Translations under genes and position numbers: made by a program
Shown here: positions 1-64,000 of the stretch, piece after piece
How the letters are laid out: the number at the start of each line of letters is the position of its first letter
Position numbering within the stretch: position 1 is the first letter of the stretch
Notes under the pieces: generated by a model
Told to the model about the DNA's origin: nothing
What the model saw: only the letters and a program-made list of their open reading frames with translations
The model's database searches: none
Source: Anadara kagoshimensis
Lineage: Eukaryota; Mollusca; Bivalvia; Arcoida; Arcidae
Assembly: GCA_021292105.1 (NCBI GenBank)
Contig: CM037867.1
Coordinates: 12,734,183-12,798,182 of the forward strand
Length of the DNA stretch: 64,000 bases
Direction: 5' to 3'

Positions 1-66
1 TAAGTTTTAAAGTTTTTACTTTGCTTCTGGATTGTGATTCGAACATGGATTGGTATGTTTGTTTTT
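1..66 (-). mobile_element. Helitron-like element, 5'-terminal fragment
   Basis: Carries the 5'-terminal module of the Helitron-like family described at 1783-2043, in reverse orientation. On the reverse strand it starts TCAAAAACAAACAT. It is cut by the window start, so its full length is unknown. Confidence 0.55.
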
Positions 67-302
67 GATATTATATAATTATTCAATTTTCAATTTATTA
101 TTCGACCGGTAAAGTGTTCAATAGTCTCGTCGTTTTTAAAAAGATTGCTATTCACATACAAAAGACACGTAGAGACCACTTTAGCAGCCACAGAACAACA
201 TAACTGTTAAGTTTATATTCGTGACGTAATTGTTCAAAAATAAGGTTAAGAAATATCAGTCAGTGGAAGAGCGTGTTATTCAACGGATACTACATCAGTC
301 GA

Positions 303-1769
303 ATATAGCTGGTTTATTCATGATTGTCCCTTTTTTGAAAATCCAGGTACGAATTTTGTTAAAAAAGAGGGACAATCATGAATTGAACCGAAATAAGGAA
401 CAATAGGACTTCAGTTAAGCTTGGGGTATAGTTTATTCCAGAAAAGAAGGTAAAAGAAGAATTAAAAATATATCTTACATTATCAGCGTTTTATTTTTAA
501 AATTTATTCATAAATTAAACAAAATCACAAATAAATGTGTCTAATTAAATAACTAAATAATATAAAATATAAACCCAAAATAAAAACATTTTGAAAAAAT
601 CAAATAAAACATTTTGAAAAATCAAATAAAACATGCACATATAAATAAATAAATAAATAAATAAATGAAAATCAAAATACATGTAAAAAAAAAATACCGT
701 TACATTGCATTTTTAGAGAAAACGTTTTGAGAAAATGTCTAACAGACACATTTTTTCAATGTTTCTTTTTAAAATTTTAAATAAAGTTTCTACCAATATG
801 GAACTTTAACATATATGAAAAGAGTATTTTACATTTTTGGGGTAAAAAGAAGCTTAAAAAATAGTTTTGAGAGAAAATCTTTGAATAATCTAATAGACAC
901 ATTTTTCAATGTTTCTTCTCAAAATTTTTTAATAAAGCTTCTACAAAGATGGAACTTTATTTTACATATATTATCAGTTTTTTTTAATTTTTTTTTGTTT
1001 TGAAATTTTAGAGGAATAAGTACAACTTTAAAAACAAAAATTATAAAATCTCCTTTAAACCTCTATGAAATTGGCATACATGTTATGTGATGAGTTTGCA
1101 ATAATGCAATATCTGCTTATTATTTAATTCGAAATAGGATAAGCTTGAAATTTCTGATAAAAAAATGCAGATATTTTTTCCACTAATTTAAATTTTTACT
1201 GTATTTAAGTTGTAAATGTAGTCGGAATTTAACATTTATATGGAGTGGAAAGGCTATGTAAGTCTTGGTTGAATTAATGCAGAATTTGAAAAAAGTATTT
1301 TCTTCGAAAAATGTTTACCAGGTGATAAATCTAACTCCATGAATTCCTGTTATTCTTCATGTTCTTATTGGCTGAATTAATGCAAAATTTGAAATAAAAA
1401 AAGTTTACATTTAATTCTGTGGAATTCCTTTTAATCTTTTTTTATTTGTTTTTAGTAAATAAATCAATAACATTTAAGAATGAGAAATAAAATGAAACAG
1501 ACATAGACTAAAATTTCAAATTAAAAGTTATAATAAATGTATACCGTAATTTAATTTTTATTTCATTTGTTCAAGTAAAAAGTAACATTTGAATAAGTTT
1601 TTTTTTAATTCAATAAAATGAAAGTTATAACTTATTCCATTAGGTCCATCAGGTAAAATTGGAATAGACTATAATTGTTTGTTTGAACAGCACATCAAAC
1701 TCAGAAAGGGACAATAATGAATATCTGTTTTTAAGGAAAGGGACAATCATGAACAGACCAATATAGCTA
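303..1769. mobile_element. Candidate non-autonomous element with inverted ends
   Basis: The left end (about 303-335) contains TCATGATTGTCCCTT, and the right end (about 1740-1769) contains its reverse complement next to the same AGCT-rich tip. A second inverted copy of the GTCCC motif lies at 360-385 and another at 1690-1720, so the ends carry subterminal repeats. The interior is very AT-rich with no coding potential. It includes a direct duplication of about 100 bp (715-815 and 860-965, both around ATTTTTCAATGTTTCTT). No target-site duplication was confirmed, so the boundaries are inferred. Confidence 0.4.
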
Positions 1770-1782
1770 TTGCGCCCAAATG

Positions 1783-2043
1783 AAATACCAATAAAAAACA
1801 AATATACTAATCCATGTCTGAAACACAATTCAGAAGCAAAGTAAAAACTTTGGAACTGACAAGTTAGGTTAGCCACGAGAACTTCCACCAGGGAATTGAG
1901 ACCGGGTGCTCCGGAAGGGTAAGCACCTCCTGTTTAGCTAGCTACACCCGCCACGTGTGTAATCAAAATTGTGTGAAGGAACATGCAACTACGGGACGTC
2001 AAATATATCCAGGGCAATCCTGGATACAGAGACATCAAACTGA
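1783..2043 (+). mobile_element. Non-autonomous Helitron-like element, near full length
   Basis: Representative of the commonest dispersed repeat in the window. Read 5' to 3', the family begins TCAAAAACAAACATACC (this copy has lost the TC), has a body of about 200 bp containing a GTTTAGCTAGCTACACCCGC block, and ends with a short hairpin. The hairpin arms here are TATCCAGG (2006-2013) and CCTGGATA (2019-2026). Thirteen bases then lead to a terminal CTGA (2040-2043), followed by T. A 5' TC, a 3' hairpin and CTRR are Helitron hallmarks; no transposase is present. It lies in the apparent intron just upstream of the peptide exon at 2100. Family assignment is inferred from the ends alone. Confidence 0.55.
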
Positions 2044-2099
2044 TTAACCATACTTTTAATATCTTTTAACTAACCTCATTTTGTTTTACTTATTTGCAG

Positions 2100-2434
2100 T
2101 GGTATGGACGTTATTGTATGGGACAGATGGTAACAACAGATGTAGCTGCCCGGATACAACGTGTATGAAGTTAAAATCTTTCAACAAACGTTGTCAGTGT
2201 TGCGTTTTCGTATTTGTTGGGAAGCGTTCGGGTGAACCTACAGTAGATACGGTCGAATATGATGCGGAATCGAACATCTCTCCGTATATCGACGAAGTAC
2301 CTGACAGTTCCCTTTACAATAACGATTATCTGGTGAATATGATTTTTGGAGAAAGAGACAGTTCAGATAATAACCAAAGGTACACTAGTCTATCGGAGCT
2401 GTTCCGGTTGTTACTAAAATCAAGGAGATTATAG
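2100..2434 (+). CDS. Six-cysteine amidated peptide precursor, 3' coding exon (paralogue 1)
   Basis: Open frame of 111 codons ending at TAG 2432-2434. No in-frame ATG lies upstream before a stop at about 2057. A good acceptor (pyrimidine tract then TTGCAG at 2094-2099) points to an exon starting at 2100 after a phase-1 intron; the start codon and most of the signal peptide must be on an unseen upstream exon. The first codons (VVWTLLYGTDG) look like the end of a signal peptide. Six cysteines follow, spaced C-x-C-x4-C-x9-C-x-C-C, then five hydrophobic or aromatic residues and Gly-Lys-Arg, the standard signal for dibasic cleavage and C-terminal amidation. The ~80-residue remainder is acidic and ends in a dibasic RR. 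The peptide is probably a secreted neuropeptide or defence peptide; I do not recognise the family. The cysteine count and the aromatic tail after CC faintly recall trissin, but the spacing differs. It pairs with the paralogue at 13615-14094. Confidence 0.7.
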
Positions 2435-3309
2435 AGTGTAGCATGTCTGGGATACAGATTATCTTTAGAAATGCCGTTTATCAGAATCCATTGTGTATCA
2501 GAGGTTGAGAAATATTTGGTGCTGAAAATTTGAATTAATGCTAAATTAACCATTTAAGTCTGTTGCCATGGTAATTTTCATGTCGATATTGAAGTTATAT
2601 ATCTAAAAAATTCAAACAAGTTTCTAGAAAAAAGTAAAATACATGGATTGTTAATAATAATTTAAAATATATATTAGATCAGAAGACGGGAATTCACAAC
2701 TAAAAAACAACATGATGATTATTTATAACTATTTTGATGTCAATATTAGGGTAAAATTAAAGAACACAAACGGTTTAAATATTTTATGTTTGTCATAGAC
2801 CACAAGACGGAAATTTGCAACTGAAAAACGAGAAAATGGCAAAATATACTTTAATGGTAGCTTAGCATACCAAAGCAATACAACAATAAGATAAACACAT
2901 GTTTAAAACCACTCAAAACAAAGTTCCGAATTTATTCTTAGAATAATATTTTAAGCATGTTTTTCGTTTAACTTCTACTTGTATAATGTCTCTAGGAGTA
3001 GATTTGGTTTCGCCATCAACGAACAGCATTCAGACGTGATCAAAAACATTTGCTCTATGTACTTTCATAGTTATATGGAAATTCTGTGAATTATAAATAT
3101 ATTGTGGTTTCTTGTTATTTCAAGTAATGGTACTTTCTATAAACTAATAAAAAAAATCAAATTGTTTTCGGAACCAATTAAATAAAAGTGTCTTTGTTGA
3201 AGTTATATCCAATGAAAAATTTATTTTTGTGTTTATGTTTTGTGTCTTACTCAATTCTTGTTTGGTTGGTGTTGTTGTGTTGGGTTTGGTTGTGTTGAAC
3301 CAATTGGCG
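2435..3309. other. AT-rich flank, no feature recognised
   Basis: Follows the peptide stop codon. AATAAA-type signals occur near 3145 and 3182, which could serve the 3' end of the peptide transcript, but the distance of 700 bases makes this uncertain. I see no other gene or repeat. Confidence 0.3.
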
Positions 3310-3475
3310 AAAACTTTTACGAATAACAGCGCCTATCTACGCGTAGGTTCGAATCCAACACTGTCGCACCCTAGTGCGAGAAAATCGTTTGTCATTTGCC
3401 AGGGGTTTTTCCGAGTACTCTGGATTCTTCCAACATCTCAGAACTGACCGTCTCGATATAAGTTGAAAAAAATCA
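3310..3475 (+). repeat. SINE-like fragment with tRNA-type B box
   Basis: Contains a perfect RNA polymerase III B box, GGTTCGAATCC, at 3346-3356. A conserved block follows (GCCAGGGGTTTTTCCGAGTA, about 3399-3418), and the ending (CTCGATATAAGT) resembles the 3' end of other SINE copies here. Block resemblance to conserved metazoan SINE core domains is from memory and not verified. Confidence 0.45.
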
Positions 3476-3816
3476 TTTGGGCGAACAACATTATTTCTCT
3501 GTTCCATTAAATAAACACATGTGTTCCCTATATATAAATGTGCTCGTCCATTATGAATATTTAAATTTAAAATCAAAGGGACGGGTCAATGTTGTTTGCT
3601 TATAGTGACGGTTCATTGTTAGACCCGAATAATCATTAACTAATCAATACAGTCGTGATTTTTTCGAAAAAGGTAGTACCAATCAAAAATCTGGTCCTTC
3701 ATTTATTAAAATTCAAATAATAAATTTAAATAATTATTATTGACGGGCAAATTTATGTATAAAGAAAACGAGTACACAAAAGTTAACAAAGAGCTAACAC
3801 ATGCATCGTGTATGTA

Positions 3817-4134
3817 CACTGCCCTCCATAAATTATCACACATGTTTAAAACTAGTCCTATCATAACAAATCCAAAATCGTCACACCATTAGTGTTTTTA
3901 TCTTGAAAAATGTAATTTTCACAAATCTTTATATTTTCCCCCAAAATTCCAGAAAGTGTTAAGAAAATTGATTTTTAATTACATACATTTAGATAATAAA
4001 GTTAAAGTATCACTGTTACATACAGGAAAAACTTCAATATTTCAATTTTTTGAGCAAAATTAATTATAATGATTATTATTTAAACCTATGGCAAATATAC
4101 TGTACAATTCTAAAATTATTTATGGAGGACAGTG
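3817..4134. mobile_element. Mariner-type MITE (copy 1)
   Basis: A 318-bp element flanked by TA on both sides (3815-3816 and 4135-4136). Terminal inverted repeats of about 20 bp begin CACTGCCCTCCATAAAT on the left; the right end is the reverse complement with a few changes. There is no coding capacity. A related 360-bp copy lies at 26416-26775. TA target duplications point to the Tc1/mariner superfamily. Confidence 0.65.
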
Positions 4135-4919
4135 TATTAAACGTGCTTGGTGGCTTCTTCTGTGAATAAAATGTCGAACGCACAGGTAAATGTGTTGACT
4201 ATACATTGCAATCCATGCCATATTTATTTTATCCAACAATGAATTATGTGGATTCGCAAAATGTTTCACTTTTATCATTTGTGTATGTAAATTAAAACAA
4301 TAGTCTATTAATGGACTCGATAATGGACGCTTGGTTAAAACGAAAAAATGACAAAAACCATTTTAATAGCTAGCAAACAATAAAAATTGCTAAAGAAAGG
4401 GAAACAAACTATGATTACAGACAATTTGTGATGTAGTTGTAGGATTGAACCACCCCCTTGATGTTAGCCTAAGTGTTTAGTTGATACATTTTTGAATATT
4501 AAATGAATGCAAACATATTATTTTGAACAAATCTCAATAATTATGAGGAATATCGAAATTTGTGCAATGAAGAAATAATAGGTTATAAACATGAGGGATT
4601 GGATCATGACGTGCTTAATTTAGATATATGATGTTTTTCGTCAATGTTTAAGATATTAGGATTATGAGTACATGTTAACCTGAAAGATGAAAGGATCCGT
4701 TGCATAAAAATTAATCAACTCGTTTAATAAGTTTAATATTACCTAAAATCATGTTTGATCCTAATAGTATATATACCATTGAGATTTGTATAGTTTGGCT
4801 ATTGATATTGGTTTGAACAGTAATATAACATTTGGGCCTTAAGCAATATTAGTATATAACTGATTGTAAAAACAATTATTTATGAAATTTAATACTGGAT
4901 ACAGAACGAATCAAAACCA
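4135..4919. other. AT-rich sequence, nothing recognised
   Basis: No open frame with protein character and no repeat shared with the rest of the window was seen. Confidence 0.3.
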
Positions 4920-6368
4920 ATTTAACATACTAATCCGTGACATAATCACAATTCTAAATAAAAATAAAAACGAACATACCAATCCATGTCCAAATAATAA
5001 TCCGAAATCAAAATAAAAACAAACATACCAATCCAAGTCCAAATCACAACCCGAAATAAAAGTAAAAACAGACATACCGATCCATGTCTAAATCGCAATC
5101 CCTATGCAAAGTAAAACAAACTCACCATTCAATGACCAAATCGCTATCCGAAATCAAAGTAAAAACAAACATACCAATCCATGTCCAAATCACAATCCGA
5201 AATCAAAATAAAAACAATCGTACCGATCTATGTCTAAATCACATTCCCTAAGCAAAGTAAATCAAACATATCATTCAATGACCAAATTGCAATCCGAAAT
5301 CAAAATAAAAAAAAAAACATGCCAATCCATGTCCAAACCGAATTTGAAATCCAAGTAGAAAAAAATACTAGTAAACCAAACGATGTCCAAATCACAATAT
5401 GAAATCAAGTAAGATAAGCATACTAATAAATGTCCAAATGACAATCCTTAAGTAAAATTAAACAAACATACCAATTCATATCCAAATCACAATCTGAAAT
5501 CAAAGTAAAAACATACAAACCAATCCATGTCCAAATCACAATGCCAAAGCAAAGTAAAAACAAACATACCAACACATGTCCAAATCACAATCCCAAATCA
5601 TATTAAAAACAAACATACCAATCCATATCAAAATCACAATCCCAAATCAAAGAAAAAACAAACATACCAATCCGTGTCCAAACCACAATCCCAAATCAAA
5701 GTAAAAACAAACATACCAATCCATGTCCAAATCAAAATCCCAAATCATATTAAAAACAAACATACCAATCCATATCAAAATCACAGTCCCAAAGCAAAGT
5801 AAAAACAACATGCCAATCCATGTCCAAATCACAATCCGGAATGAAATAAAAACAAACATACGTATCGATGTCCAAATCACATTTCCAAAGCATAGTTAAA
5901 ACAAACCTACCAGTCCATGTCAAAAATCATATTCCGAAATCAACGTAAAAACAAACAAACGTATACATGCCCAAATCACAATCCGAAATTAAGTAAAAAC
6001 GAACATACGACGAACAAACATACCAATCCATGTCAAAATCACAATCCAAAATCAAAATAAAAACAAACATACCAATCCATGTCAAAATCACAATCCGAAA
6101 TCGATTAAATATAATCATACGAATCCATGTCAAAATTACAATCCGAAATCAAAGTAAAAACAAACATACGAACCCATGTTCAAATCACAATCCGAAATCA
6201 TAGTAAAAAAAACGAACATACCAATCTATGTCCAAATCACAATCTGAAATCATAGTTGTTCCAACATAAAAGTAAAAAACAAATATACAAATACATGTCC
6301 AAATCATAATCCGAAATCAAAGTAAAAAACAAACATACCAATCCATGTCCAAATCATAATCCGAAATA

Positions 6369-7698
6369 CGAGGGTCGTTCAAAAAGTCTTGTCCCTTCCT
6401 GTAAACCGTAAATAAAACACCGTAATTTATTATATTGTCACTTGTCACGGGTGACTGAGTTCATTCCCAAACACGTGGAACATTTTTAGATTATATATGC
6501 AAAAGAATTAGTTTTTTTCTTGCCATATTTTCATCATAACACTTAATACACTGCTTGAAAATGACGGACATGACAGGTAAAAACATTATTGAAATGAGAA
6601 GCTTCATGAAAGCCTGTGCAAAACTCGTTAAATCGCCCAAACAAACATTCATTGAAATGAAAGATGTTTTTGGTGAGCGAAAGGTCCATCTCACGCTAGA
6701 TACGTAAATTTAAAAATGGTGTTATCGACATTTCTGATAAGGCCCGTTCTGGTGAGGACCAAAAACAGCATGCACCAAAGAAAACATTACAGAAATTCAA
6801 AAACTGGTCAATAGGGATGGAAGGTTGACTGTTAAACAGATAGCTGAAGTCGTTGGTTTATCAATGGGGCCGTACATTTCATTCTCAGAAAAAAACTAGT
6901 CATGAGAAAGATTTGTGCTAGATGGATCCCTCATTTGTTGTCAAAAGAGCAAAAGCTCACAAGGGTCAAAATGGATAAAATCTGCTGAAAATATATGATA
7001 ATTGTAACAGCAGGCGTCTGGCTGATATAGTTACAGGTGACGAAACATGGGTATATTACTTTTAGCCACATAGAAAGATAAATAATAAAATATGGCTAAC
7101 CAGAAAAGGAAAACGACCTGAAATTGCAAGGCGCACTCAACGCACAAATAAAGTTCTTTATGTTATAGTTTTCAATAGTAACGACATAGTTGCCCAAATT
7201 CCCATCCTTAAAGGCCAGGGTATCACGGAAAACATTTATAAAAATAAAATTCTTAAGAAAATGAAAAAAAAAATTATGAAAAGAAAAGACTAAAGTCAGG
7301 AATTCGTGGTATTCGGTTACTCCATGACAATGCTCCTGCTCACAAATTTAAGTTGGTGACTGAATTTTTGTACAAGGAACGTGTTGTTGTTTTACCTCAT
7401 CCACCTTATTCATCTGATCTTTCACCCTGTGACTTTTATCTCTTTCCTAAACTTAAGAAACACCTTTCTGGTCGTCGATACAGATCTCATTCATCGCTAG
7501 GTTCAGCAATTCATCAGTTTCTCAATGGTATATCAAGAAAAGAATATGCAAATGTGTTTAGAAAATGGATCCAGCGTCTTAAAAAGTGTGTAGCCGTTAA
7601 AAGTGATTATTTTGAAGGAATGAAAATAAAATATCATAAATAAAACGTCTTAATTTGTGTTTTTATTATGAAAGACAAGACTTTTTGAACGGACCTCG
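6369..7698 (+). mobile_element. Mariner transposon, degenerate, inserted in the minisatellite
   Basis: A 1330-bp element with ~25-bp inverted ends: CGAGGGTCGTTCAAAAAGTC at 6369 and its reverse complement, with small differences, ending at 7698. It is bounded by TA at 6367-6368 and at 7699-7700. Removing the element and one TA restores a normal minisatellite monomer, so the empty site is visible. It encodes a broken mariner transposase (separate entry). Confidence 0.92.
6561..7643 (+). pseudogene. Mariner transposase pseudogene (DD34D)
   Basis: Remnant of a mariner transposase, the enzyme that cuts and pastes the element at TA sites. It starts at ATG 6561 with a degenerate N-terminal helix-turn-helix region. 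The first catalytic aspartate is in VTGDETWVYYF (7030-7062), the second in LLHDNAPAHK (about 7317-7346) and the third in SSDLSPCDF. Thirty-four residues separate the last two, the mariner DD34D spacing. The frame ends at TAA 7641-7643. It cannot be functional: an in-frame TAG follows the first motif at 7063-7065, where the family usually has Glu, and frameshifts separate the N-terminal, middle and C-terminal parts. The C-terminal 96 codons remain open. Confidence 0.88.
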
Positions 7699-7749
7699 TA
7701 AAAGTAAAAACAAACATACCAATCCATGTCCAAATCACATTCCGAAATA

Positions 7750-8830
7750 AAAGTAAAAAACAAACATACCAATCCATGTCCAAATCATAATCCGAAATCA
7801 AAGTAAACACATCAATCCATGTCCAAATCACATTCCGAATAAAAGCAAAAAAAAAAAAAAAAAAAAACAAACATACCAATCCATGTCCAAATCGTTATCC
7901 AAAAAAGTAAAGAACAAACATACCAATCCATGTCCAAATCACATTCGGAGAAAAAAGTAAAAACACACATACCAATCCATGTCCAAATCACAATCCAAAA
8001 TCAATTAAATTAAAACATAGCAATCTTTGTCCAAATCATAATCCGAAATCAAAGTAAAAAACAACATACCAATCCATGTCTAAATCATAATCCGAAATAA
8101 AAGTAAAAACAATCATACCAATCCATGTCCAAATCACATTCCGAAATAAAAGTAAACAAACAAACATACCAATCCATGTCCAAATCACATTCCGAAATAA
8201 AAGTAAAAAAACATACCAATCCATGTCCAAATCATAATCCGAAATCAAAGTAAACAGACTAATCCATGTCCAAATCACATTCCGAAATAAAAGTAAAAAA
8301 CAAACATACCAATCCATGTCCAAATCATAATCCGAAATCAAAGTAAACACATCAATCCATGTCCAAATCACATTCCGAAATAAAAGCAAAAAAAAAAAAA
8401 ACAAACATACCAATCCATGTCCAAATCGTTATCCAAAAAAGTAAAGAACAAACATACCAATCCATGTCCAAATCACATTCGGAGAAAAAAGTAAAAACAC
8501 ACATACCAATCCATGTCCAAATCACAATCCAAAATCAATTAAATTAAAACATAGCAATCTTTGTCCAAATCATAATCCGAAATCAAAGTAAAAAACAACA
8601 TACCAATCCATGTCTAAATCATAATCCGAAATAAAAGTAAAAACAATCATACCAATCCATGTCCAAATCACATTCCGAAATAAAAGTAAACAAACAAACA
8701 TACCAATCCATGTCCAAATCACATTCCGAAATAAAAGTAAAAAAACATACCAATCCATGTCCAAATCATAATCCGAAATCAAAGTAAACAGACTAATCCA
8801 TGTCCAAATCACATTCCGAAATAAAAGTAA
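7750..8830. repeat. 534-bp higher-order duplication inside the minisatellite
   Basis: About eleven monomers are duplicated as a block: positions near 7755-8290 recur at an offset of 534 bp in 8289-8830, including shared oddities such as a monomer reading GCAATCTTTG (8020 and 8554) and a long A run. Over 80 residues of the chance reverse translations are identical, so the duplication is recent. A further partial copy of the odd monomer lies near 9150. Confidence 0.8.
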
Positions 8831-9275
8831 AAAAATAAACATACCAATCCATGTCCAAATCGTAATCCAAAAAAAGTAAAGAACAAACATACCAATCCAT
8901 GTCCAAATCACATTCCGAGAAAAAAGTAAAAACACACATACCAATCCATGTCCAAATCACATTCCGAAATAAAGTAAAAAAAAAACAACCAAACATACCA
9001 ATCCATGTCCAAATCGTAATCCAAAAAAAAAAATTAAAGAACAAACATACCAATCCATGTCCAAATCACATTCCGAGAAAAAAGTAAAAACACACATACC
9101 AATCCATGTCCAAATCACAATCCAAAATCAAATTAAATTAAAACATAGCAATCTTTGTCCAAATCACAATCCCAAATCAAAGTAAAAACAAACATACCAA
9201 TCCATATCCAAATCAAAATCCGAACTCAAAGTAAAAACTTTTAAACTGACAAATTAAGTTCAACATGTAAACAAT

Positions 9276-9975
9276 AAGCGAATAAGCCAACACTTATCCC
9301 AAGTATCACAACTAGTTGTTTTTAAAGGTAACAGTTTGACTTTTTTAACCCGGGTAATTAAAAGTAAAGTTTCACTATATGAATCAAGTTAATTTTTCTT
9401 TGTTATCATGATTATGGAAGTACGAAAGAATTGGGCATTTTGCACAATTTCGCGAATTATGTTACGTGTGCAATGAATGTCCAATTCTTTCATACTTCAA
9501 TACAAAAAGTAAAGATAACTTTATTTCTTAGAATTCAATTCATAGAATTTGTTTTCGACAACAAATCAACAATTTAAATTAAAATAGTGCCGTGGCAAGT
9601 AACAAATAGCATTGCTATGGCGTAGGAATTCAAATGCCTCTGTGTGTCATCCATAATAAGATGTCACTAAGAGCCAATGCATTCATGCAAACATAACAGA
9701 AAAGTATGACCGATCAGAATGCTTGAAACAAAGAAGGATTAAATTATATTATTATACCTCACATATACATAAACACTTTTCATTGGATGTTTTCCAATCA
9801 CATGACATGTAATAAATGAGATATTTCCCACAGAATCACTGTCAGCGTGTGACAACCTATCACTGCCATGCGATAACCTCTCACAGCTATGTGATAATAC
9901 TATTATCACCCGGTGATAACCCAGTACAAGGGAAATAACTCGTACAACTGGACCGTGTTGTTATGTTTGTAAACA
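9276..9975. other. Non-coding, no gene recognised
   Basis: Mostly unique sequence. Around 9835-9925 there are several short GTGATAAC-type repeats in both orientations, suggesting a worn fold-back element. Nothing else was recognised. Confidence 0.3.
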
Positions 9976-9982
9976 ATAACAA

Positions 9983-10123
9983 TGGCGGCCAGCCGTTTTT
10001 TGTAGTTCGTTGGAAGCGGACTTGAAGTTAATTATGCATGACAAAGATGCAGAAAACACAAAAAGTGGCACCCAAGCTTTAGTGAAAATACTAAAAATGC
10101 ATTTGATGGAAACAGAAAGAGAG
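9983..10123 (+). CDS. Possible exon of a KIAA1958/ZMYM-like gene, or its relic
   Basis: An open stretch of about 47 codons contains DKDAENTKSGTQALVKIL and ends at a possible donor (GAG followed by GTAAAC at 10124). Short exons of the form D-x-D-A-x-N-T-K-x-(S/G)-T followed by a helical segment are common in the N-terminal part of KIAA1958/ZMYM2-like proteins (DUF3504, Crypton-derived), which are numerous in bivalves. There is no ATG in this frame and no neighbouring exon was found, so it may be an isolated gene fragment. The match is from family memory only. Confidence 0.3.
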
Positions 10124-10255
10124 GTAAACCTAGATTCTGCGGAATATAAAGTATGAAGACGAGCGCCAGTAAAGGGTGGTTGAAAGTGTAAACTGGCTGC
10201 ATTTAATTTAAAAGTGACATTTTACATGGTAAGCTTTGTTTCGGTATAATAAAAT

Positions 10256-10381
10256 AATAATTGCCCACTAGCTATGTGGACATCCAGAATTGTTACCCTT
10301 CAAAAGGGTTTTCACCCTCGGGTGACAACCCTTCTGTCAGGTGACAATTCTGGATGTCCACATACCTAGAGGGCAATTATT
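10256..10381. mobile_element. Fold-back MITE
   Basis: A 126-bp palindromic element. Its arms of about 38 bp (10256-10293 and 10344-10381) share AATTGCCC and TGTGGACATCCAGAATTGT as inverted copies with few mismatches. The loop itself has smaller inverted repeats of ACCCTT/GGGTGACAA type. No coding potential. Confidence 0.65.
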
Positions 10382-10725
10382 GTATATTGTAATTATATTC
10401 AACGAAATGCAACTTCTCTAACATGTAGCATGGCTATTGTTGATTTGGTTCGAGTACTTGCAAAAACTTGGTTTCGGTAGCCGTATAGTCTAGTGTAGTA
10501 TCATAGTATATGTCACTGATTGGGATCGAATCCTATTCCTCGGGCAGAAGCTGGTATGGAGTTTTTTTCAGTTAAATTTATCAAAGGTTACTTTTTCCCG
10601 CATATACTCTGATTATATTGATTGTATTTAGTGCATACCAGCTTGTCTGCCCAATATATAGTACAATTATAATATCAGTTTGATTAAACGAGAAGACTTG
10701 GTTATAGGGTGATTTTATTGTAAAG

Positions 10726-10970
10726 TCAGGTTCTGTATCCAAAATTACCCTGAGTATATTTGACGTCTAATAGTTTCGTTAGCTTTCATACAATATATCG
10801 ATTTTACTCTTGTGTGCAGCTAGCTACACAAGAAGTGCTTAACCTTTCCAGAGCACCTGCCCTCACTTCCCTGGTCAATGTTTATGTCTTTAACTCAATT
10901 TGCCAGTTTCAAAGATTTGTTTTGCTTTGGTATTGTGATTTAAACATGAATAGGCATGTTTGTTTCTTGT
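10726..10970 (-). mobile_element. Helitron-like element, near full length
   Basis: Reverse-oriented copy of the family at 1783-2043. It includes the TGTATCC / ATATTTGACGTC end, the CAGCTAGCTACAC block and the CATGTTTGTTT terminus. The terminal hairpin is eroded. The open frame at 10760-11053 lies on this repeat and is not a gene. Confidence 0.55.
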
Positions 10971-11235
10971 TTATATCATGCAGTGGGTCTCACTGGCGAT
11001 ATTTATATCCTATTTCCGTAAAATCTATTGAGAGTAAGTTTGGCGGTTCATAAGACAAAAGTCTCAGGAAATAGTCGTTTCTATATTAGTGAAATACTCT
11101 CTGTTTTGGCGTACAACATTATAACTGCTACATATTGTTTTGTTTTTCCACTACCTTGCCATGGTGCTATGAAAACAAAAACGCTCAGATTTGCATTAAT
11201 ATCATACATGTTCCACAAACCAACATAGCATATAA

Positions 11236-11530
11236 AAGCACCATGTGAAAGGTCGTGGTTTCGAATCCCAAGTTGGGTTTGACCAAGGATTGAAACTGAG
11301 CAGTGGCTATTCTTTTAACAAGCACTCGGAATTAAGAAATAAAAGTCACAGGCTCATTTAAAAACGACCATGACACCGAAGCCCGGTATCACGTTAGTCG
11401 AGGCACTGCTAATTGCTTTAGGCGCAATGCAAGGGTAACGAATTCTACCACTTCACCGATAGCTGGTGTCGTATCGATATAAGTAGCATATTCTTTACTG
11501 GAACGTAAAAATCCATTCAATCAATCATCA
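11236..11530 (+). repeat. tRNA-derived SINE (copy A)
   Basis: Contains a B box (GGTTTCGAATCC, 11257-11268), then a block with ACAAGCACTCGGAATT, then a 3' domain with ATAGCTGGTGTCGTATCGAT and AAGTAGCATATTCTTTACTGG, and a tail ATTCAATCAATCATC. The same order of blocks is found at 30930-31228, and partly at 15522-15764 and 52592-52700, defining one family of about 300 bp. Confidence 0.65.
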
Positions 11531-13614
11531 CAAAACGCTTTTCAAAATGTGTAACACAATGAGCACATGGTTGTACTCCATCAATGTGGTTCAAGTACAT
11601 GTGTATGCTGTTTATCAACTTGTCTAGCGCCTTTTGAAATAACGTCCACCCGCCCCAGAGTTTGTATCCGAAATCATATATCAATTGTTACGGAAATAGG
11701 AGCGAAGCAGCAGCAGTGGTAAGAAAATGTTTATAATTAACCCAAGTTGATGTCCTTTGGAGTTTTTAGTTGGACAATAATCCTTGTCCCGAGTAAAAAA
11801 AACAACTGGCAAACCAACTCGAATTAATAAAATGCTCATCTCCAATTATTGCTGATTTTGTCTCTCAAGTTCTGTAAATGTCTAATCTATGGTTTTGGAG
11901 ATTTACTCTAGAAAAGAATTATCTATCGAAAACTCCAAAGGATGATAACTACTAGCAATATTGACCAACTTAACTACGGTCTATATAGGGTATATCAAAA
12001 TTTGTAAAATTCTTATAGCCCCGTGTTTTAGTTACATGTAATTGCATTTTTCAATTTGTTTCTTTATTATCATGACTGTCGACATGTTTGTATTTAATTT
12101 TTGAGTGTACAAACCTGATTGGCAGTTTCAATAATTGTGTGAAAAACACATTTTCTCAACCTGATTATGTTTGACAATTGTCCTTGTAGGTAGGACCGTT
12201 AGAAGTTTTGGATTAAAAAATCGTAATAGTGGTAAATCTCAATAACTATTCAATACACTGCGTTTAATTGTAGTAGGCATTCATTGCGCATTTTCAAACT
12301 AAATACTAAAATCTTAAAGCAACGAAGTAGTATAAAGTTGCATGCCCCAGTCAATCACGTTCACTTATTTCGATTGTTTTTGGTATAGATAAGACCAACA
12401 GCCATCGGCCAGCGAACCGTGTGGTTCTTAACATACTTAAAAGAAAAAGACAGGTTGTCTCTATCAGACATATTTCTGTGCAAGATTAGGAGTTTAATCT
12501 GCTCTATAACCATCTGCGGAATGCACTGATATAACACAGCTAACAAGTAAATTTGTAAGGCTCAGACAAGGTTTTCAGAAATCAATACGTGCACCAAACA
12601 AAACAATAATAGTCAAAATTATTTCCAGTCTTTATTCATACAATTTAAAATTCGTATCTCTTAAAGTTTCTCAATTGTAGGTATAGTATATATTAAACAC
12701 ACCATTCAGAATTTGCCGATGTAATTTCTATTTTGTACTTTCGTGAAAACAAATATTCCAATCGTATGCCATCTACTTATTCTTTTCTAAAAAGTTGTTA
12801 TTATAATCAGTGGTCTCAAATATGCATTTTGTTTAATTTCCTTGTATTGCTTGCTGATACTGTGAAGTTTTCATGTATATTTTACGGTGACAACAAAAAA
12901 CAATATTATTTGTTTTGAAGCATCAGGAGTCTCTGCAGAAAATATTTATTGATTGTTTGATTTGATGGGGTTTAACGTCTTAGTCAAAAACATTTCACTT
13001 ATAACGAGACGTCGACAGGTATCAACGAAATAGCAGCGAAGGGGTAATGGAAAAGGTTTTTTGCGTAGCGATCCGGAGTTTGAATTCCATCGCCTCGATT
13101 GATTTTTGCAATATCCATTTAAAACATATCTCATTGATACATATTCAAGACTTACATATAAATATTTCATATTTAATGTTTTCCAATGTTACATAAAACA
13201 TAATTATGTTATTTTTTATATTTTGCACTATCAATGATATTATCTAAATGCATCAAACCACAGTCATCGCATATATCGCATCTTTATCTTAAAAAGTTTT
13301 AAAGTATCAGTCAGTAATAATAAAAATAAAGAAACAGAATAATAAAGCTTATTATTTGACCGACAACAAAATAAAGAACATAAAAATTCTAATTGCACTG
13401 GATGATGAGTGGTTTAGGCGGTTTAAAAGAATATCTAATCGTATCTCATGGCTTTGAATTACTCATGATGTTCTAGACAAGGATAATTCAGCAATGCTGA
13501 AAACTTTTGAGAATTCAGGAGTTCAGCTAAAGAAATCCACAAAAGATCCCAATAGACTATGTTTATAGTCATCTAAAAGCAAGTGCTAAACTCTTTATGT
13601 GTTTATGTTAGTTC
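11531..13614. other. Intergenic, no gene recognised
   Basis: No open frame here looks like protein. A TTTGAATTCC block near 13080 is weakly B-box-like and could belong to an old SINE. Otherwise nothing is recognised. Confidence 0.3.
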
Positions 13615-14094
13615 TTAATTAGATCTTGAATCCCGTGGATCATCAACAGAAAACCCAAATATGAAAGAGGAGTCTGAAAAGGGAACTCCGTCAACATCTG
13701 GGTGATTTGCATTCTTCAAGTAAAATGGTGTCATTTTCTTGTCATTAACTTCGCGATAAGGCTTTGAATTAAACATGTCTAAGTTTACAAATGCTTTATC
13801 GTTTAGTTTATCCTGGTATCTTTTATAATCTTCCAATTTTGATAGCGATGGTTCCTTTAAGACTGGTCCTACAAATGGAGGCCAGAATCGTTTGGTTGGC
13901 TGCATGACTTCCGTGTCTTGATAACGATCGATTGGCTGAAACGAACGCTTCCCTAGATACACATAGATACAGCATTCACATCGCTTTGGTCTGTTTGGCA
14001 TTTTCATACAGTATTCATGTGGACAGTCACATGTTGCCTCTGTAGTAGAGAAGAGCCCGATCAGATTCACTACAACAGATAATATAAAAGACAT
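13615..14094 (-). CDS. Six-cysteine amidated peptide precursor (paralogue 2)
   Basis: Reverse-strand open frame ending at TAA (13615-13617). Read from the ATG at 14092-14094 it encodes 159 residues, with a hydrophobic, signal-peptide-like start (MSFILSVVVNLIGLFSTTEA). However, an acceptor TGTTGTAG ends at 14070, at the same codon and phase as in paralogue 1, so the true exon may be 13615-14069 with the ATG lying in an intron. The six cysteines are spaced C-x-C-x4-C-x9-C-x-C-C, exactly as in paralogue 1, followed by IYVYL and Gly-Lys-Arg-Ser. A second dibasic site (TKR before FWPPF) lies about 23 residues further on, so a linker peptide could be released too. The C-terminal ~100 residues share no obvious similarity with paralogue 1. 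Role inferred: secreted, proteolytically processed and amidated peptide. Family not recognised. Confidence 0.75.
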   Translation of the reverse strand: MSFILSVVVNLIGLFSTTEATCDCPHEYCMKMPNRPKRCECCIYVYLGKRSFQPIDRYQDTEVMQPTKRFWPPFVGPVLKEPSLSKLEDYKRYQDKLNDKAFVNLDMFNSKPYREVNDKKMTPFYLKNANHPDVDGVPFSDSSFIFGFSVDDPRDSRSN

Positions 14095-15521
14095 TTAACA
14101 TGCAAATATATGATATACTTTTTAAAGAAATGTTAAGTTACAAAATAGAAGTGATTTTAACGATGTCCCTTTGTTTTACGTAATACCCTTTACGCTTAAT
14201 ACGAAAATAATATTTCAAGAATATGCGACTTAAATGCTATAAAGATAAAACAGCCATATTTTGACCGATGACTATGAAAGCCATGGCTATGGAATGTCAC
14301 TGGATTAAATGACGAAATAATGTTCGGTGATAGTAGCTTTTACTTTATTTACACCCTGTGATCCATGAATAGTTACATTTTGTAGAATCAAAGATACATG
14401 CGTTATCATCTGCCCAAGCTTATAAGTTGCAACTGAATTGAATGTATTCCAGCAAAAGAAACCCACAAAAGGAACAAGACAATAAAGACCATTAACAACA
14501 AGTTACATAGAATAGGCGATAGAAAACAATTAATTAATTTTATGTTTACTATAATTGCAGATATATGTACAAAGTGGTGAATTAAAGTGTGTATGGATGT
14601 TATCTTTGTCTATTTCATATTTTTGTAAAAATGTTAAAAAATATCCTAACAAAAAACACCTTTATTTCCAAAGATATATAGTATATTCTAAATGAATTAA
14701 TTTAAGTGTGTAGGATTTAAGCGCAAATTATAATTCGGTGATTTCACGTGGACTTGTATAAGTGTAAATTTCTTCAATACTTTGTGCGTTATGGTTCTTT
14801 TTAATTTGGTTGTGGAATTCAATTAGCGCTATTGTATTATCGAGATTAGTACACCGCTAGTATTAATATATTTTGTATGATCAATCTATTTTTTAATCTG
14901 CACAATTAGGCCCTGTAGGAATTTCTCTAAATCTTATTGTGAAGATTAATTCGACAAATGTAAAAACTTTAAAAGCTGACAAATTAAATAAAACATATGA
15001 ATTTCTCACAGGAAAATGAGGCCAGGTGATCCGGAAAAGTAGGTACATTAAACAAATACATTATCACTACGAGTGGCTAAATCTGATTTGTTTCCCTACT
15101 GACATACGATTTCCTAAGTTTTTAAGGTTATTATTCATTTATTCTGAAATGGAGGTGAAAGTGAAAGGAATAATGTAGTGCATGTCTAAATTATCTAGTG
15201 TCTTGATGAATGCTGTAACACCGAAATATCGACTAAGAGTTAATTTTATATTATCATTTTCAAAAGGATTTTCCCCTCAAGGCATAATGTTAAGAAACTT
15301 ATATTATTCTTTGATCATGTGGGTGGCGAAGAAGAATAAAATTTTAAACATCAGAACTAATATAATTAATATTAATGTGAGATAGAAATTGCTATCTAAC
15401 ACTTCAGCAAAATTATCTGTATATCAAAACAAAATTAGCGTAGGCTGTGTTACAGTAACCCAAATGTACTGATAGGTCTCGTAAGGAACAGTTAAAACAG
15501 TTAGTTATGTGAGAGGTTTTA
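14095..15521. other. Intergenic flank, AT-rich
   Basis: Should hold the 5' exon of paralogue 2 if the splice model is right, but I could not identify a signal-peptide exon with confidence. A worn Helitron-like trace (AAAAACTTTAAAAGCTGACAAATTAAATAAAAC) is seen around 14960-15060. Confidence 0.3.
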
Positions 15522-15764
15522 CCACTACGGACGCTCAGTTGGTACAGCTCTCGATTTATATGCAGGAGGTCGTGGGTTTGAAACCCGGCGTGCGTCTGAT
15601 TAAGACTAAATAATAGTGACTGTTCTTTCGCCAAGCACTCGGCATTACCATCAAGATACCTTAGGAACAGACATTTACACCGATGTCCGTGTCACGGCGG
15701 GGGTGGTATGTTTGAAAACCATACCTGCACATTGCCCTGAGTTCACTATGAAGGTACAAATATA
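15522..15764 (+). repeat. tRNA-derived SINE (copy B), 3' truncated
   Basis: Best-preserved tRNA-like head in the window. It has an A-box-like GCTCAGTTGGTACAGCTC (about 15533-15550) and a B box GGGTTTGAAACCC (15574-15586), followed by the family block CGCCAAGCACTCGGCATT and CCCTGAGTTCACTATGAAGG. It is joined at its 3' side to a Helitron-like fragment. Confidence 0.65.
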
Positions 15765-15815
15765 GGCTTTGCTTCTGGATTGTGGCTCCGACATGGATTA
15801 GTATGTTTGTTTGTT
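15765..15815 (-). mobile_element. Helitron-like 5'-end fragment
   Basis: About 50 bases of the terminal module (CTTCTGGATTGTGGCTCC, then ATTAGTATGTTTGTTTG), directly abutting SINE copy B. Confidence 0.5.
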
Positions 15816-17619
15816 TAAATTAACAAAGTAAAAATTCAGATCTTTGTTTAAAAAAATCCTATCCAAGCCATTGCTTGTGCTACTACAGTAACCCTGTATT
15901 CTATGGACTTGTGTGACAATGACTTCAGTGGAAATATACAAAACTATATATACGCAACTTCACGGAGCATGCATACAAAAATATTATTATTATTAATATT
16001 ATTATAATTGTGTGACGGTGATCAATGTTCCATTGACCAACAGCAAAGCCAATGATAATACTACTGCCGCCATTTGGTGAAGGTCAACTGTGTGTAAGCA
16101 TTTGATTGATTTACAGTACTGCACATATACAAGATACGTCTTGAATTTGTTAAGAAACATACCCTAAACTTTACGGTCCCTTACATCACAAAATGACCTT
16201 ATACTCATACAAGATAAATTTCACGTAATCATTAGTCTGTAAATGAAAGCGTCCGATTTTCTTGGAATATGTAAAATAAAGACACAAGTATGGTTATGTT
16301 AATGCTTTGCAAACGTATTTGTTAAAACTCGGTTTTCTGCCCCGAGTAACCGCCAATTCCATTAGCAGTTTGAGCTACTTCCTGTAAGATTATAAAATGA
16401 GTTATCATTCAATTTTTGGAAAAGTATGAGAACATGGTGCGAGATATAGATTTGATCTCAGACCTAGTGGACGGTATAGGCCCGAGTTTGTATACCATGT
16501 GACCCCTGTTCCAGACATGTCCAAATCTTTTGTATCGAAGTAAATATTATACTAGATATACAAAATCAAGAATTTTTCTACCATCAGATAAAAATGGACC
16601 AAAATTCTAGTTTGGTAATGTAAATGAACGATACCAATATATCTTAATGCCTTTTTAGCAAACTATATTTTAGATATAAAGAGAATCTATGAAGAGTTTC
16701 AGACCAAGATAAGGAAATTCCAGTCAAGTCGTTTTAGATGAAAATGTCTGACCACGAGATTGAAATTTCCTTATCTCGGTCCAAAACGAGTATTTTTCTC
16801 GAATATAAATTCTAATTTTAGCCTAAGGGCATTGTAATTTCCCACTACAAAGCAAATATGTTTCCAGCGGATGAATACATGTTTGACGTAATGATGTATA
16901 ATCATCAATATCGTGTTACTCGGAGCAGAAATGTGACCCTACGCTAGTAAAACTAACAACAATATACAATTTCTTTTTTATGTACTGATATAATTTTTAT
17001 AACAAATAATAAAAATAAAATAGAATTAGAAAGTGATAGAAATCAGTTTTAAGAGAAATAGCTTTAATATGTTATGATATCCCTCGTATCATGAATTACG
17101 TCCCTTACTTTTATTGAAAAAGTAGTCACTGTTGCACTGAGATACCCTACACGTGCTCACGCAGGTTGCGATATGGAAAAAATATCGAACCACCTATCCC
17201 GTGAGATTAATCTGTCACAAATGCGAGAAATATATATCCTGTTTGTATCCATAATGTTATATATTTAAGGCGTTTATGATATAAACCTACAACAATAAAA
17301 TATTTATTTTTGTACAACATCATAACTTTATAGCAATTTAATATGTTTTTGTTGTTTGAATGGCATTGTTAGTTTTTTTCATATCACGAATATTGATATA
17401 ATTAATTAAAAGTAATTCAAATTGTTGTCACGTTGAAAAATTCTCACAAAAGCCATCTATGTTGCTCATGTGCAAAAAGGTAATAATATACATTGTATGC
17501 TAACAATAGATTCTAAATAAGTACAATTAATTAGTCCTGCCGGGGTAATCATATTGATTTATTATTGTGAGATCGGTATTATTAGTGCCACAAAGTCGTT
17601 TTTCGTTTTTCTTTTCTTG
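15816..17619. other. Intergenic, nothing recognised
   Basis: AT-rich, with no coding signature and no repeat shared within the window. A short (ATT) run lies near 15982-16008. Confidence 0.3.
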
Positions 17620-17833
17620 TCCATGATTGCTCTGGATATATTTGACGTCTCATACTTCCATGTTCCTTTCACTCATTTTTTATTACACACGTTGCGGGTG
17701 TAGGTGGCTGCCCAGGTGTTGCTTACCCTTCCCTGGTGAAAGTTCACGTGTTTATCCTAACTTGTCAGTTTCAAAGTTTCATCGTGCTTCTGGATTGTGT
17801 TTCGAGCATAGATTAGTATGTTTGTTTTTTATT
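17620..17833 (-). mobile_element. Helitron-like element
   Basis: Reverse-oriented copy covering most of the family from GGATATATTTGACGTCTC to ATTAGTATGTTTGTTTTT; the hairpin end is incomplete. A further terminal-module fragment follows at 17910-17985. Confidence 0.55.
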
Positions 17834-18489
17834 CTATGTGCAAAGGAATGCATGTACCGACATTTTATAGTTGATTGAATAATCTCCTGTTAGACTTGTA
17901 CGGGTTTGGTTTTAATTAATTGCCGCTTTTTAAAGTTTTTACTTTTCCTTTGGGATTGTAATTTGAACATGGACCAGTATGTTTATGTTTAATTAAAATG
18001 CTATGATTAATGTAAGTAAAGCATATATGGTAATTCGCCTTAACCTCAAGGAATTTCGCTCAGGTTCATTTTTGTATAAAAACAATAATAATATATTGTA
18101 TATTCCTGTATAATCTTTTTTTTTATATTTTGAGTGGGCATGACAGGATATGTTGAAATTAAAATTGAATAAAGTCATCTACAAGTAAAACATGTGTATT
18201 ATTACTACCGAATAAAAGAAATACTAATAATTAAATTAGAAAATGACAACACAGGATGAAAACGCACTAAGACAACTTAATGTACTGATATAACGGAATT
18301 CAGAGGGTATAATTTTTGTTATATCAAGTTTCCGTCTAATTTCCGTCTAAAATATATCGTCAGAGATATCAATTTTTAACTACCAGTGCTTCCTTGTTTT
18401 ATGCAGTTTTTGTTTAAGGTAGCATTACCATGCATATAAGAAAATCTTTTCCAAAAGTCGATACACTTTCTATGGTTAAGGCAATTCAA

Positions 18490-18975
18490 TAATGCACACC
18501 AAAAGCAAAGTAAAACCCTTTGAAGTTGGCAATTGAAGTAAAACACATAAACTTTCACTAGGGTAGTGAGGCCAAGTACTTCAGATGGATAAGGACTTTC
18601 TGTGTAGGTAGCTACTCCCGCAAAGTGTAAAAGGAGTCAAATTTGGGCTTCCGAGAGGCCGATATATCAATAGTTTGTGGCAAAAATGTTGCCGAGAGAT
18701 AGATGGGAGCTACTGCCAAACTGCTGTCAAGTAATAGCTTGGGGCGAAATAAGCTGTTGATTCAACATTTATTTGTTGACCGAGTGTTAAACTTTGAACA
18801 TATCTGTACTGTATTGTTTTCTCATAGATGGAAACTATCAAAAAAGACAACAATCTATGTCCAAATCACAATCCCAAGGCAAATGAAAAACTCACAGATT
18901 TAAACACGTTGATTTCTACGTGAGGACAAGGTGCTCCTTAAGGATAAATAGCTCCTGTTTAGCTAGCTACACTAA
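18490..18975 (+). mobile_element. Two partial Helitron-like copies
   Basis: Forward-oriented fragments at 18490-18690 (5' module to the TAGGTAGCTACTCCCGC block) and 18848-18975 (ending near GTTTAGCTAGCTACAC). Neither keeps the CTRR end. Confidence 0.5.
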
Positions 18976-19423
18976 ATACCAAATGTCATGTATATGAACA
19001 TTACAGCGATAAACAAATCACATATATTGTTATTATTATTACTTTTTAATTTGTGTTATATGCCTTGGTTAACCTTTGGCATACCTATATATTAAATTAC
19101 TTCAAATATATATTTATGATATGTATAGATGGATTATAAACGTTGAATATTCAATTTTTTGTACAAAAATACACATAACGTATCCACCCAAAGATTAATG
19201 AATTTTGCTATCCGTGAAATATATAGTACAATCTAATAAAATACTTTATTTGGGGAGTACTAAAATTTCGAATTCCAATGATTACTATTTAAGGCACTTT
19301 ATATCAGTTAGGTACATTGAGGTTGTCTGATTCTCAGCATTGGTAACTATTACTCAACTTTTCAATTTTTCAGCACTAGACGGTCGTTTCGGAATTACAT
19401 TCTTCATCCGTAGTACTCGGACC
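18976..19423. repeat. Dispersed repeat that hosts the LINE insertion
   Basis: The left flank of LINE A (19260-19423) continues in the right flank (20753-20860) as one repeat interrupted by the insertion. The CACCGAGCTATCCGCCT block (about 20780-20797) recurs in reverse near 25080-25100. Function unknown. Confidence 0.4.
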
Positions 19424-20729
19424 TGCAAATATGTGACAACTGGCGAGGAATTACTTTGCTGTCAACACCCAGTAAAGTCTTTCTAAAAGTGCTTCTCTCA
19501 AGAATAGAAGCAGATATCGACGATAAACTTAGAGAGGAACAAGCTGGATTTAGGAGAGGAAGAGGCTGTATCGACCAAATATTTACGCTCAGAAACATCA
19601 TAGAGCAGTGTATCGAGTGGAACAGTCCCTTGCATATCAACTTTATAGATTTTAAGAAAGCCTTTGACAGCGTGAATAGAGACACCTTATGGAAAATATT
19701 GCAGCATTATTGACTACCAACTAAAGTCATCACAATAATAAAGAAATTCTATGAAAATTATGAATGCAGTATCATCCTAAGCAACACAACAACAGATTGG
19801 TTCCGGGTTGAGTCTGGAGTAAGACAGGGATGTATCATATCACCTATCCTCTTTCTTGTAACCATTGACTGGGTAATGAAGAAAGTAACATCAGATAGAC
19901 CAAGAGGAATTCAATGGGACCTACTCTCACACCTCGAAGACCTTGATTTCGCAGACGATCTAGCCATTCTGTCTACCAACACAAACAACATGCAAGAAAA
20001 ATCAAATCGTTTAAACAAATATGCTCAACAGACAGGACTCAATATCAGCACAAAGAAAACGAAGGCCATGAAGATAAACAGCAATTCATCAACCAACCTT
20101 AAAATCGATGACACAACTATAGTATATGTGGAAGAATTTACCTATCTAGGGAGTCTAATCAGCACTGACAACGCTGCACAGAAAGATATAAAGGCTCGGT
20201 TAGGGAAAGCCAGGACTGTATTTTCAATCCTTCGTCCAATTTGGAGTTCCAACTTGTACTCGTTGAAAACAAAAATTAAGCTGTTTAATAGCAACATCAA
20301 ATCCGTCTTATTATATGGATCAGAGTGCTGGAGAATCATCCAAAGTGACATGAACAAAATTGAAAGTTTTTACCATGGCTGTTTGCGAAAGATCTGAAAA
20401 TATTTTGGCCTCAGAAAATATCAAATATTGAACTCCTAAACAAGACCAATTGCAGGAAGATCAGCACAGAAATAAAAGAAAGGAGGTTAAAATGGCTAGG
20501 CCATGTCTTCAGGATGGAGCAACAACGACACCCGAAGGTTGCCTTAAGATGGACTCCGCCTGGCAAGAGAAGACCTGGCAGGCCTAAAACAACATGGAGA
20601 AGGACAGTGGCGGCAGAACTACAGGATGGTGGTATGACATGGGGAGAAGCACAGAAACTGGCCAAAGACAGACCCAAATGGAGGCAGAAAGTTGCAGCCT
20701 TATGTCTCATCGGAGACGAAGAGGATTAA
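19424..20729 (+). pseudogene. Reverse transcriptase pseudogene of LINE A
   Basis: C-terminal two-thirds of a LINE reverse transcriptase, which copies element RNA into DNA at a nicked target. Starting near CDNWRGITLLS it has EEQAGFRRGRG (RT domain 2), FIDFKKAFDSVNR (domain 3, with the first catalytic aspartates), VRQGCIISPILF (domain 4) and the catalytic FADD at 19948-19959. The C-terminal region follows, with LLYGSECW and a LRWTPPGKRRPGRPKTTWRR tail. It is disabled by an in-frame TGA at 19711-19713, where related proteins have Gly, and by a one-base deletion at about 20396 that creates a second TGA. Downstream of the deletion the frame resumes to TAA 20727-20729. Confidence 0.92.
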
Positions 20730-20740
20730 GTAAGTAAGTA
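19424..20740 (+). mobile_element. LINE A: 5'-truncated non-LTR retrotransposon
   Basis: A 1.3-kb insertion delimited by a 12-bp target-site duplication AGTACTCGGACC at 19412-19423 and 20741-20752. It is 5'-truncated within the reverse transcriptase and ends in a (TAAG)n tail (about 20726-20740), as expected of target-primed reverse transcription. A short fragment of a related family lies at 42639-43138 with a different tetranucleotide tail. The clade is not certain; the C-terminal WRRTV... and GDE block is common in bivalve endonuclease/RT proteins. Confidence 0.92.
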
Positions 20741-20752
20741 AGTACTCGGACC

Positions 20753-21396
20753 AAAATTGTGAAAGAATGATTCCCAAAACACCGAGCTATCCGCCTTTAG
20801 GAATATATACGCAAGAAACTAGGTTACACCCTTTTCAGGCCTCTATACCCGTCATTACTTCGAGGCCAAGTACAAATAAATCTCTGTGTAAATATATACG
20901 TTGCATATAAATAACATTTTTCCTTTTTTATAATGACTTGTGTGGAAGCTGACTTTACTGGTTGGTTAGTTGTCTATATAATTTAAATGTTTGTTATTCT
21001 GTACCAAAGTGTAGCGCTACTGTCAGAAATTACTATAACTTTGCTAGCACAAAAACGAAACTCGGGTGTTACAATGACTTGTTATGTTTTGCGTCATAAT
21101 GCGTATACGTTGTGTCTATTGACGACATGCCAGTGTGATTTAATAGCAGAATACTTTGATTTAGGCCGTCATACTTGTATTGATAGAAGGCATTCAAGAA
21201 ACTCTGTTGTTAGCGCCATCCGTGCTTCAGAGAAAATGCTTGACACCTGTGTAGCATTTTGCAGATCACATAGTGTTGCTAAGTGTTCATGGTAAAGACC
21301 AGTTTGAAGCTTTGTCAAAAGCAGTCCTAACGCGAAGCTTTTAGTCTTTAGTGCTGTGGACTTTACTGATATAACCTTTGTTACAAAATGCTAAGT
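20753..21396. other. Intergenic repeat remainder
   Basis: Begins with the rest of the repeat split by LINE A. The open frame at 20987-21295 has no recognisable protein character. Nothing else was seen before the target site of LINE B. Confidence 0.3.
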
Positions 21397-21410
21397 CCAT
21401 GCCAGTCAAT

Positions 21411-23753
21411 TCTTCTTGTCTTTCTACTCTGTTAGATATATTTAATGATATTTGGCAGAGTGATAATTTTCCATCATCTTGGCACAAAGCTGTCATTATT
21501 CCTATTCCAAAGCCAGGAAAGGATCACTCTGATCCATCTAACTATAGGCCTATTGCCTTAACTAGCTGCGTTTGTAAAACCATGGAAAGGATGATCAATA
21601 ATAGACTCGTTTATTATCTTGAGTCTAACAATCTCCTCTCGCATATTCAGTGTGGTTTTAGGCGTACAGAAGTACTTTGGATCACTTAGTTCGCCTTGAA
21701 TCATTTATTAAACATGCCTTTATAAATAAACAACATGCGGTCTCTATATTCTTTGACCTAGAAAAGGCATATGATACCACTTGGAAATATGGTATCCTTA
21801 AAGATCTTCATGATATGGGTCTTAGGGGTCATACTCTTAATTTTATTAAAAACTTGTTTGAAAATCGAGAATTCAAAGTTCGGTTGGGGTCAACCCTCTC
21901 TGATGTCTTCGATCAAGAGATGGGTGTCCCGCAAGGTAGTATTTTATCTGTAACTCTTTTTAGCATTAAAATAAATAGCTTAGCTAAAGTTTTAAACAAT
22001 AGCATAGATGGATCTCTCTTTGTTGATGACTTTGGCATCTCCTGTAGAGGGACACATATGCATGCTATTGAAAGGCAACTTCAACTTTGCCTCAACAAAA
22101 TACAAAAATGGTCATTAGAAAACGGGTTTAAGTTTTCAAAAACTAAAACTTCCTGTATCCCTTTCTGCAATAAACGCAAAATGCATAATGACCCTGAACT
22201 TTATATCAATGGCAGTATTATTAAAGTCGTAAAAGAAGCTAAGTTTTTAGGAATCTTATTTGATTCCAAATTATCTTTTATTCCCCATATTAAAAGTCTC
22301 AAGGCTAAATGTCTTAAGGCATTGGATATTTTAAAGGTTTTATCCAATACACACTGGGGTGGTGATCAACCAACGTTACTTCATTTATACAGGTCACTTA
22401 TCAGATCTAAACTGGATTACGGGTCTATTATTTATGGATCTGCCCGTAAATCATATTTAAAAGACCTTGATACAATTCATCACCAAGGTCTACGAATATG
22501 TTTGGGAGCTTTTAAAACGTCTCCAATTGATAGTTTATACGTGGAAGCTAATGAACCTCCACTGCATTAAAGGCGTACTAAATTATCTCTGTAATATGCC
22601 ACAAAATTATTTGCAAATCCATCAAATCCGGCATTTCACTGTGTTTTTAATCCTCCTTATCCAGAGCTCTACAATAAAAAGGTTAATGCTATTGCACCTT
22701 TAGGAATACGTTTAAAACCACATTTGGAGGAATGTAATTTAAAACTAGATCTTATTAAAAAACACAAATTAACAGATGATCCACCTTGGCTTCTTGATAA
22801 ACCAGAAGTCAATTTGGTTTTAACAAACTATAAAAAGTCAGAAACAAGCCAAGGCGTTTATCAACAGGAATTTGCTGCTATTAAAGATAGATATAGTCGT
22901 TTGATTCCTCCAATTATTAGAGAGGAACTACGACAGTGGCATCCAATTTATACTGATGGATCAAAAACTGCTGGTCGGGTATCAGCGGCCGCAGTTATTG
23001 GAGACGAAACAATAAGTATTCGCCTTCCAAATGAAAGCTCTATATTCACAGCTGAGGCTAAAGCAATATTGCTTGCTTTACAGTTTATTTCAAAATCGCC
23101 TCATAACAATTTTATTATATGCTCTGACTCTTTATCTGTCCTTCGGGCAATAAAGAACAGGAAGTTTGATCACCCTCTCATCAGTGGAATTCTGGAATTG
23201 CATACTTCAATTACATATGCAGTTTCAGATTTTAATAAAATAATACATTATTGTTGGTTACCTAGCCATATTGGTATTAAAGGCAACACAAAAGCCGATT
23301 CAGCTGCTAAAGCAGCATTGTCTAAAAATATAAATCCTTGCTTAATTCCGCATACTGATTTAAAACCATTGATATACAATTATATCAATGATCAATGGTC
23401 AAGTCATTGGAATAGCCAAGAACATAATAAATTATTTTCAATTCAGCCTTGTCTGGGATTTACACCTTTGTCCCAGTACAATAGGCATGAAAGTATTGTT
23501 CTTCGGCGCTGTAGAATCGGCCATAGTTATTTTACACATTCTTTTATATTGAAGGGAGAACAACCTCCCCAATGTATCCCTTGTCAAGGTCAACAATCTG
23601 CCCAACACATTTTGCTGGATTGTGTTGACTTTGCACATACAAGGGATACGTTTTATTCAGTTCAGCATTATCAATGCAAGATCTTTTTAGTAATGTCAGT
23701 GGACATCAAATTTTAAACTTCCTTCGGGAAATTGACTTGTATCATAAAATATA
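21411..23753 (+). pseudogene. RT-RNase H polyprotein pseudogene of LINE B
   Basis: Encodes, in order: RT domain 1 (IPKPGKDHSDPSNYRPIALT), domain 2 (GFRRT), domain 3 (FFDLEKAYDTTW), domain 4 (MGVPQGSILS) and the catalytic FVDD at 22019-22030. RNase H follows with YTDGS (from 22949), AEAKAILLAL, CSDSLSVLRAI and WLPSHIGIKGNTKAD, its D-E-D-D active-site residues. A C-x2-C...H-x4-C motif (CIPC...HILLDC) is near the end. Breaks: one base lost at about 21665, TAA at 22568-22570 and TAA at 22592-22594 (probably from CAA), and a frameshift near 23670. After the last, the frame would end at TAA about 23751-23753. The pieces share one frame between 21677 and 23660. Confidence 0.92.
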
Positions 23754-23984
23754 ATTGTTTTATCATATATAACCCAGTGTTTTATTTATAAATTGTCTGT
23801 GATATAACTGGTTTTTATCAGTTTAGCAATAGTTTTATTAAAAATTTATTTGTTGTTATTTTTAATTTTACATTTTAATACTTTGTGTTATAGATACTAT
23901 TGTATCTTTTACTTTTTCTAGCCGCGAATAGCTGCAATAATGCTGATGCGGCTTTAAACAATAACTCACTCACTCACTCACTCA
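21411..23984 (+). mobile_element. LINE B: 5'-truncated non-LTR retrotransposon with RNase H
   Basis: A 2.57-kb insertion bounded by a 14-bp target-site duplication CCATGCCAGTCAAT at 21397-21410 and 23985-23998, with a (TCAC)n 3' tail (about 23964-23984). It carries reverse transcriptase followed by RNase H and a CCHC-like motif, an order typical of the I-like group (I, Nimb and relatives). It is cut off at the 5' side inside the RT region, so the endonuclease is missing. Confidence 0.93.
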
Positions 23985-23998
23985 CCATGCCAGTCAAT

Positions 23999-24590
23999 GT
24001 ATAATAGTCATCATCAGAAAGGTCATTTGTATAATCGAAATCAATTTTTCTACTTTTACTATAAAATATCCTCATTTGGAGATTGTTTAATAATTCGGTG
24101 ATTCCCGATGTATGTAGACTTGATGAAACTTTTTTCATCTTTGAAACATCAAAGATTACGGAAGGTTTTATATTTTGTCTCAGTCAAGTCTATTCGACCA
24201 ACCGCAGGTTCATGATATTCAGTCTTGTCCAGCTAGTGACATTCATCACATATGGAACCTACCCCGACTTTTCGTCTATGGCCTTTCTTCGTGCGACGAA
24301 TGCACTAAAAAAGTTAATGTTTTGGCATTTTGCTTACTAGGACATGTACGTGTTCTACGTACACGAAACAGACGGGAAACGACAAGTGGCCTTAAACTAG
24401 ATTGTAATGTCGTTTTATATATTGTATGTATAAAACAAATATGCGTGCATGTTTTCTTTCTATTTATTTTTGTTATTTGTGGCAGAAATAAATAATATTA
24501 CATTTAAATTCTGACACAAAGTAAGAAAAAGAAAACAAGCCGTAAAATATACATTTTATTAAAATAGAATAAGTGAAAAAATAAAATTGT
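23999..24590. other. Intergenic, nothing recognised
   Basis: Two overlapping short open frames here have no protein character. Confidence 0.25.
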
Positions 24591-24591
24591 A

Positions 24592-24667
24592 ACTTTGAGA
24601 TTCGAACCAACAACGTAAGACTTACTAGTCCCTACGTATATCCACTACACCACGCTGGCAATTGTTG
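24592..24667 (-). ncRNA. tRNA-like sequence (SINE head or tRNA pseudogene)
   Basis: On the reverse strand there is an A-box-like TGGTGTAGTGGATATACG and a perfect B box GGTTCGAATC at about 50 bases distance. The putative acceptor-stem ends (GCCAGCG and AAGTTAC) do not pair, so a functional tRNA is unlikely. Confidence 0.4.
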
Positions 24668-25146
24668 ACAATAAGGGTTTATTAATATCAAGTACGAGTA
24701 TAGTACGGTATATTAAGAGGTTATATTGGGGTAATTCTCTAAACATTGATTTTTACAAAATTCAGTATCAGCGCATATCTCTCCATTAACCATACTTTGC
24801 ATATCTAACAGTAAAATAATATAGTTTTTATATTCAAAATATCTTTAATGGAGAGGCATGCGCTCTATGTGCATTTATTAAAAAACTTGTTGATTTTTAC
24901 TGACTTGTTCCATGTTTGTATAGAGTTATACGGAGACAAAGTCAATGAATTATATGTATTAAACATATAATGCAATATTTTACTGAGAATTTTACCATAT
25001 AAACTTTTACATAATTATATTAGCCTTAGGTTTTTTCACTATCAATATGTATTCAACATACTTTTAAATTTTGAATCCTATAGGCGGATAGCTCGGCGTT
25101 TTGGGTATCATCCTTTGAAATATTTTATGAAATTCAACTAAAACAA

Positions 25147-26131
25147 TACATTGTACAATAAAGCACAGTTTACTTTATTGTGAATTTAAAAAATTCATAA
25201 AGCAGAACAACATTTTTATTACCAATGTTACGTGTTGCCTTCTAGGTTATTTTACCTTTCTTACGTAGATAGATATCATTATTAGCAGTATTTGTTGAGA
25301 CTGAATTATTGATTTTTTTCAACTAGCCCAGTATCGCAATTTTTACTAAACACAATTTAATTTGGCATAAGACCATTCGTAATTAGCTTTTTAGATTTTG
25401 ATTTAAACATGGACGATATATTTGTGGTTGAACGGATGTTTTCATGATAAAAAGCTGAAACCTCCTTGCAATTTGAAGAATTATAATTGTGTTTTTGGGA
25501 TGAAAAGCTATTTTATTCATGCTGTATATCCATAGCTTTCCCTATATGACACCACAAGTAATAATCAAAAACAAACATAGTAATCCATGTATGAATCACA
25601 ATCCAGAAGCAAAGTAAAAGCTTTGGAACTGACAAGTTGTACATTGTACAATAAAGCACAGTTTACCTTATTGTGAATTTTAAAAATTCATAAAGCAGAA
25701 CAACATTTTTATTACCAATATTACGTGTTGCCTTCTAGGTTATTTTACCTTTCTTACGTAGATAGATATCATTATTAGCAGTATTTGTTGAGATTGAATT
25801 ATTGATTTTTTTCAACAAGCCCAGTATCGTAATTTTTACTAAACACAATTTAATTTGGCATAAGACCATTCGTAATTAGCTTTTTAGATTTTGATTTAAA
25901 CATGGACGATATATTTGTGGTTGAACGGGTGTTTTCATGATAAAAAGCTGAAACCTCCTTGCAATTTGAAGAAATATAATTGTGTTTTTGGGATGAAAAG
26001 CTATTTAATTCTTGCTGTATATCCATAGCCTTCCCTATATGACACCATAAGTAATAATATAAAACAAACATAGTAATCCATGTATGAATCTCAATCCAGA
26101 AGCAAAGCAAAATCTTTGGAACTGACAAGTT
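25147..26131. repeat. 493-bp direct tandem duplication
   Basis: Positions 25147-25638 repeat at 25640-26131 (offset 493) with only scattered differences. Each unit ends with a Helitron-like 5' fragment (TCAAAAACAAACATAGTAATCC at 25564; ATAAAACAAACATAG at 26058), so the duplication came after that insertion. There is no coding potential. Confidence 0.9.
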
Positions 26132-26415
26132 AGGTTTTAATATTCAAATGTTGTGGATAAAGAAGTATGCAAAAGCACTACGCTACTAAATGAAATATTA
26201 TTCAATGAATTAATAAATAATTAAAATAAACAATAATATTTTTCAGCTATTCATTTAGTAAATAACTTTTAGCTAATATATGCGGATTCTGATCAAATGT
26301 TTTAAATAATGAAGGTTTTTGTTCAAAATATTAATTTGAAATGGAAAGTAATTAAATGTATGTACAAATAAGTTCATGTACAATAGCCCAGAAATTACTT
26401 CCTTTCAATGACATA

Positions 26416-26775
26416 CACTACCCTCCATAAATCATCATACACGTTTAAAAATGTTCCTATCATAACAGACCCAAAATCTTAAAGATTAAATTGTTGAAAA
26501 CCTTATTATACTTTAGGTGGGCGTTTTTTCAGCTAAAATAGTATTTTTATTTTAAAAGATGTATTTTTTATATTTTAGCCAAAATTTCAGAAAAATAAAA
26601 AAAATTGATTGTCAATAAAAACAACTTTAGTACATACATTTAGATCATTCAGATATCATTTTCAAATAGAGGAAAAACTTCAAAATTTCAATTGTATGAA
26701 TAGAATCTGATATGATGATTATAATGTAAACATATGGTAAATATAAATTTGTAAAGTTATTTATGGATGACAATG
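26416..26775. mobile_element. Mariner-type MITE (copy 2)
   Basis: Same family as 3817-4134. Ends CACTACCCTCCATAAAT on the left and an inverted, slightly diverged copy on the right, with TA at 26414-26415 and 26776-26777. It is longer than copy 1 owing to internal indels. Confidence 0.6.
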
Positions 26776-26821
26776 TATGAATACGCTCAAGCATCTGCCA
26801 ATTGTTCGAAAATAACACTTT

Positions 26822-26825
<4 letters not shown>

Positions 26826-26853
<28 letters not shown>
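26826..26853. repeat. (ATT)n microsatellite
   Basis: About nine ATT/TTA repeats in a row. Confidence 0.8.
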
Positions 26854-27499
26854 AAATGTTTTTATATATTCGAGGCTGGATACTGATAGAGTTTTATCTA
26901 GTTTCCAGAATCCTATCAATTTTCTAATGGCCGTAATGACGATATGGAATCTATCATTGGTCGAATCGACTGAGATTTCGTTTCACAGATACGATATTTA
27001 AAACATTTTTTTATTACTTGAAATTTTATTAAAGAACTTAAACAACCTTGCCATAAGGAAATGCATGTTAATCGAAAGAATTACAACTTGCTAACGCCGT
27101 GTTTGTGTTGTCTGACACAAGACCGAACTAATAAAGCATAAAAAAGTTTCAAAAAGGAATGTATACTACCGGCAAATTTGCTTTTTGAAAGCGTAAAATC
27201 ACCATTAATATACAAGGTACTGGTATTTTTTAACTTATGGCTTTTGAGGAGATTTTGTCGAGCAACAAACAATTAACTTTAAAATCACAAGCCCATATGT
27301 CCAAGCAAACGGATATGTATTGACAAATAGAGAAATTAAATATTATAGTCAAATTCACACAAATGTGTTGAAAATATGCATCTTGTAATATTTAACTGTG
27401 TTTTGATGACCCATAAACAAAACCGTTTATAAACCTCTGTTCCTTATTTATGTTATGTAAAAACTGAAAAGGTTTCATTCTCAATTTTAATTTTAAACG

Positions 27500-27660
27500 T
27501 GCCGGGTGAAACTAGCTAAAATGATTTCCTTAACCTTCCGGACCATCTGGTCTAACTTCCTATGTAGTAGTTTATGTATCTAACTTAATATGCCGTTTTC
27601 AAGTGGTTTACTTTGCTTTTGAGATAGGTGTTTTGACATAGACCGGTATAACGAATTTGT
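27500..27660 (-). mobile_element. Helitron-like fragment
   Basis: Diverged reverse copy, recognisable from the GAAACTAGCTAAA block, ACCTTCCGGA and the TTTACTTTGCTTTTGAGAT module. Confidence 0.4.
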
Positions 27661-28263
27661 TCATATTTTCAAATGTTCACCGCAAATTTGTATTTTAGAA
27701 AAAACCATTATATACCATTACTGATATATAGAGAATAGTTGTTTCTTTTCATATAAACTTTCTTGCTATATATGATGCATTTAAATACGACAGTTTAACA
27801 TTAATCAGATATGGTAAAAATGTCTAAATTTAAAGCAGGTGTAGTAATGATTAGAATAGATCTAATAAAAACCCAATTAACATGTTGGAAAAACAACATA
27901 TTTATCTTTAGGAGGTGTAAGAAATGTTTTGGATGGATCTGTGTATTTTTTCAAGATAACAAGGAAATAAGAGTGTAGTTATGGCGAAGTATAAATATAG
28001 ATAATGTTTATTGTTCAGGCAACCACGCGTTACACATTTTATATCAATGCATTAGTATCCATTAAAACCATCTCATGTTTAAAACAAATTATCTATTTAA
28101 TTATGGTCATTACAGAATACTAGAATACAAAATTTAATTCAATTTCTACCCCATCGTTAAACCATTTAGTTATGCAAATTTTGCCGTTGACCAATATCTT
28201 AATGAAAAAGGGAAGTTGTAAGTCAAAAAATTATCCGTGCTCACATCTTTAAAATAAAGAAAA

Positions 28264-28518
28264 TCAAAAACTAACATAACAGTGGATGTCCAAATAGCAA
28301 CCCAAAGGCAAAGTAAAAACTTTGAAAACTGGGAAATTAGATAAATACTTAAACTTCACCAGGAATGTGAGGCCGTTTGCATAGAAGGGTATATATCTCC
28401 TGTTCAGTAAGCTACTCCCGCCACTTGTGTTATCAAAATTGCAAATGTAAAGGACATGAACGGTGGGATATAAAAATATATATTCAGGATAATCTTGGAT
28501 ACAGAGACGTCATACTGA
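28264..28518 (+). mobile_element. Helitron-like element, complete ends
   Basis: The best complete copy: 255 bp from TC (28264-28265, preceded by A) to CTGA (28515-28518). It has an eroded terminal hairpin (TATTCAGG / CTTGGATA) the usual distance upstream and the internal CTACTCCCGCCACTTGTG block. Confidence 0.6.
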
Positions 28519-28599
28519 GATAATTATAACACAATCAGTGAGAAGAAAAGTCATCAAGTTATCATTATGGTCTAAATCTATAGCTTTAATATTGATTTT

Positions 28600-29590
28600 A
28601 TAGGAAATAGTTATATTACATATTTTAAGCTCTTAAGCTTTCAGAAGAGAAAGATAGATCAAATTCCCTACACAGGTCACATAAAACAAAATAGTTTTTA
28701 GTTTTTAATGTTGTATATTGAAGATAAATTATAATTTTGAGTGGCATTTTGGTTATAATATAAATTATTGTTAATATGATTTTTATAATTACAGAGAGAT
28801 CGACATTGTAACAAATTTTGTTCAGAAACTGAACATGATCATGCAATTTCATTTTCAGATATATTATTCATAATGACTATACCAATATTATTTTTGCAAA
28901 TCGGTGACTAAAAAGGAAATTGCTGAATTTCTCTTATAACTTAATTTTATAAGTATTTCTATATACTTTTCGTATACATTTAGGCTTTAAGAAGATAATG
29001 TCTCAACACTGGCAACATAAAACAAGTTTTTTTCAGTTTTTGCTTTTGTATTTTGAGAAAATATACTTTTGCTTGACATGTTGGTAATAATAATACATTT
29101 TGATATAATCTCACCGTGGACAATGATATTGTAACAAAATTTGATCAGACACTAAACGTGATCATGTTATTTCATTTTCAGAAATATTATTCACAATGAT
29201 TATAACACTACATGTATTTTATGCAAACGTCAGTGACCTTCATGACTTTATAAGTATTTTTCTTATACTTTTAAGCTGTAAGAAGAGAATGTAGGATCAT
29301 AGTTTCGACACTGATTACATAAAACAAGATAATGATTTTTGCTTTTGTATTTTGAGAAAAATGATACTTTAAAGTGGCATGTTGGTAATAATACAAGATT
29401 AGTGTTAATATAATTCTCAACTTTGAAAAGAGACCGATATTGTAACAATCTTTGTTCAGAAACTGAACGTGATTATGTAATTTCATTATCAGAAACATTA
29501 TTAACAATGACTTTAATTTTATTATACGCACGTGACTGAAAAAAGTGAAATTGCAGAATTTTTCTTTCAACATGACTGTATTGTTCTCGT
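28600..29590. repeat. Three tandem copies of a ~315-bp unit
   Basis: Units of about 310-323 bp start near 28600, 28945 and 29245. Shared landmarks are AAGAAGAGAA (Leu-Lys-like frames are chance), CATAAAACAA, GTGGCAT and ATTGTAACAA at 28805, 29128 and 29439. The copies are considerably diverged, so the tandem array is old. No gene is evident. Confidence 0.7.
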
Positions 29591-30929
29591 GCATTTGTAA
29601 TCTCGTGACGTCTCTTCATTTATAGTTCTTTTGCCATCTACATATCATATTATTGCTATCACTAATTAGATTTACTGATACAATTTGGTTCTTAAATATG
29701 ATTAAATGTATGTTTAAGATTGATTAAGAATGCCAAAATACGAAGAATTCGCTCAACCTTATCACAACACAATCGAAGCCATCAGTTTCTAATGTGTGTA
29801 GGAAACCGGAATGTCCAGAGAAAACTAAGGACTATCATCAAGCGGACTGACAACCTTTCTAACACAAGGATCTTCACTGGATAGCATTCGAACATAAACG
29901 GAAAGAGGCGCTTTAGTCTGTAAGCCGATTATTATGACCACTCTTTCACGGAGTAAGTTCAACGAGTTAAGAAGAATGATAAATTGTTGTAAAAACCTTT
30001 TTTGTCAAGAGTAAACAAGGTTTAATTTGAACATTTCCTCGTACAATTATTAACCATAAATTTGTTTTTTTTTTTGGAAAATTGATATAACGGATTACAC
30101 AAGGAAATATCCTTAATTCTTAATATATATTTACCTGACAGTATTAAGAAGTATCCCCAGTTCCAAACAGTTGTCATCTGCCTTCGTGTGTGTTATTAAA
30201 ATTCTTCTCAAATCTTATTGCAAAAGCCAGTGCAGTTGGTAAGATCAATTTCAGTTAAGTAGTAATTGCGAATGTTTTAAAGTGAGCAAAGATATCACCT
30301 GATATACCGTTCAAATTGTAACCAGCCTACTGTTTAACCGTGGGTATTTGTATCATTTTACACTATTTCATATAATTATACCGATATCTTTTTCTAATGA
30401 TGATTAACTTCATGATAAATCTCAGAAGGGATTAATAAATTTGGTGTTAAAATGTCTCAACATAGATAAAATATGAACTTACATTGATACAAACTGGATA
30501 CTATTCTTTGAATTAAAATGTTTGCACCATCAAAAGTGTTTTAATGGTCTTAAAACGTCTCTGGAATATCTTATTAGAGCTGATTAATCTACTGTAAATT
30601 ACCATGTAATTCAATAAGTTAGTCTAGGTTTACAATACAAATGATCAAAAAACAAAATTGAACTATGAAAGGAATGTAGTATACAATCCTAATAAATCAA
30701 TGAGTCATGTCAACAGTTTAATCAATTGGATTTTTTCACTGTAACCTGACGTAAATCAACAGTCTAGCATCATCTGCTCTTCCAAATGACTCATAAACGC
30801 TGAATACTTTAGTCAATTCATTGTAATGACTTTGGAATAAAACATACAGTTGCACATAACATTTTTTCTAGCCACGCTAATGATTGAAATGACCTGTACA
30901 ACCTTCAATCTATAAGTACTATCTTTCCT
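29591..30929. other. Intergenic, nothing recognised
   Basis: AT-rich sequence with no open frame above chance and no shared repeat identified. Confidence 0.25.
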
Positions 30930-31228
30930 TACACGCCTTCCTCATATGTGAAAGTTCGAGGATTCAAATCCCGACCGGAGTTTGACTAAAACTTGGAAAT
31001 AAACATTGGCTGTTTTTTTGCCACGCACTCGGAATGAAATGAAAATCAGATATAAATAACTGACGCCCCGTATCACGACAGGCGTGACACATTAAGGAAT
31101 CATCCCTTCATTTTGCCCTGAGCGCACTACAAAGGTCAAAATTTCTGTCACTTCATCTATAGCTGGTGACGTCTCGAATTAAGTGAAATATTCTTGACAG
31201 GCGTAAAACCCTTTTTATTCAACCAATA
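30930..31228 (+). repeat. tRNA-derived SINE (copy C)
   Basis: B-box-like GAGGATTCAAATCCC (about 30958-30972), then the family blocks CACGCACTCGGAATG and CCCTGAGCGCACTACAAAGG. The 3' domain is ATAGCTGGTGACGTCTCGAA, AAGTGAAATATTCTTGACAGG, then an AAACC-rich end. About 300 bp, colinear with copy A. Confidence 0.65.
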
Positions 31229-32074
31229 AAACCTCGTACATTGTCTGATAACGTTAATTAATGGCGGTCCTACTCTGATGCTCTACGTAGGTGGTTCGGT
31301 GGGTTTGTCATCTGTTTTTAAGAGGTCAGACTCATTAAAACAATGTCCCTAAGTCATCTTGGAAAGCGTCTTATATATTTTTTAAACATTTTTATATAAC
31401 CATAATATGTAGACTGCTTAATGATTATCTGAATATTTGCACTTTGCATATACAATAGTAGTATAGGAAATGCGTTTTCATGAAATTTCTTACACTTTAC
31501 CCTTTTTAATTTTGTTATAAAGGTATGGAATTTCGAGTATCATACCATACATTGATGTAATGTCCAGACACCTTAAATAATATAAAAAAACAATGAAAGT
31601 ACTAAAGTTTGTAGATAAAGCATATATTTTTCCATACTTTGAATAATGTGAAAATCCCTTTTTATGTCAGGAAGAATAACAGGTCGACTTCTTTCTCTAA
31701 AGCAAATGTTACAATGGACAACTTTCGAAGAAGTGTATGGATGCAACCAAAACTTGTTTAAATGCGTACTCTAATAACCTAACAAAAATGGTTGTTATGA
31801 CATTTTTGGACATTAAATTCATTTTGTTTTCTTAATCAAAGAAAGTTAATGAATTTCATGTTTTAATACCCACGTACTGTCACGTAAATTTCGATCAATC
31901 GATTAAGTATAGAATTACCGTACCTATATCAAATTGCATATAAAATTCTTACCTATAAACATAATCATCATACTTATAGGATAAGATAACAATATATCCT
32001 TGACAATATCCAAAAGCCAGTACATATAATCTCTTATTTATGTTCTATTGTTGTATATGGTTTAACGATTGTTT
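31229..32074. other. Intergenic, nothing recognised
   Basis: No coding signature seen. Confidence 0.25.
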
Positions 32075-32350
32075 TATGTCCAGCACACGTGGCTGGTGTC
32101 ACTAGCTAAACAGAAGGTGCTTACCCTTCTCGTCCACAAATTTTAAATTATTAGTAGCCAAATTTTTAAAATTTGTGAAAATGTAGTACATTTTACAGTA
32201 CTTCTCACAAATTTACTAAATGCGTTTCATTTTTAAAGTATTCCTTAGAAATAAGTAGGAATGGTTACACAGCCTTCTAGAACACCCTGCCTCACTTCCA
32301 TGTTATAACTAAATTTATGAGTTTCAAAGTTTGTTGGATTGTGATGCATG
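32075..32350 (-). mobile_element. Helitron-like element interrupted by other sequence
   Basis: Begins with the ACACGTGGCTGGTGTCACTAG block and AAGGTGCTTACCCTTCT. It is interrupted by about 130 AT-rich bases containing an inverted AATTTTAAAA-type repeat, and resumes with CCCTGCCTCACTTCC and GGATTGTGATGCATG. Confidence 0.45.
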
Positions 32351-32999
32351 TTTGTTGTTTTTAGTTTTCTGTGTCAACGTCATGCTTGCTATGTAAAATA
32401 TCTGGAATTTTTGGGGCAGGGGTTATTTAATTTGTGTTGACAATTTGGTATTGAATCACTATCGTTTTAGGAAATGACATTTGTCAGATTGTTAAATAAG
32501 TCATTTTCCAAAATGTTATATAGTGCCGCAGCTCATTTAGGTTCCTCGGCAACTTAAAGCTGCCCACAGTCTCCCTCCCACCTCAGCGACCGAGTTTCGG
32601 TACCAAATTGTCAGCTTAGTGTTAAATTTTCGACAAGTCTGTACTGTACTAGTATTTAACTATAAAGTAAGACTATCGAGGATCATTCAGTAATACTGTA
32701 TAACATTACCACTAGGCTGTGGATTTGTCTTCAAACCTAGACGCCATCATCGGTCTTTAATCACTGATTTAAATGTTTGTTTTACCCTGTTCATTTTTTA
32801 AATTTGTTTAACAATTAATATGTTATAGTATAGCTTGTTCTCACTACGGGCGCTTTATACAACGAAGCAAAATGCATATAAATCAATTGTCGAGACAACG
32901 GATATTGCAAGTCTTGGCTTATCAATGCCTTCAAAAAAGTTTTTTTAGCCGCCATCCATATTTTTTGACAAGTATTGAAGATTATCCTGGCTATATTTG

Positions 33000-33125
33000 A
33001 CGCCCCATAGTTCCACGTTATTTTTATTTCCAATATTGACGCAAGTGATGTATAGGAGGTGGTTACTTCCCTTGTGTTGAACCTAATTTGCTAGCTAATT
33101 TTTTTTACTATGCTTTTTGATTGCC
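33000..33125 (-). mobile_element. Helitron-like fragment, diverged
   Basis: Recognised by ATATTTGACGCCCCATAGTT and GTTGAACCTAATTTGCTAGC. Both ends are unclear. A poly-T run follows at 33209-33226. Confidence 0.35.
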
Positions 33126-33539
33126 TTTACGTTACACGCGTACGGCAATGGAAGATATAGCACTATAAACGTCATGCCTAGACAGTTCATTGGTTATGTT
33201 AATATTTCTTTTTTTTTTTTTTTTTTGTTAATTTGTTTTTAGTTTTTTAATCTTGAAATAAATTCAAAACATGTAGAACATGTATTTCCAATTATGTATT
33301 TCCAATTGATGGAACAGCCTATCAGTTACGTCACGTGTATAGGTATACTAAGAAAATGTGTGACGACACTTCAGCAGGTTTTATATTTCTATAATTAAAT
33401 TTAGTCTTAAACAGTGTTTTATACAATCAAACAACACAGATGTAAATATATATTGATTGGACGTCCATGGCCATCGGCTTTTGTCAAGTAGAACAAGAAT
33501 TGGTGTACATGATAATTAAAGGTAAAACCTAGTTTATGG

Positions 33540-33790
33540 TGTTTCTGTATCCAATATTATCCTGGATATAATTGATAGCATGTATAAAATCCTTCTTCCT
33601 TTTATTGTCAATCTTGATTTTCTATGTTGCAGGTATAGCTAGCTACACAGAAGGTGTTTACTCTTCTGTAGCATTCAACCTCATTCCCTGGGTGGTTGCT
33701 CACATGTTAAACCTAATTTGCCAATATGTTTTAAGTTTTTTATTTATTATTTGGATCGTGTTCTGACATGGAGTTTAGTTGTGTTTTTGA
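33540..33790 (-). mobile_element. Helitron-like element
   Basis: Reverse copy running from the hairpin-end sequence (TGTATCCAATATTATCCTGG) through GGTATAGCTAGCTACACAG to GTGTTTTTGA, the reverse of the TC start. The 64-codon open frame within it is a repeat translation. Confidence 0.5.
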
Positions 33791-34127
33791 TTTGAATTGT
33801 ACATGAAAAAAATCAAGAACAAAATGTAAAATATTCATAGTAATTTTAATAATAAATAATTCATCTTGTGCATTAAACTTACAAATTTCATGAAAATAAG
33901 AGCTGCCACAAATAACAGAATAGCTCACCTACGCATCAGGACGATCACAATGCTTTGATCACACTGAATCTCTCATTTTTTAATATTTGCACATGAAGAA
34001 TATTTCACAGAAATCTTTAATTAATATTCCAAAAACCTTTTAACAATACACTGAACCAGGAATAGTAAACTCAAAGCTATCTTAATAGTAATAAATACTT
34101 TAATCCTAAATAATATATACAACCCCG

Positions 34128-34375
34128 GAGCAAAAGTTATGACAAATAACACCCTTATCAAAAAAATAAAAATGTATTCATCCAAAGCTGTTCCATCAAA
34201 TATATGGCATCCTGATCAACAAGTAAGTCTTTATTACATCGCCTTATGGCTTTTATATAAGCTAATGACAATGTAACAAAGCACTACTCTTTAGTTCAAA
34301 TGTGATATATGATGGAACAGCTTTGAATGAATAAATAGTAATTTTCTGATGACATAACTTTTGCTTTTTGGCTGT
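34128..34375. mobile_element. Fold-back MITE
   Basis: Inverted arms: AGCAAAAGTTATG on the left and CATAACTTTTGCT on the right. Further in, AAAGCTGTTCCATCA (about 34178-34198) pairs with TGATGGAACAGCTTT (about 34310-34325). The element is about 250 bp and non-coding. Confidence 0.65.
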
Positions 34376-35861
34376 ATTGGTGTTAAGTATTCACTACTGC
34401 TAAGAGGGCTTCGAGTGACTGTACCCTGATCCTTGCAATAATATTAACACTAACAATTTTGGTGCGACGGAAAATCTGTGCAGATGAGCTGACAACATGA
34501 TTCCCAGCACCATTTAGATCATATGAATCACATATACAAACAAACAAATTTCATGTTCAAATACAAATACATATTTGGTCATCAACCAATTTAGTGTAAG
34601 CCACTTATCCGAGTCTCAGAAACTGACATATATAAAAACATGCACAATGAAATCTTAAAATCAAAGAGCCGTCAAATGAACAGCATTGATGGAATGCACA
34701 TAACACAAGAGCACCATGTTACCTACACAACTCACATGGGAAACTCGGAACTGTTTAAAATTATATCCAAAATCTGATTAAGTCTAGTTTGAAGGTCAAT
34801 GTTTGAACTTTTAATACATGTACTTTCTGTACTGGTGTTATGATATGTTGACAATATAATTTGTTTAAGTTTCCAAGATTTTCTGCTATTTGGTGATGAC
34901 AATTGTTTAAAGTAGCTTTGACATTGAATGAATGTTAAAAGTCAACAAAATTCATGATAGTAATAGAGATTCATAAACTAATGTTTTTTATGAAATTTCA
35001 AGTATATATGAGCTTGTCCATGTAGGTTCATGACATGTTCAGAAAATGTTTAAAAGGCTTTAATATTCAAGGTCAATGTGACCTCATAGGAAGTCAAGCC
35101 AAAATAAAGAAGGATTCATGAAATGATGCTATAGTGGCATATGACGTTTCAAGTTTTTAGTCATTGTAATTCATTAAGAAGTAAAAAAAGATTTACTACA
35201 CTGTATTTAAGGCTTCTGGGATCTTGCTTATAAATTGATATCTTTCTGCTTTCCAAACTTGAAAGAGTTCTCACAAAGGAACATTTTTTATCATGTTTCA
35301 TTGAAATTAGTTCTCTAATTTTGGACAAGACATCACTTAAGTAAAACTTTACATATGATGATGGACAATGGGTAGATTTGAATAGCTCCACTTCAGCTTT
35401 AGCACATGTGAGCTTATAATTTAAAATGTTGGGACAGCTTCAATGGATTCAATTAAGAGTATAAGGTCTTCTTTACTTCATAAAAGTGAGGAAAAAGTCT
35501 TATTTTTAAAGGTTCTTTCTATGTGCATTACACTCTCCAATTGATCCAAATAAAAAAAATCCCATAACCAATAAACAGTTCTCATGACCTTAGCAAATTC
35601 AAAAAACGGCTTCCTTTTTGCTTTACTGACATAAACTCTAAAACAATCACCTTTAAATGGACCAAGTTATGACTTTTTCAGATTTTTCATGATTTTTACC
35701 ATTCTGATTCACATTAAGCATAATCCTCATCTTACCAACATATAATATTTCTCCATTTTTTAATCATGTCATATCATATATATATATATAACCAACATTA
35801 ACAGGTTTTTTGCTGCTGTTGTTGTTTTGATATTTTTACAGTAATTTGATCTTTCTTCATT
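34376..35861. other. Region downstream of CDK5RAP3, nothing recognised
   Basis: Mostly unique-looking sequence. GTTTAAAAG/TCAAGGTCAATG patterns near 34790-35100 resemble the internal unit of the hairpin-ended repeat at 39699. No gene seen. Confidence 0.3.
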
Positions 35862-35867
35862 TTTATT
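35862..35867 (-). promoter_or_regulatory. Possible CDK5RAP3 polyadenylation signal
   Basis: AATAAA on the reverse strand, 31 bases after the CDK5RAP3 stop codon. This would give a very short 3' UTR; in AT-rich DNA it may be chance. Confidence 0.3.
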
Positions 35868-35897
35868 AGTTTTTTACCCTGTTACATAGTTTTTTGT

Positions 35898-35969
35898 TTA
35901 TATTAAATTAATTTCTCCCATTATATTCACTGGTCTGTTTTTGTATTTCTTCGAAATCTCACTTTCCAT
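35898..35969 (-). CDS. CDK5RAP3: CDK5RAP3 terminal exon 13
   Basis: 72 nt: MESEISKKYKNRPVNIMGEI then NLI and TAA (35898-35900). It matches the conserved vertebrate C-terminus ISKRYSGRPVNLMG. Acceptor TTTTTTTCAG, phase 0. Confidence 0.95.
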   Translation of the reverse strand: MESEISKKYKNRPVNIMGEINLI

Positions 35970-38900
35970 CTGAAAAAAATACAAATAAAATTGTTTAGCT
36001 GGTTCTTGTTTCATATTTAATCATGTTAATGTCAGTCAAGTTAAAACAATGATATCAAAAAGGTTTGTCCATATGCTTTACTTTTTTGCAGAACATGATC
36101 AAAAACCTAAGTATCATGTACTTTAAATTACCATGTACTTTAAATCAAGAAATAAATCCGAGCAAGAAATTAATGCGAAAAATGCGAAGCCCGTTTCATC
36201 GCATTAATTTCTTGTCGCATTAATTTTCTGATTTCGAGAAATTCAATGTAAATTGATTTATCTCCCTTGAACCGGAAGTTGTAATCGTGGTTCATTTATA
36301 AGAACTCCTCTCCTCTGTTAGTTGACGATAATTTGCCATGGTTCTGGTGTAAAGTATTATTAATCTCTTCATAAATTGTCGAAAATTTAGTGATATAAGT
36401 GATTTTCTTGTTGGGAATATAAAAACATTGCCATGTTTGAAACACAATGACTTACAGTGAAACGGGACATTCGTTTTATGCACCAAACGAATTTCTTTGT
36501 GTTGCCAATTCTACTCCAACCCCAAGCGTAATACTTGTAGTAGTTTGTTTCTAAACAAACTACTATGTGTTTCGTTGTTGTGACAATGAGAAACCAACCT
36601 TTTCAATGATTAAAAACCTGTTATAGTTGCATCAACATTTACCGTCGCTACCCTTTGTAAGCTATACCCTGATTATTTTATAAATACTACGGTAGTATCT
36701 ACTCGAAAGTGTATGATTATTACATGTTTATGGAATAATAAACAAGACAATAATTCAACATTTTTTGTTATTTTTACAAGATAAAAGATGGGAAAAGTAA
36801 TTTCTGGAATTTAAAAAAAAATCGCATTAATTTAAATACGCATTTCACAGCAAAATCGGCAATTTGCATTAATTTCATGACACATTAAATTCCAGATTTA
36901 CAGTATATATTTGATGTCCCATAATTCCATGTTCCTTTTATTCTCAAACTCTATTTTACATGTGGCAGGTGTAGCTAGCTCAGCAGGAGGCATCCAGCTT
37001 CTCTTCCCTGTCCGAAGTTCACATGTTTAACTTAATTTGCCATTTTCAAAGTTTTTTCTTTGCTTTTGGATTGTGGTTTGGACATTGATTGGTATGTTTG
37101 TATTCAATAGTTCCCAAAACAGTTAATGATTTATTCACAAAAATATTGGAAATTGGTTTTTTAACATTTTCATGAAATTTTACCATTTCCTTACCTATAA
37201 TACTATAATTAATTTCCCAAAGTGTCATCAACTGCTGCTTAATTTTGTTACAAATATCCTTATCTCAAAACTCCAGATTTAAGCAAAATTCCAAGACATT
37301 TTAGGAAATAAAGGAAGCTCAGCTTTGCTTTTTATTATATGTCAGAATTTGATATCATACTGATTATCTTGAATAAATATGAGTGAATAGATGAGCAAGT
37401 GAAGGAAGAACATTGGGTCTTATATCCAAATCAAGAATATCTAATTACAGTACTGACTTTAAGTGAAAGTGCTTTGCAATGCCCTGATGACAATGAAGAG
37501 CTTCAAGTAATTCACATGCTATGTGTACCATGACAGAAAATAATAACTAATTAGAGATGTTCAATCTATGTCTTTGAATAAACACATGGTGTCATAATAA
37601 TGCATGGCTACAAAAATCAATACCTAACATCTATTGTGACACACACACACACCACAGACATAGAGAGACAATCATGTCATCTTATTTATTTTCACAATAT
37701 TTTAAAATGTAAAAATCTGGCTGAAAAATGGGTACCATTTGATCCACCAAATGTTTGCGAAGAACAATTGTTCCAAATGCAATCAAATCTGTTCTTGTGT
37801 TCTCGTCAAAATGGCATTGAGGCTTTACTGTATATCCTAAAAGTACCAACCATACATTATTTATACCCCGCTTAAAACGTGGGGGTATATAGTGATAGGG
37901 GTGTCTGTCCGTGTGTCTGTCCTTCCTTCCATTACACCTTAGGTAGGGGGGGGGGGGGATTTTTTGTGAGCTTGTGGCCCACAGTTTTTCTAGTTTTTAA
38001 TAGTACTAGTGATACTAATTTGTTGTTTGCATTTCTTTGGTTTTTATCATCTTTATAATGCCAAAACCTGACCAAATAATTGGTGACACTTGAGGCCATA
38101 CCATACACCTTTGTAATACAAACAATGCAATCATGTCTGTTACTATCTATACTTACTTGTTTTTGCATTTCTTTGGTCCTCAGTACAACTATATCTAACT
38201 TTGGTTCCAGTTCCTTCTGTTCCTCTACTGACTGTTTATGTCTATTAACCATGTCCTTCTCATAAAATATCATCTTATCTGCTAGATTTAATGTCTGTTT
38301 CATAGATTCCTTTAATCTATCAACATATCTGAAAGAGAAAATTCAAAACATATTTAAACCTGTTAATACAGTCAACCCTGTCTATAAAGGCAATCCAACA
38401 AAACCATTAAAGTGCTCTGTATGGGCAGGTTCAAATAACATGAATAAACTACTTTTGGGATAGAATTTTAATAGCCTTGAAAAGCAGGTTTTTGGCCCTT
38501 ATGGCCCTTAGTCTACCTTAGAGTCTAACATAGATACCAAACAACAGCCACAATGCTCCCTTCGATTGAAGACTCATTTTTTGACTGGCATTTATTACAA
38601 AAGTTTCTTTGTCTCAAAGATTGATAACTTGATTCAAGATAAGTCAAGCTTTAAATTAGTATTATTTAATCTGTTTAAGATGTAATAAAGGAGCTACTCT
38701 ATCCTGTATATTGCTGCCATAGGGACATACATGTCCTCTAACAATAGCCTGCTACTCTGACATGTGTCTTCTGTCAACAGCATTCCACAGGATACATATG
38801 TCCAATCAATGAAAATGGGAACACTTAATTACATGGCTAAGATATACTTAGCAATATAATCTTTTTGTAAAGTAAGCATAATTGCAAATGTTGAATATTG

Positions 38901-41900
38901 AGATTAAAAACTTATTTACTAAAAAGGTCATATGACTTAAAAACGTCACAACCTATTGTTGATATCATATTAATTCGCATTGTGAATGCAAATTGGCACC
39001 ACCAACGTTGCATTGAAAATCAATATTCTGCAATGTCAACCCTGCTTTGAAATTTAATTTGGCAGCCACAGTGTTATTCAAAATAAGTTAATATTAACAC
39101 ACTTTTAAAACAAAATGCTGTGGTTATCCTTGTTGTCTAAACATCTGTCTTATATAATACACTCTGATATTCTAACAGTGATTTCTACTTGAAATTATGA
39201 TGTAGTTTTAGATGTCATCAATTGAGAAATATAAGAAATACAGAACAGACAAGGCTGTGATAAATCTGTTCATACAGATGGGACAGATGGGCAAAACAGA
39301 AATAATACTGTATCAGAAGAAACATTAGCAGTAGGAGACTTTCACTGTTTTGATCTTCTAACATATTTGGCCATAAAGAATTTTCACAGTATCCATTGTG
39401 GGGAAAGCCTACCAAGGGAGATAAAAAAATTTCACTGAGACAATACATACTCAGTAAAAGAGTCACTGTGAAAATTGCCAATCTTTTTTCTTTGTGAATG
39501 TTTCTTTTTATATGGTTCATTTTGTTTAAACATTATACTAGATCATCTTTTGGACCAGGTGGATAACAGGTGAACTAGACTTGATGTTTAAGAAATCATC
39601 TGAAGACATCTATGTATGACCTTTAGTATGTAACAACAAACCAAACTTCACAATAATAAGAAATCCAATCCCATTTTATAAACCATGATTAAGTACAAAC
39701 AAGAGGCCCATGGGCCTGATACGCTCACCTGATAACTAATGGCTAGCTGATAGATTTAAAGAAAACATAAATACTAAACCCCAATGACTTTTTTCTTTAC
39801 ATCATGATAACCATTGTATCAATACCTACAATATTCTAATATACATGACTATACAAAAAGTTAATAGTTTTCAAGATAATTAACCATTTCAGTATTGTTT
39901 CACATCTGTGACCTTGACCTTTGAACCCATGACCTTTTTCTATACATCAAAATGATCGTTGCATCGATACCTACAACATTCTAATATACATGCCTATACA
40001 AAAAGTTTATAGTTTTCGAGATAATAAAACATTTCGGTTTTGTTTCGCATATGTGACCTTGACCTTTAAACCAATGACCTTTTTCTATACATCAAAATGA
40101 TTGTTGTATCAATACCTACAACATTTAATATACATGCCTATACAAAAAGTTTATAGTTTTCGAGATAATTAACCATTTCGGTTTTGTTTCGCATCTGTGA
40201 CCTTGACCTTTGAACCCATGAACTATTTCTATACATCAAAATGATCGTTGTATCAATACCTACAATATTCTAATATACATGCCTATACAAAAAGTTTATA
40301 GTTTCCGAGATAATTAACCATTTCAGTATTGTTTCACATCTGTGACGTTGACCTTTGAACCCATGACCTATTTCTATACATCAAAATGATCGTTGTATCA
40401 ATACCTACAATATTCTAATATACATGCCTATACAAAAAGTTTATAGTTTTCGAGATAATTAACCATTTCAGTATTGTTTCACATCTGTGACCTTGACCTT
40501 TGAACCCATGACCTTTTTCTATACATCAAAATGATCGTTGTATCGATACCTACAACATTCTAATATACATGCCTATACAAAAAGTTTATAGTTTTCGAGA
40601 TAATAATTATAATCAGAGGTAAAAAAAAATTAGGTCACGACCTTCACAATTGACCTTGACCTCATTTTGAAGATACTAACAAGAAGATGTCAAAACTGAA
40701 AACCCCATGTCATTATCTGGTCAAATAGTCAAGTTATAACAATTTGAAGCTATTTTACGATTTTTTAAAAATTAAACGCAAAAACGCGTAACCTATTTTT
40801 TATCCGAATTTCACAAAATGAACAAACTATAGGCTTAAGACCCTAGAGAAGCCAAATATCACATCAGATTTTTTCTCCAATCAGTACTTTCGGAGAAGAA
40901 GATTTTTTAAGATTTTTGAACCCCTAGGTCACCTTGACCTAGTTATGGTAGCCATAGCAACGCCACGAACAAATCTGAATTGCACCGGCCCATATATACT
41001 TCTGACAAAGTTTCATTAAAAACTGTCTGGTAGTTTCAGAGGAGAAGTCGAAAATAGGTGTTAACGACGCACACACGCACGCACACACGCACGCACATAC
41101 ACACGCTGCGCTATGCCATAAGCTCACATGACCTTCGGTCAGGTGAGCTAAAAAACTAAACAACTTCTCAAATGTTTTATAGAGTTTTTATTTCAATTCT
41201 TATGGTGTTTTTAAGTAATAAAAATGATTTATTTCTAAGAACTTGTTAATCTTTAACTTTGAAATGGTGAAATCCAGAAAATAAATGTAATATTATTTTA
41301 CATGATTTCTTTAAAGCATAAATATTTTTTTGTTGATTCAGCATTATATCATTTTATATCTTTTTATCAAGATAATTAATTAGTGAAAAATACTCATAAA
41401 GAAGAAATACTGGGGCTTATTTATGAGGGAGCAACAGATACGTCTTATAGCAATAACATAAAACTTAAGTAAAGAATTTAAAAAGCGGTCGTAGGTTTAA
41501 CAATCATTTCTTAAGTTTAATCTTTGCAAATTGTGTTTCAAAATGTTCCTTAAAAAGTCAAATAACAATAATTTTCTTATGAATTGTTTTCAAGCACACA
41601 GCATGTACAGGTGGCCTCAATGAAGATCAATTTCATGCATTGAAAATCAGTGTTCAATTCAAAAATTTGTTATTTTATGGACCATTTTCATCCAGACTTT
41701 AAAAAAAAATAAAAAACTTGGGCTACATTAATTTTTTAAAATTTAAAACATGACTTCCAGATCAATTATAATAATTATAACAGCCCAGTCCAGCCCTGCA
41801 TTTTTCTCCTTCCAGTTACAACATACATACCTTGGTGAGTTCCTGATTAACATAAGGTGCTGCATTTTGACTGTTGTAAACTGATCAGAAATGTCCTTGA

Positions 41901-44900
41901 CCTTTTTTATCATTGACTTAAGTGTTGCTGTATCAATTTGTACTGAGGTGGGTGCGTTCTGAAACTGACTAGTAGATATGATATCTCCATCTGTACTCTT
42001 CTGTACTTCAGCAAGTCTCTGAGTCAAAAATGCCTCAAGCTAAAAATAATACAAGAGTTGTTAATAGAGGTTAAAAAAAACTTCAGGTCTAAGGTCATGC
42101 CTCATGCTTCAGGTAAAACAAAGAGTTGTTTCAGGGTTCAAAATTCCCCAGGTCTGAGGTCCAGGAACTAGTAATTTCACCTTGGGCCCTTTGATTTTTA
42201 AACTGTAAAAGTCCAATGGACTGTGGTTTTTTCCAAGATAATGCATCCCTTTCTTTATGATAACATAATTGTATATGGACCTGTAACAATGTTGATGTTG
42301 GTCCTGACAAATTTAAAGGCATAAGGTCCTGGACCTTTTGTTACAAAACAAAATCTTAACCACTGGGTTATGAGAACAACCAAGCTTGCTTTCACATCTA
42401 GTCCATCAAAAAACCTGAATATTGGATGCTAAAACTAGCCTCTAGCTAGACCTACCTTTCAGAATCAAGTTTCAACATTCATTTCTTAACTTGTATTTTC
42501 TATATCTTAAACTTGGCAAAATTTCAAATCTTAAAATTTTTGTTAATTCTAACATGTTTAAGTATATTGAGTCATTTAAGGTGTCCTTTTGAAGATTTCA
42601 ATCTTATAACAATTGTATTCAGTTATTGTCAAAAACATCTTGAAAACAAATTGCGTAAGCAGAAAGACAAAACTAAGAACTCACAACAGCTGTGTTTTAT
42701 CAGTTCTATTATATGGAGCCGAATGCTGGAAAATGACCGAAAAAGATACCAACAAACTTTCCAGCTTTCACAATGGATGCCTTAGAAAGATCATGAGGAT
42801 TTACTGGCCAGCTAGGATTACTAATGAGGAGCTCCATAAAAACACAAACACAGATAATATAAGAACTGTTCTGACAAGATCAAGATGGAGATGGATAGGA
42901 CATGTGCTCAGAAAGCCTATGAATAACATCACAAGAGTTGCTCTCAGATGGACGCCTGAAGGAAAAAGGAAGCAAGGCAGACCCAAAAACACCTGGAGGA
43001 GAACTGTTGAAAAGGAAATGAAAGAACATAGACTAACTTGGGGAGAACTGGAGAGGATGACACAAGATAGAGAAAAAAGTGGAAAACTCTAGTCTTTGCC
43101 CTATGTGCCCCGGGCATAAAAAGGACTAGGTAGGTAGGTATTGTCAAAAACATAAATTATATGTAGTTCCAACAAAGATTGTCAAAATTTGCTAAATTTA
43201 AGTTAAGGAAAATCTTAGCTAAGGAATGATGGTGAAACCGAGGCTTGGTTGCCTATAGGTTTAAAACACACATTTTCAGGCCACAGTGCCTCTCACCAGC
43301 TAGGTTCTAATCCCACTGGGGGCAGGTTCTGTTTACAAGTTTGTCAGTTTATTTAGTGCTACATAGTGTACTCAGTGGTTTTCCTAACATATTGTGGTTC
43401 TGTCAACCATCTCAAAACCATCACTCTCAATACATATGATATTTAGTGAAAGAATCTTGACTGGGTTGTATAAATCTTATAAAGGACATTATTATAAATA
43501 CATATATGGTAGGCAAGTGATATCATTCAACAATATCTACAATACTTCAGTGTTTTCACCATTTGTTAAAAACAGAGGACCCCATCCCTGAAATCTGGAG
43601 GTCATTTTTCAATTTAAAATTTAATTTAAAATTAAAAATGAAGAGAATATTCCGCATGCAGTTGATATTTGTTAAGCCTATTTTATTGAAAACTTGTTTA
43701 ACAGCAACTTTTGGTTGTCTGGATGAACTTGGCTTTGGGTCATCCAGTCTGTAATTTTCTTTAGCCTTATCATTGTTCATACAGTTGTAAACCCTTGAAA
43801 ATGAGTTTTCTCTTTAAAAACACCCTTGAATCTTAGGTCTGGGCCTTTAAAAACACTAGAATTTTGATTAAGAGAGAGAAATAGAATATTTCTGCCAGTA
43901 AAATCGACAGCTTGATGATACCTGCCAGTAAGCTATTGGAAAAAAAGTATTAGAATGGTAAGTCATGGTCATCACAGTGCTTTGTACACATAATGATTAC
44001 ATGTACTTTTAACCAAGCATTTGTATAACACAAAGCAACCAACATGGTTTGAGGCGGGAGTCACCTCATTTTTAATAAATTGGAAATGCATTTTAACCAC
44101 CAATGGTTGACTGAGCCATGTAACATGCAGTGGATTAAATAAATTCAAAAGAAATAAACACATGGTATTATGTTGTTTTCTTTTTTTTCAAGAACAAAGT
44201 AACCGATTTCACTTTTACAAAAATGGTTGCATAAAAAATAACACACAATCCAAATCGAATTGCCTCATCCTTAAAATCATCTGGAGAAAACACTGATGTT
44301 TACTGATCTCTGAACTCTGTTTAGAAAACTTGGTTTATTAAAACATTAAAATTATTTTATTCTCAAATCAGGATTATTGTGGTTTTAAGAAAAGTATTTT
44401 CTTCATTAATGTAGAAAATGAACCAGATTTTAAAACTAAAATTAATTGTTTTACAATTCATCATCTTTGCTTGTTTTAAAATCTGGTTTCATTACTTGAT
44501 GACCCTGGAAAAAATGCTTGTCTCTAACAAAAATAATGCATCAAATCATAAAATATATCATATATATATATAAAGAATTTTACCTCCATCAGATCATCAA
44601 TGAATAAGTTCCTAGTTTTAGGATTGTCCAAAATTGAAAGAGCATCTTCTCCTTTAGCTACACCTTCACCTGTACAAATACAAAACACACAGGAAATAAA
44701 GAAAAAATGAAAGTAACTAAATAAATTAACTGTTCATAAAAATCACCTGCTTCTTAAATTTTATAAACCCTCAAAACTAAGCAAAACTCAATTGTTCAAA
44801 ATATTGCTTTAGGTTGATTTGGTAAAATACATTTTGGTCTTTCTATTTTTTTCATTTCAATATATTAAGAATATTTATATTTCCACAATTTTGGTCCAAG

Positions 44901-47900
44901 CACTACTGATGAAGAATTTTATTCCAAAACAGCCTTCTACTCCTGTCAAATTAAAACATGCTTAGTTATAATTAAGTCTCTTAGGAGACAAATACATCCT
45001 CTTCCCTAACAAAGATTGGACCTTGTAAGAGTGGTCAAATGGGGTTGGGAGACAAATACATCCTCATCCCTAACAAAAGAGTGGTCAAATGGGGTTGGGA
45101 GACAAATACATTCTCATTCGTAACAAAGATTGGACCTTGTAAGAGTGGTCGAATGGGGTTGGGAGACAAATACATTCTCATCCCTAACAAAGATTGGACC
45201 TTGTAAGAATGGTCGAGTGGGGTTGGGAGACAAATACATCCTCATCCCTAAAAAAAGATTGGACCTTGTAAGAATGGTCGAGTGGGGTTGGGAGACAAAT
45301 ACATCCTCATCCCTAAAAAAAGATTGGACCTTGTAAGAATGGTCGAGTGGGGTTGGGAGACAAATACATCCTCATCCCTAACAAAGATTGGACCTTGTAA
45401 GAGTGGTCAAATGGGGTTGGGAGACAAATACATCCTCATTCCTAAAAAAAGATTGGACCTTGTGTGAGTGGTCGATTTTATTTTTTTAATTCATAATTTG
45501 CCTTGTTTTTTTTGTTTTTTTTTTAATTTTGATTCAGAGTTTAATCATAATTTAGATACTTTAAACTATGCCTCAAGTTTTCTTCAAAATTCAACAAACT
45601 TCAAACTGTACAATTACAAGCAACATCATAAATTTTTTACCCAACACTTAATCAAGTGATATTTTCATTTCATCTGAAAATTAAAATAGTTTTTTAAAAA
45701 CTTTTATACTGTTTTAAAAATGTTTTAATCTTGATTAAAATTTGATCAATAAGTTCACTTAAGTTGAACACGTAGACAATAGTCTTTCAAATTTAGAATT
45801 AAAATAAAAAATTTAATCATTTTATTCAATTAAATTGCATTTTGAAAATTAAAACATGGTTTTGTACAACAATAGTTATTCTATAGACATACAATAGATT
45901 GACAACATAAATTTCAAATTCCAAAGCTGGTTCTGTTTCCTGTGTCATACATCATACATAAAGAAACAAAACCCCAAATAATTTATACATCTAGAATCAA
46001 AATTAAATTACTTTGGATTTGCTACATTACATTCTGTAAAACTGATACAAGAAGAATAAATAAGAGCAATTCTTAAAGTGGAAACTCCATTTCTTTTAAC
46101 AGAAGAAATGCAAACCATTTTATTTTTTATAATTTAGGCCACACCATATTTATTTTTTTTAAGTGATTAAAACTGTTATGTTTTTCCTTTTTACACACAT
46201 TTTTCTTTAGGTGATCCGTTATCAACTCAAACTCAAATATCTTTTATGACTTCAATAAATACATTTTTCAATTTTTATTTTGTTAAAAAAAATTATGGTC
46301 ATTGTGAATCTGATGATGTTGAAAAAATGTTTCCCAATTAGAAAAAAGGACCAGTCTCAACATGTGGGGTTTCACCTGGAAATTTTGGACAGGTAGAAGA
46401 TGATTTGAAACTGACCTTGAAAAAAAATTCCCTGAGTTTTCCCTAATGCATGGGAACAATGTTCAGAAATGGCTAAGCAAACAACAGTATCTAGACAAAA
46501 CATATAAGATGGATATTATGTTCAGAGAGAATGGAAAGATAATGGACCCCGAGAAGCTAGCACATAATAATATGGTCTAAAAGACGGGTAACAGGTGATA
46601 GCCTCTTCTGCTAGAAACAGAAGACTTACAGGTAGGTACCTTAAACATAAGTCGATGCCAAATCCACTCTTTTGTAGGATTTCATGTCAGACATTTTCTT
46701 CTGGTTTTTATATCTTATTATCCTTGGGTTTTTATAGACTGTTTTTTCTCAGGATTTAATAGATTAACTAGTTGTCCACAATTTTAAACTAGAGAGCCTA
46801 ATCCCCCCACCCAAAACATCTGCAAGGCTTTAATGTTTTCCTGCAACCTGGACCTTTCTGATATGGCCTAGTTTCAAAGTCATGACACTTTTGGATCATG
46901 AACATTATTCATGTGAAGCTTTATGACGGTCATTAAATAGCAATCAATTTTACACGGACGGACAGACAGACAGATGGACAGATGGGCAGATGGATAGACA
47001 GATGATTCTTATATAATCCCCTTTGTAGGGTGGTATAAATATAGGAATTTTTTTTTGCTATAAAAAGGTTTTGTTTTGAAAGAATTTCTAAGAAATTTGA
47101 AACCAATGGCAATTTTGGCTATCGGGAAAGGTCGGAAACCTAGACTTACCTGAATCTAGTTTATGTTTTTCTACAATAACTGTACCACTAAAATCAATAC
47201 ATTTATCTTCTCCTGAGTGTTCTATATATAGACTGTTTTCCTCGGGTTTATATAGACTAACCTGAATCTGGTTTATGTTTTTCTACAATAACTGCACCAC
47301 TAAAATCAATACATTTATCTTCTCCCGAGTGTTCTATACATTGACTGTTTTCCTCGGGTGTTTAGAGTTGATATAGACTGTTTTCCTCTGGTGTTTAGGG
47401 TTGATATAGACTGTTTTCCTTGAGTTTATATAGACTAACCTGAATCTGGTTTATGTTTTTCTACCATAACTGTATCACTCCAATCAATACTGTTATCTTC
47501 TCCTGAGTGTTCTATATATAGACTGTTCTCCTCGGGTTAATATAGACTAACCTGAATATGGTTTGTTTTTCTACAATAACTGTATCACTCCAATCAATAT
47601 CATTATCTTCTCCTGAGTGTTCTATATATAGACTGTTTTCCTCAAGTGTTTAGGGATGATATAGACTGTTTTCCTCGGTTTATATAGACTAACCTGAATC
47701 TGGTTTGTGTTTTTCTACAATAACTGTATCACTCCAATCAATATCATTATCTTCTCCTGAGTGTTCTATATATAGACTGTTTTCCTCGGGTTTATATAGA
47801 CTAACCTGAATCTGGTTTAAGTTTTTCTACAATAACTGTACCACTCCAATCAATACCGTTATCTTCTGAGTGTTCTATATATAGACTGTTTTCCTCAGGT

Positions 47901-50900
47901 GTTTAGGGATGATATAGACTGTTTTTCTCAGGTGTTTAGGGTTGATATAGACTGGTTTTTTTTCGGTTTATATAGACTAACCTGAATCTGGTTTGTGTTT
48001 TTCTACAATAACTGTATCACTCCAATCAATATCATTATCTTCTCCTGAGTGTTCTATATATAGACTGTTTTCCTCCGGTTTATAAAGACTAACCTGAATC
48101 TGGTTTGTGTTTTCTAAAATAACTGTATCACTCCAATCAATACCATTATCTTATCCTGAGTGTTCTATATATAGACTGTTTTCCTTGGGTGTTTAGGGTT
48201 GATATAGACTGTTTTCCTCAAGTGTTTAGGGATGATATAGACTGTTTTCTCGGTTTATATAGACTAACCTAAATCTGGTTTGTGTTTTTCTACAATAACT
48301 GTATCACTCCAATCAACACCATTATCTTATCCTGAGTGTTCTATATATAGACTGTTTTCCTCGGGTGTTTAGGGTTGATATAGACTGTTTTCCTCAAGTG
48401 TTTAGGGATGATATAGACTGTTTTCTCGGTTTATATAGACTAACCTGAATCTGGTTTGTGTTTTTCTACAATAACTGTATCACTCCAATCAATACCATTA
48501 TCTTCTCCTGAGTGTTCTATATATAGACTGTTTTCCTCTGGTGTTTAGGGTTGATATAGACTGTTTTCCTTGGGTGTTTAGGGTTGATATAGACTGTTTT
48601 CCTCGGGTTTATAAAGACTAACCTGAATCTGGTTTGTGTTTTTCTACAATAACTGTATCACTCCAATCAATGCCATTATCTTCTCCTGAGTGTTCTACCA
48701 TACTTAGATTAGCGGAATCCTGTAACATAACATATTACATATAATAAGGTGATAGTTTGAGATTTAAAGAAATGAATATCATTTTTGTGTTTGTTGCCCA
48801 AAATACATGCCATTAAGACATCAATACTTATCAAAATTTTATTGTCATTTGCCAAATTTACATAAGTTTAATTGTTTGATGGGTAAAAAAATGGAAAAAC
48901 TTGTCAATAAAGTTGCAAAATTTTTCAAAGTTTGCACTTTTTTAACTTAAAAAAAATCAGTCAACCCTTAAATATACACCAAAACCGTAAAGTTATATTT
49001 AACCATTGAACTGTCTAGAAATGGTGTTTATAGTGCTATAACTTATGCCATGCAAATCAAACATAATATGTGCGCACTAGCATGTTTTGATTTGTTTAGT
49101 TTGCATGACAATCACATATAGGCAAAAGAGAAAGGCTTGACGTCATTTTAGCAAATGTAATTATAGGACTTAGTCCTGTAATTACTTTTGGTCTTAAACA
49201 GAGTTTCATATTATAAAATATCACACGTACATGATGTAATACATATATGTAAATATAATCCTGTAAACCAAAATTCAAATGATTTATTTCAAAACTAACT
49301 GATTAAAACATTATTTTCTCAAAATTTGCACTTTTTCTCTAAAAATATAAACAATCGAAAATCAGAAATTAAAACTATAACACAAAACATCTCACCTGAT
49401 TATCTCCCCCTTCCCCAACACCAGTCGTTTCTATGGTGATATCACCAATGTCAAAGTCTATATCTTCACCAAAATCAATGGCTGATTCTGCCAAATTGTC
49501 TCCTGATGAGCCAATGTCGCCCCAATCAATCTAAAAATAAAAATAAATATAAATTCTAACCAGAAATCTAATATTTGACCCCTGCCGTTATTCCTTGACC
49601 TACACGCCTTAATTTTATAAGCAAACATCCCCCATCTTCTATGCACTTGTAGCCAGTTTGATTAAAATCAATTCATAGAGTTAGAAGTCATTAAGCAGAA
49701 ACAATATTGGGACAGTAGACTGAATGATTGAGTGTTATAACTGAAATGGAATGTTCTTTCTAAAGTGTCCTAAAACAAACCGAAACTGGGAAATGCAATC
49801 ATCAATGCCCCATCTACACCACCAAATACTGATTTTGTAAAGTTTCATTATGATGTTAAGATCTGGTAAATTGTTTTTGAGAACAATGACAGGCAAAATA
49901 AATGATAACAGGTAGAAATTTGGAATAAATTGACTAAAAATTGTGTTACTTATTGAGACTGGACCTTCACAACCAAAAATTAAAAAAAAATATCCTGAAG
50001 CCACTTACAGCATCTAAATTATCAGTAACATCTTTCTCATCACTGACATCTATAACCACTGCTGTTTCATCAATTTTGTCTGGTTTTGTACCTGTCCTCC
50101 ATTCATATGTCGTTGTATTACCATTTTTCTGTACATATTTTAAAACTGGAACACATGTGTCCGACAATTCATTGCTTTAATAATAGAAAAATCACAAAAT
50201 TAAATCATTTTTACATTAACAATGGAATAATGGCAATTCTAACATGACCCATGTTTTCCTTCATATAAAACATAAAGAAAGCCAGCTATGGTATAAAAAT
50301 TGATAAACTCATGGTTGTTACAATTTTTATGGCATACTCTTTTACTCATTCTAGATGTCATGTTATGTGTTGCGAACAATGGTTGTGACTTCATTGTCAT
50401 TCATAAAATCATTTATTTCAAGGGAGGTAGTTTCAACAGCTGAACTGTTTCAATGGACCTTTTTGCAAATAAAAAGTAAATGTACTTCCAGATAAAGAGT
50501 TTGCCATGTTTATTTCAATCCATTTTACTGATGTCAAAATGGAAACAATCAACATTTACCCATGGTATATTCTTGTATAATACACAGGTCAGAGTTGACA
50601 TGTGGAAGAATATATCACAAGGTGGCTTCCCCAGTGAGTGATATATTTGCCGCATGTTAAATGTTGTTTTGTTGACAGTAACAAATATTCATATCTCACT
50701 CACTCAAAGGCAATAATAAATGTATAAAGTCTTGGCTAGATCCTTTTTTTTTTAGAAGAGGGATATATATTTTTGTCCTTTGTTGCAGAGAATCATGACA
50801 AACATAAAACAGTTTTTAATATGCATCAACCTAGGATTTTCATCACCAAATTTGGTTCTATTTGGCCTAAAAGTTTAAGGAGAAAATTTGAAAGAATTGG

Positions 50901-53900
50901 TGTAGAACAACAACACCACTCAAATATATGAGAAGCTGAGGAATATGAAAAACAAAAGGCCCAATAGGGCCTGTAATGCTCACCTGGGCCGTTAACAGCA
51001 CAAAAACACAATAAATACTACATTTAAGGAGCAATAACTCTGATGTGGATATTTAGATATTTATGAAACTTGCTACTTGCATCTGTGACCTTGACCTTCG
51101 AACCAATGACCATAATCTATATATCAAAATGATGATTGCATCAATACCAACAATATTCTAATATACATGCCTATACAAAATGTTTACAGTTTTCAAGATA
51201 ATTAAAGATTTTGGCATTGTTTTGCTACTGTGACCTTGACCTTTGGACCCATGACCTTTTTCTATACATCAAAATGATCATTGTATCAATACCTACAACA
51301 TTCTAATATACATGCCTATACAAAAAGTTAATAGTTTTCAAGATAATGAACCATTTCAGTTTTCTTTCGCATCTGTGACCTTGACCTTTGCACCAATGAC
51401 CTAAATCTATATATCAAAATAATCATTACATCAATACCAACAATATTCTAATATACATGCCTATATAAAAAGTTTATAGTTTTCGAGATAAAAAATAATA
51501 TTAGAAAGGTAAAAAATTAGGTCATGACCTTCATAATTGACCTTAACACCATTTTGAAGGTAATTACAAGTATATGTCAAAACTGAAAACCCCATGTCAT
51601 TATCTGGTCATATAGTCAAGTTATAACAATTTAAAAATATATTACGATTTTTGCAAAATTAAACGCAAAAATGCCTAACCTATTTTTAAACCAAATTTCA
51701 TGAATAGAACAAACTTAAAGGTTAAGACTATGTAGAATCCAAATATCACATCAGTTTTTGCCTCCAATGAGTGGTTCAAGAGAAAAAGATTTTTTTAGGT
51801 TTTGTCTATTTTTAGTAACAGTGGCCATCTTGGATATTAGATCATCATGATTTGAACAAACTATAGTTAGACTCTGTCAAGGACCTTCCATGGCAAATTT
51901 GGTTTCAGTTAGCCCAGTAGTTTCGGAGGAGAAGATTAAAGTTTACTGACGCATGCACGCACGCCTCGCCATGCCATAAGCTCACATGGCCTTTGGCCAG
52001 GTGAGCTAAAAATTCAAGTGCTAAATTGAAATTTAATCTTAGCAATCAAAGATTTACAGCCATATATATTCTACTCAGCCGAAAATACAATTCCAAATTC
52101 AAAAACATGTTTATCTATATAAACAGCCTCAGTTAAATGAACAAAGGATTTCAATTTATGCTATGTAACACAATACTTTATAAAGAGTATATAAATTTCA
52201 CTGAACAAAAGCACATAAAAAAATCTCACAGTTAAAGATTTGATAGAAGAAATTAAAATTTCTAATTGTTCCTCTTTAAAGTAACTTGAGACAATTTTAC
52301 ACCCACAATGATGTGAAACTTAGCCTTAAAATCTGTCAACATTCAAACACAATATATGTCTGTGTATCATACATTTTACAACAGTAAAAACATCGACATA
52401 GTTCTATACTTCTTAAATATTAGACATCTTTAGTAAGCCTTAGGGTTGTATTGGGACATCTTAAGTCTGTACTGTTGTGTTACAGGATCACATTATGCTA
52501 CTCCAATATACATGTACTTACAGAAGCATATAATATAGACCACATTCTAAAACCATGAATCTCTAAAAATCTCAGTTTTTAATTTTTGTCAATTCACCTA
52601 TAGCTGGTAAAATCTTGATATAAGTGAAATATTCTGCAGGTGACATCTTGATATAAGTAAAATATTCTTGACTGATGGATAGCCCCAATTCAATCACTTA
52701 AAGGCTCATACCTAACTTATACCTGACTTACAAGTATTAGAAGTTGTTATAATATTAAAGACTATAAAATTTCTTCTTATTCTTTATTCTTACAACTTAA
52801 TATACACAACTACCTATGCTGTATCGTGGCTGTGTCATACTGACCAGAACACTCATACTCTACTGGTACATTGGTAATCACAAAGTCAGCTATCAGTGTC
52901 AAGGGAGATAACCCACATTAAACTCTAATCCCATGCACTTGACAATCAAATACATACCATACATAGCATAACAACAGATGCCTACATATGAATGGCTGAT
53001 TGAGAAATTTTTTTAAGCGGGTTGATTTTTCACACTAAGTTCTACAAGAACCAATTTAACCCTAGCTGATGGTCAAAGTGATACATAAGCTATCAGTTTG
53101 GACCATTTGACAACCTAGGGCAAATCAGCAGCCAAGAATACACATAACAGAATGTATGATATCAAATATTTTGTTTGCCTAAACATGCTTAAGTTACTAC
53201 TAAATAAAGATAGTTTCCCCATGAGAAAAATTATTAAATATTTCCCCATTTGACCCCCAAAATTCCCCAAACAACAAACAGCAGTAACTAGAAAAAAATC
53301 TAGTTGTCCTTACCCACAAAATGATAGGTATTGTTACAGTATAACATCTTTGAAATGAGGATCCTAAGCTATTGCAAGCATATTATTATACAGTTCTCTT
53401 TATTTCAGAACTTCAAATTTTCCCAATTTAAAGGCATAGGATAGGTTTTTTTTAAATGTAACAAAATCACTGGATATAAAAAAGTTAAAATATGATATCA
53501 TCAAGATATGAGCCCCACATATTTACCAAACTCTGAACATAATGTCTAAATGGTGTACAGAGGTGTGATTGGCTGATGTTTATTTTTCAGTACATAATCA
53601 TCTAGACAGCAACTTTCTACATTGGTTGTTTCCACTCCTTATAGCCAAAACCGTCAAGTTTAGTTTTTATTGCTACCAGTTTCTCTGTGCCCAGTAAAAT
53701 TGTTGTTTACATAACATAAAACCAATTATTACAGTTACACTTGTATATAAAGACCATCAACTGGGAAATATTGACTTCATGGACAGGTGGTCTTTACACA
53801 GAGGTTCTTTTTATATGAAATGTGAAGAATAGACTATCAGACACTGGTCTTAATGGACAGGTGGTCTTTATATAAAGCTATATTTGGTTGGAATTTGAAA

Positions 53901-54710
53901 CAATTAAAATTATAGCTATTTATGGACATGTGACCTTAATACAGACTCTGAGGTTCTTTTTTAATAAAATATGAAAGAAAATTACTTTAAAACACTAGCC
54001 ATAATATACAGATGCCCTTTACATAGAGGTCTTTTTGGTTGGAATTTGAAGCAAAATTAATTTAAAATACTTTGACAGGTAGCCATACAGGCTCTTTCTG
54101 AATGTTAATATGAAATATGAAGGAAACCAACTTTAAAACACTGGTCTTAATGAACGGGTGGTCTTTACATAGAGGTTCTTTTGGTTGTAATCTGAAGCAA
54201 AATTAATACTGCCCTTAATTGACAGGCGGTCATTATGTGGATGTACTTTTTATTTTAAATATGAAACCAAGGGTACCTGACAGGTGGCTTTATATTGCAG
54301 TTGTTTTTGAAAAACGAAGCAAAGGACCACTATAGCAGGTCTTATGACACCCTTTACATCCAGAGTAATATCTGTGTCGTTTCTTTTTGTATATTTTAAC
54401 ATAGAGGACAAGAATCTTAAAGTAGGAAGCAAGTTTAGAGTAACATGTACCACAGAAACATATTTACAAAATGTAAAACTTAGTAACTGGAAGTAGGCGA
54501 CAAACTTAGGACAAATCCAAAAAAGTAGCAGACAATTTTTCTTGCCTTACTGGCTTTATTGAAACCACTGTTGTTTGGCTGATGTTTAAGATATCTAAAG
54601 CTAATTTTACCATCAGTATGGCTCATTTAATCAAACCACTGATAGTGCTGATTGTAGGAAAGTAGTGATGATGATGGTGGTGGTTCTGCTGTTGCCGATG
54701 ATGATGATTA

Positions 54711-54749
<39 letters not shown>

Positions 54750-56238
54750 GGAATGTGACACGAGTAGTTATGCTGCTGCTGCTACAGCTACTGATGAAGA
54801 TAGTGAGGATGAACATGATTTCATTATGTTGATGATGATGATGTGACATGAGAAGTTCTGATGAAGACAATGAATGATGATGATGCCTATGATGATGATA
54901 ACAGTGTTGGTGACATGAGTTCTGCTACTGATGATTATGATGATGATGAAGATGGTTTTTCTTGCCTTACTGGCTTTATTGAAACCACTGTTGTTTGGTT
55001 GATGTTCAGGATACCCAAAGATTGTTTTACCATCAGTTTAGCTCATTTAAAAACAAAGAGATATCATGTCCATCAAAAACAAACATACCAATTCATGTCC
55101 ACATCACAATCCCAAAGCAAAGTAAAAACTTTGAAACTGGAAAATAAGGTAAAACATGTGAACTTTCACAAGGAAAGTGAGGGTGGCTGCTCTGGAAGGG
55201 TAAGCACCTCCTGTTTAGCTAGCTACATCTGTCTTGCATTTTCAAAATTGAGAAGGAAAGGAATATGGAACTAAAGGACACCATATATACCAAGGGTAAT
55301 TTTGGAGATATCATAAAACATTGTGATGATGGCTTCAAACTTTTTAAAAGGCATTGATAAGCCTAGGTTGGCAATAGACTAATAGAGTATAAAATCTGAA
55401 AATTAAATCCACAAAAAATAATAAAAACAGATAATAGAGCAACTTACCTATTCATAATAAAATTAACAAAATTTCCATAAAATGTCACAGCATCTTGTAA
55501 ACTGTCTGTAGATTTGGCAATTTTACTAAACACATCTGGCAAATCAGATAGAAGTGCAACTAATTCTGACTTGATTTTCTTACCCTGTATAAATGAAATA
55601 AAAGAAAAGGATATTAATAAATGCGGCTTTGTGGGTTTTTTTAAAAAAAAAAAAAAAAAAAACTTTATCCTTGTCTCTTTGGCTAAGATTAATCTTAAGA
55701 TTTGCCAACATTAAATTAGATGACATTAAAAACTAAGGAGTGAACCAAAGAACAGTAAATTCCACCAGGGATGGGTAACTCAAAGCTCTCTTAACAGTTA
55801 CGAATACTTAACGCCTACTTACGAAACTCGTAGAATAAAATCAGGTAACTTGAAACAATCGTAAGTAAGGTAGTCATCGTAATGTGTTCTTAACTTACGA
55901 CAGCGGAATACCTCTCTTAGACCATACTTAGCGTAACGTTGCACATTCAAACAAGTGATTTACACATCAATTGCATGTGTTTTAGTTATTATTTCATTTT
56001 GACAACATCAATTAAAGTTTCTATTATGATGTTGATAAATTCTTTTAAAAAATAAACATTAAAGTGACTGTGTTTTTAAAACATCAATGGTTTCTTTCAA
56101 TATTATAATAATATTTTGATAATAATTATTAAATTAAAATTTAATTGTAACAACGTTAGTTCTTAACTTATGCTTAAAACCGTAAGCATATGTCTACCTT
56201 GAGTTATTTAATATTACATGTATATAAGAGAGAGAGAG

Positions 56239-56276
<38 letters not shown>

Positions 56277-59200
56277 TTGGACCGTAATCTTTATGGACAA
56301 TGAAATTAATATTTATGAATGACATAAAGATCAACATGTGTAGCATTTCATACTACATCAAAATTGTTTGTTAGTAATTCCTTCTCTGGATATTTTTTCA
56401 CAGCAGAATTTAACCATTTCATGTTGAATACTGGTATTTTAGCGTGCGTCTTAAGTCAAAATTATCCCATGTCTATGTGTATTTTCCATAATATTTAACA
56501 AAGTGACTTGTGTATGACATAGAATTATTTATGGATGCAGATTTCATGTAAACTACAGATCTGTCCATGCAAGCATGCTCTCTTGAAAGGTGTATAATGT
56601 ATCTAACATTACAAAAAACCCCAAAACTTTTGACAAATTTGCTTCAAGAATTTTCCATTTTGAAACTTGATTATTGTTATATGACATCACAGTATTTTGT
56701 TATTACAAATGATTGTTTAATCAAATCAGGACAGAGAAAACACAGTTAAAAGAAAACCAAGGGTATGTCACAATAAATTTTATAAACCATACTTTTCCTA
56801 TTCCAAAATGAACCAACCTAACTTCCATGCCCATTTCAATACTTTTTAGATCCAGAGAAAGAGAGAGAGAGAGATTTGCACTAGAAGTATCGGTGAAACT
56901 AATTGCAAAATTGTGAAAACATAGATAAGTGCGGGATTTTTTCGTAAAGTATGTGAGCCGATGGAAACTATAATTTAATTTCACGCTGAAAATTCACATA
57001 TTTAAGTGTACATTGTGTTTTCAAACTACTTCATTACTTTATGGGGTTTTCATAGTTTAATAGGCCCACTTCGAAATGCAGTGGATATTTTTTACCCTGT
57101 TCGAAAAGTTGCCATTTAGTTTAGTGACTTTTTGCTGTATTTCTTTTGACTGTCATTTAATTTTTTTGTAAGTTCTATTGTTGCGAAAGTAATTACAGGG
57201 TAACCCAACATTAGAAGAAACTATGAAGAAGTAAAAGAAAAACATTGTATTTTGCAGAATATAATTACGGAACGAATTCGTAACTCTACACGTAAACTGT
57301 GATCGTAAGTACGCGTTAAGAACGGTTCGAGTTACCCGTGTAAATCTGTCGCAGTATAAACTTACGATCGTCGTAACATCTACTTACGAATCATATTTAA
57401 GATTGCTTCGAGTTACCCACCCCAGATGTGTATGAATGCATCATTTATAAAGTCTGTCCAGTAAATTTAACACAGAATAGTATATTTATGCAGATATTGG
57501 AATTATGACAAAAACTCTATTGCACTTTGTGCAGGCAACCCAAACCAAGGGTTTAATAGGCCTTAAACCTTTTTTATAATTCATGTAAATGGTTTTTTTG
57601 TTTGTGAATGGTGATTTCAAAAGAATACAAGATTGAACAGAAGACATCCAATAAGAAATATCAATTGGGACTATTTGTGTTATTTGCACATTCTTAAGTC
57701 TCATACACTGTTACAGAACTATATACAATTTAACAAATCAGCGAAAAATAGTGTTAGTCGTTGAAAATAGATTCATATATTCCATCCCTGATGGCAGAAG
57801 GTTTATATAAATAACGCATATAGGTGTAAGTAGCATATCACTGTATGTGTATAATCACCCCAGCACACTTTATTCATTAAAATTACCCCATTAATATGTA
57901 AATAGACTCGCTGTATACTCAAACAAAGGCAATAAACTGTTTATTATACCGAGAAATAACCATTGTAATAAGAGACATAAAGAAAGAAAATATTTAAAAA
58001 GACGTCTGAAAACATCAGTCATTCTCCGATTCAATTTTTTTCCTATCGGAACTCATCGGAGGCAAACGCTAGAACGTCAAGATTGATTCTCCATCGATGA
58101 CGTCATATCATTGTGACGTCAGGGTGTGTTCCGAAGAGGTGGGGTATGATATTTTCAGAGGGATACAAGATGTTTTCTCCACCCTGATCACATGACCCAA
58201 CGATCCAATCAAATTACAGATAGCATCGTATTTTTCTAATGAGGTATAATAAATGAATATATTACCTCTATTCCCATCTGTTTACATGTAGTGTCATACT
58301 TTTTACGAAGTTCCACAGCTTTTGCAGCATACTCTGCTTCTTTTCTGTCACAATCCTATAATATATATTGTTTTATCACATTAAAATCTAGCAACAATTT
58401 ACAATAAAACCTTGATTTATTACAATCAATTGTAAATTCATTAAATATGTACCATTTATATGACCTACTTTTTAAATATGTGCCACTAACACATACTTAC
58501 CTACTCTTTCTTGAGATTAGTAGTAAGTTCATGTAAATTATGATCATAAGTTTACAACATCAGTCTCAAGGATTCCTGTATTTGACTTGACAAAACATTC
58601 ATATTCTGTATATATATTCCAAATGTGTCAATAAAATTTATCCTTTGTGTGAGGCAATTTTATATATAAAAAACTTAAAAATAAATTAAAATGGTTTCTA
58701 AAATATAACTGAATCTATTCTTTGTAAAACATGTTTCACCTTTGTGTACAGTTCTTCTTGTTGCATATAAAGTTTATATATATACTTTTCAACATTGTAT
58801 ACATGACTTACTTTTTGTGTTTGCTGACATTTTGCAATCTGTTTTTTCAGTGCTGTTACCTCATAGTTCACATTTCTTGTCAACATCTGAGCTGTCTCAG
58901 CTGAGATAAAGAAAAGATGTTGTTATAATTATCTAACAATTGAACTGTCTAAAAATAAATTTTATTCTGAAATTACTTCCAAGTAATACATACATATTAT
59001 ATACACAGTGTGTATGTACAACCCTTAGTATCAGGTCGAGTCCTTTTTTCGTAGTCGTATCACGAGTCGCGCTTGTGCAACGAATAATATTACAACTACG
59101 AAAAAAGGACGAGACCTGATATGAAGGGTTGTACATACACATTGTGTATATGATATTTTTATCTAACATTTCTAATTAGGTTATTTAAAATAATAAAAAA

Positions 59201-61896
59201 ACAACACTTTATTTGAAAAAATTACATTTTACCACAGAAAACCACTGAACTATGTTATGACATATGTTTTGTAGTAATGACGTCATTATTTATATTTGAC
59301 AAATCGGAGATACCCCAATGATGTCGCAATGAGAATGTGTATGTACTTTACCGCCAATGTTGTATCACCACACTGTGGTGATACAAGATTCTGTATCATA
59401 TGTGTTCGATAAAACTTGTATTTCGTAGAAAAACTAGTCTAATATTAAGTAAAAGAAAATATCACAATTTTAAATTAGTTAAATAAAAATTATATAATAA
59501 AACATACCAACTCATGTCCAAATCACAGTCCCAAAGTAAACACTCTGAAACTTGCAAATCAAGTCAAGGAAGCTACAACCGGCCGGGCACCCCTAAAGGG
59601 CCCTACCCCAAACCACCAACTTCTAACCAACCCCCCCCCCCCCCCCCAGAAAATTTGTTAAATTTGTAAAAAGATAAAAACTCCATTGTAAAGAATGGCG
59701 ATAAGGGTTTCTGGAAATTTTAATATAGAAATGAAATTAAAATTTTTTTTAAATTTGAAAGAATTAAGACATTTTGCATACTGCTTAATTTACATAGATT
59801 TTTTTAAATATTTTTTAAAATAGAAAATGACAAAGCTGGACATTTTGCACACTGCATAATTTAAATAGACAATGTCAGGTTCTTTCATTTTTTACAAAAG
59901 AAAAAGAAAAATTATTTTCATTTCTTACAATTCAATTTTTAGAATTTATTTAACAAGTCAAAAATTTGAACCATTGCAAGTAAAACAAACTGCGACATTT
60001 GAGACAGTTTGTCACAATTTTTATAATCTTCAACAAAAAAATCTTTATGATTTTTAAACATTTCTTAAGGTTTAACTAAAAAATTTTCTTTGATTTAAAT
60101 TTGCAACATAAAATCATCCAACCAGTGTTAAACAATCCAGAATCAAAAATATTTCTTTTCAATTTTTCTAAGTGCTTATCAAATCCTTATTATTTTTTTT
60201 AACATACCTAGATAAATTCCATCTTTTTCATATAACTTTATGATTTCCATCCAATCCTGAAATTAATAACCAATTTGTAAAAATAACCATCATTTCAAAG
60301 TTTCAAGACCTTTTTGGTTCAGAAAATCATGTTGTTTAAAGATTTTATTACACAATGAACTTGAATGTATGTCAAGGTCAACAACTTTAATAAAATTGGT
60401 TAACTAACCAGTATATGCTATGGAGCTACATTAAGTTTTAAGTATTGAAAGTCATTGTGAGCTTGCATGCACATAATGGAGGTGGTCAAGGTCAGCAAAT
60501 GTCGCAAATTAAAAGGGGTTTGGTCAAGGAATATTCAAGTAAAGTTTAACTGTAATTGAATCGCCTATTCTGTAGAAGTTGAAAATGTGTAACAAATAAC
60601 AACACATGATGCGTTGTGATATACAAAGACATACAAAAACCTGATTGCTCAGGGGATGTAATAAATATTACATTTCTTATTTCTCGGAATTTTTTGGCTT
60701 TAAATAAACTAAAATTTCACCTTCATTTTCTTGGAGGAGTATTGTCCAAAAATATTCTTTTTTCCAGAATCTGTGTCATCTTTCATGATTTTCACAATTT
60801 TCAGACAATGAAAATAATTTATATCTGAAAAAAAAGAAAAACATATTCTAAAAAATCCTCAAAAGTGGAGTGGAGTGAAGTGGAGAAATTATATTTCACA
60901 CAGGTCAAGATTGTTTTACTTATTTTCTGATGGTCAGTACTGGAATAGAAAAATGGTGTTTTACACCCTAGTCAAGATCTCACAGTGGTTAATTCTGGTG
61001 TGGTGAATTTTTTTTCGCACATCACTCAAAATTCTTTCATTTAAGTAATTTGAAAACAATGAATACATATTCTCGAAATTTGCAATTATTCTCCAGAAAT
61101 TGCGGAAGCAGTTTTAGGCTGGTGGCATACTTATAAACAACCAATGTATTTGGAGAAAACCACTGACCAAGGGAAAAGGCAAACTCCCTCACACTAAGAT
61201 CTGTGGATTTAGGACCCTAAGGCATTAGGATTTGCTGCTATGATTATAATGTCACTATGTTTTATTTTAACATTGCAATAAAGTCAACAACAAACATATT
61301 GATCTATGTCTAAACAACAAGCCCAGAGCAAGTATAAACTTTGAAACTGGCAATGCACGTTAAACATGTGAACTTCCATCAGGGAAGTGAGAAAGGGTGC
61401 TTAGCTGTTTAGCTATCTACACCCACCATGAGTTTAATCAAAATTGAGAAAGAAAGAAATATAGAACAATAGGATGTCAAATCCATCATGGGATACAGAG
61501 ACATCATATTTATTAACAATAAAACTTTTTGAGGGCCTTGATAAGCGCCTAGGCTTGCAATATCCTAGGGTCAACAATTTATTTGAAAGCAATTCTCTTC
61601 ATTGTATAAGTTCCTGTAGTGGACACAAGATCTACCATATCATGTGTATAGTGCATTGATAGTGAATTAAATTCACATAAGCAGGACAAGCAGGTATTTC
61701 ACTGCATAGAAAAAGATAATAAAGTGATAAATTACAAAACATCTCATTTTTCACCTATACTTACGAGATCCTTCAATTAAAGATGTGATTTCTTCTATAG
61801 CTGGCATATCTTCTACAGCCACATTGATCTTTTCCCTAATTTTAGCTACCTGAGGCTGCCATTCTTGGATACAATGTCTTCTGTTGACAAGCCAAT
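35898..61896 (-). CDS. CDK5RAP3: CDK5RAP3 (LZAP/C53) orthologue, 13 exons, N-terminus outside window
   Basis: Spliced gene on the reverse strand. Exons in transcription order: 61765-61896, 60721-60824, 60208-60256, 58812-58900, 58266-58355, 55448-55584, 50009-50174, 49396-49530, 48623-48719, 44584-44669, 41831-42039, 38157-38328, 35898-35969. All 12 junctions keep frame with GT-AG borders and encode about 511 residues, close to vertebrate CDK5RAP3 (about 506) once about 18 missing N-terminal residues are added. Family landmarks include KKQIAKCQQ, YEWRTGT, IDWG motifs, MQHLM...SPRYVDRL and the RPVNIMG C-terminus. The protein binds UFL1-DDRGK1, steers UFM1 onto ribosomal RPL26 at the ER, and acts in ER-phagy through disordered-region motifs that bind UFM1 and ATG8. 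The disordered part here carries IDWG (exon 8), IDFG (exon 8) and IDWS (exon 9). Exon 9 has partial tandem copies in the next intron (47150-48516). Exon numbers here count from the first exon seen, not the true exon 1. Confidence 0.96.
35970..38156. other. CDK5RAP3 last intron, repeat content
   Basis: Holds a repeat with GCATTAATTTCTTG/GCGAAAAATGCG inverted motifs (36160-36230, related motifs 36820-36895), a Helitron-like copy (36895-37110), a (CA)n stretch at 37638-37652, and a block with palindromic CCCCGCTTAAAACGTGGGGG at 37866-37885 followed by TGTCTGTCC repeats and a G run at 37947-37961. The 91-codon open frame at 37600-37875 has no protein character. Confidence 0.4.
36895..37110 (-). 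mobile_element. Helitron-like element
   Basis: Reverse copy in the last CDK5RAP3 intron: ATATTTGATGTCCCATAATT, AGGTGTAGCTAGCTC, GAAGTTCACATGTTTAACTT and a TTTGGATTGTGGTTTGGAC terminal module. Confidence 0.55.
38157..38328 (-). CDS. CDK5RAP3: CDK5RAP3 exon 12
   Basis: 172 nt: YVDRLKESMKQTLNLADKMI, then HKQSVEEQKELEPKLDIV and TKEMQKQ, a charged coiled-coil helix matching vertebrate YVDRV and LEEQAALEPKLDLLLEKTKELQK. Acceptor CTCTTTCAG, donor GTAAGTA. Confidence 0.95.
39699..41154. mobile_element. Hairpin-ended repeat with ~146-bp internal tandem units (copy 1)
   Basis: Left end ACAAGAGGCCCATGGGCCTG, then GCTCACCTG. Right end is a hairpin with arms AGCTCACATGACC / GGTCAGGTGAGCT (41121-41149), followed by AAAA. 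GCTCACCTG on the left is the inverse of CAGGTGAGC on the right. Inside, about 5-6 units of ~146 bp each contain GTGACCTTGACCTTTGAACC (near 39913, 40054, 40198, 40344, 40490), then ATACATCAAAATGATCGTTG and CATGCCTATACAAAAAGTTT. A CGCACACACGCACGC simple repeat lies at 41066-41105. It sits in the intron between exons 11 and 12. A shorter second copy is at 50951-52010. Class unresolved: no transposase, no proven target duplication. Confidence 0.7.
41831..42039 (-). CDS. CDK5RAP3: CDK5RAP3 exon 11
   Basis: 209 nt, the largest exon seen: LEAFLTQRLAEVQKSTDGDI, then SQFQNAP, then FTTVKMQHLMLIRNSP. It matches FLAQRAVEL, SQFQLAP and LQMQHLFMILASP of vertebrates. Acceptor ATTTTTAG, donor GTATGTA, phase 2 out. 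Confidence 0.94.
42639..43138 (+). mobile_element. LINE C: 3' fragment of a non-LTR retrotransposon
   Basis: 500-bp insertion in a CDK5RAP3 intron, antisense to the gene. It is bounded by a 15-bp target-site duplication TATTGTCAAAAACAT (42624-42638 and 43139-43153) with a (TAGG)n tail. It codes only for the C-terminus of the LINE polyprotein: LLYGAECWK, FHNGCLRKIM, RWRWIGHVLRKP, ALRWTPEGKRKQGRPKNTWR. Same protein family as LINE A. The reading frame over this end is nearly intact (to 43092). Confidence 0.92.
44584..44669 (-). CDS. CDK5RAP3: CDK5RAP3 exon 10
   Basis: 86 nt: EGVAKGEDALSILDNPKTRN then LFIDDLME. It matches vertebrate EGVARGPDALTLLEYTETRNQFLDELMEL. Entered in phase 1 (Gly split with exon 9, or with the last cassette if used), leaves in phase 0. 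Acceptor TTGTACAG, donor GTAAAA. Confidence 0.94.
44670..47149. other. CDK5RAP3 intron between the cassette array and exon 10
   Basis: Includes the minisatellite at 44985-45475 and, at 46961-47001, a GACGGACAGACAGACAGATG-type simple repeat. The rest is AT-rich with no feature recognised. Confidence 0.4.
44985..45475. repeat. ~64-bp minisatellite, about 8 copies
   Basis: Unit GGGAGACAAATACATCCTCA, TCCCTAACAAAGATTGGACC, TTGTAAGAGTGGTCAAATGG. GATTGGACC recurs at 45014, 45128, 45192, 45257, 45322, 45386 and 45451; one unit near 45075 lacks this segment. Short open frames here are repeat translations. Confidence 0.9.
47150..48516 (-). repeat. CDK5RAP3: Ten tandem partial copies of CDK5RAP3 exon 9, potential in-frame exons
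   Basis: Copies in transcription order: 48445-48516, 48269-48340, 48094-48164, 47982-48053, 47806-47874, 47694-47765, 47552-47621, 47440-47511, 47262-47333, 47150-47221. Each holds the last 72 bases of exon 9, preceded by CTATATATAG or a close variant (an AG where the parent reads GTAG) and followed by GTTAGTC; the last copy has GTAAGTC. Skipping in at AG and out at GT is phase 1 to phase 1, and 72 nt is 24 codons, so a copy could be spliced in without shifting frame, adding EHSGEDN-(G/D/S)-IDWSDTV-type repeats. Seven copies are open; 47806-47874 is 69 nt and still in frame. Copies 48269 and 48094 contain an in-frame TAA, 48094 is 71 nt and 47552 is 70 nt. The two most 3' copies read IDFSG. 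Spacers carry their own GATATAGACTGTTTTCCTC subrepeats. The polypyrimidine tract before each AG is poor, so usage is uncertain. Confidence 0.88.
48623..48719 (-). CDS. CDK5RAP3: CDK5RAP3 exon 9 (IDWS motif exon), parent of tandem cassettes
   Basis: 97 nt, phase 0 in and 1 out: DSANLSMVEHSGEDN, GIDWSDTVIVEKHKPDS. IDWSD aligns with the third human motif (IDWGDD), with Gly replaced by Ser. The acceptor GTTACAG is good; the donor GTTAGTC is weaker than consensus. The 72 bases at its 3' end plus the donor are the template of ten tandem copies downstream. Confidence 0.92.
49396..49530 (-). CDS. CDK5RAP3: CDK5RAP3 exon 8 (IDWG motif exon)
   Basis: 135 nt, phase 0-0, acidic and low-complexity. It opens with IDWGDIG, an exact shuffled ATG8-interacting motif (IDWG), and contains IDFGEDIDFDIGDI, a second motif-like site with Phe for Trp. 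In the human and plant proteins such motifs bind UFM1 and ATG8 competitively; the same role is inferred here. Acceptor TTTTTAG, donor GTGAGA. Confidence 0.94.
50009..50174 (-). CDS. CDK5RAP3: CDK5RAP3 exon 7
   Basis: 166 nt: NELSDTCVPVLKYVQKNGNT then TTYEWRTGTKPDKIDETAVV. It matches the diagnostic FVQKRGNSTVYEWRTGTEP of vertebrates, then an acidic stretch leading into the disordered region. Donor GTAAGTG. Confidence 0.95.
50951..52010. mobile_element. Hairpin-ended repeat with ~146-bp internal tandem units (copy 2)
   Basis: Left end AACAAAAGGCCCAATAGGGCC then GCTCACCTGG. Right hairpin AGCTCACATGGCC / GGCCAGGTGAGCT (51979-52007). Only about three internal units, with TGACCTTGACCTT near 51087, 51232 and 51377 (spacing 145). 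Same family and orientation as 39699-41154, with matching base changes on both hairpin arms. Confidence 0.7.
52592..52700 (+). repeat. SINE 3'-domain fragment (copy D)
   Basis: CACCTATAGCTGGTAAAATC, AAGTGAAATATTCT and a CAATTCAATCACTTA tail match the 3' part of copies A and C. Part of the domain (CTTGATATAAGT) is duplicated within it. Confidence 0.55.
53755..54250. repeat. Degenerate tandem repeat
   Basis: Five to six diverged units containing GACAGGTGGTCTTTACATAG, AGGTTCTTTTGG and AAAACACTGGTCTTAATG. Similar GGGCAGGTTCAAATAA phrases occur near 38420 and 62035, so this repeat is dispersed in the gene. Confidence 0.6.
54535..55052. repeat. (GAT)n microsatellite between direct repeats
   Basis: A ~96-bp sequence starting TTTTTCTTGCCTTACTGGC occurs at 54535-54632 and again at 54955-55052. 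Between them lie GATGAT-rich runs (54666-54745, 54830-54955). The peptides rich in Asp, Met or Ser in this region are translations of the microsatellite. Confidence 0.85.
55073..55320 (+). mobile_element. Helitron-like element
   Basis: Begins TCAAAAACAAACATACCAAT after A, contains GTTTAGCTAGCTACATCTGTC, and ends in an eroded hairpin region. Confidence 0.6.
55448..55584 (-). CDS. CDK5RAP3: CDK5RAP3 exon 6
   Basis: 137 nt: GKKIKSELVALLSDLPDVFS then KIAKSTDSLQDAVTFYGNFV and NFIMN. It matches the vertebrate ELLALVKDLP and LGEAIDVY region. Acceptor TTATACAG, donor GTAAGTT, phase 0 in and 2 out. Confidence 0.92.
55585..58265. other. CDK5RAP3 intron between exons 5 and 6
   Basis: Mostly the TIR element 55765-57425. 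A poly-A run lies at 55645-55662. The remainder (57426-58265) is unremarkable. Confidence 0.4.
55765..57425. mobile_element. 1.66-kb non-autonomous element with inverted ends
   Basis: The left end CCAGGGATGGGTAACTC (55765-55781) is inverted at the right end, GAGTTACCCACCCCAG (57410-57425). Subterminal ACTTACGA/TCGTAAGT motifs occur in both orientations near each end. The interior is AT-rich and includes (GA)n(GT)n at 56228-56276. No transposase and no clear target duplication. Confidence 0.55.
58266..58355 (-). CDS. CDK5RAP3: CDK5RAP3 exon 5
   Basis: 90 nt, phase 0-0: DCDRKEAEYAAKAVELRKKY then DTTCKQMGIE, a coiled-coil segment equivalent to the vertebrate RKEEEC...CKQYGI. Acceptor TATTATAG is weak; donor GTAATA is non-ideal. 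Confidence 0.9.
58812..58900 (-). CDS. CDK5RAP3: CDK5RAP3 exon 4
   Basis: 89 nt: ETAQMLTRNVNYEVTALKK followed by QIAKCQQTQK, the most conserved helix of the family (RNVNYEIPSLKKQIAKCQQ in vertebrates). Acceptor TTATCTCAG, donor GTAAGTC. Confidence 0.95.
58999..59151. mobile_element. Fold-back MITE
   Basis: Nearly perfect palindrome of 153 bp with arms of about 58 bp (58999-59056 and 59093-59151): ATATACACAGTGTGTATGTA, CAACCCTT, ATCAGGTC and CTTTTTTCGTAGT inverted on the right. It lies in the intron between exons 3 and 4. A separate 27-bp palindrome TTGTATCACCACA/CTGTGGTGATACAA is at about 59372-59398. Confidence 0.75.
59500..59580 (+). mobile_element. Helitron-like 5' fragment
   Basis: AAAACATACCAACTCATGTC, CAAATCACAGTCCCAAAG, then the first part of the body (ACTCTGAAACTTGCAAATCA). 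It runs into a C run at 59630-59648. Confidence 0.5.
60208..60256 (-). CDS. CDK5RAP3: CDK5RAP3 exon 3
   Basis: Microexon of 49 nt encoding DWMEIIKLYEKDGIYL, matching DWQEIIALYEKDNTYL of vertebrates. Phase 0 in, phase 1 out. Acceptor ATTTCAG, donor GTATGTT. Confidence 0.92.
60721..60824 (-). CDS. CDK5RAP3: CDK5RAP3 exon 2
   Basis: 104 nt: INYFHCLKIVKIMK...KKNIFGQYSSKKMK. It corresponds to the family's YFHCLRIL and NIFGRYSSQRMK. Acceptor TTTTTTCAG, donor GTGAAATT; the split codon with exon 1 gives His. Confidence 0.92.
61284..61512 (+). mobile_element. Helitron-like element
   Basis: TCAACAACAAACATATTGAT start, GTTTAGCTATCTACACCCAC block, then GGGATACAGAGACATCAT at the 3' end with a degraded CTRR. 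It lies in the intron between exons 1 and 2. Confidence 0.5.
61765..61896 (-). CDS. CDK5RAP3: CDK5RAP3 exon 1 of those seen
   Basis: 132 nt encoding WLVNRRHC...WQPQVAKIREKIN...MPAIEEITSLIEGS. It matches the family's WLVDRRHC and REKINAAI region, near residue 19 of the vertebrate protein. It enters with two bases of a split Asp codon (acceptor TGTACAG) and leaves in phase 1 (donor GTAAGTA). The exon with the start Met was not found before 64000. Confidence 0.93.
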
Positions 61897-62994
61897 CTGT
61901 ACAAGAAACGTGATTATAAGATGACCATTAGATAAGTTCATCATCATAACATCTATATATACAAACCTGACTATAAAGAACACCTACGGAACAGGGGAAC
62001 CAGAAAAAGTGGCCATTATGGGCAGGTGACCCTTAAATACAGGTTCAAATAATATGAATAAAGAGTAACAAAAATAAATTTACTAGCTTTTTAAAGCTGT
62101 TGGCCCTTATATAGAGGTTGCCTTTAAGGCAGGTTTGACTGTAGATGTATTACTGTAATGTAAATACTAATTATAATGAAAAAATCCCCTTTCCATATGC
62201 CAGGAATCAAAGTGGAATCACTTATTTGTTAAGTGTGTGCTCTACCCAAAAGGTATCACAAAGTAACTCTAAACCTGTACCTAGTACATACAAGATATTA
62301 ATGTTTATTTTACAATGGAGCCATCAATCCACTGTTTCGTCCGATTGTTAAGACCTTGGTGGGTCATATTTACATTTTATTAATGCAAAAACATTGATAT
62401 AATGCTGTTTTATAGAAAAGTTCTTGAAAATGGCCCAAATATCCTAGAGAGAACACAGCTAAAGTCAATACTAGTACCTGTATCTGTATCTGTATCTATA
62501 CTAAGGCTGTAACGATATATCGATATACCAGTATGTACTAGTATCAGTTTTGTCATCACTAAAATATTTTTGTATTGGCTTTTCATTATTCTTAGTTCTT
62601 ATTAAATTACTCAGTTACATTGAAAATAAATTGCGTTGGAAGTTGTCAGAAATAAAGGCATGTCCACATTTCATTTTGCTAGATGCAAACAGAAGTTACA
62701 GAACCTTGTGTACTGAGAACTGACGTTGCCTTATCTCCATGTATCAGTCTGAGAATTAAGAAAGTATCAGGGGTGATAATTATTTGGGTTATCAGATTAA
62801 AGCAATGGAATTCAAAATAAAACACATTATTTACAAGACAGATAAAAATATCTGTATCGTCAATATTTATCTTGTATCGCCCTAGACGTATCCTGATACG
62901 TATCGTATCGGAACCGACCCTCCAATACACAGCCCTAACCTGTACATCTCTAGAAACCAATACTGGTATAAATTGAGATGGGTAGGGAGAGCAA
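61897..62994. other. Upstream part of CDK5RAP3, no exon found
   Basis: Contains dispersed AGGTGACCCTTAAATACAGG-type repeats (61980-62140). A diverged repeat follows (about 62500-62940), with CGATATATCGATAT near one end and GTATCGTATCGG near the other; ends AGGCTGT/ACAGCCCT may be inverted termini. No N-terminal CDK5RAP3 exon is visible. Confidence 0.35.
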
Positions 62995-63112
62995 TTAGTA
63001 CTGGCGCATGAAGTCCTGTAATGTTGCTTTGAACAAGTCAATGTCATCTAATGTGACCATCTTGTCTGGTAACTGATTCCAGTCTACTACAGTTTTTACA
63101 AATAGTTGATGT
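62995..63112 (-). pseudogene. Relic of a LINE polyprotein C-terminus
   Basis: Reverse-strand frame reading LFVKTVVDWNQLPDKMVTLD followed by DIDLFKATLQDFMRQY and TAA (62995-62997). The pattern F-x-x-R/K-T-V-x-D-W-N-x-L-P, then a hydrophobic helix and stop, is the usual end of many animal LINE reverse transcriptases. Only about 38 codons remain before a different repeat begins. Confidence 0.45.
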
Positions 63113-63116
63113 TTTT

Positions 63117-63139
63117 AGCTCACTTGAGCCTTTGAGCCA

Positions 63140-63171
<32 letters not shown>

Positions 63172-63181
63172 GTCCGTTGTC

Positions 63182-63221
<40 letters not shown>

Positions 63222-63269
63222 ACGAACCACTGGGCAGATTTCAACCAAATTTGGCACAAAGCACCACTA

Positions 63270-63308
<39 letters not shown>

Positions 63309-64000
63309 CCCTCTTTAAAGGGGAGATAATTGAGAATTATTGAAACTTTGTTGGTATTTTTCAAAAATCTTCTTCTCAAAAACTATTCGGCCTGTAAAGC
63401 TTAAACTTTTGTGGAGGCATCCTTAGGAAGTGTAGATTCAAGTTTGTTCAAATCATGGTCCCCGGGGGTAGGGAGGGGCCACAAGAGGGGGATCAAGTTT
63501 TACATAGGAGTATATAGAGAAAATCTTTAAAAATCTTCTTCTCAAAAACTATTAGGCCTGAAAAGCTCAAATTAAAATGGAAGCATCCTGAGGTAGTGTA
63601 GATTCAAGTTTGTTCAAATCATGGTCCCCGGGGGTAGGGAGGGGTCACAAGAGGGGGATCAAGTTTTACATAGGAATATATAAAGAAAATTTTTTAAAAT
63701 CTTTTTCTCAAAAACTATTAGGCCAGAAAAGCTCAAATTAAAATGGAAGCATCCTCAGGTAGTGTAGATTCAAGTTTGATCAAATCATAGTCCCTGGGGG
63801 TAGGGTGGGGCCACAAGAGGGGGGTCACGTTTTACACAGGAATATATAGAGAGAATCTTTAAAAATATTCTCCTCAAAAACTATTAGGCCAGGAAAGCTC
63901 AAATTAAAATGGAAGCATCCTCAGGTAGTGTAGATTCAAGTTTGTTCAAATCATGGTCCCCGGGGGTAGGGAGGGGCCACAAGAGGGGGATCAAGTTTTA
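63117..64000. mobile_element. Hairpin-ended repeat with 166-bp tandem units, runs off window
   Basis: Starts with a perfect 17-bp hairpin: arms AGCTCACTTGAGCCTTT (63117-63133) and its reverse complement (63139-63155), loop GAGCC. Tandem units of 166 bp follow, with GATTCAAGTTTGTTCAAATC at 63435, 63601, 63767 (slightly changed) and 63933, and a diverged first unit at 63279. Units contain CCCCGGGGGTAGGGAGGGGC. The AGCTCAC tip resembles the terminal hairpins of the repeats at 39699 and 50951, so the families may be related. Confidence 0.75.

Follow-up and report, generated by a model that had tools for sequence, protein, structure and literature searches.

Tandem exon duplication, as described in the cited passages of PMC9013439, places phase-symmetric copies of an exon next to each other within one gene, the mutually exclusive exons of Dscam1 being an example. 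Copies of exon sequence also adjoin within the CDK5RAP3 gene of the bivalve Anadara kagoshimensis and are phase-symmetric, but they consist of the 3' part of the exon only, without its acceptor, and neither coding constraint nor inclusion is apparent in them.

CDK5RAP3 (C53) carries shuffled ATG8-interacting motifs (sAIMs) with the published consensus IDWG/D. UFM1 binding takes place mainly via sAIM1 and sAIM2, and conversion of the motif type shifts the balance (passages of PMC10183829). These passages agree with an earlier note on this DNA that the type of the motifs sets the UFM1/ATG8 balance, whereas its further claim that their number does so was overstated, no passage showing this having been found there. 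In A. kagoshimensis the most C-terminal sAIM-like motif, IDWS, is borne by exon 10, which resembles the published system; the motif departs from the consensus, however, and the extra copies described here are not known to yield protein.

Splicing has been reported for some human introns of 37-65 nt whose splice sites are inefficient, and of 15 ultra-short introns with splicing evidence 12 are G-rich, with conserved lengths (passages of PMC4463651). The 40-nt spacers of the present array fall within this range, and inefficient splice sites were reported there too, but the array spacers lack such G-richness and their lengths range from 40 to 107 nt.

The array resembles intronic minisatellites (VNTRs) in its head-to-tail units, its unequal length in the two versions of the locus, its near-identical spacers made up of a 33-bp unit, and its decaying copies. 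It differs in that the CDK5RAP3 unit holds 75 nt of real exon together with the donor, so that its copies resemble exons. As judged from the sequence, the array is very probably an intronic compound minisatellite that was born from a fragment of exon 10, is decaying neutrally and is skipped in splicing. Of 121 literature matches on the array itself, none of the 8 listed named CDK5RAP3; one further match dealt with earthworm metallothionein genes.

Structure of the gene and the array

The window, which is the whole stretch of 64,000 nt analysed (contig CM037867.1), contains most of a CDK5RAP3 gene (Table 1). The gene had been named correctly in the earlier note, as borne out by a full-length match to PF05600 (E = 1e-162, profile positions 15-502 of 502). 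Exon 1 lies about 1.5 kb past the window end, and because of this exon the one described as exon 9 is exon 10 by recount, with its limits unchanged. Exon 10 has the acceptor ttacag and the donor CAG/GTTAGT, and is entered in phase 0 and left in phase 1.

Table 1. Features of the CDK5RAP3 locus (positions in the window)
Feature	Position	Strand	Description
CDK5RAP3 gene	35897..61896	-	exons 2-14 of 14 within the window
Exon 9	49396..49530	-	IDWG and IDFG, first sAIM-like motifs
Exon 10	48623..48719	-	DSANLSMVEHSGEDNGIDWSDTVIVEKHKPDS; matching protein stretch in P0001
First spacer	48517..48622	-	106 nt, made of 33-bp unit
Copy c1	48445..48516	-	72 nt, open, IDWS; peptide same as that of the exon
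Copy c2	48269..48340	-	72 nt, TAA stop
Copy c3	48094..48164	-	71 nt, TAA stop and frameshift
Copy c4	47982..48053	-	72 nt, open, IDWS; preceding spacer 40 nt
Copy c5	47806..47874	-	69 nt, open, IDWS
Copy c6	47694..47765	-	72 nt, open, IDWS; preceding spacer 40 nt
Copy c7	47552..47621	-	70 nt, frameshift
Copy c8	47440..47511	-	72 nt, open, IDWS; preceding spacer 40 nt
Copy c9	47262..47333	-	72 nt, open, IDFS
Copy c10	47150..47221	-	72 nt, open, IDFS; preceding spacer 40 nt
Exon 11	44584..44669	-	exon 10 joined to exon 11 in P0001

The sAIM-like IDW/F motifs are present in the central region of CDK5RAP3, in exons 9 and 10. The IDWS of exon 10 aligns with the third human IDWG, and at its place one I/V-x-W/Y motif stands in each of 22 near-complete relatives (aligned and read by eye; the 16 with names are all mollusc or brachiopod), which confirms that the exon carries a motif of this kind. 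Among 122 relatives the number of IDW/IDF-type motifs ranges from 0 to 8 under a simple pattern, which also picks up a site beyond the disordered region.

Ten tandem copies of the last 72 nt of exon 10 follow in the next intron, from 48516 down to 47150. The array is well above chance, with a Tandem Repeats Finder score of up to 1143 within it, and a 115-nt reference matched 13 places at ≥60%, two of them shifted by a 33-bp unit. A recount agreed with the earlier note on the ten further copies, the seven open ones, the single copy of 69 nt, the 1-1 phase symmetry and the 167 residues that all seven would add. Five of the open copies read IDWS, and the two distal ones IDFS. Seven of the further copies are exactly 72 nt long; the eight given before are reached only when the exon itself is counted.

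The window is rich in other tandem repeats, with 47 overlapping Tandem Repeats Finder rows, the CDK5RAP3 array included. A similar exon origin was considered for 49-bp arrays at 4.9-9.2 kb and rejected, as most of their units have no AG acceptor and no anchoring exon was seen (parts read by eye).

Spacer length is 40 nt in four of the ten cases and 72 or 104-107 nt in the others. When retained, every spacer gives an in-frame stop, reading Gly-stop in the frame of the exon. In the 1.1-Gb genome the exon query matched at least 17 places and a 106-nt query over the first spacer at least 14 (lower bounds, common words being skipped), all of them at the two CDK5RAP3 loci. A dispersed mobile element was therefore rejected as the source of the unit.

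Splice sites and substitutions of the copies

AG precedes and GT follows all ten copies, as had been claimed, but the AG is not an acquired acceptor. It is exon-internal sequence, TAGAACAC; in most copies homology to the exon starts at TAG (query position 23), and the AG border therefore belongs to the exon's own GTA-GAA codons. The copy acceptors score -6.0 to -6.5 against -2.2 to 14.9 for the 13 gene acceptors (leave-one-out, with a small matrix built on these 13 sites), the weakest of which is that of exon 6 at -2.2. All copies thus lie under every gene acceptor and have no recognisable acceptor; of 1097 background AGs in introns, 483 exceed -6. The copy donors are recognisable and score well, being the exon's own GTTAGT in 8-9 of 10. 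Only copy c10 has the donor GTAAGT; unique intron follows it, and this was probably the donor of exon 10 ancestrally.

A CAG is found 11 nt upstream of each of the ten copies, from which the reading runs into a stop at the fourth codon (V-Y-I-stop, or V-N-V-stop in c9). As acceptors these sites score -13.5 to -23.1, below the copy AGs.

Across the 15 further copies at the two loci there are 23 distinct substitutions (3 synonymous, 18 nonsynonymous and 2 stop), with 3.5 synonymous and 2.1 stops expected under neutrality. In coding exons 2-13, 10 synonymous substitutions and 1 nonsynonymous one separate the two gene versions. The contrast between copies and coding exons is significant (Fisher P = 2e-5), also for the ten open copies alone (3 synonymous, 13 nonsynonymous; P = 3e-4). 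The substitutions appear as expected under neutrality, and the copies do not appear to be under coding constraint. In the window's array pi is 0.030-0.035 at the spacer ends against 0.075 in the exon part; this lower variation, which is based on few sites, could hint at constraint on the splice flanks.

Second version of the locus and protein evidence

A second version of CDK5RAP3 is located 1.67 Mb away on the same contig and has five further copies, against ten in the window. Two of the five have TAG at the motif tryptophan, and one has lost the GT donor beside an insert that bears terminal inverted repeats. This array is shorter and more broken than that of the window. The units stand head to tail and their number differs between the versions, as in a VNTR.

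The second version is probably the other haplotype, and the two are probably alleles, as inferred from one assembly; the CDK5RAP3 region suggests that the assembly keeps both haplotypes there. A true segmental duplication, with two CDK5RAP3 genes that each have their own array, is a rather unlikely alternative. The long collinear blocks on one contig and the CDS that is open over exons 2-13 in both versions would suit it, but the second region is collinear end to end, interrupted by unaligned gaps no longer than about 16 kb, and is 88-99.8% identical apart from repeat arrays. In addition, two other probes of the same contig have second copies 0.6 and 1.3 Mb off, which fits retained haplotypes, although the latter probe, which lies within a local tandem cluster, carries less weight. 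The array is read in the same way under either view.

A database protein (P0001, 99% identical) reads PDS-GEGVAK, with exon 10 joined directly to exon 11. Its source contig is at most 2605 nt long, whereas the gene spans about 30 kb. P0001 differs from both versions by three residues and therefore derives from a different animal or from a sister species, in which the array may differ. Queries bearing the repeat matched P0001, a partial protein from Tegillarca granosa and another protein that is 49% identical, and an extra copy was seen in none of these; the query that matched P0001 scored the 7999 candidates sharing most words in a database clustered at 90% identity, where a rare isoform could be hidden. 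The partial T. granosa protein (P0121) is 79% identical to the window's model over 182 columns including gaps (14 mismatches, 2 gaps), whereas its identity to Pinctada is 63%; this points to an ark clam or a near relative as the source of the window.

Origin and possible roles of the array

Under the minisatellite reading, a segment with the last 75 nt of exon 10 and the donor would have been duplicated along with adjoining intron DNA. The array would then have spread and shrunk by unequal exchange or slippage, together with the 33-bp spacer unit, the real acceptor staying with exon 10 and the original GTAAGT donor probably with the last copy. Splicing most likely runs from exon 10 to exon 11 and skips all copies, which would be transcribed as intron, removed and left to drift neutrally. 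Such drift would be the reason that some copies are open, some have stops or frameshifts, and their number differs between versions. Counting against this reading are the exon donor kept by most copies, the seven open copies and the exact exon peptide of c1, as well as the acceptor of exon 6, which is weak too, the lower variation at the spacer ends, the splicing of some short human introns and the variable IDW/IDF motif number among relatives.

An effect on splicing or expression and not on the protein is improbable. The copies would produce poison transcripts (by occasional inclusion of c2, c3 or c7, or via the CAG upstream of any copy) or slow exon 10 splicing, and allele length would modulate CDK5RAP3 dose. 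The fourth-codon stops, the Gly-stop of all retained spacers and the unequal array lengths agree with such a role, but the CAG sites upstream have still lower scores than the copy AGs, and none of the tests run showed constraint on the array.

It is still less probable that the open copies are cassette exons, which would make the disordered region vary in its count of sAIM-like motifs and so tune UFM1 versus ATG8 binding. The earlier note had proposed such tuning of UFMylation versus ER-phagy from the open frames, AG/GT borders and phases, to which the well-scoring donors and the variable motif number of animal CDK5RAP3 proteins generally can be added; evidence against the proposal comes from the background-level acceptors, the neutral substitutions, the motif tryptophan turned to stop in the broken second array, the single motif at this place in the 22 relatives, and the lack of an extra-copy protein among the matches to repeat-bearing queries. 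The full set would also require two 40-nt introns (c5-c6 and c9-c10). Low-level inclusion of single copies, above all c1, in certain tissues or during ER stress is equally improbable; it would add one or two IDWS units and, through allele length, make the ER-phagy/UFMylation switch naturally polymorphic.

As a minisatellite, the array neatly illustrates how a fragment of an exon can give rise to convincing, probably unused exon look-alikes whose frames are open, whose borders are GT/AG and whose phase matches. Such arrays can be separated from real exon families by acceptor strength relative to background AGs, the ratio of nonsynonymous to synonymous substitutions in the array, another version of the locus, and spacer length. 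If inclusion were shown, the docking region for UFM1/ATG8 would be naturally polymorphic in length.

The CDK5RAP3 gene and its copy array

The CDK5RAP3 model contains 512 residues and matches the Pfam profile PF05600 over positions 15-502 of 502 (E 1e-162). The exon named for its IDW-type motif, which resembles a shuffled ATG8-interacting motif, lies where the earlier note placed it and is numbered here as exon 10 rather than exon 9, since exon 1 lies just outside the window. Its GIDWSD is aligned to the third human IDWG and, by eye, to the most C-terminal motif in 22 near-complete relatives taken from 122 fetched proteins. The sixteen of these relatives with a named source are all from molluscs or brachiopods, and P0001, a database protein, is among the other six; a 23rd alignment row, the partial Tegillarca granosa protein P0121, is without the motif.

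Intron 10 (3953 nt) contains ten further copies (c1-c10) of the last 72 nt of exon 10. The array reported in the earlier note was confirmed, with seven copies open and one (c5) of 69 nt; a length of exactly 72 nt holds for seven. TAA occurs in c2 and c3, and a frameshift in c3 and c7. The spacers, which are made up from a 33-bp unit, measure, in order, 106, 104, 104, 40, 107, 40, 72, 40, 106 and 40 nt. Homology to the exon begins at TAG within the codons GTA-GAA, and the AG and phase of the copies are therefore set by the position of the duplication breakpoint. The distal copy, c10, is followed by GTAAGT and then by unique intron, as is the last copy of the second locus. Judged by sequence, the spacer-like segment beyond the array is a possible source of the array spacer.

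Features of the window and of C11, the contig that carries it
Feature	Position	Strand	Description
CDK5RAP3	61896 to 35897	minus	model of 13 exons, E2-E14
CDK5RAP3 exon 10	48719-48623	minus	encodes GIDWSD
Spacer-like segment	46703-46768		diverged, 63-77% identity to array spacer units, 0.4 kb beyond array
Second minisatellite, CDK5RAP3 intron 10	44984-45475		about 64 bp x about 6 units
Large 49-bp minisatellite	4924-6367 and 7699-9238		minus strand: GATTTGGACATGGATTG then GTATGT in many units; donor-like, mostly without acceptor AG
Doubled region, this version	C11:12716503-12817075		about 100 kb; holds window (12734183-12798182)
Doubled region, second version	C11:11036000-11163968
Insert (L009)	C11 about 11110290-11111567		about 1.3 kb, at donor of second-version c2; terminal inverted repeats about 22 nt; probable TA target-site duplication

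A second version of the locus

A second CDK5RAP3 is present on the same contig at a distance of 1.67 Mb, with E2-E13 97.7-100% identical and E14 identical. The doubled region aligns in collinear blocks (88-99.8% identity outside repeat arrays) along the whole length of the second region that was fetched, and the gaps between blocks reach about 16 kb. The second array contains five further copies. In c1 and c3, TAG takes the place of the IDW tryptophan codon; c2, c4 and c5 are open, but c2 has lost its GT and leads into an insert bounded by terminal inverted repeats. Another probe of this contig gave an inverted second copy 0.6 Mb off (93%), with a dispersed short repeat in one copy only. A further probe gave a second copy 1.3 Mb off (88-96%), which is weaker evidence of doubling because it lies inside a local tandem cluster. 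Both haplotypes of the doubled region were probably kept in the assembly, and the two CDK5RAP3 versions are probably alleles held apart by the assembler.

Splice signals and protein evidence

The copies had been proposed as cassette exons that tune UFM1/ATG8 binding. Their donors are good, being identical to that of exon 10 in eight of ten. Acceptors were scored with a position matrix built from the 13 acceptors of the gene (leave-one-out for those 13); this matrix is small and simple, so its scores are a ranking and not a prediction of splicing. The gene acceptors score -2.2 to 14.9, whereas those of the copies score -6.0 to -6.5, and 483 of 1097 other intronic AGs in CDK5RAP3 exceed -6. The CAG found 11 nt upstream of every copy scores lower still (-13.5 to -23.1) and, if used, would make the fourth codon a stop in each of them. 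Retention of any spacer gives Gly-stop in the exon 10 frame, and inclusion of all seven open copies requires two 40-nt introns (c5-c6, c9-c10). Shortness and weak signals do not by themselves prove that the copies are skipped, since human cells splice 43-nt introns and some introns with inefficient splice sites (PMC4463651).

The contig behind P0001 (530 residues, 99% identical) is no longer than 2605 nt, so P0001 presumably derives from spliced RNA; in it, exon 10 runs directly into exon 11 with no copy between them. Three of its residues are unlike either CDK5RAP3 version, which points to another animal or a sister species as its source. One copy-bearing query matched only P0001, without a copy, among the 7999 scored candidates sharing most words, and another matched two short proteins, neither with copies, among 952 candidates. 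In the annotated P0121, EDNG is followed directly by the next exon and the IDWS part is absent; at this break site most window copies have GGT (a phase-1 cryptic GT) and exon 10 has GGC. An annotation error may explain this gap, or it may hint that Tegillarca granosa has an array as well.

Substitutions and the reading of the array

Across the two loci, the 15 further copies hold 23 distinct derived states, counted against a consensus rather than on a tree: 3 synonymous, 18 nonsynonymous and 2 stop. Random placement of the same base changes gives an expected 3.5 synonymous changes and 2.1 stops. In contrast, 11 differences separate the loci over the 1467 nt of E2-E13 coding sequence, 10 of them synonymous and 1 nonsynonymous. 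This ratio departs significantly from that of the copies (P = 2e-5), also with the ten open copies only (3 synonymous to 13 nonsynonymous, P = 3e-4). The array is most likely an intronic VNTR with an exon fragment inside, which drifts neutrally and is spliced out. A possible point against neutral drift is that, in the window array, pi is lower at the spacer ends (0.030-0.035) than in the exon part (0.075), although few sites are involved. The proposed function of the copies as cassette exons is unlikely, given their background-level acceptors, neutral substitutions and the copy-free junction of P0001.

Six of the 122 fetched proteins reach 9 or more in internal similarity over 12 residues; four of them (P0054, P0057, P0089 and P0101) are IDW/IDF-type motif repeats, and the exon 10 unit is repeated in none of the six. 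A simple pattern, which also picks up a spot outside the disordered region, counted 0 to 8 IDW/IDF-type motifs among the 122, and motif number therefore varies across the family at large.
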